A stretch of DNA of 64,000 nucleotides, from assembly GCA_938003955.1 (NCBI GenBank), contig CALKXE010000005.1:1-64000 (forward strand). Reading direction: 5' to 3'. Source of the stretch: an uncultured Saprospiraceae bacterium. GTDB lineage: Bacteria > Bacteroidota > Bacteroidia > Chitinophagales > Saprospiraceae. Below, piece after piece: positions 1 to 64,000 of this stretch (within the stretch, counting starts at the first letter, position 1; every line of letters starts with the position of its first letter). Both the position numbers and the translations under genes were made by a program. Below the pieces are notes generated by a model, which saw only the letters and a list, made by a program, of their open reading frames with translations, was not told where the DNA came from and did no database searches.

Positions 1-1109
1 GTAACGCACTCAAACATCTCAAGAAACTTAGGGTCATAATCCGCTCCATGGCCAGGTGTGTCATCCACGGTTACTTGCCAATCATCAGAATATTTCATAC
101 CTCCGATTATCGGATCATCTGACATCATAAGTGGACTGTCAAGATCATGGTAAATAATATTATCCCAGGCCATATCAAAATGAACGAGTGCGGATATTCC
201 TAATCTAGATTCAGAGAACGAACCTACTTGACAATAAACACCAGCGGCTTCACAGATACCAGCGATCTTCATAGCGTTTTCGATCCCTCCAGATTTACCC
301 AATTTTATATTGATAAGATCTGCAGCATTTTCAGCCAGAATTCTGTGGGCGTCATGATGATTAAACACCGCTTCGTCTGCCATTATAGGGATTGGACTTT
401 CGGCTGTAAGTCTAATTTGATCTCTGATATTTGCTGCGGGAACAGGTTCTTCACAATGTTCTATATTCAGTCCTGCCATTCCATTTAGAGCATGGCTCGC
501 TTCAAAATAATTCCATCCTTGATTGGCATCTGTTCTTAGTGGTAATTCCATGCCGATTGCATCTCTTATTGCTTCTATTCTTGCTACATCGTCAGCTCCA
601 GACCCACTGCCTAATTTTACCTTTAATACAGGGAAGCCCATCTCCTTAAACTTGATGGCTTTCTCTGCCATTCTTTCCTTAGGTAGAAGGCTTATGGTGT
701 TGTCTGTATAAATTTCTTTTTTACTATCACCTCCAAGAAATAGATAAAGAGGTAGGTCAGCCAGTTTTGCATTTAGATCATATAAGGCCATGTCAAATGC
801 GCACTTTATTGATGCATTATTTTTCATCACAATATTCATCATGTGATTATGCCGTTTTGTATTTCTAGGGTCTTTGCCGAGGAGATTTTTTGCTATGTCC
901 TTGGCAATAACGACCTGACCTTCTACTGTTTCTCCATGAATCGATCGATAAGGACAACATTCTCCTATGCCATAGGTGCCGTCAGTCAAGAATATCTTGA
1001 CCACAGTATTTCTTGCGTGTGTAATGGCACCAACAGAAATAACGAATGGCTCGGATAGAAGAAGTTTGGTAGCATAGATTTCTACCTTATCAATTTTATG
1101 TCGAGTCAT
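1..1109 (-). CDS. Dipeptide epimerase, enolase superfamily (C-terminus cut by window edge)
   Basis: Not closed by a stop inside the window: reading on the minus strand from ATG at 1109-1107 gives 369 codons running off base 1. It begins MTRHKIDKVEIYATKLLLSE. The muconate-lactonizing-enzyme pattern is complete: a KVKLG motif with the catalytic lysine, metal ligands in RTDANQGW, HCEEP and MADEAVF, then a second lysine in INIKLGKSGG. Near the end, HDLDSPLMM resembles the D-x-D motif that binds the substrate amino group in L-Ala-D/L-Glu epimerases, so a role in recycling peptidoglycan dipeptides or scavenging peptides is likely. Only a few C-terminal residues appear to be missing. The doxX gene lies 3 bases upstream, suggesting co-transcription. 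The superfamily is certain; the exact dipeptide is not. Confidence 0.85.
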   Translation of the reverse strand, partial: MTRHKIDKVEIYATKLLLSEPFVISVGAITHARNTVVKIFLTDGTYGIGECCPYRSIHGETVEGQVVIAKDIAKNLLGKDPRNTKRHNHMMNIVMKNNASIKCAFDMALYDLNAKLADLPLYLFLGGDSKKEIYTDNTISLLPKERMAEKAIKFKEMGFPVLKVKLGSGSGADDVARIEAIRDAIGMELPLRTDANQGWNYFEASHALNGMAGLNIEHCEEPVPAANIRDQIRLTAESPIPIMADEAVFNHHDAHRILAENAADLINIKLGKSGGIENAMKIAGICEAAGVYCQVGSFSESRLGISALVHFDMAWDNIIYHDLDSPLMMSDDPIIGGMKYSDDWQVTVDDTPGHGADYDPKFLEMFECV

Positions 1110-1112
1110 TGT

Positions 1113-1487
1113 TTATTTTTTATCGATAGAATATTTACCAGCACCTAACAAACTAATTGCCAAGTAACCAACAGCGTATAATAATGCAAATTCTTTCTTA
1201 CCAAATGGATCGTCAGCATGAACCACAAAAGCGGCCACTAGCATCGTAATAATAAGAGGGTAGGCAGCCCATTTAGTTTTGTATCCCACAAGAATTAAAG
1301 CGGCGCAAATCACTTCTGCAAATACAGTAAGTATAAGAGAAGTAGTAACTCCAAGTCCAATAGGGTCGGCAAATTGGATTTCGCCACCTGCAAATAATTT
1401 CATCATTTTAGGGATTCCATGAGAAAGCATAAAACCTCCAAATCCTATTCTTAATATCAGTTTTGCTAAGTGGTTTTGATCTTGCAT
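1113..1487 (-). CDS. DoxX family membrane protein
   Basis: A 124-residue protein with the DoxX layout: a short polar N-terminus, an LRIGFGGFMLSHGIPKM segment (first helix with the family's GxxFxxHGxxK-like pattern), then three more hydrophobic helices. DoxX-type proteins are small inner-membrane proteins; some are linked to thiosulfate:quinone oxidoreductase or redox stress, but many have no known role. It is followed after 3 bases by the epimerase gene on the same strand. Nothing nearby suggests sulfur oxidation, so I would not assign a reaction. Confidence 0.8.
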   Translation of the reverse strand: MQDQNHLAKLILRIGFGGFMLSHGIPKMMKLFAGGEIQFADPIGLGVTTSLILTVFAEVICAALILVGYKTKWAAYPLIITMLVAAFVVHADDPFGKKEFALLYAVGYLAISLLGAGKYSIDKK

Positions 1488-1558
1488 TTTGTTTAGTTTT
1501 AGTTTCTTAGGTCAATATACAAACTGGCATTTAAATATTAGAGGTCTAGGATGAATAA

Positions 1559-2959
1559 TTAAAATGCAATAGTCTTTGTCAGTGGATGTTTAGATAAGTA
1601 GGTTCTAATTATACCATTTGTTTCAGGATTGATGGGCACGTATTTAATGGCTTCTTTCATTTCTTCAATACCGTAATTCATATCTTCTGTTCCAATATAT
1701 CCATAGCCTTTATAGTGTCCTTCTTCTACCAAGATGATTCCTTTTTCTTCTGGAGACCGACCGTTGGTTACTATTATAAAGTTCTTGTCAAATATCCGTT
1801 TCAAAAACTCAATTCCTATTTCTGCTCGGCTATTATAATCTTCTGCATTTTCTTCTTCTATACAGGCACCATAACATACCTTAGTCTTATACAGAAAGCA
1901 TGGGCCTTCGCGATCGTAAAGATCAGTCTTCGATTGACAAAGCCCTAACTCTTTTGTTATTCCTGCAAGATGAGAAATGGCTCCTTGTTTCGATCCATAA
2001 TGGGATAGTATGTTTTTGTTTTTACGTGTTTTGATAGATGATTTTTCCCATTTAAAACATAGAAATCCACTCGAGTCGAAATAGTGGTGTATGAAATACG
2101 GATATTCATTTGTTCTTTGAGCTTTATTTACTTCTGGTTTAAGAGCTTTAATTTCATGCGATTCAAGGAGAAGCGCTATCAATTCATCTCCAGTTTCTTC
2201 GAATGTAATATCTGTCACCATTTTCACTAAGCGCTCAGCTTTTTGCGTTGTTTTGGAGAAGTGCTGCATCACACGTTTTTTAATGTTGATACTTTTTCCA
2301 ACATAGATGATTTTGTTGTACACATTATGGAAATAGTAAACTCCAGGGTTTTCCGGTAGTGCATGCAACTTATCTAAAGTAATCTCCTTCGGAAGTTTTG
2401 AAGTTTTTATGCCAGCATTTATAATTTGATCTATGGTTTGGTCCGCATAGTCTTGATTCAGTATCTTTTCAAGTAATTCGGTTGTAGCCATGGCATCATC
2501 TAGTGCTCTATGTCTCGCATCTACTGATATGCCAAAGTGTTTTATTAAGTTACCTAAACTATATGATCTCAATCCAGGAAATGTCTTTCGCGACAATCTT
2601 ACTGTGCATAATTGTCTTTTTGTAAAAGTATAGCCGAGACTTCCGAATTCTTCTTTCAGAAAAGAATAATCGAATCTTACGTTATGCGCTACGAATATTG
2701 CTCCTTCCGTCATTTCAACAACATTCTTGGCTACTTCAAAGAATTTAGGAGCGTCCGCTACCATTTCGTTTGTAATTCCAGTGATTCTTGTTATTTCACT
2801 AGGGATAGACCTGCAAGGGTTAACTAAGGTCTGGTACTTATCTATGATATTCTCTCCATCATATAATACGATACCTATCTCAGTGATCTTATCTCTCTTG
2901 GCCATCCCGCCGGTAGTTTCCAAATCAACTATTGCGTATATTTTCTTCTTAGTAGCTAT
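1559..2959 (-). CDS. DEDDh 3'-5' exonuclease fused to GIY-YIG endonuclease domain
   Basis: N-terminal DnaQ-like exonuclease (about residues 5-170: VDLETTG, FVAHNVRFDYSFL, HRALDDA) followed by a UvrC/Cho-type GIY-YIG domain (NPGVYYFHN, IIYVGKS, IKKRV, about residues 200-280) and a cysteine-containing UvrC-like tail. This fusion is common in Bacteroidota and is thought to act in DNA repair. The start is unusual. The first usable standard codon is TTG at 2923, but it removes the catalytic Asp of VDLETTG. In-frame codons upstream, to a stop at 2977-2975, include ATA at 2959, which would give MATKKKIYAIVDLETTG, a natural-looking N-terminus. There is no ATG or GTG. I place the start at ATA 2959; a rare start codon or a mutated or misread ATG are both possible. 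Confidence 0.85.
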   Translation of the reverse strand: MATKKKIYAIVDLETTGGMAKRDKITEIGIVLYDGENIIDKYQTLVNPCRSIPSEITRITGITNEMVADAPKFFEVAKNVVEMTEGAIFVAHNVRFDYSFLKEEFGSLGYTFTKRQLCTVRLSRKTFPGLRSYSLGNLIKHFGISVDARHRALDDAMATTELLEKILNQDYADQTIDQIINAGIKTSKLPKEITLDKLHALPENPGVYYFHNVYNKIIYVGKSINIKKRVMQHFSKTTQKAERLVKMVTDITFEETGDELIALLLESHEIKALKPEVNKAQRTNEYPYFIHHYFDSSGFLCFKWEKSSIKTRKNKNILSHYGSKQGAISHLAGITKELGLCQSKTDLYDREGPCFLYKTKVCYGACIEEENAEDYNSRAEIGIEFLKRIFDKNFIIVTNGRSPEEKGIILVEEGHYKGYGYIGTEDMNYGIEEMKEAIKYVPINPETNGIIRTYLSKHPLTKTIAF

Positions 2960-3115
2960 GATCTTTGGTTTTAGTTAAAAGAAATACAATGTACTATAAA
3001 AGTTTATAATTGAACTATCAATATATAATAATAAAGATAATGTATTAATAAAAACGTTGATTTGGCGAGTTATAAATTTAGGCCTAGAAATTACCAATAA
3101 GGATGAACCTGTTCG

Positions 3116-3988
3116 TTACTCGATCTTGATTATCTTTTTCACGAACCAACTATCATCTATTTTTAGTTTCAATATTGATAAGCCAATATGGTCGACAAAC
3201 AAGGTGCTATTTTTTACAATTCCTTGCATTATTAACCTACCACTCAAATCATATAATTGATAATCGGTATCAGTTGATAAACCACCAATAAATATTTCAC
3301 CCGTAGTTGGGTTAGGATATATATTGATGCTCGTACTAGGCTGTTCAGTTACACTTGTTGTAATCCAAGTGCTATCACACTCATAGTCAACAAAGTTATA
3401 GGTCATATCCTCCTTGCTGAAGCACCGCCCTTTTGTTACATATGGATTAGGATCACATAACCCGCATCCTAAATAAAATCGAATACTAAAATTTGCTGCA
3501 CCTATACCTTCATATACAATCTCATTATTAAATCCACCAAGCTTATCACCATTGAAAATAGTGACATGCTGAACTTTTAGAGAATCAGCTCCAAACTTTT
3601 TGTATGAGATAGAATCAATCATAATTGTTGCAATTCCTTCATAATCCATAATCCAATCATAATATTTAACTTCATATTCTGTAGTAGAGTTAAAATCAAA
3701 GTGCATAACATACTCTTCGTAATGGTAATCCCAGAAATACATCTTACTATCTTCCAAATAAAATGTTGTAAATGATGTGTCCCCATAGCGGATCGTACTA
3801 TCAGCATACACAAACCCGTCTATCTCATTCTGCCTAAAACTAACATCTGCGACTCCTGGTCCAAAAAACTCTTCTTCTTCAAAAGTCCATGTATGAACAA
3901 CCGTCGCTACTATGGAATCCGTATTATTACTCTGTCCATGCAATTGAACAACACCTAGAAAGAACAGTATTTTCATGAAATTCTTCAT
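3116..3988 (-). CDS. Secreted protein with T9SS type A sorting domain
   Basis: A 290-residue protein. The N-terminus (MKNFMKILFFLGVVQLHGQS) is a Sec signal peptide. The last ~75 residues carry the type IX C-terminal signal: an IYPNPTTGEIFI box, a YQLYDLSGR strand, and a terminal positively charged KKIIKIE. The middle ~170 residues are beta-rich and have no recognisable catalytic motif; they contain several Cys, including CGLCDPNP, that could form disulfides. It is presumably exported through the outer membrane by the type IX system and then anchored or released. Function unknown. Confidence 0.85.
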   Translation of the reverse strand: MKNFMKILFFLGVVQLHGQSNNTDSIVATVVHTWTFEEEEFFGPGVADVSFRQNEIDGFVYADSTIRYGDTSFTTFYLEDSKMYFWDYHYEEYVMHFDFNSTTEYEVKYYDWIMDYEGIATIMIDSISYKKFGADSLKVQHVTIFNGDKLGGFNNEIVYEGIGAANFSIRFYLGCGLCDPNPYVTKGRCFSKEDMTYNFVDYECDSTWITTSVTEQPSTSINIYPNPTTGEIFIGGLSTDTDYQLYDLSGRLIMQGIVKNSTLFVDHIGLSILKLKIDDSWFVKKIIKIE

Positions 3989-4119
3989 CGTATTATTGGT
4001 TTATAATGAATCATAATATAAGGTTATATATTTAGTTGTCATCTTTTGCTAATAAATAATGCTGGAAGAATGGATTTTATGCCCTATCTATTTTGTGAGA
4101 TAAGCCTTGAATAGAATCG

Positions 4120-4127
4120 TACATTTG
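4120..4127 (+). promoter_or_regulatory. Bacteroidota-type promoter -7 box upstream of dinB-like gene
   Basis: TACATTTG matches the Bacteroidota -7 consensus TAnnTTTG exactly and lies 21 bases before the ATG at 4149. A TTTTG stretch at 4091-4095 is a possible -33 element, slightly far from the box. No Shine-Dalgarno sequence is visible. Confidence 0.55.
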
Positions 4128-4148
4128 TAAAAATAAAACTAATAACAC

Positions 4149-4616
4149 ATGACTAATATAGATTCTACATTCAAAACAATCCATAGCATTCGTAAAACGA
4201 TTGCTTTTACATTGTCTAGGTTGACGTTAGATCAGATCAATCTTATCCCTGATGGTCAGTCTAATAATATCATATGGAATGCAGCACACATCATCTCAGT
4301 TCAGCAACTCCTTATTAATAGAAGGTCTGGTGCTCCATATACAGAGGGAAAAGAAATTACAGGTGCATACAAACCAGGAACAGCGCCAGAGGGTGATGTA
4401 ACTCAAGAATTTGTAGATTCTATTATTGAAAAACTAGTGAGCTCTGCAATACAAATGGAAGCTGATTACAAGGCGGGGTTATTTGATAATTATGATCCAT
4501 TCTCTACTAGAACAAAGATTAATTTAGATACAGCCGCAGATGCTATCAATTTTGAATTATTTCATGAAGGAATTCATTTGGGGTATATTATGAGCTATAT
4601 CAATTTAATGAAATAA
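4149..4616 (+). CDS. DinB family protein (DinB-like four-helix metal-binding domain)
   Basis: A 155-residue protein with the DinB/YfiT helical-bundle layout. A histidine in IIWNAAHIISVQQLL and the C-terminal FELFHEGIHLGYIMSY (HxxxH spacing) give the usual three-His metal site. DinB-superfamily proteins are putative metal-dependent enzymes, some being thiol S-transferases; the DinB of this length in Bacteroidota has no fixed substrate. It is a single gene with its own promoter, ending at a strong hairpin shared with convergent purM. Confidence 0.85.
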   Translation: MTNIDSTFKTIHSIRKTIAFTLSRLTLDQINLIPDGQSNNIIWNAAHIISVQQLLINRRSGAPYTEGKEITGAYKPGTAPEGDVTQEFVDSIIEKLVSSAIQMEADYKAGLFDNYDPFSTRTKINLDTAADAINFELFHEGIHLGYIMSYINLMK

Positions 4617-4640
4617 GGTTTTAGATATTCTATAAAATAG

Positions 4641-4674
4641 TAATGAGGATTGCAAATTGATGCAATCCTCATTA
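4641..4674. terminator. Bidirectional hairpin terminator between dinB-like gene and purM
   Basis: A perfect 14-bp inverted repeat (left arm 4641-4654, right arm 4661-4674) with a 6-base loop AATTGA sits between two converging genes. AT-rich arm ends give short U-runs in both directions, as expected of a shared intrinsic terminator. Confidence 0.8.
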
Positions 4675-4702
4675 TATGTATGTATCTAGAAAAGGTTGAA
4701 TA

Positions 4703-5875
4703 CTAATAAGTATATACCCCTTCACTATTTTTGATAACTAATTCTTGCTTATCGCAAGCTTCGGTTCTTCCTATGATTTGGGCATCGATATTAAATGATT
4801 GCGCTATCGCAATCATGTTTTCTGCAGCCTCTTTGCTTCCTGTGTATACCTCTAGTCTATGTCCCATGTTGAATACTTGGTACATTTCTCTATAATCAAG
4901 TCCTGATTCTTCTCTTATTAGCTCGAATAATGGAGGTATAGGAAGAAGATTATCTTTTATTATTCTCAAGTTTTTATTTAGAAACTTCATGACTTTCGTC
5001 TGGGCACCTCCTGTACAATGGATCATTCCATTAATATCAGATCTGTTTGCCTCTATTATTTTCTTGATTAGAGGGATATAAGTACGAGTAGGGGATAGCA
5101 CAAGCTTTCCAGTGTTTACTCCATCGATAGGTGTTGGATCTGTAAGTTTTTTTGAACCTAGAAAAATTACTTCGTCAGGAGTATTGTGATCATAACTATC
5201 TGGGTATTTTTCAGCATATGATTTATGGAATACATCATGACGTGCTGAGGTCAAGCCATTACTACCCATTCCACCATTGTATTCTGTTTCGTAAGTGGCT
5301 TGGCCATATGACGCAAAACCTACGATGTAATCACCAACCTGAATATCATTATCGATGACATCTGATTTCTTCATTCTAGCGAAAGCGGTATAGCCTACAT
5401 CTATGGTACGCACAATATCACCAACGTCTGCAGTTTCTCCTCCTGCAAGAACCATGTCTACACCATTTTTTGCCATCTCGTCTAGAAATGTTTGAGTATG
5501 ATTGATCAGAACATTAAGTACGTCGGCTGAGATTAAATTTTTATTTCTACCAATTGTAGAGGACAATATTATATTGTCAACAGCCCCGACACATGCCATG
5601 TCGTCGATATTCATTACGATACTATCTTGAACTATGCCTTTCCAAACTTCTAGATCACCTGTTTCTTTCCAATACATATAGGCAAGACTGGTCTTAGTAC
5701 CTGCTGTATCTGCATGCATTATATTACAGTAATCATCATCACCTGCAACATAGTCAGGCAAGATTTTACAAAATGCATATGGGTAAAGCCCTTTATCGAG
5801 GTTTTTAATTGCTTTATGCACATCATCCTTTGATGCAGATACTCCTCTTAAATCATAACGTAAAGAATCACTCAT
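4703..5875 (-). CDS. purM: Phosphoribosylformylglycinamidine cyclo-ligase (AIR synthase)
   Basis: A 390-residue PurM-family protein that makes aminoimidazole ribonucleotide from FGAM and ATP in de novo purine synthesis. Visible motifs are HADTAGTKTSLAY near the N-terminus (nucleotide binding), DSIVMNIDDMACVGA, and LAGGETADVGDI in the A domain, with a C-terminal AIRS_C region containing GMIHCTGGAQTKV and FNMGHRLEVY. It is longer than the ~345-residue E. coli enzyme but matches the long form typical of Bacteroidota. It is monocistronic, with its own promoter upstream and a shared terminator downstream. Confidence 0.93.
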   Translation of the reverse strand: MSDSLRYDLRGVSASKDDVHKAIKNLDKGLYPYAFCKILPDYVAGDDDYCNIMHADTAGTKTSLAYMYWKETGDLEVWKGIVQDSIVMNIDDMACVGAVDNIILSSTIGRNKNLISADVLNVLINHTQTFLDEMAKNGVDMVLAGGETADVGDIVRTIDVGYTAFARMKKSDVIDNDIQVGDYIVGFASYGQATYETEYNGGMGSNGLTSARHDVFHKSYAEKYPDSYDHNTPDEVIFLGSKKLTDPTPIDGVNTGKLVLSPTRTYIPLIKKIIEANRSDINGMIHCTGGAQTKVMKFLNKNLRIIKDNLLPIPPLFELIREESGLDYREMYQVFNMGHRLEVYTGSKEAAENMIAIAQSFNIDAQIIGRTEACDKQELVIKNSEGVYTY

Positions 5876-5898
5876 AGTGGTGGTTAGTTTTAGTGCTG

Positions 5899-5906
5899 CA
5901 AAAGTA
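5899..5906 (-). promoter_or_regulatory. purM: purM promoter -7 box
   Basis: On the minus strand the bases read TACTTTTG, an exact TAnnTTTG match, 24 bases before the purM ATG. The implied leader is very short and contains no ribosome-binding consensus, as is usual in Bacteroidota. Confidence 0.55.
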
Positions 5907-6024
5907 ACAGAAAAGTTTAATTTCTCTGCAATTTCATCCTGTCGTCGTTTATTAATATTACTTGGTCGATACGCCGAAACTTTTCATGATCGTTTCAGGC
6001 TTGTATATATCAAAAGCAAGAATT

Positions 6025-6180
6025 ATGAGCATCTTCAGAGTTATACTATCTATATTGTTTCCACCACTAGCTGTCTATGATAAGGGATGTGGATCCATTA
6101 TTATTGTTTTCTTACTTACGCTCTGTGCATGGGTGCCAGGTGTGATTGGAGCACTGATTATTTTGAACAAGGATAGGTAG
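6025..6180 (+). CDS. YqaE/Pmp3 family small membrane protein
   Basis: A 51-residue protein starting MSIFRVILSILFPPLAVYDK. It has the two-helix layout of the YqaE/Pmp3 (UPF0057) family: an FPPLAV motif at the end of helix 1, a short CGS loop, then LTLCAWVPGVIGAL, matching the family's LxxxGWIPGVIHA signature. Family members are stress-inducible membrane hydrophobins that affect membrane potential in yeast and plants; the bacterial role is unclear. I chose the ATG at 6025 because the family begins just before helix 1. An in-frame ATG at 5962 would add 21 atypical residues. Confidence 0.8.
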   Translation: MSIFRVILSILFPPLAVYDKGCGSIIIVFLLTLCAWVPGVIGALIILNKDR

Positions 6181-6318
6181 ATAATATACTTTTACGAATA
6201 TAATTTCTTTAAGTTAGGTTATTTGATGATTATATGTTGGTCATTCATATGTTCAAAGAAACATTTGTAACCTCCTGAAAACCTATTAATTAAATATTAA
6301 TTTGTCCTTTTAAAAATG

Positions 6319-6326
6319 TACCTTTG
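6319..6326 (+). promoter_or_regulatory. Promoter -7 box for the DEAD-box helicase gene
   Basis: TACCTTTG is an exact TAnnTTTG match, with a TTTG at 6301-6304 as a possible -33 element at shorter than usual spacing. Transcription would start near 6332, leaving a leader of only about a dozen bases before the TTG start at 6344. That supports the TTG as the real start, because longer in-frame extensions would begin upstream of the transcript. Confidence 0.5.
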
Positions 6327-6343
6327 CGGCAAAATTAGAATAC

Positions 6344-8323
6344 TTGGATACATTTAAAGAATTAGGCCTTTCCGAAGAGATACTTAAAGCATTGGGAGAA
6401 ATAGGATTTGAAACTCCGACGGAGATTCAAAGTAGTGCAATTGGTCAATTGCTAGAGAATGAGAGAGACCTGATGGGTTTAGCTCAGACAGGTACAGGGA
6501 AAACGGCCGCATTCGGTCTTCCGCTTTTAGATTTGATGGATGATACTGCAAAGTATACTCAGGCCATCATTTTAGCGCCAACGAGGGAGTTGGTACAGCA
6601 GATTGCTGTAGAGATGAAAAACTTTTCTAAGTACAAAAACAAATTAAATATCTCAACAGTCTACGGTGGTACGGCGATTATGAATCAGATCAAAGAGATC
6701 AAAAAGTACACACCTCACATTATCATTGCCACTCCGGGAAGATTGATAGATCTTATCGGTAGGAGAGTAGTCAAACTTACAGATATCAATTATCTGATAC
6801 TTGATGAAGCGGATGAGATGCTTAATATGGGTTTCCAAGAGGATATCGATAAGATATTATTAGGAACTAACCCAGATAAGAAGACTTGGTTATTCTCGGC
6901 AACTATGCCAAAAGAGATCAGACATATTGTGAAAACATATATGAATGATCCGATCGAAGTGAAAGTCGATCAGAAAAACATAACCAACCAAAATATTTCT
7001 CATAAGTATGTATTGGTCAATAGAAGAGATAAATCTGAAGCTGTAAAAAGAGTTTTAGATTATATTCCAGAGTTCTATGGTGTTGTGTTCTGTCGTACCA
7101 AAATGGATACTCAGGACTTAGCGGATGAATTGTCTAGAGATGGATATAGAGCTGAAGCTATACATGGTGATCTGTCTCAAGCGCAGAGGGATAAAGTAAT
7201 GAAGAGATTCAGAGCGAAGTCATGTAATATAATGGTTGCTACGGATGTTGCGGCAAGAGGGATTGATGTAAATGATCTTACTCATGTATTGCACTATACG
7301 CTTCCTGATTCTCCGTCATATTATACACACAGATCTGGTCGTACAGCAAGGGCTGGTAAAACTGGAACTTCTCTGACTATTCTTATCCCAAAAGATAAGA
7401 GTAAGATGAAGCAGATTTCAAGAGCTCTAGATATAGAATTCGAAAAGATATTACTTCCTAAGTATGCTGAACTTCTTGATAAGAGAATTGAAAAGTGGAC
7501 TGAAAAATTAATGGAAGCTGATGAGAATGATATTCCGAAGGAAACTTTAGATATCGTATTAGAACAACTTTCAGCTGTTGATAAAGATGAATTAGTTGCT
7601 AAATTATTGTCTCAACAACTTAAGAAGATTAGAAAAAAGACGAATATCAAAGATGATCTAAATCTTGATGAATTTAGTCGTGGTGATAGTGGAGGAGGAA
7701 GAGACCGTGATAGAGGTCGAAGCAGAGACAGAGATAGGGATAGAGGAAGAAGCCGTGATAGAGATAGAGGAGGAAGAGATAGAGGTGGAGATAGAGATAG
7801 AGGAGGAAGAGATAGAAGAGATAGCGACAGAGGAGGAAGAGACAGAAAGAGAGAAGTTAAGTCTGATGGTCGACGAGATAGAGATAAAAGACGTGATGAA
7901 GAGAGAAGTGGCAGAAGGTCTGAAGATAGAAGAGATAGTTCAGATAGAGGTGATAGAAGAGATAGAGAAGACAGAGGTGATAGAAGAGACCGACCTGAAA
8001 GAAGTGATAGACGCGATAGAGGAGATAGAATAGAAAGAAGATCTGGAGAAAGAGGTGGAAGTCGTGATGATAGAGATTCGAAAGGTGGAGGTAAACAAAC
8101 AAAAATGTTTATCAATATCGGGAAAGTTGATAAGATGAGTCCTGGAGATTTGTTAGAATTCATTAGTAAAAATGCTAATGTAAAAAGAAAGGCAATTGGA
8201 GATATTAATATGTCAAAAATGCATACGACTTTCGAAATCGATAAATCTGAAGCTAGATCAGTTAGTAAGTATTTTAAGAATATAGACTACAACGGTAGAG
8301 ATATCAGATGTAACGAAGATTAG
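6344..8323 (+). CDS. DEAD-box RNA helicase with Arg/Asp-rich linker and DbpA-type RNA-binding domain
   Basis: A 659-residue ATP-dependent RNA helicase of the CsdA/DeaD type. Helicase motifs appear in order: the Q motif region (FETPTEIQ), AQTGTGKT (Walker A), PTRELVQQ, TPGRLID, DEAD, SATMP, then ATDVAARGIDVNDL and HRSGRTARAGK in the second RecA domain. Residues ~445-585 are a low-complexity tract of Arg-Asp, Arg-Gly and Ser repeats. The last ~75 residues (TKMFINIGKVDKMSPGDLL) form a DbpA-like RRM fold. The start is TTG at 6344, placed just after a promoter box. It probably remodels rRNA or mRNA structure, for example in ribosome assembly or cold. The charged tail likely adds nonspecific RNA binding or phase separation (inference). 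Confidence 0.93.
   Translation: MDTFKELGLSEEILKALGEIGFETPTEIQSSAIGQLLENERDLMGLAQTGTGKTAAFGLPLLDLMDDTAKYTQAIILAPTRELVQQIAVEMKNFSKYKNKLNISTVYGGTAIMNQIKEIKKYTPHIIIATPGRLIDLIGRRVVKLTDINYLILDEADEMLNMGFQEDIDKILLGTNPDKKTWLFSATMPKEIRHIVKTYMNDPIEVKVDQKNITNQNISHKYVLVNRRDKSEAVKRVLDYIPEFYGVVFCRTKMDTQDLADELSRDGYRAEAIHGDLSQAQRDKVMKRFRAKSCNIMVATDVAARGIDVNDLTHVLHYTLPDSPSYYTHRSGRTARAGKTGTSLTILIPKDKSKMKQISRALDIEFEKILLPKYAELLDKRIEKWTEKLMEADENDIPKETLDIVLEQLSAVDKDELVAKLLSQQLKKIRKKTNIKDDLNLDEFSRGDSGGGRDRDRGRSRDRDRDRGRSRDRDRGGRDRGGDRDRGGRDRRDSDRGGRDRKREVKSDGRRDRDKRRDEERSGRRSEDRRDSSDRGDRRDREDRGDRRDRPERSDRRDRGDRIERRSGERGGSRDDRDSKGGGKQTKMFINIGKVDKMSPGDLLEFISKNANVKRKAIGDINMSKMHTTFEIDKSEARSVSKYFKNIDYNGRDIRCNED
7680..8085 (+). 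repeat. Low-complexity AGA-GAT-type coding repeat (Arg/Asp/Gly tract)
   Basis: About 400 bases inside the helicase gene are built of irregular GATAGAGA / GGAGGAAGA units encoding RDRDRG-, RRD- and GDRRD-type blocks. The repeat makes long open frames in other registers, including a leucine/serine-rich frame on the minus strand, which are artefacts of the repeat and not genes. Confidence 0.85.
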
Positions 8324-8482
8324 ATTCAAATAGAGAATGATTTAATTTTCTGTTTGAGAAATCTAGAAATAATAAAACTAATAATTAATATATAAAGTAA
8401 AGGAATAATACGTGTGTCGAATCAGTCATTTTTTGATTAGTATTCATTCATTAAATCATTCCTTAATTCAACATTTAGAAGC

Positions 8483-10252
8483 ATGCAAGTAAGAAACATA
8501 GCGATCATCGCTCACGTAGATCACGGGAAAACAACATTGGTAGATAAGTTTATCGATCAGTGTCAAGCAATGGACGAGAGAGCTACAAGACAAGAAGCTC
8601 ACCTTGATAATAACGATCTTGAAAGAGAGAGAGGTATCACAATATTGAGTAAGAATGTATCCGTAACATATAAGGATACAAAAATTAATATTATTGATAC
8701 TCCTGGTCACGCCGATTTCGGTGGTGAAGTAGAGCGTGTATTGAAAATGGCAGATGGTGTATTGATCTTGGTAGATGCATTTGAAGGACCTATGCCTCAG
8801 ACAAGATTCGTAATGTCAAAAGCATTGGCTTTAGGACTGAAGCCGATTCTTGTTGTAAATAAAGTCGATAAAGAAAACTGTAGACCAGAGGAAGTACAGA
8901 GTGATGTATTTGATTTGATGTTCAACTTAGGTGGTACAGAAGATCAATTAGATTTCGTTACGCTATTTGGATCTTCTAAGTTTGGTTGGATGAGTTTTGA
9001 CCATGAGAAAAAGACGGATAATATTGTTCCTCTTTTAGATGCAATTCTTGATCATATTCCTCAAGGACCTTATGTTGAGGGACCAGTACAGATGCAGATT
9101 ACATCTTTAGATTTCTCTAAATTTACAGGGAGAATAGCGATAGGACGTATTGCAAGAGGTACTATCGTAGAGAATACTGATTTCATGCTAATGCAAGCTG
9201 ATGGCGTGCAGAAGAAAGTAAGAGCTAAAGAAGTGCATGTATTTGAAGGTCTTGTTAAGACTAAAGTAACAGAAGCAAGATGTGGAGATATCTGTGCATT
9301 GATCGGTATAGAAGGTTTTGATATTGGTGATACAGTCGCTGATCTTGAGAATCCAGAGGCATTGCCAAGAATTAAGGTTGATGAGCCTACTATGAGTATG
9401 TTGTTTACGATTAATAATTCTCCTTTCTTCGGTAAAGAAGGAAAGTTTGTAACATCAAGACACTTAAGAGATAGACTTCATGCAGAGTTAGAAAAGAACC
9501 TTGCTCTTCAAGTACACGAAACTGATACGGAGGATAAATTTATCGTATTCGGTAGAGGAGTACTTCACCTTTCTGTATTGATTGAAACAATGAGAAGAGA
9601 AGGTTATGAATTACAAGTGGGTAAGCCACAAGTAATCTTAAAAGAGGTAGATGGTGTTAGATGTGAGCCAATAGAGTTAATGGTAATTGATGTGCCAGAA
9701 GCAACTTCAGGTAAAGTAATCGAATTGGTTACTATGAGAAAAGGTATGCTAACGATAATGGAGCCAAAAGGTGATGTTCAGCATTTAGAGTTTGAAATCC
9801 CATCAAGAGGTATAATAGGATTAAGAAATAACGTACTTACAGCTTCAGCAGGTGAAGCTATAATGACACACAGATTTCTAGAGTATGCTCCACATAAAGG
9901 AGAAATTCCAGCAAGATTGAAAGGATCACTTGTATCTATGGAAAAAGGAGCTTGTACTGCTTTTGCAATTGATAGATTACAAGATAGAGGTAAGTTTTTT
10001 ATCGATCCGGGAGATGAGATCTACGTAGGTCAAGTAGTAGGTGAAAATAGTAGAGATAATGATTTGGAGGTGAATCTTGTAAAAGGGAAAAAACTTTCGA
10101 ACATGAGATCTTCTGGTGCGGATGATGCAGCTAAAATATTCCCGAAAATCAATTTCTCATTAGAGGAGGCGATGGAGTATATTAGAGCGGATGAGTACTT
10201 AGAGGTTACTCCTTTGAGTCTTAGAATGAGAAAAATATCTTATAAGAAGTAA
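8483..10252 (+). CDS. typA: Ribosome-associated translational GTPase TypA/BipA
   Basis: A 589-residue EF-G-like GTPase. G motifs: AHVDHGKTTL (G1), RERGITI (G2), DTPGHADFGG (G3), NKVDK (G4). After the G domain come domain II, EF-G domain III/V-like folds and the TypA-specific C-terminal domain (KGKKLSNMRSSGADDA). Length and order match bacterial TypA/BipA, which helps 50S ribosome assembly and stress or cold adaptation. It follows an RNA helicase gene on the same strand after 159 non-coding bases, a plausible functional pairing for ribosome assembly, although separate transcription is likely. Confidence 0.95.
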   Translation: MQVRNIAIIAHVDHGKTTLVDKFIDQCQAMDERATRQEAHLDNNDLERERGITILSKNVSVTYKDTKINIIDTPGHADFGGEVERVLKMADGVLILVDAFEGPMPQTRFVMSKALALGLKPILVVNKVDKENCRPEEVQSDVFDLMFNLGGTEDQLDFVTLFGSSKFGWMSFDHEKKTDNIVPLLDAILDHIPQGPYVEGPVQMQITSLDFSKFTGRIAIGRIARGTIVENTDFMLMQADGVQKKVRAKEVHVFEGLVKTKVTEARCGDICALIGIEGFDIGDTVADLENPEALPRIKVDEPTMSMLFTINNSPFFGKEGKFVTSRHLRDRLHAELEKNLALQVHETDTEDKFIVFGRGVLHLSVLIETMRREGYELQVGKPQVILKEVDGVRCEPIELMVIDVPEATSGKVIELVTMRKGMLTIMEPKGDVQHLEFEIPSRGIIGLRNNVLTASAGEAIMTHRFLEYAPHKGEIPARLKGSLVSMEKGACTAFAIDRLQDRGKFFIDPGDEIYVGQVVGENSRDNDLEVNLVKGKKLSNMRSSGADDAAKIFPKINFSLEEAMEYIRADEYLEVTPLSLRMRKISYKK

Positions 10253-10300
10253 TATCGATCTATGAATATAGATTGTTATACTATCTGACAATATACATAC

Positions 10301-10330
10301 AGTGCGCATCTAACTTTGTTGGTGCGCACT
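10301..10330 (+). terminator. Hairpin terminator of typA with a promoter-like box in its loop
   Basis: AGTGCGCA (10301-10308) and TGCGCACT (10323-10330) are perfect inverted arms separated by 14 bases and followed by TTTATATT. The loop contains TAACTTTG (10311-10318), an exact TAnnTTTG match, 33 bases before the start of the small downstream gene. Either it terminates typA, or a new transcript begins within it, or both. Confidence 0.6.
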
Positions 10331-10350
10331 TTTATATTAAAACAAAACAC

Positions 10351-10506
10351 ATGAAACGTAAATACGCCCCATATATATCAATTCTAGTTGGAGTTATTGT
10401 GATTGGATCATATTTGTATAGTACCTATGCTCATAACGAATACATAAAAACTGAACAACAAAAGATAATTAAAGAGCGTAATGAATCTAGGGCATTAAGA
10501 AAGTAG
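10351..10506 (+). CDS. Small single-pass membrane protein, unknown
   Basis: A 51-residue frame starting MKRKYAPYISILVGVIVIGS at ATG 10351. It has a basic N-terminus, one hydrophobic helix of ~18 residues, and a charged tail (EQQKIIKERNESRALRK) that could form a helix. The ATG at 10351 follows a promoter-like box; a longer in-frame start at 10273 would pass through the upstream hairpin and add nothing membrane-like. No family recognised. Tail-facing-cytoplasm topology is predicted from the positive-inside rule only weakly, since both ends are basic. Confidence 0.5.
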   Translation: MKRKYAPYISILVGVIVIGSYLYSTYAHNEYIKTEQQKIIKERNESRALRK

Positions 10507-10548
10507 GTTTTTAACGAGCAATTTTATATACGCTAAATTTTACTTGAT

Positions 10549-11091
10549 TTGAGACCGATTCTATATTTACTGTTATTTACAATGTTTTCTTGTTCTAACA
10601 ATGTCAATTTATATTACTATTGTGTAGAGAATAGAGACGGAGTAGTTACTGAAGAATTTACTAAGTCTGATTATTATACCGCAGATCAGAGAGGTGTCAT
10701 TGCTTACGAATCGCAGTTGAACCACAATAAGACGATTATAAGAAATTGGAAATTTCCATCCTCAAAGGGTAGAATAGCAGAAGAACTAGATTTTTCATTC
10801 AGTGGTATTAATTATATATCGAGTATCCTAGGCAAAAAGGTGATAAATATAAATGGTCAAGAATATGAAATAATAAAATATAATATTGATCAAGTATTAA
10901 GTCAAGATGAAGAATCAAATAAATTCTTTGTAAAGGAATTTGGAATAATTCTAGAGACTTTCTGGAAGAGGAATTTTATTCAAATAGCTGAGATATATGA
11001 TAAGTCAAATACCACGATTAAATTTTTGATAAATGAAATTATAGAGGATCAGAATTTTATGTGGAATCAGAATAATATAGGAAGTGAGTAA
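10549..11091 (+). CDS. Putative lipoprotein, unknown function
   Basis: A 180-residue frame from a TTG codon: MRPILYLLLFTMFSCSNN. A basic residue, a hydrophobic stretch and a cysteine at residue 15 make a short lipoprotein signal, although the lipobox (MFSC) is not ideal. The start codon is chosen because it gives the signal; the next ATG would begin inside it. The mature part is polar, with many Asn/Lys/Ile, and has no recognised domain. Base composition is more AT-rich than the flanking housekeeping genes. Confidence 0.6.
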   Translation: MRPILYLLLFTMFSCSNNVNLYYYCVENRDGVVTEEFTKSDYYTADQRGVIAYESQLNHNKTIIRNWKFPSSKGRIAEELDFSFSGINYISSILGKKVININGQEYEIIKYNIDQVLSQDEESNKFFVKEFGIILETFWKRNFIQIAEIYDKSNTTIKFLINEIIEDQNFMWNQNNIGSE

Positions 11092-11147
11092 TGAAATATG
11101 GTTTATCGGTATGATTACCAATTACTTGTTATGTAAATAGTCACTTA

Positions 11148-11873
11148 CTAATCCTTTGCAAACAATAGCAATAACGAAAACTTTATACAATAAACCAAAA
11201 AATGTATACGCTCAGGAAATTTCACAATGAGCTTTAGTCCTTCTTTTATGAGTATCCAATTTAGATTAAGATACAAACCAAGCTTTGGTTTTAGTGAGAT
11301 ATAATTTGCATTATAATCACTTCTAGCATCTATTACAAGATCTGCAATACCCATAAGTTTGCAAAGATTGTTGAAGAGTTGGCCAAAAGCATGAGTCGAA
11401 TCTATTTTCATTATGGATAGGGGGAGCTCAGCAGTGGCTTTTCCTTCCAGCATTATTAGTTCGATCAGTTTTGATTCGTCTTTAGTATGCCGCTTTCGTT
11501 CTGTATAATCAAATATGTCAGAAACTGCTTTGTGAAATCTTTCCGTTATATCTAATTCGATTACTATCTTTTTTAATACATGCATTCTATTGGATAAGGT
11601 CTCGCTTGCAAGTTTATGTATTAACTTTTCATCGTTATTACATAAGTACATTAACATGCAATTTGTAATATCGTTTCTTTCTGATTCTGTAGGTAGTTCA
11701 TCTACAACTTGATCTACTTCATCAATTGCTAATATTAAGTGGTCCATCATTAATTTAGTCCGATCATCTACAATTAACTTATACGCATCTGTGAGGACAT
11801 GCATTTCTTCGCTTAGTTTTCGATATATAGATCTGGTCGAGTCCCAATCTGGATTTTTTAGATAATCTGACAT
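11148..11873 (-). CDS. Helical protein, possibly degenerate squalene/phytoene-synthase-like fold
   Basis: A 241-residue, strongly alpha-helical protein without signal peptide. Two stretches recall the two Asp-rich motifs of head-to-head prenyl synthases: DHLILAIDEVDQVVDE at about residues 44-59, and FGQLFNNLCKLMGIADLVID followed by ARSDYN at about 168-193. The latter resembles the GQxxQxxNILRDxxEDxxxGRxYLP helix of phytoene/squalene synthases in spacing. The C-terminus is hydrophobic (HFLVYCIKFSLLLLFAKD), perhaps membrane-associated. The resemblance is by eye and the usual DxxxD spacing is imperfect, so an inactive or distant relative, or chance, is possible. It is a single gene with no obvious operon partner. 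Confidence 0.5.
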   Translation of the reverse strand: MSDYLKNPDWDSTRSIYRKLSEEMHVLTDAYKLIVDDRTKLMMDHLILAIDEVDQVVDELPTESERNDITNCMLMYLCNNDEKLIHKLASETLSNRMHVLKKIVIELDITERFHKAVSDIFDYTERKRHTKDESKLIELIMLEGKATAELPLSIMKIDSTHAFGQLFNNLCKLMGIADLVIDARSDYNANYISLKPKLGLYLNLNWILIKEGLKLIVKFPERIHFLVYCIKFSLLLLFAKD

Positions 11874-11931
11874 GCTGCAGTATTTTTCCTGAGAATTTGA
11901 TTAACGTGTAATAAAATACTTACTTTTTAAT

Positions 11932-12426
11932 TCATTTGAAGTCAATATTTAATACATATTTTCCACATTCCTCTTCTGGTGCGTATGGGTCAGCTTGCAT
12001 CTTGTATCCCATTGAACTAATTAAACTGCGTTTAATAAATTTCATATCCGAAATGGTTGATTCTTTAGGTATTAGTTCTGAATATATTACTTCTCCTAGT
12101 TTATCGATACATAATTTTAAAGCTACTTTTCCATTTATCTTTTGTTGTGTTTCTCTGCGGATTAACTTTTTCCAGTTTCGTTTTACAACTTTTCTGTTAC
12201 TGAAAAATAAATCTTCTACTATCTCACTTTTACCAGCCCTTATGGAGTCTGCAGTTGTTCTATTATTGATAAAGTAAATTGTTTCATTACTAACACTATC
12301 AATTTTTAATTGGATGCTATATCCTTCAATTACTTCAGCTCCTTGGTGATAACTGGGAGTCATGGTTTTACAGCCATAAATGAATAACAATATCGATATT
12401 AGTAAATATATTTTTGATGTTTTCAT
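11932..12426 (-). CDS. Lipoprotein with TonB-C-like domain
   Basis: A 164-residue protein. The signal MKTSKIYLLISILLFIYGCK has a clear lipobox (IYGC, Cys19). Residues ~95-164 (INGKVALKLCIDKLGEVIYS through a terminal KYVLNIDFK) resemble the alpha/beta C-terminal domain of TonB/AgmX-type proteins, with the Gly-x-Val/Leu-Gly-x-Val pattern. The protein lacks a transmembrane anchor and Pro-rich linker, so it is not an energy transducer; it may bind envelope partners. Function unknown. Confidence 0.65.
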   Translation of the reverse strand: MKTSKIYLLISILLFIYGCKTMTPSYHQGAEVIEGYSIQLKIDSVSNETIYFINNRTTADSIRAGKSEIVEDLFFSNRKVVKRNWKKLIRRETQQKINGKVALKLCIDKLGEVIYSELIPKESTISDMKFIKRSLISSMGYKMQADPYAPEEECGKYVLNIDFK

Positions 12427-12530
12427 TTTGTAATTTTTGGTACCCTTACTTGCAATAGGCTTAAGCGGCTATTGTATTGTGCATTACTGAATAATTAATA
12501 GTTATTATAATAAAGTTATTTTAAATTAAA

Positions 12531-12575
12531 AATTGTCATAATTCACTGACTATTATAATTATAGTAGCGACAATT
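12531..12575. promoter_or_regulatory. Nested inverted repeats upstream of the SulP gene
   Basis: AATTGTC (12531-12537) and GACAATT (12569-12575) are inverted arms around an inner near-palindrome ACTATTATAATTATAGT. A weak -7 box TACTTTCG follows at 12597-12604, so the repeat would lie upstream of the promoter, where an activator could bind. No T-run follows, so a terminator is unlikely. There is no evidence beyond symmetry and position. Confidence 0.35.
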
Positions 12576-12640
12576 CTCTCAATGCCTTAAGGAATGCTAC
12601 TTTCGATCTCTCTAGGAAGAAGATTAACGTAAAGAAATAT

Positions 12641-14908
12641 ATGACCAACCTAACATCTGGACACGAAGTGCCTGCAAGTGGATTTAAAGGACTAATACAA
12701 AACTGGCGAGCGGATTTATTAGCTGCTATAAGTGTATCCTTAGTCGCGCTTCCATTAGCTTTGGGTGTAGCGGTAGCGTCTGGCGTTGCTCCTATTGCGG
12801 GACTTATCTCGGCAATTATTGGTGGCGTTATAGTAACGTTATACAGAGGTAGTCACTTGGCTATCAATGGTCCCGCAGCTGGGCTTATTGCAGTTATTTT
12901 ATCTGCACTTGCAAGCTTGGATGATGGAAGTGGAAACGCGTTTAATTATGTACTTGCTGCCACTGTTGTAGCGGGTGGGATACAAGTAGTCTTGGGGATT
13001 TTTCGTCTGGGATTTATTGCCGAAAGTATACCATCATCAGTCATTACAGGAATAATGGTAGCCATAGGTGTGATTATTTTTACGAGCCAGATCTATGTAG
13101 CTATGGGTATCGACCCTATCCAAGGCAATACGATAGAGAAGCTTACAGGAATTGTGGATCATCTTGGTGAAATCAATCCATTCATAGCCATAATATCCTT
13201 TATTGGGATACTTATGTTGATTATTTTGCCCAAACTGCAATCAAGACTTTTTCATTTCCTACCTGCTTCACTTTGGGTTTTGATCGTATCTATTCCTTTG
13301 GTTTATCTTTTCAATTTTTTGAAAGGACATGACTTAAGTTTCTTTGGAAGACCTTTTCATGTAGGGCCTGAGTTCCTTATTCAGATGCCTGAGGATCTAT
13401 CTAAGATGATCATGTATCCTGATTTTAGTAAATCACATACTTTAGAGTTTTGGATCGCTGTGGTTTCCATAACTTTGATAGCATCTATACAGACACTTGC
13501 TATGGCCAAAGCCGTAGACAAGTTAGATCCGTACAAGAGAAAAACACAACTGAATAAAGATTTAATAGGAATAGGTATCGGAACTATGGTTTGTGGTGCG
13601 ATTGGTGGATTACCTATTATTACAGTAGTTGTAAGAAGTACTGTGAATATTACAAATCACGCCAAAACAAAATGGTCTAATTTTTATCATGGATTATTGC
13701 TTATTGTGTTCTTATTTCTTCTTACTCCGGTGATCCAAAAGATACCATATGCAGCATTGGCAGCTATACTTGTTTATATAGGATTTAGACTTGCGTCGCC
13801 CTCAGTATTCAAGAAGATATATAATGAAGGTCTTGAGCAACTACTATTTATGCTTGTAACCTTGATAATAACGTTGTATTCTAATTTGCTTTGGGGAATT
13901 ATTTGTGGAACGTTATTTACACTGTTGGTACAGATTTTACTTGCAAGACTGCCTATATCTAAGTTCTTCTCCTTGTCTGCAGCATCCGATACGAGTATGA
14001 TGATTAAGAAGGATGGTAGTTATGATCTTAAAATTAAAGGGGTAGCAAATTTTCTATCGATTCATAAGTTTATGTCTTTGATAAAAGATATACCTAAAGG
14101 GAAAACACTCAATATAGATCTAGCTGATACCAGATTGGTTGGTCTTACATACCAAGATAATTTCTTTGAATTTGTAGATAACTATAGGGGCGATGGAGGA
14201 ACAGTAAATATAAGTGGGATAGACAATCATGTCTCTTCATCAAATCATAGGAAAGCTATGAAGATATCGCTTGATAATAAACAAGTTCAGTTGTCTCCGA
14301 GACAAAATCGATTGGAGACGCTAGCTCAAGAAAACAATTATTCTTTTGATATTTTACCAGATCAAGATACTCAAGATTTAAATAAATTTAAGTTTTTTGA
14401 ATTGCGTCCAATAGAGAGAAAATCAAATGCGCTTTCTGGGAAATTTGAGACATCTCATAATACTTGGGAGATATCAGATGTAGTATTTAATGAAGGAGCA
14501 TCATTTACATCTGAAGTCTTTTATTCTACACTAATGACAATCAAGATCGATAGTGAAATACCTAAATTCATTATGGAGAAGGAAGGTTTTGTTGAAAAGC
14601 TATTCGATAGAGTAATGGCATTCACAGGATATAAGGATATCAATTTTAAAATGTACACAAAGTTCTCAAGTCAGTTCCTTTTAATGGGAGACAATGAAGA
14701 ACAGATTAGAGCATTCTTTACTGGACAACTCATTAAATTCTTTGAAGAGGAGTCAGTATTTCATGTAGAGAGTAATGGAAATGCGCTATTGGTATTTTCA
14801 AAAATTAAACTCGCTCGTACAGACGAGACTCAGAAATTACTTGAGTTTGGGGAAAGATTAATCGAAGAGCTAACTGTTTCTTATAATGAGAATAAAGCAT
14901 TGATGTAG
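12641..14908 (+). CDS. SulP family anion transporter with STAS domain and extra C-terminal domain
   Basis: A 755-residue inner-membrane transporter. The start has the SulP pattern (WRADLLAAISVSLVALPLAL, then HLAINGPAAGLIAVI), with 10-12 hydrophobic segments to about residue 440, a STAS-like domain about 450-535 (LKIKGVANFLSIHKF, LNIDLADTRLVGLT), and a further ~200 residues unusual for SulP proteins. SulP members carry sulfate, bicarbonate or other anions, generally with sodium or protons; the Bacteroidota version is often suspected of moving bicarbonate. No carbonic anhydrase or sulfate assimilation gene adjoins it, so the substrate is open. Confidence 0.88.
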   Translation: MTNLTSGHEVPASGFKGLIQNWRADLLAAISVSLVALPLALGVAVASGVAPIAGLISAIIGGVIVTLYRGSHLAINGPAAGLIAVILSALASLDDGSGNAFNYVLAATVVAGGIQVVLGIFRLGFIAESIPSSVITGIMVAIGVIIFTSQIYVAMGIDPIQGNTIEKLTGIVDHLGEINPFIAIISFIGILMLIILPKLQSRLFHFLPASLWVLIVSIPLVYLFNFLKGHDLSFFGRPFHVGPEFLIQMPEDLSKMIMYPDFSKSHTLEFWIAVVSITLIASIQTLAMAKAVDKLDPYKRKTQLNKDLIGIGIGTMVCGAIGGLPIITVVVRSTVNITNHAKTKWSNFYHGLLLIVFLFLLTPVIQKIPYAALAAILVYIGFRLASPSVFKKIYNEGLEQLLFMLVTLIITLYSNLLWGIICGTLFTLLVQILLARLPISKFFSLSAASDTSMMIKKDGSYDLKIKGVANFLSIHKFMSLIKDIPKGKTLNIDLADTRLVGLTYQDNFFEFVDNYRGDGGTVNISGIDNHVSSSNHRKAMKISLDNKQVQLSPRQNRLETLAQENNYSFDILPDQDTQDLNKFKFFELRPIERKSNALSGKFETSHNTWEISDVVFNEGASFTSEVFYSTLMTIKIDSEIPKFIMEKEGFVEKLFDRVMAFTGYKDINFKMYTKFSSQFLLMGDNEEQIRAFFTGQLIKFFEEESVFHVESNGNALLVFSKIKLARTDETQKLLEFGERLIEELTVSYNENKALM

Positions 14909-14943
14909 TACGAATTCTTCTTGATACTTATGGAAGATGAATT

Positions 14944-15810
14944 TTACTTTATAATCTCCAAAACATCCACTATCAATTGATCTACTAATTCACCACCGCG
15001 TTTGCTGAATAATTGATCTGCACGGTTTGCTAAGATTGCATTGATAGATATCGCCTGGTGCCCTAAAAGTTTAGACATTCCATATATGCCTGCAGTTTCC
15101 ATTTCTAGATTTGTGAACTGTAGTTTACCATAAGATTGCTTTGCTAAATCATCAATGAATGTGGAAGAATTCGGCTGACCTATAACTGATCGTCCTTGCG
15201 GACCATAGAATCCTGTCGCAGTGACAGTAATACCCTTCATTCCCAACTTACCAAATTTCTCGACAAGCTCTTTGCTTGCTGATGTAGCGTATGGATAAAT
15301 ATTTGGTAGGGTAGAGAGAGCCTCTTTTGCTATTTCGGCGACGATATCTTCATTGGTTGATTGGGTCCTTTCATAGTAATGCATTAGTCCATCGAGCCCA
15401 ACAGCCATTTCACTAATAAGAATTGTATTGATTTTAAGTTCGGATATTAATGAGCCAGAAGTACCAATTCTGTAGAATTTCAATTCTGTATGATCTGATT
15501 TCCTTTCTCTAGTCTGGAAATCAATATTGACCAACGCATCTAATTCAGTGAAGACGATGTCGATATTATCAGTGCCAATTCCCGTAGATATAACAGTAAG
15601 TCTTTTTCCTTTATATGATCCTGTTATTGTTTTAAATTCTCGCTTTGATACTTCAAATTCGATTGTGTCAAAGTGTTGACTTACCCGTTCAACTCGATCA
15701 GGATCTCCAACTGTGATTATGTCATTGGCAATCTGTCCCGGTTTGAGATTAAGATGATAAATACTTCCATCTGCATTGATTATTAGTTCTGACTCTGGAA
15801 TTCTGCTCAT
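14944..15810 (-). CDS. Nucleoside phosphorylase, uridine-phosphorylase-like
   Basis: A 288-residue member of the PNP_UDP_1 family, which splits a nucleoside with phosphate to base and ribose-1-phosphate. Motifs: VGDPDRVERVS (phosphate-binding loop), STGIGTDNIDIV, RIGTSGSL, and LEMETAGIYGMSKLLG, the EMET signature with the ribose-binding Met/Glu. The 5-base gap to the upstream MBL-fold gene suggests one transcript for both. Uridine is the likely substrate by overall resemblance, but this is not resolved by eye. Confidence 0.85.
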   Translation of the reverse strand: MSRIPESELIINADGSIYHLNLKPGQIANDIITVGDPDRVERVSQHFDTIEFEVSKREFKTITGSYKGKRLTVISTGIGTDNIDIVFTELDALVNIDFQTRERKSDHTELKFYRIGTSGSLISELKINTILISEMAVGLDGLMHYYERTQSTNEDIVAEIAKEALSTLPNIYPYATSASKELVEKFGKLGMKGITVTATGFYGPQGRSVIGQPNSSTFIDDLAKQSYGKLQFTNLEMETAGIYGMSKLLGHQAISINAILANRADQLFSKRGGELVDQLIVDVLEIIK

Positions 15811-15814
15811 AATA

Positions 15815-16654
15815 TTATATTCTTATTTCATTTCCGAAGACTACACGACCTCTCTCATTTTTGATCAATTCTGCACATGCAATATCTTTATCATGTTCAA
15901 AAAAGATGAAATGGTCCGTTCCAATTACTCTCTCATACAACGCAGCTTTTTCTTTTAATGTATCAAGTGGTCGGATGTCATATCCCATTACATACGGCAT
16001 ACCTATGTGGCAATGAGAGGGAAGTAAGTCAGCGGTATACACAATCGTGCGACCATCATCAAGTTTGATATATGGAGTCATAAGTGCTTCCGTATGTCCA
16101 TATGCAAATCCAATGTTGATATGATCAGTAAAAGAAACCCCTTCTTCTACGTCTATGAATTTCAGAACTCCATGATCCATTAACGGAACGATGTTCTCTT
16201 TAAGAAAAGATGCCCGTTCTCTTGGATTAGGATCTATAGCCCAGTTATATTGCTTTTCATTTGACCAATAGGTAGCATTAGGGAATGTTGGAATGAGGTT
16301 TCCATCTTTATCTCGTTTTATAGCTCCTCCAACATGATCGAAATGAAGATGGGTCAAAAATACGTCTGTAATATCTTCAGGTCTAAATCCTGCTTTGTCC
16401 AAAGATCCAATAAGATTGTCTTCACCATGCGGATGGAAATGAGATCTGAACTTCGCATCTTGCTTATCTCCAAGGCCAGTATCAATTAATATTTTACGTT
16501 CTCCTTCTTCAATTAATAAACATCTCATTGCCCAAGTACACATATTGTTATCATCGGGTTTATTGAGTTTTTGCCACATTGACTTAGGTACTACTCCGAA
16601 CATAGCTCCACCGTCTAGTTTGAATTTTCCAGTTTCTATTATATGTAGTTTCAT
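15815..16654 (-). CDS. MBL-fold metallo-hydrolase
   Basis: A 279-residue metallo-beta-lactamase-fold protein with the HxHxDH zinc motif in FLTHLHFDHVGGA (about residues 99-111), a further His in GHTEALMTPY and an Asp in YTADLLPSHCH. The layout (LIDTGLGDKQDAKF before the motif) resembles AHL-lactonase/quorum-quenching-like and arylsulfatase-like MBL hydrolases, a large group of mixed esterases and lactonases. It is first gene of a pair with the nucleoside phosphorylase. Substrate unknown; no signal peptide, so cytoplasmic. Confidence 0.85.
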   Translation of the reverse strand: MKLHIIETGKFKLDGGAMFGVVPKSMWQKLNKPDDNNMCTWAMRCLLIEEGERKILIDTGLGDKQDAKFRSHFHPHGEDNLIGSLDKAGFRPEDITDVFLTHLHFDHVGGAIKRDKDGNLIPTFPNATYWSNEKQYNWAIDPNPRERASFLKENIVPLMDHGVLKFIDVEEGVSFTDHINIGFAYGHTEALMTPYIKLDDGRTIVYTADLLPSHCHIGMPYVMGYDIRPLDTLKEKAALYERVIGTDHFIFFEHDKDIACAELIKNERGRVVFGNEIRI

Positions 16655-16765
16655 TTTTTTTGTTTTGGACCGCGTTGTTATTCGATTGTTCGACTTTTGG
16701 ACAGCGTTGCTTTTGGATGTTAGACTTTTAGATATTTGGGCCAGAACAATTCAATAATTCAACAA
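16655..16765. repeat. Degenerate GTC(C/G)AAAA-type repeat between mltG and the MBL gene
   Basis: This 111-base spacer reads, on the minus strand, as loosely phased CCAAAAGCAACGCTGTC / CAAAAGTCGAACAATCGAA units. The 15-mer at 16700-16714 (minus) matches AAAAGCAAAGCTGTC at 40411-40425 in 14 of 15 bases. It appears to be the same kind of dispersed low-complexity spacer seen upstream of the Rrf2 gene. It is non-coding. Confidence 0.55.
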
Positions 16766-17797
16766 CTATCTAATCCCTTGCTTATTTAGCCACGCTCTGT
16801 ATTCATTTGCATTTTTATTATGTCCTCTGAGTGTTTTCGCAAATGCATGTTTTGTTCCATATCCTGGCTTCGCACACATGAATAAGTAATCATGTTTCTC
16901 ATAATCTAATACTGCATCAATCGATTGGATAGATGGCATATAGATTGGGCCTGGAGGAAGGCCACTGTATTTGTAAGTATTATATGGCGAGTCGAATGTT
17001 AAGTGTTTGTTGAGTACTCTACGCAGTTCGAAGTCTCCATTGGCATATACTACTGTTGGATCAGCCTGAAGTGCTATTCCTCCTTTTAGTCTGTTTAGAT
17101 ATAATCCAGCAATGGTCGGTCTTTCAGGTCCATGCTGAGATTCTTTTTCTACTATACTAGCCAAGATATAAACTTCAGCTTCCGTTAGGTCAAGTTTGTC
17201 TGCTTTAGCTTTTCGATCTTTTTGGTTCCAAAAACTTTTCTGTTCCTTTAGCATTCTTGTCACGATCTTCTCCGTGGGCACGTTCCAAAACATACTGTAT
17301 GTATTCGGAATGAATGCTGTCATGAAATTATCCTTATTATAACCAAGATTAGCTAAGAGGTCAGATTGAGTAAAATACTGAGCTAAATCGGCTGAATCAA
17401 CTTCTAGATCTTTAGTTATCAATCCCGCTAACTGATCCATCGATCTTACATTATTGAATGTAACTGTAACAGGCTTCTGGTTTCCCGATCTTAGAAGGCC
17501 AATTATTTCTCTGTTGTTCCATCCTTTTTTGATAAGATATCTGCCAGAAGGAACAACATCTTTTTTGTATTTCATCCAACCAGCTACACGATCAAATGAT
17601 TCTATGTTATCCAATATTTGGCTCGCTTCTAACTTTTTATAAACATTTTTGTATGAAGACTCTTGTTGAATCTTTAGCTCATATTCGTTTTCAGAAAAAG
17701 ACGTATTGGGATCAAAAATACTTCCATATCCCCAATAGGCTACACATCCAGCTATTAAGCCTAGAATTAATACTGCATATAAGAACTTCTTCATCAT
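16766..17797 (-). CDS. mltG: Endolytic peptidoglycan transglycosylase MltG
   Basis: A 343-residue YceG/MltG-family protein. One N-terminal membrane helix (KFLYAVLILGLIAGCVAYWG) is followed by a LysM-like region and the catalytic domain, with the conserved Glu in ASIVEKESQHGPER and the downstream LQADPTVVYA and YNTYKYSGLPPGPI motifs. MltG cleaves nascent glycan strands at the inner membrane and ends their elongation. The panB gene lies just 5 bases upstream on the same strand, so both are likely one transcript. Confidence 0.93.
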   Translation of the reverse strand: MMKKFLYAVLILGLIAGCVAYWGYGSIFDPNTSFSENEYELKIQQESSYKNVYKKLEASQILDNIESFDRVAGWMKYKKDVVPSGRYLIKKGWNNREIIGLLRSGNQKPVTVTFNNVRSMDQLAGLITKDLEVDSADLAQYFTQSDLLANLGYNKDNFMTAFIPNTYSMFWNVPTEKIVTRMLKEQKSFWNQKDRKAKADKLDLTEAEVYILASIVEKESQHGPERPTIAGLYLNRLKGGIALQADPTVVYANGDFELRRVLNKHLTFDSPYNTYKYSGLPPGPIYMPSIQSIDAVLDYEKHDYLFMCAKPGYGTKHAFAKTLRGHNKNANEYRAWLNKQGIR

Positions 17798-17802
17798 ACG
17801 GC

Positions 17803-18621
17803 CTAGTATTGTTCTTTATCGTTAGGGAAGTCAACAGATTTTACATCCGTAATGTAGTGTTCTACAGCACCCTTTATTGTGTCAAATAGCTCTAAATATC
17901 TTCTTAAGAACCTTGGATGAAAGTCTTTTGTAATACCCAGTAAATCATGGGATACTAATACTTGACCATCGCAATCTGGTCCTGCACCAATTCCTATTGT
18001 AGGAATATCTATTGTTTCACTAACAAGTTTACCTAGTTTGGCCGGTATTTTTTCTAAAACGACACCAAAACAACCTAGCTCTTGCATCATCTTTGCGTCT
18101 TGAACCAATTTTGCAGCTTCCTCTTCTTCCTTCGCTCGGACTGTGTATGTACCAAACTTATAGATACTCTGTGGAGTAAGTCCAAGGTGCCCCATTACAG
18201 GAATGCCAGCGGATAGTATTCGTTTGATAGAATCTTTAACTTCAGCACCTCCTTCTAATTTTACAGAGTGGGCACCTGATTCTTTCATGATTCTTATTGC
18301 TGATTTGAGAGCCATTTTACTATCTCCTTGATATGTTCCAAATGGAAGATCAACAACAACAAAACATCTGTCTATTGCCCTGATAACAGATTGAGCATGA
18401 TAGATCATTTGATCCAATGTGATTGGAAGGGTAGTCTCATGTCCAGCCATTACATTAGAAGCTGAATCGCCCACTAATATTATATCAATGCCAGCTGCAT
18501 CAAATATCTTGGCCATACTAAAATCATATGCCGTAAGCATTGCAATTTTTTCTCCTCTAGATTTCATTCCCTGGAGAATGTGTGTGGTTACTTTTTTTAT
18601 ATCCTTTTTTGCTACTGACAT
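17803..18621 (-). CDS. panB: 3-methyl-2-oxobutanoate hydroxymethyltransferase
   Basis: A 272-residue PanB, which transfers a hydroxymethyl group from methylene-THF to alpha-ketoisovalerate to give ketopantoate, the first step of pantothenate/CoA synthesis. Motifs: [32 protein letters not shown] (Mg and substrate site), [29 protein letters not shown] and the catalytic Glu region VVLEKIPA. I start at ATG 18621 ([14 protein letters not shown]); the in-frame ATG at 18654 adds 11 residues not typical of the family. First gene of a two-gene unit with mltG. Confidence 0.93.
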
Positions 18622-18801
18622 ATTACGCTTTCTTAATACAAGTTTAAACTGCAATTTAGGAATCTATTTGTAGATTGTGGTAGTATTTTAGCTATTATAT
18701 ACGATAGCGGGAATGTTAGATATGATTTATCATTAACAAAGTAAATATGTACATCCAAGCATGTAATAATCATTTTATCAATAGAATGATTTGGCTTGTT
18801 T

Positions 18802-19686
18802 ATGATTTTACTTTTATTACAATCTTGTAATTTATCAGAGATTAATATGTATACGAAAATAGACATACAGGGACATAGAGGTTGCCGAGGCTTGATGCCG
18901 GAAAATACCATACCCGCTTTTTTGCATGCTATAGATTTAGGTGTGCATACATTGGAGCTTGATGTAGTAGCTACAAAAGAAGGCGTTGTGATTGTATCTC
19001 ATGAACCATTTTTTAATCATGAAATTGCTTCTGGTCCGAAAGGAGAAGAAATTACAAAGGAGAATGAGAAAAACTACAACATGTATAATATGTCCATTGA
19101 CGAAATTAAGTCTATGGATGTTGGTAAGAAGTTACATCCTAGGTTTCCCCTGCAAAAGAAAATAGGAGTAGTAAAGCCTACATTGGGGGAGATGGTAATA
19201 TCAGTAGAGACTTATGTCGAGACTAATAATTTGACAGGCATCAATTATAATATTGAAATAAAACGCGAACCTCAGAATGATGATGTCTTTCACCCTAAAA
19301 TGCAAATGTTTGCTGATCTGGTTTGTGAAGAATTAAGATCACTAAAAATATTAGAAAGAACAACGGTCCAGTGTTTTGATGTAGAAACATTAAAATATAT
19401 ACATGAAAAGTATGCGGAAATAGATTTGGTTTATCTTGTATTGGATACTAATACATTCAATGAAAATATCAGCAATCTTGGTTTTATACCTGCGGTGTAT
19501 TCCCCTCATTTTAAGTTAGTAACTCCAGAACTTGTCGAGTATGGAAATCTAAAACAAATGAAAATTATACCTTGGACAGTAAATGAGGAAGAAGATATAC
19601 ACGCAATGATAAATCTTAATGTTGACGGTATAATCTCTGACTATCCAGATAAACTTATCGAAATTATTGAATCAAAAGAGATGTAG
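18802..19686 (+). CDS. Glycerophosphodiester phosphodiesterase, probable lipoprotein
   Basis: A 294-residue GDPD-family enzyme hydrolysing glycerophosphodiesters to glycerol-3-phosphate and an alcohol. Catalytic motifs are QGHRGCRGLMPENTIPAF (HR and E), LELDVVATKEGVVIVSHEP (metal-binding E/D and second His) and a C-terminal IIPWTVNEEEDI with INLNVDGIISDYP. The ATG at 18802 gives MILLLLQSCN, a very short lipoprotein-like signal; an upstream TTG at 18796 would add two residues. The signal is shorter than usual, so periplasmic location is likely but not certain. Confidence 0.88.
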   Translation: MILLLLQSCNLSEINMYTKIDIQGHRGCRGLMPENTIPAFLHAIDLGVHTLELDVVATKEGVVIVSHEPFFNHEIASGPKGEEITKENEKNYNMYNMSIDEIKSMDVGKKLHPRFPLQKKIGVVKPTLGEMVISVETYVETNNLTGINYNIEIKREPQNDDVFHPKMQMFADLVCEELRSLKILERTTVQCFDVETLKYIHEKYAEIDLVYLVLDTNTFNENISNLGFIPAVYSPHFKLVTPELVEYGNLKQMKIIPWTVNEEEDIHAMINLNVDGIISDYPDKLIEIIESKEM

Positions 19687-19782
19687 TAGATAACTCTCGA
19701 AATCTATAGCATATATAGGTAACAAGTATTTTAATATCTTGCAATTTTATAAACACCACTATCTAAATTTACCAAATCACAT

Positions 19783-20772
19783 ATGCCTGTACTTGATGCA
19801 TCCGAATATAAGCCTCCACTGTTATTAAGAAATGGACATGCAAATACTATGTACCCTTTTTTGTTTAGAAAGAAAATAGCTCCTTCATTTCAACGAGAGA
19901 GATTTATTACTTCAGATAATGATTTTGTTGATTTAGATTTTTTGAAAAATGATGGAAGTAAACTTGCGATTCTGTGCCATGGATTAGAGGGCAGTAGCGA
20001 AAGCCAATATATGCAATATACTGCGAGTCTTCTGGCAGAGAATGGTTGGGAAGTGATGGTTTTTAACTTTCGATCTTGTAGTGGAGTTATGAATGATACT
20101 ATGCAGATGTATCATTCTGGTTGGACAACAGATCTGCATGAAATTATCACTAAATACGAGGTTAATTATGATCGTATAGCTCTTGTTGGCGTAAGTCTTG
20201 GAGGAAATATGATCTTAAAATATACAACAGATCAGGTCTATGAGGTATCTAATAAAATAAAATCGTTAGTGGCAATATCAGTACCAAGCGACCTGTCAGC
20301 TAGTTCTCAGAAAATTATTTCTCGTCAAAACAAGCTTTACGATATAAGATTTAGAGTAACTCTTAACGATAAGATTAAGAAAAAGTACGAGATGTTTCCC
20401 GACCAAGTCCAGATTTCAAATCTTGATAAAGTTAAGACGCTGTGGGACTTTGATGAATATTTTACTGGGCCATTGAACGGATTTGATGGGGCGGAAGATT
20501 ATTATTCTCAATGTAGCTCTAAGCAGTTTCTGCATCAGGTTACTCTTCCGACCTTGATGATCACAGCACAAGATGACCCTTTCTTAACCCAAGAAAGTAT
20601 GGTTTTTGATATTGCAAAAAAAAATGAAAATCTATTCTTTCTGGCACCAAAGTTTGGCGGTCATGTGGGTTTCACTACTTTTGGGCAAAATTACTATTGG
20701 AATGAATATAAGACACTTCAGTTTATCGATACCCCAGATAGCTTTATTACTCATCATAGGGTTATTAAGTAG
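19783..20772 (+). CDS. YheT-type alpha/beta hydrolase
   Basis: A 329-residue hydrolase of the YheT/EMB8 family: RNGHANTMYPFLFRK near the start, the oxyanion segment AILCHGLEGSSES, the nucleophile elbow GVSLGGNMILKY (Ser in GVSLGG), a catalytic Asp in ITAQDDPFL and a His in FGGHVGFT. Family members are putative esterases with poorly known substrates. Its 3' end overlaps the start of the next gene by 71 bases in a different frame, so translation may be coupled. Confidence 0.88.
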   Translation: MPVLDASEYKPPLLLRNGHANTMYPFLFRKKIAPSFQRERFITSDNDFVDLDFLKNDGSKLAILCHGLEGSSESQYMQYTASLLAENGWEVMVFNFRSCSGVMNDTMQMYHSGWTTDLHEIITKYEVNYDRIALVGVSLGGNMILKYTTDQVYEVSNKIKSLVAISVPSDLSASSQKIISRQNKLYDIRFRVTLNDKIKKKYEMFPDQVQISNLDKVKTLWDFDEYFTGPLNGFDGAEDYYSQCSSKQFLHQVTLPTLMITAQDDPFLTQESMVFDIAKKNENLFFLAPKFGGHVGFTTFGQNYYWNEYKTLQFIDTPDSFITHHRVIK

Positions 20773-21376
20773 TTGCAAACAAGATGTGAAATCAGCATCT
20801 GTCATCACAGAAGTCTATGAGGTAGATGGTGGTGCAAGTGATAATTATGCTAAAGGAAGTCTCAAGTATATGGAACATGAGAATTTCAATAATGGTGTAG
20901 TGACATCAAAAACGATCTACAACGAAGATCAATCTATAAAGGGGAAAGAGGTCTATACTTTCGGAGATAATAAAGAGCTTGCGTCAGGTTCAAAGTTCTA
21001 TGGCCCAGCTGGCGAATTACTTAGTACATACAAGTATACCTATGAGGATACTCTTAAGTCCTACTCACATGCATATGCAGCGGATACGGATGAGTTATTG
21101 CGAATAGAAGGTTTTCAGTATGACAATAAAGGAAACATGGTTAGAAAGACCATCTTCAACGAGCTCAAACAAAAGCAAAAATCATTTATGTTTGGCCATG
21201 ATCAATATGGTAACGAAGTGAAAATGGTGCTAACAGATCAAAATGATGATCTAATATTATCTGAGACCTATGAAATTGTAACGGTTGATGATAAGAAAAG
21301 ATGGATCGAGAAATATGGATATGTCAATGATAATCCTGCACCGGCAACTTTTTATCATAAGAGAAGGGGAGAGTAG
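20702..21376 (+). CDS. Lipoprotein with MORN-like/antitoxin-type repeats, unknown
   Basis: A 224-residue protein whose start at ATG 20702 gives the signal MNIRHFSLSIPQIALLLIIG with the lipobox LLSSC, then a mature domain of repeated beta-hairpin units (TKTIYNEDQSIKGKEVYTFG, KYTYEDTLKSYSHAY, EGFQYDNKGNMVRKTIF) like the YD/MORN-variant repeats in Bacteroidota lipoproteins. The in-frame ATG at 20606 lies deep inside the yheT-like gene and would destroy the signal. Role unknown, probably periplasmic or outer-membrane associated. Confidence 0.7.
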   Translation: MNIRHFSLSIPQIALLLIIGLLSSCKQDVKSASVITEVYEVDGGASDNYAKGSLKYMEHENFNNGVVTSKTIYNEDQSIKGKEVYTFGDNKELASGSKFYGPAGELLSTYKYTYEDTLKSYSHAYAADTDELLRIEGFQYDNKGNMVRKTIFNELKQKQKSFMFGHDQYGNEVKMVLTDQNDDLILSETYEIVTVDDKKRWIEKYGYVNDNPAPATFYHKRRGE

Positions 21377-21799
21377 TACTTAGTTTCTTATTAGTTTTAA
21401 GAAAAAGGGATTTTAGTTTTGGGATATTCAGAAGTAAAGAATAATTAAGGGTTTTCAGAAGTAAGCTGTGTTTTATGAAATTTCACATAATTACAAAATT
21501 TTCTTTTATTAAAAATGTCCTTAGTCAGCATAGTTTTTTAGGATCAAATTTCCGTTATAAACAAATCTATGTTTGAGCTGTAGCCTTTGCGGATGCAAGT
21601 TTAGATATGTTTAGGGAACTTTATTTTAAAAAGCGTTAAGTGCTGGGTAAAGATTTGAATTCTTTGGTAAAGAGTGGCTTGCAAAGCATACGCGCGTAGT
21701 TTCTTTTTCAAGAAAGAAATGAACGCCGGCAGCGGCGAGACTAATTTGAGAGTAAATTACACCGTATTATCTATAAAACATCCTAAAACGGGATAACTA
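21377..21799. other. 423-base non-coding spacer, possible degenerate element
   Basis: No supported gene. It contains two copies of a TTCAGAAGTAA motif (around 21428 and 21455), a short TTTCTT/AAGAAA hairpin near 21700 and a GC-richer patch (AACGCCGGCAGCGGCGAGAC) unlike the surroundings. It separates the lipoprotein gene from the converging sugar-glycerate operon; no convincing terminator was seen. Confidence 0.4.
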
Positions 21800-22282
21800 T
21801 CACCTACCAAAATCATCTTGCAATCGAACAATATCATCTTCATTGGATGGATTATTTGGGTTTTCATGTATCCATATCTCAGCAACAATACCATATTCAT
21901 CAAGACCAATTAGTCTATGGCGTTCGCCCATTGATATTTCTATTCGATCTCCAATGCTATAAGTTGCCATATTGTTTTCAATGTCAGAGGCGCTTTTGAT
22001 GATTCCTACAGTTCCTTCAACTATTTGCCATAGCTCGGATCTACGATGATGGTACTGCCATGAGAGTCTTTGATTTGGAGCTACAATTAATATTTTAGGA
22101 CTAAGTTTCATTTCTACATTCAACTTATTGTTTAATTTGCCCTCGAAAAATTGATTTATAAATTGTTGTTTATGACATTCGTTTAAGACAAAAAATCCAC
22201 CCCATGGTCGATTGAAATCTATACTTTCAAAGGTATAACCTTGTTTAATTAAACTTTTTTCTATTCTTTTAAAAACCTCCAT
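21800..22282 (-). CDS. Cupin of the mannose-6-phosphate isomerase type II family
   Basis: A 160-residue single cupin matching the C-terminal isomerase module of type II phosphomannose isomerase/GDP-mannose pyrophosphorylases. Motifs: RPWGGFFVL at the start, LSWQYHHRRSELWQIVEGTV (metal-binding HH…E), IEISMGERHRLIG (last His), and the tail EDDIVRLQDDFGR. The enzyme class interconverts mannose-6-phosphate and fructose-6-phosphate. It lies last in a minus-strand operon, 26 bases after glycerate kinase and downstream of a GH63 hydrolase, which fits processing of the mannose half of mannosylglycerate. The substrate is inferred from context. Confidence 0.75.
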   Translation of the reverse strand: MEVFKRIEKSLIKQGYTFESIDFNRPWGGFFVLNECHKQQFINQFFEGKLNNKLNVEMKLSPKILIVAPNQRLSWQYHHRRSELWQIVEGTVGIIKSASDIENNMATYSIGDRIEISMGERHRLIGLDEYGIVAEIWIHENPNNPSNEDDIVRLQDDFGR

Positions 22283-22308
22283 TCTTATATTATTCTATGC
22301 CAACATGT

Positions 22309-23421
22309 TTAATTGAGTTCAATTATTGCAATTTCTTTCCCAATAATGTATAGAAAATGTTCTGTTGAAGTCATAGCGTCGTCCAAATCTGTGGCAATAG
22401 AAATGATAGACTTTTGAAAATTAATTTTCACATCTGAGCTATTTATATTTTCTAAAATGCCTCCAATAATCCCACAAGGAGTTTGATATTTATTACAAAT
22501 TTCTACTATGTTACCAACTACCTTTCCTTGGAAGGATGTAAGATCAACCTTTCCTTCTCCAGTTATAACGAAATCTGATTCTTTAATGGCATCTTCTAAA
22601 CGAGTAATATGGGCCAACATTTCAAATCCATTATGAAGATTAGCATTTAACAGTCCTACCAATGATGCACTTACTGCACCTGCGGCGCCCATACCTGATT
22701 GGTCAGAATGATCAATGTTAAGATGAGATTTTAATATGCTAGAATAGTTTTTTAATCCTTCGTCCAAAGAGATAATATCCTGATTATTAGCACCTTTTTG
22801 TGCGGCATATGTAAAAGCAGCTCCATTAGGCCCATGCATTGGATTGGTTACATCGCATAAAACTGTGATCTCAATATTTTCAAAATTGTAAAGACTTTTA
22901 TTTTCAATCTTATAAATCTTTCCAAGGTTACTTCCAATTGGATTTAAAGCTACGCCGTATTTATCAAGAAAATCAAAACCCATTGCTTTGGCAATCCCAA
23001 TTCCAGCATCATTAGTCGAACTCCCTCCAATAAATAAATATATTTTTTTTAATCCTCGATCTAAAGCATCTTTTATCATTAAACCGGTACCTATAGTGGA
23101 AGTTACCATAGGGTTTCTTTCCGCTTTGTCTAATAAAATTAGACCTGATGCACTCGCTAACTCTATGAAAGCTGAATCATTGTTGTAATAATACTTTGCT
23201 TCTATGTTTCTTTTCAATCCGTCGAGCGTCTTAATCTTTATACTTTTGAGTTTGAGAACGGATTTAAGTATGTCAATAGAGCCATCTCCTCCGTCTGCCA
23301 TCGGGTGACTAATAATTTCCAAATTGCTATCAACACTCAATAGCCCTTTCCGAACGGCACTACATACCCTCTCTGCAGATAGAGAACCCTTGAATTTATC
23401 TGGGCACAGTAATATTTTCAT
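22309..23421 (-). CDS. Glycerate kinase (GK-I family)
   Basis: A 370-residue glycerate 2/3-kinase of the GarK/GlxK fold, phosphorylating D-glycerate with ATP. Motifs: MKILLCPDKFKGSLSAERVC at the N-terminus, SHPMADGGDGSIDIL, IGGSSTNDAGIGIAKAMGF, DVTNPMHGPNGAA, GMGAAGAVSASLVGLL and DFVITGEGKVDLTSFQGK. Such kinases yield 2-phosphoglycerate or 3-phosphoglycerate for lower glycolysis. Its position between a symporter, a GH63 hydrolase and a mannose-phosphate-isomerase-type cupin indicates that glycerate is released from a glycoside by this operon. Confidence 0.92.
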   Translation of the reverse strand: MKILLCPDKFKGSLSAERVCSAVRKGLLSVDSNLEIISHPMADGGDGSIDILKSVLKLKSIKIKTLDGLKRNIEAKYYYNNDSAFIELASASGLILLDKAERNPMVTSTIGTGLMIKDALDRGLKKIYLFIGGSSTNDAGIGIAKAMGFDFLDKYGVALNPIGSNLGKIYKIENKSLYNFENIEITVLCDVTNPMHGPNGAAFTYAAQKGANNQDIISLDEGLKNYSSILKSHLNIDHSDQSGMGAAGAVSASLVGLLNANLHNGFEMLAHITRLEDAIKESDFVITGEGKVDLTSFQGKVVGNIVEICNKYQTPCGIIGGILENINSSDVKINFQKSIISIATDLDDAMTSTEHFLYIIGKEIAIIELN

Positions 23422-23521
23422 GTTTTATAATTGTTATTTAGCCTAGACCTTGCCGCTCCAAACAAATACATTGTGTTACTTTATTGATTTCTAGTTATTT
23501 ACTCCTTTTTCTTTACCTTTA

Positions 23522-25162
23522 TTATGATAAAATATTAGGGAGGTATGCGCACAGAACCAATATTAAAACAAAAAATCCAAATAGAATATAGCTTTCTTTG
23601 CAAAGGAAATCTGCTAAAGTGAATTTAGGTCTCTCTAGTTTAGTTTCATCTTTTTGCTCTTCAGGAACAAAATAACTGACTATATATGCAATAATAACAG
23701 CAAAGAAGAATCCTGTAAAGTTTAGCCAAATCCAGAATACCGAAACCCCTGGATCAAATCCAATAATTTCCTGCATGGTTTTGGAAAATACGAGATTGAA
23801 TAGTACTGACAAAATAATACCAATTTTCATTCCCATAGAACTAATTTTCCTAGAAAATATAGCTAAAACAAAAGTTGCTAAAACAGGGCCGTAAAAAACA
23901 GAACCGATGGCGTTAATGATCTCAATCACAGGATTATTGCTTCCTCCAAATAGAAAAGCTGCACCAATACAAATCACACCCCAAAAGACAACCATGTATC
24001 TTGAATATTGGATGTAGTTTCCGTCATTAACCATTCCTTGTCTTTTTAATATATCTTCTACAGTAACTGCAGAAAGTGAATTGATGGTGGAGCTAAGCGA
24101 AGACATTGCTGCTGACATTATCCCAACCATCAATAAACCTATCAAGCCGTGAGGGAGGTAATTCAATATAAAAACTGGCATCATTAAATCGGCTTTTATA
24201 CCACTTTTTGCAAATTCTTCTGGAAAGTGCTTTGCTGTTAAATTTTGCATATCAGTTAGAAATTCTGGAGTACTCATTACTAATTCTCCAATAATTAAAC
24301 CCATTAAGCAATATATCAATACAACAGGAAATCGTAAAAGCCCATTAGCCAGAAGAAGTTTTTTTATAGTGCCTTCATTTTTTGCAGACAACATCCTTTG
24401 AGCCTGTGTTTGATCACAACCGTAATACGAGATATAAAGAAAAAGTCCACCAATGATCATTGGAAAAAGACCATACTCTTCACCTTCCCCAATTCCCCAG
24501 TTAAAATCAATTACTTGCAGACGACTTGGATCAAATGATATTGTTTCCACTGTTTGAGACAAGTTTGTCCAACCATAAATAAGACAAACAATTAGTCCGA
24601 TAAAAAGAATAATCATTTGAATTGCATCTCCCCAAACAACGGCCTTCATTCCTCCTTGCCAAGAATAGATTATCGTAATTACACTGATTATTAAGATTGT
24701 AATACTAAAATCTAAATTTAGAACGGCCTGTAGTATGAATGCAATCGCATAAACCATTACTCCAGTACTTAAGGCTCTGTTTATTTGAAAAACTATGCTG
24801 AGTATCATCCGAGTAGAATAGTCGAAGCGTCTTTCTGCGTATTCATATATACTTACTATACCGGCTCGAAACAAGGGCGGAATTACCACAAGCATTATAA
24901 ATATCATAGCAATAGGAACGGCCATTTCAAAAGTCAGCCATTTTAAGCCACCACCCATTTTTAAGCCAACAAATGCAGGTGCAGATATAAAGCTAATGGC
25001 TGAAAGCTGAGTTGCCATAGTTGATAAGCTCAATGGAAACCAACCTAATGAATTACCACCTAAAAAATAATCTTTCGATGTTTCGTTCTTCTTGAAAAGG
25101 AAGCCCAATAAAATGAAACCGATTAGGTAGGTTAATATTATGATGTAATCTAAAATATTCAT
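23522..25162 (-). CDS. Sodium:solute symporter (SSS family)
   Basis: A 546-residue inner-membrane transporter with about 13-14 helices and the SSS pattern: an N-terminal DYFLGGNSLGWFPLSLSTMA motif, PAFVG, GGMKAVVWGDAIQ, and SAAMSSLSSTINSLSAVTVEDI in the sodium-binding helix. Bacteroidota members next to carbohydrate genes import sugars or organic acids with sodium. Here it probably takes up the glycerate glycoside or one of its products from the periplasm. The GH63 gene lies 55 bases upstream, the kinase 100 bases downstream, all on the minus strand. Confidence 0.88.
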   Translation of the reverse strand: MNILDYIIILTYLIGFILLGFLFKKNETSKDYFLGGNSLGWFPLSLSTMATQLSAISFISAPAFVGLKMGGGLKWLTFEMAVPIAMIFIMLVVIPPLFRAGIVSIYEYAERRFDYSTRMILSIVFQINRALSTGVMVYAIAFILQAVLNLDFSITILIISVITIIYSWQGGMKAVVWGDAIQMIILFIGLIVCLIYGWTNLSQTVETISFDPSRLQVIDFNWGIGEGEEYGLFPMIIGGLFLYISYYGCDQTQAQRMLSAKNEGTIKKLLLANGLLRFPVVLIYCLMGLIIGELVMSTPEFLTDMQNLTAKHFPEEFAKSGIKADLMMPVFILNYLPHGLIGLLMVGIMSAAMSSLSSTINSLSAVTVEDILKRQGMVNDGNYIQYSRYMVVFWGVICIGAAFLFGGSNNPVIEIINAIGSVFYGPVLATFVLAIFSRKISSMGMKIGIILSVLFNLVFSKTMQEIIGFDPGVSVFWIWLNFTGFFFAVIIAYIVSYFVPEEQKDETKLERPKFTLADFLCKESYILFGFFVLILVLCAYLPNILS

Positions 25163-25217
25163 AGGTTATATTTATATGTACTTGAAAGCTTATCTATAGT
25201 TTGAATCTATCATTTTT

Positions 25218-26516
25218 TTATTGGTTTAAATGTATATAGCTTGAAGCTGTCCATGAGAAATTATCACCACCATAACCTTTACTTAGTGTATCAACTACTT
25301 TCTTTTGAGATTCAAAGTATTCGTAAAAACCAAGTTTATGGATGAGTGTATTGAGATCTGATTTTACAATATCCGCTGTGTTTTCATAACCATATTTAAT
25401 TAGCCCATTATAGATCATCCAGTTCATTTGTGGCCAAATTGGACCTCTCCAATATCGCTTCGAATCAAATAATGGACTATCGACATCAAAACTAGGGCAG
25501 AGATAGAAATCTCTATTCGATAAATCTTGAAGATATGCATTTAGTTTTGCTGCCTTTTTAGCATCTGGGATTTGAGCAAATAAAGGTGTAAGTCCTCCTA
25601 TCTCTCGATAATTCATCTGTTTTTTATGTCTGAGGTCATATCCAACATATGTGCCTAAGTCCTCATTCCAGAATTTTTTATCATAATTAGATTTACTCAA
25701 ATTTTGCCACTCTTTTACTTCTGCTGCATCTAGATTGAGATCGTTAGCTATCTCGATAAGACTCTCATTCGATTTTATAAGAATAGCATTCATCATTGTG
25801 TCTTGCACTAAAAATGGACTTTCTTCGGCTATTTGCTTGCCATCATAATTGTATTTTTTACCTAATTCTAATAAGTATACATATCTATCATATTTGTCTT
25901 GAGTTGGTCTTTCATCCACATTGGCTAATGATGTGTCTCTTCTATTATATTTTGGAATAGAGCCTGGGGATATGTCTATCTTACTCATTGAATCGTCCCA
26001 AAGTGGAGAATTGTCTCTTCCTGATTCCCATGGGTGATAGATGAAAATGATGCCCTCTTGATGCGGATCTCTATAGTTGTAAAGAAAACGATGGTAATTA
26101 ACTACTTTTGGGTAAATTCTTTTTACAAAATCTTTTACCTCCTCATTACCCCAATTATTTTTGAGTATATCTCTAAGAATGAATCCGAATACACCAGGTT
26201 GTGTAATGCCAGAAGATTTTGGATGTAGTGGGGCACCGCTATTTACCTGACTATTCCAAAAATCAAAGTTTGGGAAATAGGTTTTCTCTTTTTCACTATG
26301 GAACAGGATATGTGGTATCATCCCGTTTGCCCATTGGCCAGAGAACATTTTGTCAATTTCTGTCATGGCCATATTGATATCATAAGTAGATGTGCCAAGT
26401 GCTACAAATCCTGAATCCCACATCCATTGAAATGGATAAAGTTTAGAACTAGGGACGGTAAATCCATTCCTCCAATTGTTTTGAATTATCTTTTTGGCTT
26501 TTTCTATGTCTCTCAA
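25218..26516 (-). CDS. GH63-type hydrolase, probable mannosylglycerate/glucosylglycerate hydrolase
   Basis: A 432-residue (alpha/alpha)6-barrel glycosidase without signal peptide, so cytoplasmic. Substrate-site features: the N-terminal YPFQWMWDSGFVALG, SGITQPGVFGF, the HPWESGRDNSPLWD motif holding the probable general acid Asp168, YWRGPIWPQMNWMIY, and the C-terminal FYEYFES (probable general base Glu399) with GGDNFSWTA. The short length and HPWESG-DNSP-WD motif match GH63 mannosylglycerate/glucosylglycerate hydrolases more than trehalases or glucosidase I. The neighbours are glycerate kinase and a mannose-6-phosphate-isomerase-type cupin, which fits release of glycerate and mannose. The substrate assignment is inference from family and context. 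Confidence 0.8.
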   Translation of the reverse strand: MRDIEKAKKIIQNNWRNGFTVPSSKLYPFQWMWDSGFVALGTSTYDINMAMTEIDKMFSGQWANGMIPHILFHSEKEKTYFPNFDFWNSQVNSGAPLHPKSSGITQPGVFGFILRDILKNNWGNEEVKDFVKRIYPKVVNYHRFLYNYRDPHQEGIIFIYHPWESGRDNSPLWDDSMSKIDISPGSIPKYNRRDTSLANVDERPTQDKYDRYVYLLELGKKYNYDGKQIAEESPFLVQDTMMNAILIKSNESLIEIANDLNLDAAEVKEWQNLSKSNYDKKFWNEDLGTYVGYDLRHKKQMNYREIGGLTPLFAQIPDAKKAAKLNAYLQDLSNRDFYLCPSFDVDSPLFDSKRYWRGPIWPQMNWMIYNGLIKYGYENTADIVKSDLNTLIHKLGFYEYFESQKKVVDTLSKGYGGDNFSWTASSYIHLNQ

Positions 26517-26543
26517 CGTAAAATGATTTTCATGAAAATAAAA

Positions 26544-26572
26544 TAAAGGAGAGCGAAATTTACTCTCCTTTA
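26544..26572 (-). terminator. Hairpin between the receptor gene and the hydrolase gene
   Basis: A 10-bp perfect inverted repeat TAAAGGAGAG / CTCTCCTTTA with a 9-base loop. On the minus strand it is followed by TTTTATTTTC. It lies 24 bases after the receptor stop codon and before the GH63 gene, so it may end or attenuate the receptor transcript and lower expression of the cytoplasmic enzymes relative to the receptor. Confidence 0.7.
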
Positions 26573-26596
26573 ATGAAATAATGAAAAAACTACTAA

Positions 26597-29191
26597 TTAA
26601 AATTCGAAAGCAGCTCTTAAGAAAATTCTTCTCGGCAGAATAGGCCTGCCTACAAAAAAGTTGCCCCCAGCTACTTGGCTATTACCTTGTCTAGGAGAAC
26701 CTTCAGTTACTCCACTAGCATCTAATAAGTTAAATACAGAAAATCCTAGCCTTAAACTTTCATCACCTTTACCTAAATCGAAGGTATATCCAGCATCTAA
26801 TCTTACTATATTGAATCCATCTAGTTCTACTTCATTACTATTGTTTGCAAATTTACTTCCAAGGATGTTAGAGCTAACATTGGCATCTACGCTTCCATTA
26901 TCATAGTTTAGACCAACCATTCCCATAATATTAGGAATTCTAGATATGCTATTGCCCTCTTGTTCTGGATTTCCTTCTACTTTTGTAAATTTATGTTTTT
27001 GATAAGTGAAGTTTCCGTAAGCATTAAGTCCTTTAGAAATATTGTAATTTAAACTTGCTTCGATTCCAAAAGCTTGAGTGCTTTGCAATTGAATTGACTC
27101 TGTAATACCACCTTGTCCATCATTTACAAGATCAACGTTTCTTCTATCGCTTAATGCATTGAAGAAAATTGCTGCTGTTCCTGAAAGTTTATTTGCACCA
27201 TATTTAGCACCAACTTCCCCTTGAATGACAGTCTCAGTTTCATAGGATTGAACAGCTCCTCCATCAAACTTTAATGATCTTAACTGTGGAAAGAAATAAC
27301 CTCTACTCCCATTGGCATAAAGATTCACTTTATTACTTAGTCTGTACAATCCTCCTATAATAAATGCTACATCAGAGGCCTCTACAATTCCTTTGTTGAA
27401 GTTATTAGTACCTATCCCGTTTTCAAGACTTACATTACCGATAGCTTTTTCCCAACGTATCCCTATGTCTATGTCCAATTTTTCTCCTTTGATCTCATCC
27501 GCAATATATGCAGCTATTTTAGTACTCTGTAAAGTCTTATTGGCAGTTTGTCTTCCAGTACCTTCGACATAGCCACTTGTGGAGTGCGAAACTGAATTCC
27601 CTAAACTATCTACGTAAGATAAACCAACAGCTCTTGGAGAATTTGAGAAATCTCCAAGTACATTGTGAATCCAATTATTGTCAAGAGCCTTAGTATTCGA
27701 CATGAACGTACCTATGGTAATGTTATGGTTGCCAAATGTCTTTGTCAGATTTACTTCTCCTACTAACTCTTCCATGTCTCTTTGTCTGTCTAAAACTCTA
27801 TTTTCGAAAAGCAGATCTGTACTGCCAAGCGCTGCTCCATTATCAGAGTATGTAAATGCAGCATTGCCGCCAGGAATGCCTCGGTCTGCTAGGTAGCTGT
27901 CTTGGGATTCAGGTGTATTATGAACACTATCACCATCTAGGAATAAATTGAACCAATGATCGTAAGAAGCAGCTTTTGTTTTAGCTGATAACCTCCAATC
28001 ATTGCCAAATTCATGATTTAATTCAGCCATAATAAATTGACCATTGGTAGTCACTCCATCTCCAATAGGAGACTTGAACCTTCCAAACGGAGTATCAAAA
28101 GAGAAATCCTTAAGTTGACTTGATAACATAGTGTAGATAACTTCTCCGTCATTTCCTATTGGGCGCTCTCTAGCATCATTAGAATTGTCTAATGGATATG
28201 GAAGATAGAACTGAACATTGTCATCTATTTTCTGCATGCTAACGACCAAAGAACTTTTTCCATCATTGAATAGTTTTTTGACATTTCCTCTCATTTGATA
28301 TCCTCTGGTCGGCAAACCAGTTTCTAGGGGTCCTTCATCATATCTGTAAAATCCTGAGACTGCATAATATAAACCTTTAGCCAGAGGCCCAGCGGAAAGG
28401 AAGTCTGTTTTAAGTCTTCCTCCTTCTGCCCATTCTAACTGTACTTTGTTAATAGGATTGTCTGAACCTCTTATACTTTGATAATTGACAATACCGGCGA
28501 CACTACCAGCTCCTTGTAATGTTGCAGAGCCACCTCTTACGAACTCCAATGATCGCAAGCCTATGTCATTTCTAAAATAAACATCATGAGCAGATGAGTT
28601 AAGTCCAAACGTACTTAGTACAGGTATTCCATCTATACTTAGTGGTGTAAAAGCATACTGACCTCCAGATGGAAATCCTCTTACGAAAAGATTTGTTGCT
28701 ACTTCACCACCTCCTCCTTCAGCGGTTATACCAGGTATAGTCCGAAGGATGTCAGCTTGAGAATTTGCGGATAGTCTTGCTAGTTGTTTCCCATTTAATA
28801 CAGTAAGAGACATTGGTGAGTTTTTCTGAGACCTTCCCGTAAATGTTCCAGTAACGACAACTTCGTCCAGTGCCATTTGATCTTCCGTCATCATTATATT
28901 GCCAAGTGATTGATCTCCACCAGTGAGTTGTATTGTAGTACTTCTAAATCCTATGTAAGAAATTATTAATGAACCACCGCCGTCTGGGACACTTATGCTA
29001 TACTCCCCATCAATATTAGTGATTGTGCCTTGACTAGTACCGTCAAGTACTACACTTGCACCGATTATGGCTAGTCCATCTTGGCTAATAACTGTTCCTG
29101 AGATCATATTTTGTGATATAGATACCGTTATAAAAAGTAAGTTTAGGCAGATGGTGCTTAGCCATAGTTTTAAGTTTTGTTGAAATTTCAT
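26597..29191 (-). CDS. TonB-dependent outer-membrane receptor with CarboxypepD_reg-like domain
   Basis: An 864-residue receptor. The signal peptide ends near VSISQN; residues ~28-110 form a CarboxypepD_reg-like domain (ISGTVISQDGLAIIGASVVL, YSISVPDGGG). The plug then follows (LARLSANSQADILRTIPGIT, FVRGFPSGGQYAF, ERG-like FVRGGSATLQGAGSVAGIVN) and a 22-strand barrel ending in a terminal RAAFEF with aromatic last residue. No SusD partner adjoins it, so it resembles siderophore-type receptors in architecture, yet its operon neighbours handle a sugar-glycerate. It probably imports that small glycoside across the outer membrane. Confidence 0.88.
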   Translation of the reverse strand: MKFQQNLKLWLSTICLNLLFITVSISQNMISGTVISQDGLAIIGASVVLDGTSQGTITNIDGEYSISVPDGGGSLIISYIGFRSTTIQLTGGDQSLGNIMMTEDQMALDEVVVTGTFTGRSQKNSPMSLTVLNGKQLARLSANSQADILRTIPGITAEGGGGEVATNLFVRGFPSGGQYAFTPLSIDGIPVLSTFGLNSSAHDVYFRNDIGLRSLEFVRGGSATLQGAGSVAGIVNYQSIRGSDNPINKVQLEWAEGGRLKTDFLSAGPLAKGLYYAVSGFYRYDEGPLETGLPTRGYQMRGNVKKLFNDGKSSLVVSMQKIDDNVQFYLPYPLDNSNDARERPIGNDGEVIYTMLSSQLKDFSFDTPFGRFKSPIGDGVTTNGQFIMAELNHEFGNDWRLSAKTKAASYDHWFNLFLDGDSVHNTPESQDSYLADRGIPGGNAAFTYSDNGAALGSTDLLFENRVLDRQRDMEELVGEVNLTKTFGNHNITIGTFMSNTKALDNNWIHNVLGDFSNSPRAVGLSYVDSLGNSVSHSTSGYVEGTGRQTANKTLQSTKIAAYIADEIKGEKLDIDIGIRWEKAIGNVSLENGIGTNNFNKGIVEASDVAFIIGGLYRLSNKVNLYANGSRGYFFPQLRSLKFDGGAVQSYETETVIQGEVGAKYGANKLSGTAAIFFNALSDRRNVDLVNDGQGGITESIQLQSTQAFGIEASLNYNISKGLNAYGNFTYQKHKFTKVEGNPEQEGNSISRIPNIMGMVGLNYDNGSVDANVSSNILGSKFANNSNEVELDGFNIVRLDAGYTFDLGKGDESLRLGFSVFNLLDASGVTEGSPRQGNSQVAGGNFFVGRPILPRRIFLRAAFEF

Positions 29192-29337
29192 TTTATAGTT
29201 TTAAAGATTAGTAGATATGCAAATAATATTTTGTTTGTTTTGTGCAATGCAATTTTAGGAGAATTGCCTGTAAGAATTCAATAGAAAACTATAATAAAGT
29301 AATACAAAACTATAAATTAGCAGAGTAATCTAAATTG

Positions 29338-30189
29338 ATGAAACCAGAATTTGAAAAAATACAGAAAAAATCGACTCGATCATTTATAGTGAAAGTTGTA
29401 AAAAGGGCTAATCGTCCATTGTTAACGAAGGCATGGCATTATCATCCTGAGATTGAAATTTGTTATACTAAAAAGAGTAGAGGAATGAGATATGTCGGGA
29501 ATAATATTTCTGAATATAAAGAGCGGGATTTGGTTGTGCTAGGGTCAAACCTACCTCATGGTTTTACGACTTCAGATCAAAGCGAACAATATGTGCTTCA
29601 ATTTGGAAAAGAGTTTTTGGGTAAGGGTTTTTTTGGATCAAGAGAATTAGAAGGAATTAATAACATGCTTAAACTCTCTAAAAGAGGACTTTCACTTTCA
29701 GGATCAGCAATTGAAGAAGCGGATTTGAGAATTAAGAACCTTTTTGATCAAAATGAATCAAACTTCAAACAGCTTTTATCGTTATTAGAATTCTTAGATT
29801 TTCTATCTAAATGTAAAAATCTAAATCCAATTTGTACAGAGAAATACAGTTCGTACATGTCCACGAGTAAGTTGAATAGCATCAAGACTATCTTTGAATA
29901 TATTGAGAATAATTTCCAGAAGGAGCTTACTATAAATGATGCTTGTAAAGTGGTGAATTTGACCGAATCTGCATTTTATAAATTCATGAAACGACATACA
30001 GGCAAGAAGTTTACCACGATACTAAATGAGTTTCGAATAGATCATGCTTCTAAACTTTTGACCAGCAGCGATTTGCCAATATCGGAAATATCATACCAAA
30101 GTGGATATAGTAACCTGTCACACTTTAATAGAATATTCAAACAGACTTATCATTTGACGCCAAGACAGTTAAGGAATAAATATGAGTAG
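29338..30189 (+). CDS. AraC-family transcriptional regulator
   Basis: A 283-residue regulator: an N-terminal cupin-like sensor (WHYHPEIEICY, GSNLPHGFTTSD) and a C-terminal AraC double helix-turn-helix (ESAFYKFMKRHTGKKFTTIL and ISYQSGYSNLSHFNRIFKQ followed by TPRQLRNKY). It is transcribed away from the receptor gene from a 146-base shared region, the usual arrangement for a local activator. The start is ATG at 29338; TTG three bases upstream is possible. The ligand is probably the glycoside, glycerate or mannose (inference). Confidence 0.9.
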   Translation: MKPEFEKIQKKSTRSFIVKVVKRANRPLLTKAWHYHPEIEICYTKKSRGMRYVGNNISEYKERDLVVLGSNLPHGFTTSDQSEQYVLQFGKEFLGKGFFGSRELEGINNMLKLSKRGLSLSGSAIEEADLRIKNLFDQNESNFKQLLSLLEFLDFLSKCKNLNPICTEKYSSYMSTSKLNSIKTIFEYIENNFQKELTINDACKVVNLTESAFYKFMKRHTGKKFTTILNEFRIDHASKLLTSSDLPISEISYQSGYSNLSHFNRIFKQTYHLTPRQLRNKYE

Positions 30190-30223
30190 GCACTCAATTG
30201 TTGTAAATGTATTTGACAATTTT

Positions 30224-32290
30224 TTAATAGACATCGGCCAAGTCATTTGTATTGGTGAAAAACAACTTACTAATCATCGAGATTTCTTTTGGTGATTTTA
30301 ATACTTTTTCTTTGCTTTTGACGACTAGAGGTACTTGTTTGTCTCCTTTATTCTTGGCTAATATTCTGTGTGGGTATGTTTTTTCTACCGCTATATACTC
30401 TTTTTCGTTAGACAGAGTTCGTAACTCATACAGGTGGTACTCCCAATTTGCTGCGTCGTTAATTTCGACTATTCTCTTAAGTATAGGAAGGTAGTCATCG
30501 GAGAATGGCATCCAGCTCGACATGATTTTTGTTGAGAACAATAAAGCATCTATTTTCAGATCTTCCTTTAATGTTCTAGCTCCTATCATTGTATGTGGCC
30601 CGATCTGATAGCTTTTGTTTTTACTAGGTTTTATAAAGCTTGTGACCAATTCTAATTTATGCCCCAAACCGTCCATCCTTAATGGTTGACCTGATTTGTA
30701 GTCTAACATGACCGTTCTTAACGTATCATCATATGATCGAAAATTGGCTGTTAAAAAATGGTCTTTTCCGATTTGTATAATCTTGTCATAGTCGATACTT
30801 ATTATTTCTGCACTTGCGAATACCGACTTTTCTTCTCCATCGGTATATGTCATTAAACCCTCCGGTAATTTGAAGATACTTAATGTCTCAGAATTCAAAT
30901 TTATTACTCTTTCCTGTACGCCGCCAAGCGTCTGGATTTTCACATTCTGCAGTATTTTGCTTCCAATGTTAAATGGTTCATTTTCAGTTTCTGTAATATT
31001 ACTATTATCGGATTTTGCGACTATTAAATTATTGAAGCCCTTACGCAGGTCCAAAACTATGCGTTGGCCATTGGCCGTAATAGCGTTGAGTAGTTTGTTT
31101 TTAGAATGTCCATCTACGGCAACTATCGTATCATTCTCTAGTAGAATCAGGTCTTCTGTATGTAGTGAAAATAACTGTTGCTTACCTTTTATTGTAGCAA
31201 AGGCAAATACACTTTCGAAGCCAGGAACATTTTTAATTTTTTCTATTCGAATTGTCTTGTTCTCTGGTATGTACTTAGATAGGTCATCCGATTTTATAAC
31301 GATTGAATTCTTTTTAGCCGATACATTATATAGCTCACAATTATTGAAAGCAACATTTGATTTTTCTATTTTCGTTATTTTAGCATCACCTAACTCTGGC
31401 AGCCGAAATGCCTCGTTTTTCGAGAGATTATAATAATACGTGAAAGACATTGATTTCACTTTGACTATATCATCATGTCCTAAGACTAAATAGCTCTTGG
31501 GGTCAATAATAAACTCAGAATCATTAATATCTAGCGATTTAGAATTGCGTATATCAACGTAATAATCCCTAGTGTCGTCTTGAAATATGTGAAAGGTATA
31601 TTTCCCTAATTCAATTTTAGATTTATAAGTTCTTATTTCGTTTCCATTTATAACTATTGGTTGTTTTTGATCTTCACGTATAAATGCTGTTTTATTTAGA
31701 CCCAGAAATACTTCCTGGTATACAGTGCCATTATCGAATTGTATGGCATTTTTTCCTAAGCCTGTTAGTTTTTCATTATAATATGTTACTGGCTTAAGAT
31801 TACTATCTAAGACTATTTTGCCAACTTGTATGAGTCCTATGTTTGGACTAGTATAAGGTTTATGACCTTTGAAGATTTGATTCTTTTTTGCTGTTTTACT
31901 TTTTAAGGATATGAGAACATCATCTTTTAATATGACTGTCGATTTCAATTTTACTCCCTCATTGTCATACCAAAATCCACGAGTGTTTTTTCTGTAAAAC
32001 GATGATGACATCGACTCAAAATAGTAATCTACCCAATTATTATTAACAGAAATATCTCTATTGTTCTTGTATTTAAGATGTATCGAATTCTTTAGTTTAA
32101 ATATAACTAAGTCATAATCTTTGATCAAATCTGCATCTAAGATTTTTTCACCGTCGATTTTATATGGTTTACTTTTATCATTCGTTAGTCGGGCATCATC
32201 AAACTTGCCATCGATCCATGTGACTATAACATCATTAAGTTCTACTGTCACAGTACCAGAGTTATTGTTTTGATTTGTGCTCGCTGCCAT
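30224..32290 (-). CDS. Large beta-rich protein of unknown family, partner of the VWA gene
   Basis: A 688-residue protein with no signal peptide or membrane segment (starts MAASTNQNNNSGTVTVELND). Repeating short beta-strand pairs of ~45-60 residues throughout, such as LGKYTFHIFQDDTRDYYVDI, FAFATIKGKQQLFSLHTEDL, IIQIGKDHFLTANFRSYDD and YHLYELRTLSNEKEYIAVEK, suggest one or two beta-propellers. No catalytic motif found. It lies 46 bases after the VWA gene on the same strand, opposite a huge MoxR-like ATPase, so it is probably a recognition or scaffolding component of that module. Function unknown. Confidence 0.7.
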   Translation of the reverse strand: MAASTNQNNNSGTVTVELNDVIVTWIDGKFDDARLTNDKSKPYKIDGEKILDADLIKDYDLVIFKLKNSIHLKYKNNRDISVNNNWVDYYFESMSSSFYRKNTRGFWYDNEGVKLKSTVILKDDVLISLKSKTAKKNQIFKGHKPYTSPNIGLIQVGKIVLDSNLKPVTYYNEKLTGLGKNAIQFDNGTVYQEVFLGLNKTAFIREDQKQPIVINGNEIRTYKSKIELGKYTFHIFQDDTRDYYVDIRNSKSLDINDSEFIIDPKSYLVLGHDDIVKVKSMSFTYYYNLSKNEAFRLPELGDAKITKIEKSNVAFNNCELYNVSAKKNSIVIKSDDLSKYIPENKTIRIEKIKNVPGFESVFAFATIKGKQQLFSLHTEDLILLENDTIVAVDGHSKNKLLNAITANGQRIVLDLRKGFNNLIVAKSDNSNITETENEPFNIGSKILQNVKIQTLGGVQERVINLNSETLSIFKLPEGLMTYTDGEEKSVFASAEIISIDYDKIIQIGKDHFLTANFRSYDDTLRTVMLDYKSGQPLRMDGLGHKLELVTSFIKPSKNKSYQIGPHTMIGARTLKEDLKIDALLFSTKIMSSWMPFSDDYLPILKRIVEINDAANWEYHLYELRTLSNEKEYIAVEKTYPHRILAKNKGDKQVPLVVKSKEKVLKSPKEISMISKLFFTNTNDLADVY

Positions 32291-32336
32291 ACTTTATAAT
32301 TGATCTATTCTATATTTCTTATTGGGTTCCTTGGTT

Positions 32337-34814
32337 TCATTCACTTCGTTCTCCATGAGAACTAATTCTTTTACGTCTTTTTTCCCATTTGTGTTCTTGG
32401 CGTTGCTGTAGATATGTTTTTGTCATCATATTCGTAAGTTTTTGCACTCCTTCTTCGAAATTGCTGGTTTCAGTAGAGTGTTCTTCACCGAATATCTTAG
32501 TGATGAATGTCTTTTTATCATCTTCGGACTTTATATATATTCCTTTTATAGCAAATCCTGTTACTTCCCGTCGTTTGTTTACAAACTTATTAAGTTCTTT
32601 TAAGTTTCTAATTCCCATAGATGGCTCACCGTCAGTAATTACAAACATAGAACAAGATAAGTTAATCTCTGAATTTTTGCTTTTCAGTCTGTTTACAAAG
32701 TCAATCATACGATCTTCACAACCGATGATACCATCACTAATATTTGTGCTTTCTAGTCCAGTATATGTAATGTGTGGCCCTGAAATTCTAGATATAACTG
32801 TCAAGATCTTAAATAGGAGATTCTTCCTAGTATATTCATAATCAAACTCAACACCTGGAATAAAGTTATTGCTAAAGAAATGAAAGGCGTCAAATGATTT
32901 TCTGCTCTGAAGTCCTGTGACCATGAGATAGAGCATCTTGTATAGATTCCTCATTCGATCATGATCCATGGAACCTGATAAATCTAAACAAAAACAGTTT
33001 ACTTGCGTAACTTCTCCTTTCTTTATCTTAGTCTTTAGGGTTTTCATTACGTTTCCTCTGATCCATTTTTCAGGATCAAAAACAGTTTCTGGGTCAAATT
33101 CTATTCCATCAGAAGTATGACGAAAGCTATCAAACTCTGTTGTACGTTTAGAGGGCAATGCTGTTTTGAATGCTGAAGTAACAAATGGCACAAAACTTTG
33201 TATTTCTTCTTCTATTTGTAGCATCTCTGTCAGAAATACTTCCTTTTGAGCAATTGAGAAACCTTCTTCCAGATCTATTCCCAATTCTCTCATCTTTTGT
33301 TCTCGAAAAGCGGATCGTGATCGCATGGTTTCATTTGCTTGCCTTATTGCAATATTCCACCTTCTTTGATTGGACGCATAAAAGAAAGACGGAACACTAT
33401 CTATGATGCGCTGTAGACCTTCATTAGATCTAACATTTTGTATTGATTCAATATAAGAGACGAGTAATTCTGCCTCTGCTTTTTCATGGTCTTTTTTATG
33501 TTTCAGATAGGTTGTTGCGATGTCACTTTCTGTTATTGTCGCAAGGTTTAAATTAGGTACTAATTTCTGTTCTACACGTTCCCATTTATAAAATGGGAGA
33601 CTTATAGTGTTGCATAACTCTAGTTGGTATTCTTCTATTTGTTGATTAACGGAATAAACGTATTCGTCATTTTGGGGATTCATGGAAGATTGTCCAATAT
33701 CGATTAATAAGTTAATTTCATTATTAGTCAATCTAGATTTGCGTAATAGTAAATCTCCATAGTCTAACTGTTTATTACCAAAAAGGCTTAGATCATTAAA
33801 ATTAGCTTTGTAAGTCAGCATTGATTTGACTGTGTTGACAATATTTTTCCGACTGAACGTTTTTCCAATTTGACTAATGATTGATTCTTCGTCTAGCGCT
33901 TTATGGACTAAATGAATATTCTCGTTTCTTCCATCCACCGTTATTTCTCGGTGCATTATGATATATCTATCAAGCATTAGTAGACGATAATCTATTGATA
34001 GTAAATTGTGTAAATCGTCATTGAAATCTGGGAAAGACGAGAAGAAAAAATATTTTGAATTTGACTTTTTGACTTCTAATAATTCTTCTATAAACACTTT
34101 CTTGTATTTGGAAATCAGAACCAAGACATCTTTGTCATAATCGTATCCATCTTCTACTATTAAAGGGTTATTGCTAATAACTACTTTGTCTACCAATTCG
34201 TAGAACCATGAAAAAAACACTTGTGTATTTAGTTGTTTGTCATTGGCAATTGGAGAATAGTGAGAGATCCATCCTTCAAGATTTGTAATACTTGCTGTCA
34301 TAGAATCCGAGAAAAGAACAATATTTATGTACTTCTCAGCAGTGTACAATAGTGTTACGGTTGATAGAGGCAGTTTTTTTTGTGAATCAGAGTTGATGTT
34401 TTCTGCAACTGTATCCAATAAATCTATGTACTTGAAATCTGCAGTTATTTGCGCAAGAACATTCATAGAATCGCTTAATTCTTTATGTTTTGTGTTTGCA
34501 ATGTCAGATACTGGCACAAGTAAGCCTAATTCATCAGTCAGTTTTTTAATTTCGTTTCTTTCTCCTTTATTAGGTTTGTTTTTCTTAGTTAAATATTTGC
34601 TTGTATGCTTATTTAATTGCCTAGACCAGTCTATATTTCCTTTCTTGATCGTAGGGTTATAAAGTTGTATCGTCTTGATATCACTTTCTATTATTTGTAC
34701 TGTTTTTGATAATGCGTTAGCCTGGGTTAAATTCCAATTACGAATATTTTCAAAACTTACTTCACGTGGATTAAGCAATGGAATGAAATTGGATAAAATT
34801 GGTGTTGTGGCCAT
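32337..34814 (-). CDS. VWA-domain protein of a MoxR/VWA-type module
   Basis: An 825-residue cytoplasmic protein. The first ~580 residues are helical and unfamiliar. From about residue 600 there is a von Willebrand A domain: FCLDLSGSMDHDRM (MIDAS DxSxS with Asp611, Ser613, Ser615), a Thr/Ser-rich FTYTGLESTNISDG-like loop near 680, and CSMFVITDGEPSMGI with the later MIDAS Asp. VWA proteins paired with MoxR-type AAA ATPases act as metal-dependent adaptors that deliver substrates for remodelling. The ATPase is the divergent neighbour 141 bases away. First gene of a two-gene unit. Confidence 0.85.
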   Translation of the reverse strand: MATTPILSNFIPLLNPREVSFENIRNWNLTQANALSKTVQIIESDIKTIQLYNPTIKKGNIDWSRQLNKHTSKYLTKKNKPNKGERNEIKKLTDELGLLVPVSDIANTKHKELSDSMNVLAQITADFKYIDLLDTVAENINSDSQKKLPLSTVTLLYTAEKYINIVLFSDSMTASITNLEGWISHYSPIANDKQLNTQVFFSWFYELVDKVVISNNPLIVEDGYDYDKDVLVLISKYKKVFIEELLEVKKSNSKYFFFSSFPDFNDDLHNLLSIDYRLLMLDRYIIMHREITVDGRNENIHLVHKALDEESIISQIGKTFSRKNIVNTVKSMLTYKANFNDLSLFGNKQLDYGDLLLRKSRLTNNEINLLIDIGQSSMNPQNDEYVYSVNQQIEEYQLELCNTISLPFYKWERVEQKLVPNLNLATITESDIATTYLKHKKDHEKAEAELLVSYIESIQNVRSNEGLQRIIDSVPSFFYASNQRRWNIAIRQANETMRSRSAFREQKMRELGIDLEEGFSIAQKEVFLTEMLQIEEEIQSFVPFVTSAFKTALPSKRTTEFDSFRHTSDGIEFDPETVFDPEKWIRGNVMKTLKTKIKKGEVTQVNCFCLDLSGSMDHDRMRNLYKMLYLMVTGLQSRKSFDAFHFFSNNFIPGVEFDYEYTRKNLLFKILTVISRISGPHITYTGLESTNISDGIIGCEDRMIDFVNRLKSKNSEINLSCSMFVITDGEPSMGIRNLKELNKFVNKRREVTGFAIKGIYIKSEDDKKTFITKIFGEEHSTETSNFEEGVQKLTNMMTKTYLQQRQEHKWEKRRKRISSHGERSE

Positions 34815-34955
34815 ATCGTAATTTGACTTATAATCTTGTATTCAATGATGATTTGAATAGATAAAGAAATAAAGTTCTTAGTTTTTATGCTGTCAAAATA
34901 ATACTTAGTTTGGAGATTCGATTATTTTTGGAGTAATTCATTTTAACTAATTCAT

Positions 34956-37900
34956 ATGCCAAAACAAGATAACCAATTTCAATTTCAAGCATTACCTGAT
35001 CATTTTCAAAGAGATTCACATGAGCAAATTGTTGGTCTTCAGATAGATAGACTCCATATGTTGAGTGGGGCTTTGTCTAGCCAGGATATATTAATCGTTC
35101 AATATAGGGATAGTCCGCTATTAAGTTTCTATGATGTGAATGGTGCGTTAATTGATGTAGACCATTATTTGCCAGATAACTATTCTCTTAACGATGATAG
35201 TACAAGTCAGTCAGTGGTCTATAATACAAAAGGTTACAAAAAAACGGAAGCTAAGAATAAGGCAAAATATAAGACTATACTTAACCGAATCTATAAAGCG
35301 GGCAACGCTGATTTTTCTGCAGGTTTACAAGTGTTGCATGATTTAATAATTCCCAAAGATTTGCTTGTCAAACTAGCTGGAGTAATTGAATCTGAATATC
35401 AATCAAAGAAGCTAATCGAGGGGCTACATATCAACTTTTTCTGTTTCCATGATTTTCTAGAAGCGCTTGTTTCTGAATATCAAAAGGGTAGTGGAGGCTA
35501 TGTCCATATTACGGAGAATGACAATATTATCATCACAACATTGAACAAACGTTCGGGGATTTCCGTAATCATAGAAACCAAGGATATTAAAGGTGATTTA
35601 TTGCCTGCTAATAAGTGGAATATTGTAAGAACGGGCTCAAAATCAAAATTGGACCAAGCACTTGTATTTAGAACAGAAGATGTAAAGGGATTTTTTAAGT
35701 CTATTAACTTCGAATCTACATTTGATACAGATCGCTATCGACTATATTTCAAGCCAGGAATGTTGTCTATGGATAGTCTGCTGGACAATACTGATAATTT
35801 ATTGAATCTATATATTTATAATAACTGCTATCAAATATTAGCATCTGATCACAACATCATTATCGCTCTAACGAATAATCAAGAAATCACAGTAGTCAAT
35901 ACACACAAATCTGTTATTCCCCAAAAGTGGCCAAGAAAGATAGTTCTTCCCTATGATGCTAAATGGATGAGAGTGGATGAAAATCTAAGCTGCCTATTTA
36001 TCCAAGATGATGAAGGTAGTATAGAAGCTTTTGATATTACAGGCGATCATACAATATCTCTTGGTAATCTTGGGATATATGATGAAGGATTCGAAGTGAA
36101 CCAGAGAGGAGATCTTATCGTGGCACTGAATAATGGTAAATCCCTAGCTAAGATTAAAACGAATGTATATGATTTGAATTTAGGTGCAGATCTAGATAGT
36201 TTCACTGAGATTTTTAAAGATATTTCACATTTATTCAAAGGAGAGTCTATATTCACTAAAACGGAATACGCCGAGGCAATAACGGAATTAGTCGAAGAGG
36301 AAAATAATGCATTGCCTACAGCGATAGAGATGGCAAGATATGATTTCGAAACGAATATAGAGCACAGACTTCTAGAGTCTGGTGACGGGTATTTATCCTT
36401 GTTAGATGTGCAAAATAAAATTGCAATAGCTAGAATAAATATAGCCGAAGAATTGACTGCAAAATCAGATCAGTTAGGGGCTATTCTTGTAGGACAACGT
36501 CTTAATTCCGCAATTTCTAATATTGTAGGCCCAATAGAGAAAAGAGTCAATAGTATGGTTGATATAGCTAGATCTAATAATATATTAGATCTAGTACAAG
36601 CTTACAGGGAGGATATCACTCAACAAAGTGACACGGAGGCTTATCGTGAGATGCTCAATAATCTTAGAGGATTCGATCAAGAATTATCTGCCATGGCACA
36701 CAATTTGGAGGATGGTGTTCTTTCTGAATTCAAAACTATTCAAGAGGAATTAAATTCGCTTTTTGCAAGTCAAATCACGAATGACGAAAATGAACTCAAC
36801 AAGTTTATCTCTGGTGAAATTGATCTAATAGAACAAGCAATAATCGATACGCATGAGCCTCGAAGACTAGAGTTGTTACTAAGTACACATCCAGCTTGTT
36901 TGGAGTTGATGTCACTTCTAAAACAGCCATTTATACTACAAAGTGTGGCTAAGGGAAAAAGATATAGCCCTGCAATGATACAGACAAGGCTACTAGATAA
37001 GGTTGAAAAAAGACACGAAGCACTACAGTTAATCGAGCAAAAGAAAGAAGAAAAGCAAAACGCAGCCAAGCTTCAGTTTTCCAATATGATTTCTGATAGT
37101 ATTCTCTTTTTCGTAAAGAACCATACAGGAGGATTTTCTGATCATGAGCTAAACGCGAATGCTAACCATGAGTCTATCTTACAAGATATAAGGAAGCTAG
37201 AACGTGATTATAATGATGTAAGGTTGGCACAAGACCTGAGAAGGAAACTCAATCGACGCATACTAGATCGGAACAGAGATGATCTAGAAAAAATGGTGGC
37301 CTTTGAGGGCAAGTACGCTTTTGTTCAGAACGATCCTGATTTATATGTAGATCTTGAAAATAATCAAATATCGGTACCTAATTGGGATATCCAGATTACA
37401 GAAAAGAAAAGTGATGAGGATAAATACATTGTAAGCTATGTTAGGAGTTCAGATAAGGAAGTACACAAAATAAGCACGGAGGAAAATCTATTGTCAGGTA
37501 AGGCATTTGAATTGACAGAAGCTGAGTATAGAGCATTCTCATTGAAATATCAATATTATATTACTAGTGAGTTTTCTTATAATTTGCTAGAGGCAATATG
37601 GGCAGTCTATTGTGAAGAAGCAGAGGCGGGAAGTTATCCTCAATTCGCTATTGCAGATATAGAACGAGACATTCCAAAGTCAAGTGTAGAAGCTAAATCA
37701 TTAAGATGTGCTTTAGAGAAAAAACATAAAGAGTATCTAGAGAAAAACAGAGATAGATATGTTCCACAGATTAGTTCTGATTTTATTGATGAGACTCCGT
37801 ATTTTCAAGGGAAACTGCATGAATTCGTATTAAAAGCGAAACTTCAAAAATTAAGCGGGTCGGGAATAATTTTATTAGCTGGGCCTCCGAGTACGGGTAA

Positions 37901-38897
37901 GAGTGTGTTCTTGAAATTTGCTGCTTCAATTATGAATCGAGAATATTTCGAGCATACATCTGATAAGTGGCAAACTAAAAATAGCTTAGTTACGGCTATC
38001 AAATTTGGAGAGTACGGGCCCTATTCTATACCTGCTGGGTTCACTAAGGCAATAACCACTTCTCATGCTCTGATCAACATAGAAGAAATAAAAGAGTGGC
38101 CAGAAGCATTACGGAAATCATTGAATCCATTTTTTGCAGGTAGCAAGGTTTTTACGTCTCCTGATGGAACTAAATACGATATTGGCGATGATATACTCTT
38201 ATGTGCTGCGGCGAATCTAGGATCGATGTACAGACAGGAAGACGAACCGTTTACTGCAGATTTTTGGTCTCGTATAGAAGTCGTCGAATATGACTACGCA
38301 CCAGAATCGGTTACCGCCGATTATTATGATGAATTGATGTCACTAACAAAAAATAAACTGGTAACAACTCAGGACCTGGCGAGGGATTATTTCAACTACT
38401 ATGATGCACCTCAAGACGCCAATGGGAAAGCATTATATTTTGCCAAACAGTTTTTAGAATTCATTCTGCTCCCAAAAGCGGATGAGGAAATAAAAAGGGA
38501 TAATCTATCAAAATACATAATCGATTATTTTACCAACAACCTTAATCTCGGCAAAGTAAGGAAGACAGATCTATACAGTCCTGAAGAAGCCATCAAAATT
38601 GCTTTTAAAAGGGTCAAAGATTTCAGGAGCTTCGATGTGAAAGAATTCTATGATCTATATAATCACTTTGCCAATGGAAGATCACTGCGAAGTAAACGGT
38701 TGGAAAAAATGAAAATGTCTGATGTGACAAAGTATGAACAGCTGAAAGTTCAGATCCTAATAATAAGATATATGGAAGGCTGTCTTAGGGAACTAAGGAA
38801 GTTGTTCTACAGTTCTGCTGGACAGACGGAAATTGAGGGGACGAATAGAGAATTTATCAAATGCGTGCATTTGATGGAGCTGATAGGGCAGATGTAA
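34956..38897 (+). CDS. Giant MoxR-like AAA+ ATPase with beta-rich N-terminus and coiled coils
   Basis: A 1313-residue protein. Residues ~1-410 are beta-rich and look propeller-like (NIIIALTNNQEITVVNTHKS, LSCLFIQDDEGSIEAFDIT, DLIVALNNGKSLAKIKTN). Residues ~440-800 are helical and coiled-coil rich. Residues ~960-1150 are an AAA+ domain: Walker A GPPSTGKS (976-983), a Walker B variant ALINIEEIKEWP with Glu-Glu at 1043-1044 in place of Asp-Glu, and sensor 1 AAANLGS (Asn1087). A helical tail follows. Databases label some relatives DNA repair ATPase, for which nothing here gives direct support. Likely partners are the divergent VWA and beta-rich proteins. Confidence 0.8.
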   Translation: MPKQDNQFQFQALPDHFQRDSHEQIVGLQIDRLHMLSGALSSQDILIVQYRDSPLLSFYDVNGALIDVDHYLPDNYSLNDDSTSQSVVYNTKGYKKTEAKNKAKYKTILNRIYKAGNADFSAGLQVLHDLIIPKDLLVKLAGVIESEYQSKKLIEGLHINFFCFHDFLEALVSEYQKGSGGYVHITENDNIIITTLNKRSGISVIIETKDIKGDLLPANKWNIVRTGSKSKLDQALVFRTEDVKGFFKSINFESTFDTDRYRLYFKPGMLSMDSLLDNTDNLLNLYIYNNCYQILASDHNIIIALTNNQEITVVNTHKSVIPQKWPRKIVLPYDAKWMRVDENLSCLFIQDDEGSIEAFDITGDHTISLGNLGIYDEGFEVNQRGDLIVALNNGKSLAKIKTNVYDLNLGADLDSFTEIFKDISHLFKGESIFTKTEYAEAITELVEEENNALPTAIEMARYDFETNIEHRLLESGDGYLSLLDVQNKIAIARINIAEELTAKSDQLGAILVGQRLNSAISNIVGPIEKRVNSMVDIARSNNILDLVQAYREDITQQSDTEAYREMLNNLRGFDQELSAMAHNLEDGVLSEFKTIQEELNSLFASQITNDENELNKFISGEIDLIEQAIIDTHEPRRLELLLSTHPACLELMSLLKQPFILQSVAKGKRYSPAMIQTRLLDKVEKRHEALQLIEQKKEEKQNAAKLQFSNMISDSILFFVKNHTGGFSDHELNANANHESILQDIRKLERDYNDVRLAQDLRRKLNRRILDRNRDDLEKMVAFEGKYAFVQNDPDLYVDLENNQISVPNWDIQITEKKSDEDKYIVSYVRSSDKEVHKISTEENLLSGKAFELTEAEYRAFSLKYQYYITSEFSYNLLEAIWAVYCEEAEAGSYPQFAIADIERDIPKSSVEAKSLRCALEKKHKEYLEKNRDRYVPQISSDFIDETPYFQGKLHEFVLKAKLQKLSGSGIILLAGPPSTGKSVFLKFAASIMNREYFEHTSDKWQTKNSLVTAIKFGEYGPYSIPAGFTKAITTSHALINIEEIKEWPEALRKSLNPFFAGSKVFTSPDGTKYDIGDDILLCAAANLGSMYRQEDEPFTADFWSRIEVVEYDYAPESVTADYYDELMSLTKNKLVTTQDLARDYFNYYDAPQDANGKALYFAKQFLEFILLPKADEEIKRDNLSKYIIDYFTNNLNLGKVRKTDLYSPEEAIKIAFKRVKDFRSFDVKEFYDLYNHFANGRSLRSKRLEKMKMSDVTKYEQLKVQILIIRYMEGCLRELRKLFYSSAGQTEIEGTNREFIKCVHLMELIGQM

Positions 38898-38925
38898 TTC
38901 TGCATGCTAGATATACTATAAAACT

Positions 38926-38962
38926 AAAAATGGCGACTTGAAATATTCAAGTCGCCATTTTT
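38926..38962. terminator. Strong bidirectional terminator between the ATPase and OmpA genes
   Basis: A perfect 17-bp inverted repeat AAAAATGGCGACTTGAA / TTCAAGTCGCCATTTTT with a 3-base loop ATA lies between two converging stop codons. A-rich and T-rich ends serve both strands. Confidence 0.9.
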
Positions 38963-38980
38963 TATGCTATAGTTTTTATC

Positions 38981-39889
38981 TTACTCCGGAGCCATGTCTG
39001 GATTTAATAAATCGTAAAACTGATTTAATTTTGGTAAGATTATAATTCTTGTTCTTCTATTTGTTGCTCTTCCTTCAGCTGTGCTGTTGTCGGCAAGTGT
39101 GTTGTATTCCCCTCTACCCGCAGCAATCAATCTGTTAGGATCAATATTATGATTTTTCTGAAGTAATCTAACTACTGAAGTTGCTCTTTGTACACTTAGG
39201 TCCCAATTATCCTGGACACAACTGCTACTCATTGGTACATTATCAGTATACCCCTCTACCATAACTTCTAAGTCAGGTCTAGATTTGATAATTTCTGCGA
39301 CTTTTCCTAGTACTTCATTTGCTCTAGCGGTTAATCTCGAACTACCAGATTGGTAAAGCATCTTATCAGACAAGTTGATGAATACTACTGTTTTGTCTAC
39401 TTTGACATCAATATCATTATCAGCAATACCATCTCTCAGTACACCTTTCAGATTTACAGCAAGTGCTAGATTGATAGAATCCGCTTTAGTTCTTGCAGCT
39501 TGTACAAGTCTGATATATTGATCTTTTCCTTCTAATTGACGAAGCGTTTCACCGATATTATCATTTGCTGATTGCGAAAGTACTGTCAAGTCTCCTACTT
39601 GAGATACCGTTTTATCTCTTTGTAACTTTAGATCTTTTATTTGGTCCTTAAGATCAGATATTTGTTCATTTCTAAGCTGAAGTGCTTTTTGGTCTCCTTT
39701 AAGAAGGGCCTGATCTTTTTCGCATCTATCTAACTTTACTAAAGCTCGATTTAGATCTTCACCGACTCTACCTATATCCTTATTCGCAGCATCTAACTCC
39801 AACTGAAGTGATCCAAATTTCTTCTTACTTACACAAGAAGAAAATCCAAGTCCGAGTACGATAGCAAAAATTATAAATTTTGAATTCAT
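38981..39889 (-). CDS. OmpA-family peptidoglycan-binding lipoprotein
   Basis: A 302-residue protein starting MNSKFIIFAIVLGLGFSSC, a lipoprotein signal with Cys19. Residues ~30-120 form a coiled coil (LQLELDAANKDIGRVGEDLN and onward). The C-terminal OmpA domain carries MLYQSGSSRLTARANEVLGK, VMVEGYTDNVPMSSSC and WDLSVQRATSVVRLLQ plus the AAGRGEYNTLADN motif, with Asp and Arg positions that hold diaminopimelate. It links the outer membrane to the cell wall. ATG at 39889 is preferred over 39922 because the latter would put 11 residues before the signal. Confidence 0.9.
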   Translation of the reverse strand: MNSKFIIFAIVLGLGFSSCVSKKKFGSLQLELDAANKDIGRVGEDLNRALVKLDRCEKDQALLKGDQKALQLRNEQISDLKDQIKDLKLQRDKTVSQVGDLTVLSQSANDNIGETLRQLEGKDQYIRLVQAARTKADSINLALAVNLKGVLRDGIADNDIDVKVDKTVVFINLSDKMLYQSGSSRLTARANEVLGKVAEIIKSRPDLEVMVEGYTDNVPMSSSCVQDNWDLSVQRATSVVRLLQKNHNIDPNRLIAAGRGEYNTLADNSTAEGRATNRRTRIIILPKLNQFYDLLNPDMAPE

Positions 39890-40137
39890 ATTATTATTTA
39901 TTTTAATGTATAAACAGCACATTTCATGCCTAATTAGTTATTCAATGGTTATGAAATGTAAATACAGATGGGAAATGGGGTAAATGTGAACTTCATTATC
40001 ATAATGATATATTATATAATGAAAGACGCTCTATAAACGATACACAAATTGATTAGTGTATGCGGTTCTGTTATAGTTTTATTAAAAGGAAGAGTTGGAG
40101 CGATAAGATAAGTGACAAGAGGAGTGTATGTGTAATA

Positions 40138-40241
40138 ATACCAATTGTGTTTCAATTTGCCGCATAAGGATATTGGTAAATGCCGATACATATTGAATGT
40201 TGCAGACGAATGTATGCGGCAAATTCAATAGTAATCGGTAT
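40138..40241. mobile_element. MITE-like element with 29-base imperfect terminal inverted repeats
   Basis: Left arm 40138-40166 and right arm 40213-40241 pair as inverted repeats with 23 of 29 matches, including an uninterrupted TTTGCCGCATA core. The 46-base centre has no coding capacity. The arms begin ATACC…, and internal ATACAT/ATGTAT sequences allow an alternative fold. Size and structure fit a miniature inverted-repeat element or a palindromic repeat; no second copy was found in the window and target-site duplication is not obvious. Confidence 0.55.
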
Positions 40242-40400
40242 AACCTATTGTTATAATCGGTGATTGTATTGAATCAGTTGGGTGTTTTTTACTTTTGCTT
40301 TGCAAAGAAATTTGCGGCTTCCAATAAATTGTAAGCGACATTAGGTTTTCGGTTCTACTATCAACAAAAAGTAAATCCAGTAAATAGGGTAATTCAAATA

Positions 40401-40512
40401 TCGAAAGTCGAAAAGCAAAGCTGTCTGAAGTCGAAAAGCGCAGCGGTCAAAATGTCAAAATGTCAAAATGTCGAAACATCGAATAGTCGAATAATCAAAA
40501 AGCGCAGCGGTC
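40401..40512. repeat. Low-complexity spacer with GTCAAAAT and AAAAGCGCAGCGGTC repeats
   Basis: Just downstream of the Rrf2 gene (beyond its stop) lie three tandem CAAAATGT units around 40447-40470 and two direct copies of AAAAGCGCAGCGGTC at 40434-40448 and 40498-40512. The sequence also contains AAAAGCAAAGCTGTC, related to the spacer at 16700. It is non-coding. The stretch 39890-40137 before the MITE-like element shows no gene or clear signal. Confidence 0.6.
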
Positions 40513-40517
40513 GATTT

Positions 40518-41000
40518 CTAAACAGTAAATGCTTCTTCCATCACATTAGCACTAATAATTTTATCTAAGACTGATCTAGCATCAGCTTCTTCAGCAACTA
40601 AGTCTTGTAGTGTTATTGTTTCTAGTACTTTGTCGATCGTATACTGCACTATCGTCCATAGAGACTTCATAGAGCAATCAACAGAGCTTGTACAGAATTT
40701 AAATTGACCATCCTCTTCATCACATGTTTCTTTGGCAAGATTCAGTCCGCCGAGAGAACAGATTACTTCTTTCATATTGATCATATCCGCAGGCTTGGTT
40801 AATACGTAGCCTCCGCGCTGCCCACGAGTACTCCCAATAAATCCAGCCATTCTTAGACAACGAGTGATCTTAGCAACATATGGTTGTGACATATCCTCGA
40901 GCTCACTGAGTTGAGGAATACTTAAACCCAGTTCACGATCAGCTCTAGCGATTCTTAATAGAATTCTGATACCGTATTCGTCTTGTTTGTTAATTTTCAT
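40518..41000 (-). CDS. Rrf2/IscR-type transcriptional regulator
   Basis: A 160-residue winged-helix regulator (MKINKQDEYGIRILLRIARA, LSIPQLSELEDMSQPYVAKI, GQRGGYVLTKP). Three cysteines follow the wing (TCDEEDGQFKFCTSSVDC), with 9- and 5-residue gaps close to the IscR cluster-binding pattern, so it probably senses cellular Fe-S status. It is the last gene of the suf gene set on the same strand, 196 bases after sufT. It likely represses the suf promoter when cluster-loaded (inference). Confidence 0.85.
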   Translation of the reverse strand: MKINKQDEYGIRILLRIARADRELGLSIPQLSELEDMSQPYVAKITRCLRMAGFIGSTRGQRGGYVLTKPADMINMKEVICSLGGLNLAKETCDEEDGQFKFCTSSVDCSMKSLWTIVQYTIDKVLETITLQDLVAEEADARSVLDKIISANVMEEAFTV

Positions 41001-41196
41001 GAGTTTAAATTTAATCTGGGTATTTTATATAGCACGCATTTATTTGGTCCACATATCTATTATCCGTCAACATCATAAAGCGATTCTGCAATTCTAACAA
41101 ATCAAGCGGTTTTGCAAAATTTCTGATCGACAATATTCTTTCATGAGAACGCCAATTGGTAGTCTGATTTCATTAAGAAATATTGAAATTTTATAA

Positions 41197-41514
41197 TTAC
41201 ATCATATCCATAACGAACTCTGCTTCTTCACTCATCATGCTCTTGTTCCATGGCGGATCATACACAACACGCATATCTACATCAGTCACTCCTTCTACAG
41301 CACTTACTTTTGTGAATACTTCTGTAGGTAAGGCATCTGCTACCGGACACATAGGAGTGGTAAGGGTCATAGTCAGTATGACTTGGCCGTTATCATCAAC
41401 ATCGTGACCGTAGATTAATCCTAGTTCATAGATGTCTACCGGAATCTCAGGATCTAGTACAGTTTTACAAGCTGCAATTATATCCTTTACTATTCTTTCT
41501 TTATCTAAAGCCAT
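41197..41514 (-). CDS. sufT: SufT/MIP18-family Fe-S assembly protein
   Basis: A 105-residue DUF59 protein: VLDPEIPVDIYELGLIYGHD near the start, LTMTLTTPMCPVADALPTEV with the conserved Cys, and DMRVVYDPPWNKSMMSEEA at the end. SufT-type proteins help mature Fe-S enzymes. The start codon overlaps the sufE stop (TAATG), a mark of translational coupling. Confidence 0.9.
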   Translation of the reverse strand: MALDKERIVKDIIAACKTVLDPEIPVDIYELGLIYGHDVDDNGQVILTMTLTTPMCPVADALPTEVFTKVSAVEGVTDVDMRVVYDPPWNKSMMSEEAEFVMDMM

Positions 41515-41951
41515 TATTTTATCGAATTTAAAGCGACTGCATACATTTTCATTTGCTTCACCATACTCAGTAATCCATTTGATCGAGTAGGAGAGAGGTG
41601 TTCTTTTAACCCTATCTTATCTATGAAATATAAATCACTATCCATTATATCTTTTGCAGGTTGATTTGACATTACTTGAATGAGCAACCCTATTATTCCT
41701 TTTGTGATCACTGCATCACTATCTGCTGTGAATTCTACTTTACCATCTTTATGATCTACGCCTAACCATACACGACTTTGACATCCACTGATTAATTTTT
41801 CATCCGTTTTTTGTGTAGGATCTATCAATGGTAAGTTCTTACCCAAGTCAATGATATATTCGTACTTATCCATCCAATCATCAAAGTAGGAGAAGTCATC
41901 TATTAATTCGTCTTGTATTTCGTTTATTGTCATTTGGTAATTCTGTGTCAA
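41514..41951 (-). CDS. sufE: SufE family sulfur-transfer protein
   Basis: A 145-residue SufE that takes the persulfide from SufS. The active-site Cys lies in DEKLISGCQSRVWLG, and the N-terminus FSYFDDWMDKYEYIIDLGK matches the family. It follows the toxin gene after 2 bases and overlaps sufT by one base. The gene order therefore places the toxin-antitoxin pair within the same transcript as the suf genes. Confidence 0.93.
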   Translation of the reverse strand: MTQNYQMTINEIQDELIDDFSYFDDWMDKYEYIIDLGKNLPLIDPTQKTDEKLISGCQSRVWLGVDHKDGKVEFTADSDAVITKGIIGLLIQVMSNQPAKDIMDSDLYFIDKIGLKEHLSPTRSNGLLSMVKQMKMYAVALNSIK

Positions 41952-41953
41952 AT

Positions 41954-42247
41954 TTATTTCCTAAGCTTTTTATTTAGGTCTTGATGGCCAATAACAGTTA
42001 TTATTTCAATATGATCAGAATGCAGTTCAAAAATAATGCTATCTGAGCGATATACACATCTTCTGTAATCTCCTTTAATGCCTAGGACAGATGCATAGGT
42101 AAACGGACGATCTGCAATAAGCTCAAACTGATCAAACATTAATTCTATATAATTATCTGCATGTTTTAATCCGAAACGTTTTTTACCGTAAACATAAATT
42201 TGTCCAAGATCATCTAACGCCTGTTGCGTAATTGTATATTTACCCAT
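41954..42247 (-). CDS. RelE/ParE-family toxin
   Basis: A 97-residue ParE/RelE-superfamily toxin: MGKYTITQQALDDLGQIYVY, then KHADNYIELMFDQFELIADR, YRRCVYRSDSIIFELHSDHI and IITVIGHQDL. Helix-beta layout and the closing Arg/His-containing strand fit ParE (gyrase-directed) or RelE (ribosome-directed) toxins; ParE is more likely given the ParD-type partner. It overlaps the antitoxin gene by 8 bases and lies 2 bases before sufE. Confidence 0.88.
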   Translation of the reverse strand: MGKYTITQQALDDLGQIYVYGKKRFGLKHADNYIELMFDQFELIADRPFTYASVLGIKGDYRRCVYRSDSIIFELHSDHIEIITVIGHQDLNKKLRK

Positions 42248-42479
42248 GAACTTCCGACTTTATGTAGGAAATCATCTCATCTTTATTCATAGTAGATACT
42301 CCACTTGATTTTGCTTTGTCCAATTTAGCTTGCAACCAATCAATCTGTTTCTGTTTTCCTCGTGCTTGCCTTATCAAGTCATTCACTAACTCACTCTTGC
42401 TTGAATACTCTTCACTTTCTACTTGTTCTTTTAGCCAAGCCTCATTCGGTTCTGTAAAAGATATACTTTGTCTGTGCAT
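42240..42479 (-). CDS. ParD-family antitoxin
   Basis: A 79-residue ribbon-helix-helix antitoxin beginning MHRQSISFTEPNEAWLKEQV with EYSSKSELVNDLIRQAR as the second helix, and a charged C-terminal tail for toxin binding. It precedes the toxin with an 8-base overlap, as usual. Its start lies 113 bases after sufS; that gap may hold its own promoter and autoregulatory operator. Confidence 0.88.
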   Translation of the reverse strand: MHRQSISFTEPNEAWLKEQVESEEYSSKSELVNDLIRQARGKQKQIDWLQAKLDKAKSSGVSTMNKDEMISYIKSEVHG

Positions 42480-42592
42480 AATTTGATGTTTGGTTCAAAT
42501 ATACATCATATTTACATCAAATCCAATTCGTCTCTACCATTTAGTATACAAGAATTTCAGATTAATATCAAAATCTCGTCGAATTTCTACAC

Positions 42593-43834
42593 TTATCTCA
42601 ACATCCTTGCCGCTCTCTCTACTCCTGCCACCAGCTTGGCCACATCATCCTTACTACTATATACAGCAAAAGATGCTCTAACTGTTCCCGGAATCTGATA
42701 AAAGTCCATTAAAGGTTGAGTACAGTGATGTCCTGTTCTTACTGCAATCCCCATTTTGTCTAGCAAAGTACCTACGTCATATGGGTGCGTCCCTTCTATG
42801 AGGAATGATATCACACTTGCTTTATTAGCGGCAGTACCAATGATTCTAAGACCATCAATTGCCAGTAGCTTTTCGGTAGCATACCTAAGTAATTCTGATT
42901 CGTGTGCTGCGATCGCATCAAAACCCAGATCTTTCACATATTCTAAAGCAATACCTAAACCAATAGCTCCAGAAATATCCGGTGTTCCAGCTTCAAATTT
43001 AAATGGCAATTCATTGTAAGTTGTCTTTTCGAAACTCACGGTTTTGATCATTTCTCCGCCACCTTGATATGGAGGCATTGCGTCGAGCCATTTTCTTTTA
43101 CCATAGAGTACGCCAATACCAGTTGGACCATATACTTTATGACTAGAGAATGTATAGAAGTCAGCATCCAAAGCTCTAACATCTATCTTAGAGTGAAGGG
43201 TTGCTTGAGCACCATCTATCAATACGGGTATATCTTTTTGATGTGCCAGGTCGATTACTTCCTTCACTGGATTTATAGTCCCTAGTGAATTAGAAATATG
43301 TACGATCGACACAATTTTTGTCTTATCAGAAAGTAATTTCTTATACTCATCTATGATGATTTCCCCTTTCTCATTTACAGGAATCACCCTTAGTGAGGCT
43401 CCTTTTTCTTCGCAGATCATCTGCCATGGCACAATATTAGAATGATGTTCCATAGCTGAGATGATCACTTCATCACCCTCATTTAGGAACCTCTTGCCAT
43501 AGCAAGCGGCTACTAGATTGATACTTTCGGTACATCCTCTAGTGAATATAATTTCATCAGTTGATTCAGCATTAAGAAAAGATCTAACCCGCTCTCTTCC
43601 CAATTCAAATGCATCCGTTGCTTCTTGACTAAGTTCATATACTCCTCTGTGCACATTGGCGTGTTGAGATGTATAATATTTACTTATGGCATCGATTACG
43701 ACTTGGGGTTTTTGACTTGAAGCTGCACTATCAAGAAACACGATAGGCTTACCTCTCATTTCCGTATGGAGCAAAGGGAAGTCAGCACGTACTTTTTCTA
43801 TATCAAGACTAGTTTTTGTGTTGTTATCTGCCAT
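42593..43834 (-). CDS. sufS: Cysteine desulfurase SufS
   Basis: A 413-residue type II PLP-dependent desulfurase that supplies sulfur as a persulfide from cysteine. Motifs: FLDSAASSQKPQVVIDAI, FTRGCTESINLVA, MEHHSNIVPWQ, the PLP lysine in YTFSSHKVYGPTGIGVLYG and the catalytic Cys in AVRTGHHCTQPLMDF. It lies 36 bases after sufD on the minus strand. It works with SufE, encoded just beyond the toxin-antitoxin pair. Confidence 0.95.
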   Translation of the reverse strand: MADNNTKTSLDIEKVRADFPLLHTEMRGKPIVFLDSAASSQKPQVVIDAISKYYTSQHANVHRGVYELSQEATDAFELGRERVRSFLNAESTDEIIFTRGCTESINLVAACYGKRFLNEGDEVIISAMEHHSNIVPWQMICEEKGASLRVIPVNEKGEIIIDEYKKLLSDKTKIVSIVHISNSLGTINPVKEVIDLAHQKDIPVLIDGAQATLHSKIDVRALDADFYTFSSHKVYGPTGIGVLYGKRKWLDAMPPYQGGGEMIKTVSFEKTTYNELPFKFEAGTPDISGAIGLGIALEYVKDLGFDAIAAHESELLRYATEKLLAIDGLRIIGTAANKASVISFLIEGTHPYDVGTLLDKMGIAVRTGHHCTQPLMDFYQIPGTVRASFAVYSSKDDVAKLVAGVERAARMLR

Positions 43835-43870
43835 TAAATAATTTTAACTATTGAAAATCAAATAGATAGA

Positions 43871-45211
43871 CTACTTCTTTGAAAGCTTTGCATCAACCAT
43901 AGAAAGCACTTTTTCGATGATAGGCTCGTATCTAAAGTTTAGAATTACATCACCTATGAATGCTTTCTGAAGTAAGTTTTTTGCACCCTCATCAGATAAT
44001 CCTCTACTTTTAAGATAGAATACAGATTCATCATCCAATTGACCAATAGTTGCTCCATGACTACATTTTACATCATCTGCATAAATCTCTAGTTGAGGTT
44101 TAGCATCCATGATTGCTGTATTCGATAGTACTAGACTTGCATTTTGTTGATAAGCATTTGTCTTCTGAGCATCTTGTCTCACAAGTACTTTACCATTAAA
44201 TACACCTCTTGCTTTATCAGAAAGAATCCCTTTGTACACTTCATTACTCTCACAATGAGGGACGGCATGATCGATAAATGTCGAATTATCGATATGTTGG
44301 TCATCAAGACCGAGATATGCTCCATAGTAGTAAGTGTTTACACCTGGACCCATATGTTCAGTACTGATATTATTTCTTACTATTTTCCCACCAAGATCAA
44401 CACCGTAGTTACTATAAATACTGTCTCTTCCTTGGATTGCTATTGAGTTAGTGATTTGAAAAGCACTCTTACTTTCGAATTGCAATCTGTAATGATGTAC
44501 ATGCGCATTGTCTTCTACATCGATATAGTTCGCTGCATTGGTGAAGTATTTAGCATCATTATTAGTAGAGTGGTAACTTTCTATTACAGAATACTCACTA
44601 CTTTTTGACCCAATCATAAACATCTGAGGATGTGAGAAATAAGCCTCGTCACTTCCTGTGTTAATATGAATGAAATGTATAGGTTTCTCCACTACAGCAT
44701 TCTTATCAGAAACGATAACATAGCCATGCTGAGCAAAAGCCCTATTCATTCTTAAGAATACATTTTTGGCTGTTCCTCCTTTTTGGTCTACAAGGTTATG
44801 AATTTTGCTTGCGAGTTCTTCGTTTTGCAATGCATCTGCAACTGTCATCATGCGCAATCCTTCTGGCATATTATCCATGCTGCTAAGATTTGTATCTAGC
44901 ACACCATTTACAATAGCGACAACTACTGCATCCAATCCCTCGAATAAGAATTCATCAAATTGATCTTGTGACAAATTATTTGAAGTCCCAAACTTGTATG
45001 CATCTTTGACGATAGGAGATACATTTGTGTATTTCCAGTCTTCATCTTTACGTGTAGGGAACTCCTCAGTCATTAATTGATCAAACGCAGCTTTTCGAAA
45101 TGCAGCTATCGGTTGATCTTTCTGTCCATTAAGTCCAGCTTCGTATGATTGAAAGAGTGTTTTGATCCACTCTTTTGTATTACTATCTCTATCTTTCGAT
45201 ATTATTGACAT
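43871..45211 (-). CDS. sufD: Fe-S cluster assembly protein SufD
   Basis: A 446-residue SufD, subunit of the SufBCD scaffold. Key features: RKDEDWKYTNVSPIV near the start, the beta-helix core, the conserved His in KCSHGATIGQLDDESVFYLK (one of the cluster-building residues) and LSDEGAKNLLQKAFIGDVI at the end. Encoded between sufC and sufS, as in most SUF operons of this phylum. Confidence 0.94.
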   Translation of the reverse strand: MSIISKDRDSNTKEWIKTLFQSYEAGLNGQKDQPIAAFRKAAFDQLMTEEFPTRKDEDWKYTNVSPIVKDAYKFGTSNNLSQDQFDEFLFEGLDAVVVAIVNGVLDTNLSSMDNMPEGLRMMTVADALQNEELASKIHNLVDQKGGTAKNVFLRMNRAFAQHGYVIVSDKNAVVEKPIHFIHINTGSDEAYFSHPQMFMIGSKSSEYSVIESYHSTNNDAKYFTNAANYIDVEDNAHVHHYRLQFESKSAFQITNSIAIQGRDSIYSNYGVDLGGKIVRNNISTEHMGPGVNTYYYGAYLGLDDQHIDNSTFIDHAVPHCESNEVYKGILSDKARGVFNGKVLVRQDAQKTNAYQQNASLVLSNTAIMDAKPQLEIYADDVKCSHGATIGQLDDESVFYLKSRGLSDEGAKNLLQKAFIGDVILNFRYEPIIEKVLSMVDAKLSKK

Positions 45212-45255
45212 TGTATTAAATTTCGAATTTTGAATTAAGAATTACAAATTGACGA

Positions 45256-46017
45256 CTACGCTGTTGCACTGTCAACTTCTTCTTTTATCCAGTCGTATCC
45301 TTTTTCTTCTAGCTCAAGTGCTAGCGTCTTATCACCAGACTTTACTATTCGTCCATTATATAAAACGTGTACAAAGTCAGGAACGATATGATCCAATAAT
45401 CTTTGGTAGTGCGTTACTACTACAAATGATCTATCAGGACTTCTAAGTGCATTCACAGATTCAGCAACAACCTTTAGTGCATCGATATCAAGTCCACTAT
45501 CTGTTTCATCAAGTATTCCTAATTTCGGCTCTAAAACAGCCATTTGAAGCATTTCGTTACGCTTCTTTTCTCCACCTGAAAAACCTTCATTCAATGATCT
45601 CTTAAGGAAGGAAGGATCTATACCCAACATCGCAGCTTTTGCTTTGATTAATTTTAGTATTTCTACTGGCTTCATCGCTTCTTCATTTCTTGCTTCTCTA
45701 CCTGCATTGATTGCACTTTTAAGAAATGTTGCATTTGTTACTCCAGGGATTTCTACTGGATATTGGAATGCTAAGAAAAGACCAGCATGTGATCTTTCGT
45801 CCACATCCATATCTAGAAGATCCTCTCCGCCGAAATCAACAGAACCACTTGTGATTTCATACTCATCTCTACCAGCTAATATATTCGCTAGGGTAGACTT
45901 ACCAGAACCGTTAGGTCCCATAATAGCATGTACTTCACCTGGATTCACTTCTAAGTTTATACCACGAAGTATTTCTTTATCTTCAATTGAGACTTTTAAA
46001 TCTTTAATTTTTAACAT
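45256..46017 (-). CDS. sufC: Fe-S cluster assembly ATPase SufC
   Basis: A 253-residue ABC-type ATPase: Walker A GPNGSGKST, Q-loop AFQYPVEIPGV, signature EGFSGGEKKRNEMLQ and Walker B-region LGILDETDSGLDIDAL, with an H-loop in VVVTHYQRLLDHI. It powers conformational change of SufB-SufD. I start at ATG 46017 (MLKIKDLKVSIEDKE); the in-frame ATG at 46059 adds a non-conserved 14-residue stretch in an AT-rich spacer. Confidence 0.94.
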   Translation of the reverse strand: MLKIKDLKVSIEDKEILRGINLEVNPGEVHAIMGPNGSGKSTLANILAGRDEYEITSGSVDFGGEDLLDMDVDERSHAGLFLAFQYPVEIPGVTNATFLKSAINAGREARNEEAMKPVEILKLIKAKAAMLGIDPSFLKRSLNEGFSGGEKKRNEMLQMAVLEPKLGILDETDSGLDIDALKVVAESVNALRSPDRSFVVVTHYQRLLDHIVPDFVHVLYNGRIVKSGDKTLALELEEKGYDWIKEEVDSATA

Positions 46018-46205
46018 TGTAATATTAGATTTCGAGAGTTGAAGAAATTGAGACTTCAAGAAGTGCCTAATTCTTCTACCCTGCTATAGTTATTTATATT
46101 TATTGTATATTATTTATTGGTCATTTAAAACCATATTGATCTTTTATTTTGCTTCTACTTGGATAATCAGTTTTTGAATTTCTTCCCAGAATATCTAAAA
46201 ACCTG

Positions 46206-46266
46206 TATCAATTATCAATTATCAATTATCAATTATCAATTATCAATTATCAATTATCAATTATCA
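46206..46266. repeat. Tandem 7-bp repeat (ATTATCA) abutting the sufB stop codon
   Basis: Eight exact copies of ATTATCA run from 46211 to 46266, with a partial copy (TATCA) at 46206-46210. The array ends 3 bases from the sufB stop codon, in the 252-base gap between sufB and sufC. The period of 7 is not a codon multiple. It could influence mRNA stability or sufB/sufC balance and is a strong candidate for copy-number variation. Confidence 0.9.
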
Positions 46267-46269
46267 AAA

Positions 46270-47715
46270 TTATCCAACAGAACCTTCTAGCGTAATAGCC
46301 AACAGTTTCTGAGCCTCGGCTGCGAACTCCATAGGGAGTTCCGCAAACACCTCCTTACAGTATCCGTTTACGATCATATTGATGGCATCTTGTTCGCTTA
46401 GTCCTCTAGCTTGTAGATAGAACAATTGATCTTCTCCAATCTTAGAAGTCGTCGCTTCATGCTCTACTCGTGCAGTACTATTCTCAATCTCTAAGTATGG
46501 GAACGTATGCGCTCCACATCTGTCACCCATCAATAATGAATCACATTGAGAGAAGTTTTGAGAATTATGAGCATTCTTTCCAACTTTAACTAAACCTCTA
46601 TATGAGTTATGACTTCTTCCAGCTGAAATACCTTTCGAGATGATTGTACTTTTAGTATTCTTACCTAAGTGAATCATCTTAGTACCTGTATCAGCCTCTT
46701 GTCTGTTGTTTGTTACCGCGACAGAATAGAATTCTCCGATTGAGTTATCTCCTTTAAGGATACAACTTGGATATTTCCATGTGATTGCAGATCCTGTCTC
46801 TACTTGTGTCCAAGAAATCTTAGACTTGTATCCAGCACAAAGGCCTCTTTTTGTAACGAAGTTATATATACCTCCTTTACCATCCTTATCACCAGGATAC
46901 CAGTTCTGAACAGTAGAATATTTTATCTCTGCATTATCATGAGCTATTAATTCAACTGTAGCCGCGTGCAATTGATTCTCGTCTCTCATTGGTGCAGTAC
47001 ATCCTTCTAAGTAACTTACGTAGCTACCCTCATCTGCTATGATCAATGTTCTTTCGAATTGACCAGTATTCATTGCATTAATACGGAAGTAAGTAGATAA
47101 TTCCATTGGGCTTCTTACACCTTTAGGAATATATACGAACGAACCGTCACTAAATACTGCAGCATTAAGAGTTGCAAAGAAGTTATCAGTATAAGGTACT
47201 ACTGTTCCTAGATATTTCCTTACAAGTTCAGGATGCTCCTTTACCGCTTCAGAAAATGAACAGAAAATAATTCCTAATTCTCCTAGCTTCTCTTTATAAG
47301 TAGTCTTTACAGAAACACTATCGATGACAGCATCTACAGCTACACCAGCAAGTACCATTTGCTCTTCTAACGGAATACCAAGCTTATTGAAAGTTGCTAC
47401 TAATTCAGGGTCAACTTCATCCATACTTTCTAACTCAGGCTTTTTCTTCGGCTCTGCGTAGTAGATTACATCTTGATAGTTGATCGGAGTGTATTTTACC
47501 TTAGGCCAATGCGGCTCTTTTAGTGTCTTCCAATGTTTAAATGCTTTCAACCTGTACTCGAGTAGCCACTCCGGCTCTTCTTTCTTAGCCGAAATTCTAC
47601 GAACAGTATCCTCATTTAGACCAGGCTCGAATGCCTCAGTCTCGATGTCACTTGAAAATCCGTATTTATAGTCACTCTGGATATTTTCTTCCAGAACTTG
47701 CATAGAATCGCTCAT
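46270..47715 (-). CDS. sufB: Fe-S cluster scaffold SufB
   Basis: A 481-residue SufB, the main scaffold subunit. Landmarks: [17 protein letters not shown] near the N-terminus, [36 protein letters not shown], the [19 protein letters not shown] segment, [31 protein letters not shown] with the cluster-binding Cys, and [18 protein letters not shown]. It is first in the suf operon. No Shine-Dalgarno sequence; a promoter and an inverted repeat lie about 90-120 bases upstream. Confidence 0.96.
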
Positions 47716-47801
47716 TGATTGATCTATTTATTTGATTTTTATAATGTAATTATCTAGTGAGTTTTCCTTATTAATTAAGAGCCCACTTTGATTTTATTTC
47801 T

Positions 47802-47838
47802 ATTTATACAAAAAAGTATAAATAAGGTTGCAAAGATG
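47802..47838 (-). promoter_or_regulatory. Candidate suf promoter and operator (inverted repeat)
   Basis: On the minus strand CATCTTTG (47838-47831) is one base off TAnnTTTG, placing a transcription start around 47825. Immediately downstream lies a perfect inverted repeat ATTTATAC / GTATAAAT (47802-47809 and 47816-47823) with a 6-base A spacer. Its position across the early transcribed region suits a repressor such as the Rrf2 protein encoded at the end of the set. Assigning the factor is inference. Confidence 0.4.
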
Positions 47839-47962
47839 ATATAATTATCCTAATTATCTAAAAGAATTAGATAAAGGTTAGTGGGTGCGACACAAAATAT
47901 TTTGAATATTAAACTTGCTAATTAGACTGAATATTGAAAGTTTTGTTTTTAATTAAAGATAA

Positions 47963-48754
47963 TCATAGCATGCCTTTGAGTGCAGCCCATACATTAGCTG
48001 CAACAATCTTTTGTCCATCTGCATTCGGATGTTTTCCGTCTTTTAGCATAAGATCAGGATTACCTACTACTCCTTCTAGGAAAAATGGAAAGAAAACTAT
48101 ATCGTCTGGCGCCGACAAGTCTTTATAAATTTGAGTAAATTCCTTCACATATTCATCACCCATATTTGGAGGTGCCATCATTTCACATAGACCTATTTTT
48201 ACATTTGGATTCTTTGCTTTTACACTACTTATGATTGCAGCAAGATTCTTACGTGTTTCGTCAATAGGAAGGCCACGAAGCATATCATTTGCTCCTAGTT
48301 CCAAAATGAAAAGATCAACTTTTTGTTTCATTACCCAATCCAATCTCTTAAGACCACCAGAGGTAGTTTCGCCACTTAGTCCAGCATTGACAACTTTATA
48401 TTTTAGATCCAGAGAATCGATTATATCCTCAATATTAGATGGGAATGATTCGTTAGGTTCCAATCCATAGCCAGCTGTCAAACTGTTACCGTAGAATAGG
48501 ATTACTTTCCCATCATTTACTTTCTCAGACTCGGCAGATTTAATTTCTACTTTATTATCAATTGTTGCATTTGTTGTAGCAGACTTATCATCTTTACATG
48601 AAATAACAAATACAGAGACTACACATAACATTAAAAATAGCTTAGGAAGTTTAATAGTAAGCTTGTTATTAGTCTTTTTTGTGTTTAGTTTATACAACTT
48701 TCTCCAGTTTTGAATAGTAAGTTTTTCGAGGATTCGTCTATAGTTATGGCTCAT
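47963..48754 (-). CDS. SGNH/GDSL-family arylesterase/thioesterase, TesA-like lipoprotein
   Basis: A 263-residue SGNH hydrolase. Blocks: YGNSLTAGYGLEPNES (block I with the nucleophile Ser; GNS instead of GDS), NAGLSGETTSGGLKR (block II), ELGANDMLRGLP (block III) and DGKHPNADGQ (catalytic Asp-His). A hydrophobic segment with lipobox VFVISCKDD lies at about residue 45-53, preceded by ~40 polar residues that may mean the true start is further in (for example the Met at residue 42). It is divergent from an ABC transporter pair, as in the tesA-ybbA-ybbP arrangement of Proteobacteria. Confidence 0.88.
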   Translation of the reverse strand: MSHNYRRILEKLTIQNWRKLYKLNTKKTNNKLTIKLPKLFLMLCVVSVFVISCKDDKSATTNATIDNKVEIKSAESEKVNDGKVILFYGNSLTAGYGLEPNESFPSNIEDIIDSLDLKYKVVNAGLSGETTSGGLKRLDWVMKQKVDLFILELGANDMLRGLPIDETRKNLAAIISSVKAKNPNVKIGLCEMMAPPNMGDEYVKEFTQIYKDLSAPDDIVFFPFFLEGVVGNPDLMLKDGKHPNADGQKIVAANVWAALKGML

Positions 48755-48915
48755 TTGTATATCTATCTGATTAATATGTAAACGAAATTACTTTTTATTA
48801 GTTCTTGTTAGGTATTTAATGCCATGAAATGTAACTAATGCGATTGCTCATGAGTTAGTAAATCAATGTATTCGTAATCAGGGAATGGAAAATATATCAT
48901 TTAAAGTAAATCATA

Positions 48916-49611
48916 ATGATTCTAGAAGCAAAATCAATTTTTAAAAAATATAAAGGTGTCAATAAAGAATTGACTGTATTGGATGATATCAATTTTTCTG
49001 TAGGCAAGGGAGAGATATTGGCTATCGTAGGACCTTCTGGTTCGGGCAAGACTACATTGCTTGGGCTTTGTGCTGGATTGGATAATCCAAGTTCCGGATC
49101 TATTGGTCTAGCGGGATCAGTTATAAGTAATATGACAGAGAATGAAAAGGCAGAAGTTAGAAATCGAAAGGTTGGATTCATCTTTCAGAATTTTCAGTTG
49201 CTTCCTACATTGACAGCTTTAGAAAATGTAATGATTCCTCTTGAATTACAAGGAAGAGCAAAGGGTGCAAAAGATAAAGCGGAACAACTTTTAGAGAGAG
49301 TAGGTTTAGGTGGTAGGTCGCATCACTATCCAAGTCAATTATCTGGAGGTGAGCAACAAAGAGTTTCTCTAGCCAGAGCATTCAGTAATGATCCAGAAAT
49401 TTTGTTTGCTGACGAACCCACTGGGAACCTTGATGAAGAAACAGGAGCGATAGTAGAAAAGCTATTATTCGATTTGAATAAAGAAAAACAAACTACATTA
49501 ATAATAGTAACACACGATCTAGAGTTAGCTAATAAAACAGATAGAATCATAAAACTAAAAGGTGGGAAAATAGTAAGTGATCAAATCATAAAAGCAACTG
49601 CACAAATATGA
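48916..49611 (+). CDS. YbbA/LolD-type ABC transporter ATP-binding protein
   Basis: A 231-residue ATPase: Walker A GPSGSGKTT, Q-loop IFQNFQLLPTL, signature LSGGEQQRVSLARAF, Walker B ILFADEPTGNLDEET and an H-loop in IIVTHDLELA. The ATG of the permease overlaps its stop codon (ATGA at 49608), so the two are translated together. Such MacB/LolCDE-like pairs move lipophilic substrates or proteins from the membrane; the partner is unknown here. The GNSL esterase gene is divergent. Confidence 0.92.
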   Translation: MILEAKSIFKKYKGVNKELTVLDDINFSVGKGEILAIVGPSGSGKTTLLGLCAGLDNPSSGSIGLAGSVISNMTENEKAEVRNRKVGFIFQNFQLLPTLTALENVMIPLELQGRAKGAKDKAEQLLERVGLGGRSHHYPSQLSGGEQQRVSLARAFSNDPEILFADEPTGNLDEETGAIVEKLLFDLNKEKQTTLIIVTHDLELANKTDRIIKLKGGKIVSDQIIKATAQI

Positions 49612-52124
49612 ACTGGTCATTAATCGTTAAAACTGCCATTCGAGATAGTAGAAAAGATCGTTCTAAACTGCTACTATTCATGTCTTCCATTATCCTTGGG
49701 GTAGCGGCTTTGGTTGCTATCAATTCATTCAATGATAATCTGGTCAGAGATATAGAAAACCAATCGAAATCACTGCTCGGAGCGGATATGACAGTAGGTG
49801 GTAATCGGCCACTTAATGATGATATTGTATCATCTCTTGATTCATTATCTACAGAACGGACAAGCGAAGTGGAATTGTTCTCCATGTCTTACCTACCGTC
49901 TGCGAATGAAAGCCAGTTTGTAAGGCTAAAAGGATTAACAGGAAACTTTCCTTATTATGGAAAATTAATAACGGAACCCACTGACGCAGCAAATACTTAT
50001 AAATCTAGTCTAGCCGCGCTTGTTGATGATGGCATGATGCTTCAATATAACCTCGAAGTTGGAGACTCAATAAAACTTGGAGAGACGACTTTTCCTATTA
50101 CAGGACGAATAATGAATGCATTCGGAAGTGTAGATGCTGGTGCGTCATTTGCGCCATCGGTATATATTGGCGGTAAAAATGTAGAAGCAACTAAATTAAT
50201 ACAGCCTGGCAGTATAGTCAACTATAAAGAATATGTAAAAGTAGACACCGATATAGATCTTGATGCTTGGGAAGATGACAGACGGAAAGATTTCAGAAAT
50301 CAAGGACAACGAGTTACAACTGTAGAGGATCAAAGAGAGAACTTACAAGAAGCATTTTCTAACTTGAATAACTTCTTGAATATCGTAGCATTAATCTCTT
50401 TGCTACTGGCTTGTATTGGAGTTGCTAGCAGTGTGTTGATCTATGTGAAGACAAAGGTCCAGAGTATTGCTATTCTAAGATGTCTAGGTATGAAAGGGGA
50501 AGAAGCATTTATGGTGTATTTTCTCCAGATTATCAGTTTAGGAACATTGAGTGTTATAGTCGGAGTAGCAATTGGGAGTATTATACAGGTCATATTACCA
50601 TTGGTACTTCAAGGCTTTTTACCGTACGAAGTTAACATGTCAATTTCTCCTATTGCAATGATCAAAGGGTTTGTGATGGGCGTACTGATGACATCTTTGT
50701 TTGCGCTTGGGCCATTATTAAGCATAAGAAGGGTGACACCGCTTAGGACATTGAGAGTGAGTGATGAAGTCCCAGAAAGAGATCCGTTGCAATGGTTGAT
50801 ATACGGCTTGATCTTCATTACAATTACAGGGTTTCTATATACACTGACAGCTAGTGTTCTAGATGCTACGATTTTCTCAATGGGAATCCTTGTCGCATTT
50901 TTGATACTGTATGGTGTAGCTAGATCGGTAACCTGGGCAGTACGTAAGTTCTTTCCATCAGGTGCGAGCTTTGTCGTGAGACAAGGATTGTCAAATCTTT
51001 ATAGACCAAATAATCAGACATTAACCTTGATCGTATCCATCGGTTTGGGGACTGGTATTCTTACTTTGTTATTTATTCTGCAAGGACTTATCTTGAATAA
51101 TGTAGAAGGTATGGGAGTTGGGAATCAACCTAATATGATTGTCTTTGGAATAGAAGCTGATCAGAAACAGGAGATAGAAGAGATTACCAAATCATTCGAC
51201 ATGCCCGTTATTCAAAATGTGCCAGTAGTAACAATGGAATTGGCAGAATGGAAAGGAAAGACAAAAAAAGAATGGCTCTCTGACACCACTAGAACATCAA
51301 GAAGGTGGGCGATTAATAGAGAGGCTAGAGTGAGTTATCAAGATACTATCCCTCCAGACGATATTCTTATTGAAGGGACATATACAGGTGTGCATGATGG
51401 TGGAGATTCTATATTTATATCGTTGGACGAAAGATATAGTGAAGGACTTAACGTTGGACTGGGTGATGAGCTGGTATGGAATGTACAAGGAGCAATGATT
51501 ACGACTTATGTAGGCAGTATCAGGAAGATTAACTTTAGAAAAATGGAATCTAGGTTCTTTATTCTGTTTCCTACTGGAGTGTTAGAAGATGCACCACAGT
51601 TTATGATATTAGTTACCAAATCACCCGAAAAGCAAATAACAGCGGATTTTAGAAACGCAGTAGTAAAAAGTATGCCTAACGCATCAGTAATAGATCTAGG
51701 TAGTATCCTAGTTACGCTTAATGATATTATTACGAAAGTTAGCTATGTCATTAAATTTATGGCTGGCTTCAGTATATTGATAGGTCTCATAGTTTTGATC
51801 AGTTCATTGTTTTTAAGTAAGTTTCAGAGGATACGAGAGAGTGTATTGTTAAGAACATTAGGAGCTGTAGAAAACAAAATCTATAAGATAAACGCCGTTG
51901 AGTATGCGTCACTAGGTATATTATCAGCACTAACGGGAATATCATTAGCTGTGTTTGGAAGCTTCATGTTAGCCAAATTTGTCTTCGAGCTGGATTTCAA
52001 TCTTAGTTGGTGGCCTATTATTGGGATATTTGTATTTATTGTAGCACTCACTGTACTTATTGGGTTATGGAATAGTCGAGATGTCGTTAAGAGGTCTCCG
52101 TTGGAGATATTGAGAAATGTTTAG
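49608..52124 (+). CDS. YbbP-type FtsX-domain ABC permease
   Basis: An 838-residue permease with about ten transmembrane segments: one near residues 20-45 (SSIILGVAALVAINSFNDNL), a periplasmic MacB_PCD domain (~50-240), an FtsX domain (~260-400) with three helices, a second pair near 420-450, another periplasmic part and a C-terminal FtsX domain ending RDVVKRSPLEILRNV. This duplicated arrangement and length match YbbP. It forms a complex with the upstream ATPase, overlapping it by 4 bases. In E. coli the homologous genes lie beside tesA; the substrate is not established. Confidence 0.9.
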   Translation: MNWSLIVKTAIRDSRKDRSKLLLFMSSIILGVAALVAINSFNDNLVRDIENQSKSLLGADMTVGGNRPLNDDIVSSLDSLSTERTSEVELFSMSYLPSANESQFVRLKGLTGNFPYYGKLITEPTDAANTYKSSLAALVDDGMMLQYNLEVGDSIKLGETTFPITGRIMNAFGSVDAGASFAPSVYIGGKNVEATKLIQPGSIVNYKEYVKVDTDIDLDAWEDDRRKDFRNQGQRVTTVEDQRENLQEAFSNLNNFLNIVALISLLLACIGVASSVLIYVKTKVQSIAILRCLGMKGEEAFMVYFLQIISLGTLSVIVGVAIGSIIQVILPLVLQGFLPYEVNMSISPIAMIKGFVMGVLMTSLFALGPLLSIRRVTPLRTLRVSDEVPERDPLQWLIYGLIFITITGFLYTLTASVLDATIFSMGILVAFLILYGVARSVTWAVRKFFPSGASFVVRQGLSNLYRPNNQTLTLIVSIGLGTGILTLLFILQGLILNNVEGMGVGNQPNMIVFGIEADQKQEIEEITKSFDMPVIQNVPVVTMELAEWKGKTKKEWLSDTTRTSRRWAINREARVSYQDTIPPDDILIEGTYTGVHDGGDSIFISLDERYSEGLNVGLGDELVWNVQGAMITTYVGSIRKINFRKMESRFFILFPTGVLEDAPQFMILVTKSPEKQITADFRNAVVKSMPNASVIDLGSILVTLNDIITKVSYVIKFMAGFSILIGLIVLISSLFLSKFQRIRESVLLRTLGAVENKIYKINAVEYASLGILSALTGISLAVFGSFMLAKFVFELDFNLSWWPIIGIFVFIVALTVLIGLWNSRDVVKRSPLEILRNV

Positions 52125-52190
52125 TAGAATATTGAATTCAACTATTGTGAAGAATTGGTTTTAGTGAGGGGTATATAATGAAAACACATA

Positions 52191-52229
52191 TTGTTGGCTA
52201 CTATTTTTTAAAAAAATAGTAGCCAACAA
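52191..52229. terminator. Bidirectional terminator after the YbbP-type permease
   Basis: TTGTTGGCTACTATTTTTT and AAAAAATAGTAGCCAACAA form a perfect 39-base palindrome around one central A, between the permease and a converging secreted-protein gene. The AT-rich centre would open into a loop, leaving a GC-containing stem followed by U-runs. Confidence 0.85.
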
Positions 52230-52281
52230 ATCAATGAAGAAATGTTGACTATCTAATTTTTATTTAAATGTTTTTTTATTT

Positions 52282-53343
52282 CTATTTTTTTACAAATCGA
52301 TATGGTTTATTATTTACTTCAATGAAATAAATACCAGATGACAAATTAGACACATCGATTGGTTCATTCTCTAGTTTTATTCCATCTGATAATTGAACCC
52401 CGTATCCACTAAATAACTTATAGGCGATATTACCTTCTGTCCCATTTACATACAATTGATCTGTTGTAGGATTAGGATAAACTGAAACATTATCTATTGT
52501 GTAGTCCACCTTTTTTACTTCAGTGTAAGATTTTCCTCCATCTAAGTCTACCTGCTCTAATCTGTAGAATGTCAATCCTTGTTTTTCCAAGATGTCATCA
52601 TATTTATAATTTGTTACGTTGTTCGTGTTAATATTGCCTTCTACCCAGATTACATTTTCCCAAGTGAATCCGTTAGAACTCCTTTGAATATACCATCCAG
52701 CATTATTTATCTCCATTGCTGTTTTCCAGGTTAGTTTGGCTACATTACCTTTACTAAGTAAGTCGAAGGATAATAGTTCTACAGGGAGTGTTTGGTTATT
52801 TCCGACTAGGTAAAGAGCTACGTTATTTACTGCCCCATAAGTACTTCCAACTCCTGCAGGATCTGGCCAAGGACTAAAAACTGAATAAGATTCATAATAT
52901 TTAAGAGGTTGGTTGGCCCAATTAACACCAACCTCTCTTCCAGATCCATAATTGCAACTGAATCTAAGTCCTATCCAATAACTTGTGTTTGCAGCAATTG
53001 GAACTTGAGGATCCATAACTTTCTCATTCCAAACTCCATTAATTGGGGCTGGATCATAGTCTATGGAAAGAAGGTTATTGGGTCTGTTAGCGGTAGGGTG
53101 ATGATCGTATACAGCATATCGAACGTCACAAGTAGCCCCTTGCGTTGGGTGATCATATAGACCATAATGTGTGAAGTTTCCACTGTCAGTTGGCCCTGTA
53201 ATAATTTTCAACCAAACTATTTGATTATTACCATATGATCCATATCCTGTGTTTACAGTATTTCCAAAAATTTGGGCATGAGAGGCGTGACAAATAACGA
53301 AGAATGCAAATAGAAATATTAAAGAGTGTATTGTTTTTTTCAT
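52282..53343 (-). CDS. Secreted protein with T9SS type A sorting domain
   Basis: A 353-residue protein with signal peptide (MKKTIHSLIFLFAFFVICHA ending at HAQ), a ~160-residue beta-sandwich-like N-terminal domain with aromatic and Cys residues (DSGNFTHYGLYDHPTQGATC, SYWIGLRFSCNYGSG), a fibronectin-like segment (VAKLTWKTAMEINNAGWYIQ) and the type IX tail VSVYPNPTTDQLYVNG … LSSGIYFIEVNNK … FVKK. The N-terminal fold resembles carbohydrate-binding or jelly-roll domains, by appearance only. Exported and probably cell-surface attached; function unknown. Confidence 0.85.
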   Translation of the reverse strand: MKKTIHSLIFLFAFFVICHASHAQIFGNTVNTGYGSYGNNQIVWLKIITGPTDSGNFTHYGLYDHPTQGATCDVRYAVYDHHPTANRPNNLLSIDYDPAPINGVWNEKVMDPQVPIAANTSYWIGLRFSCNYGSGREVGVNWANQPLKYYESYSVFSPWPDPAGVGSTYGAVNNVALYLVGNNQTLPVELLSFDLLSKGNVAKLTWKTAMEINNAGWYIQRSSNGFTWENVIWVEGNINTNNVTNYKYDDILEKQGLTFYRLEQVDLDGGKSYTEVKKVDYTIDNVSVYPNPTTDQLYVNGTEGNIAYKLFSGYGVQLSDGIKLENEPIDVSNLSSGIYFIEVNNKPYRFVKK

Positions 53344-53672
53344 AGTCCTAGTTTTTAATTATTAGTTTTTATTATTCTTATAACTATCTGTGTTCTAGTT
53401 GCTAATTAATGTTACCCTAATTTCTGTTTTTTATTTTAATAATCTTATTTCCTTTGGGAGTGATCATGTACATGTTTAGCATTGTGTAATAAAGTGCGCT
53501 TTGAGTAATTTTAAGAAGTTGAGCATTAAATATATTATCAAGTATATCGTATAGTATGGACTCCCAAATGTAAATTCAAGGGATTAGAAGGGGCACTAAA
53601 GGAATTTTTAGAAATTCAAATGCGTCAAATTCGCGAATGGAAACGACTGGAGATACAATTGTTAAGTTTACA

Positions 53673-53704
53673 GCAGACTATATATATATATATATATAGT
53701 CTGC
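53673..53704. repeat. Perfect 32-base palindrome with (TA)8 core
   Basis: GCAGACTA, sixteen bases of alternating TA, and TAGTCTGC form an exact palindrome. It could extrude as a cruciform or act as a protein site or terminator-like element. It contains no T-run after it, so a role as a simple intrinsic terminator is weak. Confidence 0.85.
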
Positions 53705-53907
53705 CCCAAAACTGTCAATATCCAAAGTGAATGTAGAGACAGAATTAAAAGTTATCAAAGTGTATTTGACATATATTACTTGTAAATACTAGATAAAAAT
53801 GGACAATGCTAATTAGAAGATATGTGTCAGACCTTAGGTGTTCAGAAACTATTAATAGCATATTTCAATATTTTCTAATTTTCATCAAATTCTCTTTTGT
53901 TCTTTTT

Positions 53908-53946
53908 ACGATACGTGAACATTTGTTAACGTATCGTCTTTTTTTA
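53908..53946 (+). terminator. Orphan + strand terminator-like hairpin
   Basis: ACGATACGT (53908-53916) and ACGTATCGT (53929-53937) form a perfect 9-bp stem with a 12-base loop, followed directly by CTTTTTTTATC. No + strand gene lies upstream within 1.7 kb except genes that already end at 52191-52229, so this may terminate an unannotated small RNA. Confidence 0.6.
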
Positions 53947-54070
53947 TCACATAATAGGTACTATTTCTTTCTGGTTTCACCAATTAGTCCAATTTTCTCT
54001 TCCTAGCTCTCCTACATTTGAATTGTAAATAAGGTCAAACTAATGATTGGCATTATTAATAAAAAGAAGA

Positions 54071-54115
54071 GAAGTTATGATGGTCATTCACGATAAATCT
54101 GATCATTGAAACTTC
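54071..54115. terminator. Hairpin A, bidirectional terminator at the 5' border of the isoprenoid cluster
   Basis: GAAGTT…ATGGTCA pairs with TGATCAT…AACTTC (with an internal mismatch), flanked by an A-rich run on the left and CTTTTTTAATTTTT on the right. The core GATGGTCATTCACGATAAAT continuing to 54107 matches a hairpin at 63869-63897 in 24 of 29 bases, including the loop. Confidence 0.6.
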
Positions 54116-54207
54116 CTTTTTTAATTTTTCGCAACATATAATGTACATCTGAATAATTAAAAATAACAACAAGAAACAAGCAACTAAATATTATACAAAA
54201 AATAACT

Positions 54208-54765
54208 ATGAAACAAAATAATATCAAACTATTGGCAGTGTTATTCGCAATGTTTTTTGCAAGTATTTCTCATAATGTAAATGCTCAAAAAATAGAAAAG
54301 ACAAATGAAGGATACGTGATGGGAAATACGATCTATCTAAAGAACAATATGGTAGACCTGTTTAAAGATTCACCTGATGCCCTTCTATTATATGAAAAAG
54401 CAAAAAGGCAAAATTCGGTTGGAGATGTCACCTTAGGATTTGGTGTCGCTTTAACGATTCCAGGAGTATTATTGATTAGTAAAGGAAGAAGCACTGCAAA
54501 TCAAAAATCTAAAAGTCCATTAGAAACAGTAGCTAATGGTATCGGTGGTGGGATTTTTAGTGCTGGAGGTTTATTTTTTGTTACTGCCGGAGTTGGCCTT
54601 GGAGCTATATCATTAATAAGCTATTCAGCATCAAAATCAAATTATAAAAAAGCGATACGTGAGTACAATTGGAATAAGGTAGAAAGTGTAGGATACAAAA
54701 AAGACGAAGTTTTTATAGAAACAAGTGTGACTGGAAATGGATTTAGTTTGACTTATAATTTTTAA
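54208..54765 (+). CDS. Exported small membrane protein, unknown, leads the isoprenoid cluster
   Basis: A 185-residue protein: signal peptide MKQNNIKLLAVLFAMFFASI ending near VNAQ, a short soluble part, then two hydrophobic, glycine-rich helices (about residues 71-90 LGFGVALTIPGVLLIS and 113-140 GIGGGIFSAGGLFFVTAG) and a tail with alternating charged residues. No family recognised. It ends 14 bases before the HMG-CoA reductase gene, so it may share that transcript; it may equally be an independent envelope protein. Confidence 0.65.
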   Translation: MKQNNIKLLAVLFAMFFASISHNVNAQKIEKTNEGYVMGNTIYLKNNMVDLFKDSPDALLLYEKAKRQNSVGDVTLGFGVALTIPGVLLISKGRSTANQKSKSPLETVANGIGGGIFSAGGLFFVTAGVGLGAISLISYSASKSNYKKAIREYNWNKVESVGYKKDEVFIETSVTGNGFSLTYNF

Positions 54766-54779
54766 TCAAAATATCACTT

Positions 54780-55853
54780 ATGACACAATACATAAAAAAA
54801 GACGTGTTACGCAATAATGAGCATAGAGGTAATATCGAAAACTTCATCGGATTTACTAATATACCTACCGGAATAATTGAAGAACTAAATATTCAGAATA
54901 GAACAGCCTCATTCAAAACTATAATTCCTTTAGCAACTACAGAAGGAGCATTGGTAGCTAGTTATAATCGTGGTTGCAAAGTTATGAACCTGGCCGGAGG
55001 TGTTACATCAATTGTAGTAGATCATGGAGTTCAGAGGGTTCCGACTTTTGTATTTGATAATTTGAATGAATCATTACAGTTTGCTGATTGGGTTGATAAT
55101 GTAAAATTAGGATTTCAAAAAATAGTAGATACAAAAACGAACTATGGAAAGCTGAAATCGTGTACATGTATTACAGAAGGAAATATAGTGAATGTAGAAT
55201 TTGTATACACTACAGGAGATGCATCTGGTCAAAATATGGTTACGTTCTGTACAGATGAAATCTGTAATTTCATCTTAGAAGAAGCACCAGTTTCTCCTAA
55301 GAGATGGTACATTGAGGGTAACCAAGGAGGTGACAAAAAAGCAAGTAATCAATTCTTAAAAACTGTACGAGGAAGAAAGGTGATATCAGATATTAAAATA
55401 TCTAAAGAAATTGTAATAAAGCATCTTAAAACTACTCCTGAAGCAATCGTCAATTATTGGCAGGTCTCTATGGTGAATCAAGTAATGTCGGGAGCATGTG
55501 GCTCACATGGTCATCTATCAAATGGATTAACGGCTATTTTTCTAGCTACTGGACAAGATGTAGCCTGTGCAGCCGAATCATCCGTTGGTGTATCAAGATT
55601 TAATCTTACTGATGATGGTGACCTGTATGCTTGTCTTACACTACCATCACTTATGGTAGGCACAGTTGGCGGCGGTACTGGTATGGCTTATGCGCAAAAC
55701 AATTTGAAACAAATGAATTGTCTTGGTCTTGGGAAGGCAGATCAATTTGCAGAGATCATTGGAGGACTTCTACTCGCGGGTGAACTATCAATTGCAGCAG
55801 CAATGGCAGCCAATCATTTTACATCAGCGCATCAGAGATTGGGGCGCAAATAA
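54780..55853 (+). CDS. Hydroxymethylglutaryl-CoA reductase, class I-like
   Basis: A 357-residue HMG-CoA reductase, catalytic core only. Motifs: ENFIGFTNIPTGI (substrate entry), LATTEGALVASYNRG with catalytic Glu55, TTGDASGQNM, GGDKKASNQ (catalytic Lys186/187), TGQDVACAAESS with Asp260, and the C-terminal NHFTSAHQRLG with His351. The TTEGALVAS and DKKAS forms are class I (biosynthetic, NADPH type) and not class II. It reduces HMG-CoA to mevalonate in the mevalonate pathway. No other mevalonate gene is present in the window. It heads a run of prenyl-lipid genes. Confidence 0.93.
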   Translation: MTQYIKKDVLRNNEHRGNIENFIGFTNIPTGIIEELNIQNRTASFKTIIPLATTEGALVASYNRGCKVMNLAGGVTSIVVDHGVQRVPTFVFDNLNESLQFADWVDNVKLGFQKIVDTKTNYGKLKSCTCITEGNIVNVEFVYTTGDASGQNMVTFCTDEICNFILEEAPVSPKRWYIEGNQGGDKKASNQFLKTVRGRKVISDIKISKEIVIKHLKTTPEAIVNYWQVSMVNQVMSGACGSHGHLSNGLTAIFLATGQDVACAAESSVGVSRFNLTDDGDLYACLTLPSLMVGTVGGGTGMAYAQNNLKQMNCLGLGKADQFAEIIGGLLLAGELSIAAAMAANHFTSAHQRLGRK

Positions 55854-55917
55854 TCGATTTCAAGTAGTGATGAATTCTATATTTTAATTTTCATTTTAAA
55901 TCAAAAAATGTGGTACT

Positions 55918-56856
55918 ATGAATAATTCTATAAATAATAATAGTAGCTATTTCGCTCGTTTGTGGCAGTATCAAAGTGAACGCTTCCCAATTTTCGCTCA
56001 TGGGCTTCTTATAACAGCATTTACATTTTCTGCAATTTCGTTTTCAATATTAAGTAGAGGAGCTGAAGGTTTTATACGTTTAGACTACTTTTTAGTAGGC
56101 CTGATGACTACATTTTCATTGTTTTTTATGATGAGAGTATTGGATGAGATCAAAGACAAAGATGTAGATGCTAAGTATAGAAATCATCTGCCCGTACCAC
56201 GTGGACTAGTCTCGATAAATGAGTTGTTACTAGTCGGTATTGGTTTAGCGACACTTACACTAGGAATGATATTTATATTCTATCCTAAAATGATCTTTCT
56301 CATGATTGTTGTAGTGACTTGGTTAGGTCTAATGACGGTAGAGTTTTTTGTTCCTCAATTTCTTAATAGTAGACTTTTGTTATATGCGACTTCTCATATG
56401 ATGATCATTCCGTTGATTGATATTTATGCTAGTGGTTTGGATTGGTTTCTAGATGGAGGAAGACCACATTTTGGTTTGGTCATATTCTTTGCACTATCAT
56501 TCTTTAATGGCTTGGTGATTGAGATAGGAAGAAAAATAAAGACTCCAGCCGATGAATCAGAAGGAGTGCAAACATACACTTCAGTATTGGGTACTAATTC
56601 TGGATTATTTCTCTGGTTGACTGTTTCGACGATTACCTACTTAATAGCAATGTATGCAATATCTTATGTCGGTATTTCTACTGCTTCAATGGTTGTGTTA
56701 TCAATTTTTTACTGTGTGTTAATTGTTGTCGGGATCAGATTCTATCGGAATAAGAATAGTCAGAATTCAAAATTAATAGAACATGCTTCAGGTATATGGA
56801 CACTCAGTATGTATCTCATTATAGGAGGACTACCTGGTCTTATTAGTTTGTTTTAG
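55918..56856 (+). CDS. UbiA-family prenyltransferase
   Basis: A 312-residue intramembrane prenyltransferase with about 8-9 helices. The first Asp motif is RVLDEIKDKDVDAKYRN (Asp76, Asp80, Asp82, Asp84) and the second EIGRKIKTPADESEGVQTY (about 202-220), the paired Mg-pyrophosphate sites of the family. The EIGRKI-P-DE-EGV form is seen in uncharacterised UbiA homologues rather than in UbiA, MenA or cyoE proper. It joins a prenyl diphosphate to an acceptor in the membrane; the acceptor is unknown. It lies 64 bases after HMG-CoA reductase and 36 bases before the PEP-synthase-like gene. Confidence 0.88.
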   Translation: MNNSINNNSSYFARLWQYQSERFPIFAHGLLITAFTFSAISFSILSRGAEGFIRLDYFLVGLMTTFSLFFMMRVLDEIKDKDVDAKYRNHLPVPRGLVSINELLLVGIGLATLTLGMIFIFYPKMIFLMIVVVTWLGLMTVEFFVPQFLNSRLLLYATSHMMIIPLIDIYASGLDWFLDGGRPHFGLVIFFALSFFNGLVIEIGRKIKTPADESEGVQTYTSVLGTNSGLFLWLTVSTITYLIAMYAISYVGISTASMVVLSIFYCVLIVVGIRFYRNKNSQNSKLIEHASGIWTLSMYLIIGGLPGLISLF

Positions 56857-56892
56857 AAGTCAATTTTTTTGTCAAAGAAATAAATATCAATT

Positions 56893-59379
56893 ATGACAAC
56901 TTTAAAAAATATAGAAACAATAGGTGGGAAAGCGCAAAACCTTATAAAGCTTGTTGAACTTGGATATAGAGTGCCATCATTTTTAGTATTGTCGAATGCC
57001 GATCTAGTAAATAATGAAAAGAATGCTCTCTTAGATCTGATAAAAAAACAAATACCGAATGTTTCAGGCAAAAGATTCGCAGTTCGATCCTCAGCTGATC
57101 TTGAAGATGGAGATAAGCATTCTTTCGCTGGGTTGTTCTCTACTCAACTCAATGTCCCATATGATCAACTATTGGACGCAGTTACTTCTGTTTTAGAATC
57201 ATCAAGTAGTGATCAAGTAGCGGCATATATAAATGCAAAAGAGATAGACAAAGCTGTTAAGATGTCAGTTATTATACAAGAAATGGTGGAGGCAGATGTT
57301 TCAGGTGTAGCCTTTAGTATGCTTACAACAGAAAAAGAAACAGGAGTCGTTATTAATTCTGTGTATGGATTAGGAGAAGCCTTAGTGTCTGGCGCAGTCT
57401 TAGCGGATCAATATATGTATGATGATTCAGGGATTAAAGCTGATATCACGAATAAGGTGAAAGCCTTAAGACCGGCAGAAAAAGGTAATCTGACATGGTG
57501 TACTATTGATGAGCAATTGTCAATGGAGTCATCATTATCGTATGATCAGGTGAAAGAGATAGCGGAGGTGCTTCTTCAATTATCTGCGGATTATGATTGT
57601 CATGTAGATATTGAGTTTTGTATCAAAAATGAGCTGCTATATCTGCTTCAAGTACGTCCAGTAACAGCTAATGTAGTAGGTCAGAAGAAGGATAATCGTA
57701 TAGTCTGGGATAATAGTAACATCATAGAATCTTATCCTGGCATAACATCACCGCTTACGTTTTCTTTTATCCGTCATATGTATGAGGTTGTGTATACTCA
57801 GTTTGCAGGAATGCTGGGTACTAATGACAAAACACTCGCTCAAAGTAAACCTATCTATGCCAATATGCTCGGTCATTTGAATGGCAGAGTTTATTATAAT
57901 CTCAAAAGTTGGTATTCGGCATTAGCAATGGTACCTGGATACAAACTTAATGCTCCATTCATGGAAAAAATGATGGGTGTAAAAGAGTCTTTTGAATTAG
58001 AAAACGAAAGGAAAATATCAAAGAGCAGCGCTTGGTGGCAATCTCTAATTTCTGTTTTTAAGTTAATATGGTCATTTGTTAGACTTAAGTCTACTTCAAA
58101 TAAATTCATGAAATTCTCTGACAATATTATACAAGAATATAAGACCAAGACTTATAAAGAAATGTCGACTATTCAGATGATTAAGGAATATAAATCATTT
58201 GAAGAGGTCCTATCTCATAAATGGAAGGCGCCGTTGATCAATGATTTTTTTGCAATGATACTTTTCGGGGCTTTAAGTAAATGGACCGAAAAGTTGACAC
58301 CCAATAATCCACAAACGATTAATGACTTATTAATTGGAAGCCAAGATATAGTATCAATTCAACCATTAAAAAAATCATTGCATATTACCAAACTCATCAA
58401 AGAGACTCCTAGCTATAGAATGCTATTTGAACTAGATTCGGTAGAGATAGTAGAAAGACTTAATGATGAGATATACACTGACTTAAACCTGTTAATAATT
58501 AACTATTTGGATGAATTTGGCGATCGATGTCCAGAAGAACTAAAGCTAGAAACTAGAACATATAACCAAGAACCCGCTGCATACATCGATATTCTTAAGT
58601 CATATCTTGAAATCGACCTTGAGCGATTTGAAGGAAAAGGATCTGATCAAAGGACTGCGACTGAAGCACTTTGTCTGAGTAAGCTTAAAGGTTCATTCTT
58701 CAAAAGAATGTTGTTTGGATGGGTCTTAGGAAAGACAAGGTATTTAGTGAGTAATAGAGAAAACCTTCGATTCCAAAGAACCAAAGGCTATGGAGTAGTT
58801 CGAACCATTTTTAACGAGATAGGGATAAGATTTTTTAATAAGAACTTGATAGAGGAACAGGCGGATCTATTCTACTTAACCAAAGAAGAAATTTTTGATT
58901 TTGTGAATGGGACGAGTATAGATACTAATCTGAAACACATCATATCTTCTAGGAAGACAGACTATGAACGATACGCTAGTTTACAGATGAAGGATAGAAT
59001 AACTACCTACGGAATCGTAAATGAAAATGACATAATCGATCATTCTTCAAAATTCAGCAGTAGCAATTTGAAAGGTGTCGGATGCTGTGCAGGAGTTGTA
59101 GAATCAAAGGTAACAGTAATCACCGACCCTAATTGCATCGATAGTTTAGATAATACGATTCTTGTCACTCGATTTACAGATCCAGGATGGGTAAGATTAT
59201 TTCCTTCTGCGGCGGCCATTATTGTTGAGAAGGGTAGTCTACTTAGTCATTCCGCTATAGTGGCCCGAGAACTTGGGATTCCTTGTATCGTGGCGGTCGA
59301 TGGCTTGATGGAATCTTTGACGACAGGTGATACTGTGATTATGGACGGAAGTACCGGCCTTATTTCAAAGATAGATTAG
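56893..59379 (+). CDS. PEP-synthase/rifampin-phosphotransferase-like phosphotransferase
   Basis: An 828-residue protein with the modular PEP-utilising layout: an N-terminal ATP-grasp domain (GGKAQNLIKLVELGYRVPSF, AVRSSADLEDGDKHSFAGLF, QEMVEADVSGVAFS, GLGEALVSG), a central unassigned region (WDNSNIIESYPGITSPLTFS, seen in uncharacterised relatives) and a C-terminal phosphohistidine swivel (EKGSLLSHSAIVARELGIP, His786). Such enzymes move the beta-phosphate of ATP through His to a small acceptor. It lacks the barrel PEP-binding domain of true PEP synthase, so the acceptor is another molecule. In this operon the acceptor could be a prenol or prenyl phosphate (inference). Confidence 0.85.
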   Translation: MTTLKNIETIGGKAQNLIKLVELGYRVPSFLVLSNADLVNNEKNALLDLIKKQIPNVSGKRFAVRSSADLEDGDKHSFAGLFSTQLNVPYDQLLDAVTSVLESSSSDQVAAYINAKEIDKAVKMSVIIQEMVEADVSGVAFSMLTTEKETGVVINSVYGLGEALVSGAVLADQYMYDDSGIKADITNKVKALRPAEKGNLTWCTIDEQLSMESSLSYDQVKEIAEVLLQLSADYDCHVDIEFCIKNELLYLLQVRPVTANVVGQKKDNRIVWDNSNIIESYPGITSPLTFSFIRHMYEVVYTQFAGMLGTNDKTLAQSKPIYANMLGHLNGRVYYNLKSWYSALAMVPGYKLNAPFMEKMMGVKESFELENERKISKSSAWWQSLISVFKLIWSFVRLKSTSNKFMKFSDNIIQEYKTKTYKEMSTIQMIKEYKSFEEVLSHKWKAPLINDFFAMILFGALSKWTEKLTPNNPQTINDLLIGSQDIVSIQPLKKSLHITKLIKETPSYRMLFELDSVEIVERLNDEIYTDLNLLIINYLDEFGDRCPEELKLETRTYNQEPAAYIDILKSYLEIDLERFEGKGSDQRTATEALCLSKLKGSFFKRMLFGWVLGKTRYLVSNRENLRFQRTKGYGVVRTIFNEIGIRFFNKNLIEEQADLFYLTKEEIFDFVNGTSIDTNLKHIISSRKTDYERYASLQMKDRITTYGIVNENDIIDHSSKFSSSNLKGVGCCAGVVESKVTVITDPNCIDSLDNTILVTRFTDPGWVRLFPSAAAIIVEKGSLLSHSAIVARELGIPCIVAVDGLMESLTTGDTVIMDGSTGLISKID

Positions 59380-59421
59380 CTCCATTATACTTAGGGATTT
59401 ATAAACTCATTTCTAAAATAC

Positions 59422-60492
59422 TTGAATATGAAAAATGTAAAGTTTGATTTGATTAGATATGCTAATGTTTGGGAAGATCCAGATATGTTGATCAATAATT
59501 ATACAGCAATAGAGGACAAAAGAATACTTTCTATTGCCTCGGCTGGGGATAACTGTTTAGCATTACTGTCCCACAATCCTGAATGCGTAGTTGCTGTAGA
59601 TGTTAGTGATGTACAACTATATCTTACAGAACTCAAAGCATGTGCAATTAAAATTCTTAGCTATTCAGAATGTGAATCATTTTTGGGTTTTGTGCCAAGT
59701 GGAAATAGATCAACCTACTACTCATATCTGCGAGAAGAGTTGACAGAAGAATCGCGTCTCTATTGGGATGATAATCTTGGCGTAATTGAGTCTGGTATTA
59801 TACATTCTGGTAAGTTTGAGAAGTACCTTAGGAAGTTCTCTCAGAAGGTATTACCGATGATTCATTCGGAAAAAGTAATCAGCGAATTGTTTCAAGAAAA
59901 GTCTCTTGGGGACCAACAACAATTTTACTCAGAGAAATGGAATACATGGAGGTGGAGAATTCTTTTTAAGGTATTTTTTAGCAAATTTGTAATGGGTAGA
60001 TTGGGTAGGGACCCAGAGTTTCTAAAACAAGTAGAGGTTCATGTTAGCTCGTTCATTCTTAATCAAGCAAAGGAAGCAATTACTTCTGAGCAGGCATTTG
60101 ACAATCATATTCTGAGATATTGTTTGACGGGATCCTTTCAGGAACTGCGACCATACTATATGCAGAAAGACAATTTTGAAGACATCAAAAGGAATATATC
60201 TAAACTAGAATTCAGATCTGGATTAATTGGAAGTTTGGATCCTTCTATTGAGAAATTTGATCTGTTTAATCTGAGTAATATATTTGAATACATGGATTCA
60301 ACTACTTTCCAAAAAGTAGCCAGTCAAATTCAAAATTTAGCAAAGCCTAAGGCACAATTCGGATATTGGAACCTAATGGTTAATCGCTCTTTAATAGATC
60401 CAATTTCTGAGATAAAGAATAAATGTAAAAACGGAATGGACAAAGGGTTCTTTTATAATGAATTCCATATTAACGAACTCGGATTGGTTTAA
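59422..60492 (+). CDS. BtaA-like 3-amino-3-carboxypropyltransferase (DUF3419)
   Basis: A 356-residue protein of the DUF3419 family: DLIRYANVWEDPDMLINN, SIASAGDNCLALLSHNP, AVDVSDVQLYLTELKACAI and ILSYSECESFLG at the N-terminus form the SAM-binding part, with a C-terminal NLSNIFEYMDSTTFQ segment. BtaA in bacteria transfers the 3-amino-3-carboxypropyl group of SAM to diacylglycerol, making diacylglyceryl-homoserine, the betaine-lipid precursor. The Rossmann motifs fit; the acceptor here may be a prenyl-lipid or diacylglycerol. No BtaB methyltransferase lies in the cluster, so the product would remain unmethylated unless one is elsewhere. Confidence 0.85.
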   Translation: MNMKNVKFDLIRYANVWEDPDMLINNYTAIEDKRILSIASAGDNCLALLSHNPECVVAVDVSDVQLYLTELKACAIKILSYSECESFLGFVPSGNRSTYYSYLREELTEESRLYWDDNLGVIESGIIHSGKFEKYLRKFSQKVLPMIHSEKVISELFQEKSLGDQQQFYSEKWNTWRWRILFKVFFSKFVMGRLGRDPEFLKQVEVHVSSFILNQAKEAITSEQAFDNHILRYCLTGSFQELRPYYMQKDNFEDIKRNISKLEFRSGLIGSLDPSIEKFDLFNLSNIFEYMDSTTFQKVASQIQNLAKPKAQFGYWNLMVNRSLIDPISEIKNKCKNGMDKGFFYNEFHINELGLV

Positions 60493-60529
60493 AAGACAAT
60501 GTTATGTTAGAACAAAAAAAGAACAAATT

Positions 60530-61174
60530 ATGATAGAATTACAAAGGATATTATGTGTTTCTGGAGTGTTTTCAGTATTGTTTTTATTTAGTGAACGCCT
60601 ATATTCAGGACTAAAGCTCAATAGTGAATCATCCAGGAAGTTTGTGCATGTATGTACTGGGATTATAAGTTTGATGTTTCCATATATTTTTGATGATTTT
60701 TGGGAAGTAGCTGTTTTGTGCTCATGTTTTATGGTCATATTGACATTGATCGAATCAAGATCACTTCTTCCATCCATCACAGGAATAGATAGGAAGTCTA
60801 GTGGTAGTATCTATTTTCCACTTTCGGTAATTATTGTCTTTGCATTTTATAAATTGACAGGAAATCTTGACCACTATATCTATCCTATACTTCTTCTTAG
60901 TATATGTGATCCGATTGCTGCCATTATCGGTAAGAAATATGGTTTGCGTGAATTCAGTATTGGGGGGAATACAAAGACATATCTAGGCTCTTTTGCGTTC
61001 CTCATTTCCGCTTTGCTAGTAATCATTTTATCAGACTATTCACTTGGGTCTGACTTGTCGATACTGTTTATGTTAATATTAGCTATTGTGACTACTGCAG
61101 CTGAGGCGTTTAGTCGTAATGGTGCTGATAATTTATTCATTCCGCTATCTGCCATTATCGTTTTGTCATTCTAA
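60530..61174 (+). CDS. Polyprenol/diacylglycerol (dolichol/phytol) kinase-like membrane protein
   Basis: A 214-residue protein with about 7 membrane helices, belonging by pattern to the CTP-dependent SEC59/DGK1/VTE5 family. Motifs: SSRKFVHVCTGI (the RKxxHxxxG motif), SICDPIAAIIGKKYG, TKTYLGS and AEAFSRNGADNLFIPL. It likely phosphorylates a long-chain or prenyl alcohol. I start at ATG 60530 (MIELQRILCVSGV); an in-frame ATG at 60458 overlaps the previous gene and adds a polar stretch. Placed 11 bases before the GNAT gene. Confidence 0.85.
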   Translation: MIELQRILCVSGVFSVLFLFSERLYSGLKLNSESSRKFVHVCTGIISLMFPYIFDDFWEVAVLCSCFMVILTLIESRSLLPSITGIDRKSSGSIYFPLSVIIVFAFYKLTGNLDHYIYPILLLSICDPIAAIIGKKYGLREFSIGGNTKTYLGSFAFLISALLVIILSDYSLGSDLSILFMLILAIVTTAAEAFSRNGADNLFIPLSAIIVLSF

Positions 61175-61185
61175 ATAATAGTAAA

Positions 61186-62169
61186 ATGCAATCTTATATT
61201 ATTCATCCTGAATCTAATCAATTCACAGTTTTTAGAGAGATGCCTGGCTTCTGTGTAGAGCATCATGAAATAGATAAAGATGTTAATAAGCAATATCTAC
61301 TCTGTGGAATAATCGTTAAATCAAACGGCTTAATTCTCGGGAGGGTCGCAGTCTATAAAAACCCATTTCATAAAGTGGAAGATACACCTGTCATAAGTCT
61401 AGGTTATTATGAAAGCATCAATGATCAGACTGTGGCAGACTTGCTTTTTGAACGAGCAAGTGATCTTGCAAAATTATATAATTGCACTTCTATCATTGGT
61501 CCAATAAATGGCTCTACATGGAAGAATTATAGATATCAAACGGGAGGAGTATCGGATCCATTTTTTTTAGAGTATAAATCACCAGAGTATTATTTAGCAT
61601 TGTGGAGAAACTCAGACTTTACGGCTCTTGCTCATTATTTGAGCGAGCGTATAGATCTCGATCAATCTGTCAGAAAGATCAACACGGACGCGTATTATCT
61701 CAGAACAGGAATTAGGGTGCGAGGAGTCAATATCGATTCGTTTGAGAGTGACCTGACACAGATAGGAGTCTTAAGTCTAGATTCATTTAGGCAAAACTTT
61801 TTGTATTCGCCAATTGGGATTTTAGATTTTAAGGAAATGTATTTAAGAATAACTGATTGGATAGATCCGAATCTAGTTCTTGTAGCAGAGGATGAAGGCG
61901 AGGTTGTCGGATATATATTTGCCGTAAGAAACTATAATGATACTTCTCAAAAAGGGGTGATTATAAAAACGTTGGCTAGATCAAATAATACTAAATATCG
62001 AGGGCTTGGATCTGTATTAAGTGCCCAATTAATAGATTATGCAAGGTCAGTAGATTATGACTATGTAATCAATGCTTATTTCCATTCCGATAATTTGTCC
62101 AATAACACCTCGAAGAAGTTCAATGCAAAGCCATATAAAGAATATGAATTATTAACCAAAACGGTCTAA
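61186..62169 (+). CDS. GNAT-family acyltransferase
   Basis: A 327-residue protein. The C-terminal ~90 residues form a GNAT domain (LVLVAEDEGEVVGYIFAVRN, TLARSNNTKYRGLGSVLSAQ with the acyl-CoA-binding RxxGLG loop, and YFHSDNLSNNTSKKFNA). The N-terminal half is another alpha/beta region with a GNAT-like pattern (GPINGSTWKNYRYQ), so a tandem or degenerate double GNAT is possible. Such enzymes acylate amines using acyl-CoA or acyl carriers. In this cluster the acceptor could be the amino group of a homoserine-type headgroup (inference). The ligase ATG follows the stop codon directly. Confidence 0.8.
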   Translation: MQSYIIHPESNQFTVFREMPGFCVEHHEIDKDVNKQYLLCGIIVKSNGLILGRVAVYKNPFHKVEDTPVISLGYYESINDQTVADLLFERASDLAKLYNCTSIIGPINGSTWKNYRYQTGGVSDPFFLEYKSPEYYLALWRNSDFTALAHYLSERIDLDQSVRKINTDAYYLRTGIRVRGVNIDSFESDLTQIGVLSLDSFRQNFLYSPIGILDFKEMYLRITDWIDPNLVLVAEDEGEVVGYIFAVRNYNDTSQKGVIIKTLARSNNTKYRGLGSVLSAQLIDYARSVDYDYVINAYFHSDNLSNNTSKKFNAKPYKEYELLTKTV

Positions 62170-63648
62170 ATGCTTATTATGGAAAACAATATTGTAAACA
62201 TATTTGAAGAACAAGTACGATGTATGCCGTCTAAGCTTGCTTTGATTGAACAGGGAAGATCAGTAACTTTTGGTGAATTAGGTGATAAAGTAAATCAATG
62301 TGCAGCCAGATATAATCGTAAGGGAATATATAAAGGTGCTCATGTATTGGTGTTAATTCCTGTCTCTATCGATCTATATATTAATGTACTGGCCCTATTT
62401 AAGTTGGGCGCAGTTGTTGTATTCACAGATGAATGGGTCAATAGTAAGAGGCTCTCTGTTTGTATAGATAAAGTTGGAGTTGACTACCTAGTTACCTCAA
62501 TGAAAGGCTTTTTGTTTAGTTATGTCCACAGTGGATTGAGACAGATTAAGAATAGGGTTATTTATAAATCTACATCTGAGCAGTTTGTTGAACATGCGGC
62601 AATAGATAGAAGAGACAGTGCTCTTGTAACATTTACGACTGGAAGTACTGGTACTCCTAAAGCGGCTAATAGAACACATGAATTTCTATTGGCACAATTT
62701 ACAGAATTATCAACTACATTATCAGAGTTAAAAGATAATCCATGCATGACTACCTTACCTATCGTTGCCTTATGTTGTATAGGTATGGGAATTACCACTT
62801 TGTTGCCGAGTTATAATCACAAGGAGCCAAGTAAGACAGACTTGAAATTACTTTCTGATCAGATTATTTCTCATGGGGTGAAATCTATAATCGGGTCACC
62901 ATATCTCATGCATCAGCTGTGTGATTTTTCTCATGATTTGAGATTGTCTCATATATATGTAGGTGGTGCAGCCGTCTTCGCAAGTGATGCTGAAAAGTGG
63001 ATAAAGCATTTTGCTAAAACGAAGATCGAAATCATCTACGGTAGCACAGAGGCTGAGCCTATTTCTCAAATTAGTGCATTTGATTTAGTAAAGCAAAGTA
63101 CATCTAATAGCGGGGTTTGTGTGGGCGAGCCAAACGAACATATCAAATTGAAGATTATAGAAATAAGTGATATGCCTATAGGTCACATTTCCGATACTAA
63201 GATGCTTGAGGAAGGTGTTTCCGGTGAGGTGATAGTAGCGGGGGATCATGTGCTCCAAGACTATATAAATAGCCCCGAGGCGCTAAAGTCAAATAAGATA
63301 TCAGGTAGAAACGAATTATGGCATAGAACAGGAGATGCGGGCTATGTGAAAGATGGGGTTCTCTATCTAGTGGGAAGAGCATCTCAAATGATACTTATCA
63401 ATGATAGACAAGTTGGAGTGTTTCAGATTGAAGAAAGACTATCTAATATTGAGGGAGTAACCAAAGGGACGATACTTAAAGTAAATGACGAAATTCAAAT
63501 AATTGTAGATGGTCTATTGACTGAGAAATCTATAAATGAGATACATGAATCAATTGGGAGCTTTAAAGTAAGATCTGATATCAAGATCCCGATGGACCCA
63601 AGGCATCACAGCAAGATTGATTATGCAAGGTTGCAGGATTTGATTTGA
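62170..63648 (+). CDS. AMP-forming acyl ligase, OleC-like
   Basis: A 492-residue adenylate-forming enzyme: VTFTTGSTGTPKAANRTHEF (A3 P-loop), IEIIYGSTEAEP (A5), NELWHRTGDAGYVKDG (A7), LVGRASQMI (A8). The C-terminal MDPRHHSKIDYARLQDLI, with the A10-type Lys, resembles the OleC/peptide-synthase-like branch of the superfamily rather than typical acyl-CoA ligases. It activates a carboxylic acid as an adenylate and passes it to CoA or another acceptor. The GNAT stop codon and this ATG abut; Met4 at 62179 is an alternative start. Confidence 0.88.
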   Translation: MLIMENNIVNIFEEQVRCMPSKLALIEQGRSVTFGELGDKVNQCAARYNRKGIYKGAHVLVLIPVSIDLYINVLALFKLGAVVVFTDEWVNSKRLSVCIDKVGVDYLVTSMKGFLFSYVHSGLRQIKNRVIYKSTSEQFVEHAAIDRRDSALVTFTTGSTGTPKAANRTHEFLLAQFTELSTTLSELKDNPCMTTLPIVALCCIGMGITTLLPSYNHKEPSKTDLKLLSDQIISHGVKSIIGSPYLMHQLCDFSHDLRLSHIYVGGAAVFASDAEKWIKHFAKTKIEIIYGSTEAEPISQISAFDLVKQSTSNSGVCVGEPNEHIKLKIIEISDMPIGHISDTKMLEEGVSGEVIVAGDHVLQDYINSPEALKSNKISGRNELWHRTGDAGYVKDGVLYLVGRASQMILINDRQVGVFQIEERLSNIEGVTKGTILKVNDEIQIIVDGLLTEKSINEIHESIGSFKVRSDIKIPMDPRHHSKIDYARLQDLI

Positions 63649-63729
63649 TTAATAGGTTTATAGATTTAAATATTTCACTATTAGTAAATGGGAGAGATTG
63701 TATTTCACCAAACGTAAACAAAATGCTTT

Positions 63730-63772
63730 GATTGTTACATTTATTTCATATATGTAACAATCTTTATTTTCC
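63730..63772 (+). terminator. Terminator after the isoprenoid cluster
   Basis: GATTGTTACAT (63730-63740) and ATGTAACAATC (63752-63762) form a perfect 11-bp stem with an 11-base loop, followed by TTTATTTTCC. It lies 82 bases after the ligase stop codon. Confidence 0.85.
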
Positions 63773-63865
63773 AATTCACATATTAGTTGACTATAATGTA
63801 TTTGGAAATTTTACTTTTGATGATTACCTCAAACAACCAATCGCTTGACACTAAGATAAAAAAGT

Positions 63866-63909
63866 GAGGATGGTCAAACACGACAAACCTGATCATCTTC
63901 ATTTTTTCT
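63866..63909. terminator. Hairpin B, related to hairpin A at 54071-54115
   Basis: GAGGATGGTCA and TGATCATCTTC pair over 11 bp with two G-U pairs, with an A-run on the left and CATTTTTTC on the right, so it may terminate both directions. The core at 63869-63897 matches hairpin A in 24 of 29 bases, with the loop CACGA(C/T)AAA(C/T)C conserved. Confidence 0.6.
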
Positions 63910-64000
63910 TGTAATTGTCATGACCCCAAAAAACCTTTAACTTAATTTAGTCCATCCTCTTCCTTCACTTCCAGTATTTTTCCCGTAAAATGAAGACTAC

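Follow-up and report, generated by a model that had tools for sequence, protein, structure and literature searches.

HMG-CoA reductase (HMGR) normally serves in the making of isoprenoids. Some bacteria that use the MEP pathway nevertheless have an orphan HmgR and lack the other mevalonate-pathway enzymes, which has been called unexplained (PMC13001223). Other described systems contain enzymes that are related to those considered here. BtaA, which gives its name to a superfamily that includes DUF3419, belongs together with BtaB to the betaine-lipid (DGTS) system. A UbiA-type membrane prenyltransferase is found in archaea as DGGGP synthase and among the archaeal lipid genes of the FCB group (PMC7852524). 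Rifampin phosphotransferase and the prodigiosin ligases PigC and RedH share a domain layout that lacks a PEP barrel, and the olefin beta-lactone synthetase OleC is an AMP-forming ligase with an RHxxKI A10 motif.

We analyzed a stretch of 64,000 nucleotides from an uncultured Saprospiraceae bacterium (hereafter, the window), in which homologues of these enzymes are encoded side by side. The seven genes are the local copy of a conserved operon and probably make an undescribed lipid; that this lipid is amphiphilic and is built by the scheme of steps proposed below we consider possible, if somewhat short of probable.

A seven-gene operon in at least six phyla

All seven genes lie on the + strand. 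They encode, in order, an HMGR homologue, a UbiA-superfamily membrane prenyltransferase, a PEP-synthase-like dikinase (PPSL), a DUF3419 protein, a dolichol/phytol-kinase-like protein (DolK), a tandem-GNAT acyltransferase, and an OleC-like ligase, with intergenic gaps of 64, 36, 48, 37, 11, and 0 bases. A sequence-only reading of this DNA had counted seven to eight + strand genes with gaps of 0–64 bases; the seven named genes stand, and we removed the open reading frame upstream of them (54208–54765), which matches no family and has no counterpart in the other loci. A scan for promoters and terminators gave sites that were no more numerous than in shuffled sequence. A role in anti-phage defence was also considered and set aside, as PADLOC gave no match.

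The operon is genuine: a near-identical gene set and order is found in about 70 loci, which is far beyond chance. To count co-occurrence, we used the 55 UbiA-anchored loci with at least 9.5 kb of downstream sequence: PPSL was present in 54 of them, DUF3419 in 53, the AMP ligase in 51, the GNAT in 50, and DolK in 49. Where there was enough sequence upstream (62 loci), HMGR was at the head of the operon in 55. The block spans six or more bacterial phyla. Its owners belong to Bacteroidota, Verrucomicrobiota, Planctomycetota, Nitrospirota, Deinococcota, and probably Chloroflexota, and an alphaproteobacterium carries a copy on a plasmid. In some Verrucomicrobiota the same genes stand in a rearranged order, and Planctomycetota have related gene sets. 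The operon appears to have spread horizontally. Its cultured owners include Dyadobacter (D. soli), Sphingobacterium (S. alkalisoli), Portibacter (P. lacus), and Rhabdobacter.

The sequence-only reading had taken these genes to work together, an idea that would fall if they proved independent of one another in related genomes. Instead, the set stays together in different phyla, in several arrangements, and in one case on a plasmid, and the idea of a joint pathway stands. That reading knew of no described system with this gene set, and our search of the open-access literature found no paper describing it.

Role of the HMG-CoA reductase homologue

The HMGR homologue (54780–55853; 357 amino acids) is of class I (PF00368, 327 bits). 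It is about 60–70 residues shorter at the N terminus than its orthologues and lies on a long branch in the tree, and its four catalytic residues are intact. When the motifs of HMGRs from the cluster are aligned with those of housekeeping HMGRs, the catalytic Glu, Lys, Asp, and His are seen to be retained. Because the cluster HMGRs also retain the positions Arg590, Lys692, and Asn755 in the aligned motifs, HMG-CoA may still be their substrate. Ser684 lines the substrate pocket of human HMGR (PMC3875450), and this position is Glu in all 73 of the cluster HMGRs that we read. The cluster HMGRs form a clade apart from archaeal and plant HMGR. Since solitary Vibrio-type HMGRs nest inside this clade with Asp in place of Ser684, the loss of the serine is no proof of a new substrate. 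Nor is the loss confined to the cluster, as solitary HMGRs from Vibrio and Alteromonas have Asp or Ala there.

Nine owners of a cluster HMGR that use the MEP pathway have no diphosphomevalonate decarboxylase (matches of at most 20–24 bits, the level of IspE). Two other markers of the mevalonate pathway were uninformative: mevalonate-pathway Bacteroidota are also without matches to HMG-CoA synthase (PF01154), and GHMP kinases match the mevalonate kinase model (TIGR00549) nearly everywhere, below the cut-off except in one genome. All six owners among the mevalonate-pathway Bacteroidota have a second HMGR, which is class II-like where we read it, and the window's own genome has both diphosphomevalonate decarboxylase and a second HMGR.

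In other loci the HMGR is missing. Three related loci have a PF07993 acyl/thioester-reductase-type gene and no HMGR at the locus. Five clusters, four from gut bacteria and one from Salinivirgaceae, keep UbiA and PPSL in a block without HMGR, and four of these five genomes have no HMGR anywhere. As most of the five retain the AMP ligase, the pairing of ligase and HMGR is not universal.

The sequence-only reading assigned the HMGR to mevalonate production. On a model of this kind, the mevalonate would yield extra prenyl diphosphate for UbiA, and the operon would make an isoprenoid-anchored lipid. The position of HMGR at the head of most operons fits this, UbiA enzymes normally use prenyl diphosphates, and hosts with the mevalonate pathway, among them the window's own bacterium, could turn additional mevalonate into IPP. 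But the HMGR is an orphan in the nine MEP hosts, is additional to another HMGR in the mevalonate-pathway Bacteroidota, and is absent from the loci that have an acyl/thioester reductase instead. We consider this explanation unlikely, and the cluster HMGR seems to do a job other than isoprenoid supply. It resembles the orphan HmgR described previously (PMC13001223) in that the other enzymes of the mevalonate pathway are missing, but here the gene is a fixed member of a conserved operon, and this setting offers it a role.

Another use for the enzyme would be to make mevalonate, or an anhydro derivative, as a building block rather than as a source of IPP, which the ligase would activate and the GNAT, or some other enzyme, would attach. 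Fungal siderophores with mevalonyl groups are a precedent for this. The orphan state of the HMGR in MEP hosts, its complete set of catalytic residues, and the activity of OleC's ligase family on beta-hydroxy acids, mevalonate among these, are consistent with such a role. Given the replacement of Ser684 by Glu in the substrate pocket, the gut clusters that have the ligase and no HMGR, and the thioester-reductase loci without HMGR, we find it improbable.

Comparison with betaine-lipid and archaeal-type lipid systems

The fourth gene (59428–60492; less probably from the listed TTG at 59422) encodes a homologue of SAM-dependent 3-amino-3-carboxypropyl transferases of the BtaA superfamily (DUF3419; PF11899, 194 bits versus a cut-off of 28). 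A structure model of the protein (pLDDT 94) has a SAM-methyltransferase-type fold, and a search with this model found no close solved fold. The cluster proteins form their own clade and retain the WED motif. The HQDW motif is present in all seven of the canonical-type proteins from the same order that we compared and in none of the 70 cluster proteins that we read. Genomes of the same family encode a canonical-type DUF3419 as a separate gene.

Membership of DUF3419 in the BtaA family is what would favor a BtaA/BtaB system for betaine lipids (DGTS) to which further genes have been added. However, we found no BtaB-like N-methyltransferase between or beside the window's seven genes and none that recurs in the loci, the HQDW signature is missing from the cluster clade, and the canonical type is found elsewhere in same-family genomes. 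The neighbors (UbiA, PPSL, DolK, GNAT, and AMP ligase) also differ from those of BtaA. A betaine-lipid system is therefore very unlikely, and the earlier suggestion of a BtaA-type diacylglyceryl homoserine lipid is not supported in its strict sense.

The UbiA protein (55918–56856; PF01040, 48.9 bits versus a cut-off of 34.2) has both acidic motifs of the family in altered form, and the versions DExxDxxxD and ExGRK are present in all 81 orthologues. The only PDB match of its profile is a weak one, to the DGGGP synthase 6m31 (E = 0.012). This match, along with the CdsA and CDP-alcohol phosphatidyltransferase genes beside some clusters (a resemblance to the genes of the FCB group, PMC7852524), might indicate archaeal-type ether lipids of the kind suggested for the FCB group, made by GGGPS, UbiA as DGGGP synthase, and CarS. 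However, GGGPS (PF01884) is encoded by every Saprospirales genome tested, with or without the cluster, and was not found above the cut-off in owners from Verrucomicrobiota, Planctomycetota, Deinococcota, Nitrospirota, Chloroflexota, or the gut. We rejected a link between GGGPS and the cluster, as the two are distributed independently; the acidic motifs and the partner enzymes differ as well. Archaeal-type ether lipids are a highly improbable product, and the cluster is unlinked to GGGPS as well as distinct from the BtaAB betaine-lipid system.

Kinase-like, acyltransferase, and ligase components

PPSL (56893–59379) consists of an ATP-grasp part (PF01326 N part, 167 bits), a middle domain, and a swivelling phosphohistidine domain (PF00391, 85 bits), without a PEP barrel. 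Its best PDB matches (5hv2, 5fbs, and 5hv1) are named PEP synthase there, and we take them to be rifampin phosphotransferases; it also matches the PigC/RedH ligases. PPSL shares their domain layout but scores far under the curated cut-offs (222 of 999 bits for RPH and 274 of 1300 bits for PigC) and has another gene context. The active His is present in 72 of 75 orthologues, and the other three are truncated at contig ends.

DolK (about 60530–61174, in an open reading frame that opens at 60458) is a putative homologue of CTP-dependent lipid kinases of the SEC59/CdsA superfamily. The window's protein has no Pfam match, and its orthologues from gut bacteria match PF01148 weakly; aligned orthologues show the motifs RKxxH, GS, and DPxAAxxGKxYG. 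Some DolK proteins are long, and we considered whether these are fusions of a phytol kinase with a phytyl-phosphate kinase (DUF92). A 21-bit match suggested this, and comparison of profiles (with two DUF92 sequences) did not bear it out.

The tandem GNAT (61186–62169; PF00583, 34 bits) was modeled with a pLDDT of 92.5, and its best solved folds are the tandem GNATs MAB_4324 and MshD, which are generic matches that give no hint of the substrate. The ligase (62170–63648; PF00501, 132 bits; PRK09274, OleC-related, 286 bits) conserves motifs A3, A5, and RHxxKI A10. The latter is shared with OleC, but the ligase reaches just 169 of the 900 bits needed for OleC, and no OleA, OleB, or OleD was identified in the window's block.

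Some loci carry additional lipid-type genes. CDP-alcohol phosphatidyltransferase and CdsA (PF01066 and PF01148) accompany nine clusters and also occur at one satellite locus. PS decarboxylase is encoded in two loci, a YegS lipid kinase in one, and an MMPL transporter in four. These genes strengthen the lipid reading. They also count against another possibility, in which DolK and PPSL turn a prenol into its diphosphate and UbiA prenylates a small soluble acceptor to give a pigment, quinone, or signal instead of a membrane lipid. Phytol kinases are among the relatives of DolK, and those of PPSL are small-molecule phosphotransferases and ligases (rifampin and prodigiosin), which speaks for this route. 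Yet the additional partners point to a phospholipid-like product, and the extra C-terminal domain of the long DolK proteins gave no match to DUF92, the family of the second kinase, in the comparison with two of its sequences. We view this route as a whole as quite unlikely; its diphosphate step, already raised in the sequence-only reading, may still hold by itself.

A proposed pathway

The operon, its conservation, and its residue substitutions are established; we infer the chemistry of the lipid pathway that we prefer. First, the OleC-like ligase would activate a carboxylic acid, while a primary alcohol would be formed from an acyl thioester specific to the pathway, with the HMGR homologue as the reductase. 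In other lineages, a fatty-acyl/thioester reductase may take over this reduction; the putative swap is based on three loci. Second, DolK and PPSL would phosphorylate or couple the lipid alcohol, with a YegS-type kinase replacing DolK in one lineage. Third, UbiA would transfer an isoprenyl group or one like it, probably through an ether linkage. A SAM-derived aminocarboxypropyl group would be added next, and in the fifth step the tandem GNAT would acylate the new amine. The PS-decarboxylase homologue of some lineages could instead remove the carboxylate. Finally, CdsA and CDP-alcohol phosphatidyltransferase may elaborate the head group in some lineages, and the MMPL transporter may move the lipid. 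The substrates of UbiA, the GNAT, and the kinase are not predictable from sequence.

A more specific version of this proposal, which we regard as somewhat doubtful, is that horizontal transfer has brought an undescribed class of membrane lipid to at least six phyla, with a class I HMGR recruited as an acyl-thioester reductase and a SAM-derived head group of the homoserine type, which some lineages would N-acylate and others decarboxylate.

With such strong conservation and with cultured owners, the pathway ought to yield a lipid that could be sought immediately. If the product is confirmed, it would be a new class of lipid, and it would give functions to clades of DUF3419, UbiA, and PEP-synthase-like proteins whose database labels give the family alone. 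The operon also offers a role for orphan HMGRs in bacteria with the MEP route, which was an open point (PMC13001223), and it has a bearing on which bacteria statins could affect.

The gene block and its recurrence

The source genome (5.2 Mb, 304 contigs, Bacteroidota) encodes, at 54780-63648 of the window (+ strand), an HMG-CoA reductase (HMGR), a UbiA, a PEP-synthase-like dikinase (PPSL), a DUF3419 protein, a dolichol/phytol-kinase-like protein (DolK), a tandem GNAT, and an OleC-like AMP ligase, in that order. The intergenic gaps are 64, 36, 48, 37, 11, and 0 bases, and an FKBP-type gene on the opposite strand borders the block at its 3' end. The eighth member proposed at 54208 in the sequence-only reading is an ORF without conservation, and we excluded it. 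Elsewhere in the window, 30224-38897 holds an apparent set of three ORFs, judged by eye only from their translations: 1313 aa (with a Walker-type ATPase motif), 825 aa (with a VWA-like stretch), and 688 aa.

When the DUF3419 protein was used as a query against 199 genomes of the window's order, six further relatives were found (42-48% identity). Their loci have the identical gene set and order, as far as the contigs extend; most have an extra small START/SRPBCC gene close to the GNAT, and the flanks differ. We also scanned a species-representative collection with a UbiA profile and kept at least 80 loci, which are the best-scoring members rather than a census. Among the matches listed, 55 UbiA loci have at least 9.5 kb of downstream sequence, and these contain PPSL (54/55), DUF3419 (53/55), the ligase (51/55), GNAT (50/55), DolK (49/55), and SRPBCC (10/55). 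HMGR is present in 55 of the 62 listed UbiA loci with enough upstream sequence. The joint recurrence of these genes bears out the earlier proposal of a joint unit. Pairwise protein distances across cluster members correlate (Spearman 0.42-0.84), as expected under co-inheritance, although shared descent alone also contributes.

The distribution of the cluster is patchy: in random draws, the UbiA clade was found in 8 of 395 Bacteroidota genomes (10 counting looser relatives) and, with looser relatives counted, in 14 of 195 Verrucomicrobiota and 14 of 294 Planctomycetota. Owners among the matches listed, as named in their records, include Saprospiraceae, Sphingobacterium, Dyadobacter, Parapedobacter, Rhabdobacter, Microscilla, Fluviicola, Crocinitomicaceae, Opitutaceae, a planctomycete, a Trueperaceae bacterium, gut bacteria, and an Anaerolineae bacterium whose contig stops after three genes. 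A Nitrospirae genome has two copies of the block (loci L103 and L128); searches of this genome found no DXR and no diphosphomevalonate decarboxylase. A Roseinatronobacter plasmid encodes UbiA, PPSL, DUF3419, and the ligase, with two "hypothetical proteins" in the places of DolK and GNAT, and the genus is also among the plasmid HMGR matches. Two Verrucomicrobiota loci (L180:9077-10030 and L184:5025-5978) have UbiA relatives of the clade, with the other cluster genes absent from the stretch read; one of the two adjoins a HisA-like ORF.

The component enzymes

The cluster UbiA has both acidic motifs in altered form (DExxDxxxD and ExGRK, 81/81), and the only solved relative found was DGGGP synthase (E = 0.012). 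The phosphohistidine motif is present in 72 of 75 PPSL proteins, and the remaining three are truncated. PPSL is similar to rifampin phosphotransferase and to PigC/RedH, enzymes that act on small hydrophobic molecules by phosphorylating or joining them. The cluster DUF3419 proteins form a clade separate from canonical BtaA, which is found separately in genomes of the window's family. The 3-amino-3-carboxypropyl transferase activity of BtaA is established (PMC10491745). The structure model of the GNAT has a pLDDT of 92.5, and it matches tandem GNATs, MshD among them. The ligase shares OleC-type motifs but scores far under the OleC cut-off. Outside Bacteroidota, the DolK-like proteins are 373-485 aa long, with an additional C-terminal membrane domain unassigned to a family (long ORFs at loci L104, L109, L111, L105, L115, L110, L103, L128, and L131).

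Variant loci

Three Verrucomicrobiota loci are rearranged: L181 has the order HMGR, DUF3419, DolK, GNAT, ligase, UbiA, PPSL, and L150 and L151 are partly like it. At two Bacteroidota loci (L154 and L155), HMGR and the ligase are both absent, and both loci carry a PS decarboxylase as well as a PF07993 "male sterility"/thioester-reductase-type protein. DolK is retained at L155 and missing at L154, which has a YegS-type lipid kinase. A planctomycete locus (L174) has a PF07993 reductase near DUF3419, and HMGR is absent within the 20 kb read. MMPL transporters occur at four loci, and HMGR is absent from the stretch read at all four. In nine clusters, a CDP-alcohol phosphatidyltransferase occurs together with a CdsA-type cytidylyltransferase; one Sphingobacteriaceae genome has this pair in a second locus with another HMGR.

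Two other loci have DUF3419 genes in different company. At L029:1148-4058, a divergent DUF3419 lies with a long-chain acyl-ACP reductase, an aldehyde-oxygenase-like ferritin protein, and a GNAT-like ORF, a further combination of DUF3419, thioester reductase, and GNAT. At L030:1-1945, a contig-end DUF3419 fragment adjoins a serine-palmitoyltransferase/BioF-like gene and may represent a sphingoid-type relative.

The role of the cluster HMGR

The cluster HMGRs are class I and have all four catalytic residues. In all 73 of them, Glu occupies the position of Ser684 of human HMGR, a substrate-pocket residue (PMC3875450). Nine owners with a cluster-type HMGR have DXR, which marks the MEP pathway, and no diphosphomevalonate decarboxylase; their weak decarboxylase matches are no stronger than E. 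coli's and were taken for IspE. Each of the six mevalonate-pathway Bacteroidota owners, including the window genome, has a second HMGR besides the cluster's (class II-like among those that aligned). The invariant Glu, together with the acyl/thioester reductases that replace HMGR, suggests that the cluster HMGR reduces another thioester to an alcohol. Three points limit this reading: five clusters have no HMGR, solitary Vibrio-type HMGRs within this clade carry Asp where the human enzyme has Ser684, and the substrate may still be HMG-CoA.

The class I HMGRs on Vibrio and Photobacterium replicons (L132:6812-8074 and L133:6800-8137), which have this Asp, are nested within the cluster HMGR clade, and the Vibrio fluvialis HMGR is solitary in its annotated record. 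In a Microscilla genome, a further class I HMGR lies apart from the cluster (L126:7512-9065) and groups with an Alteromonas macleodii plasmid HMGR.

A proposed pathway

In the favoured reading, an acid would be activated and then reduced to a lipid alcohol, which would be phosphorylated; a transfer by UbiA would come next, an aminocarboxypropyl group would be added from SAM, N-acylation would follow, and head-group processing and export would differ by lineage. The evidence at hand is genetic: we infer every chemical step from enzyme families and substitutions, and the sequence of steps is a guess. The cluster does not fully fit any of the known systems compared, and we found no paper describing the gene set in the open-access literature searched. 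The pathway is new, and it is built from component enzymes of known superfamilies.
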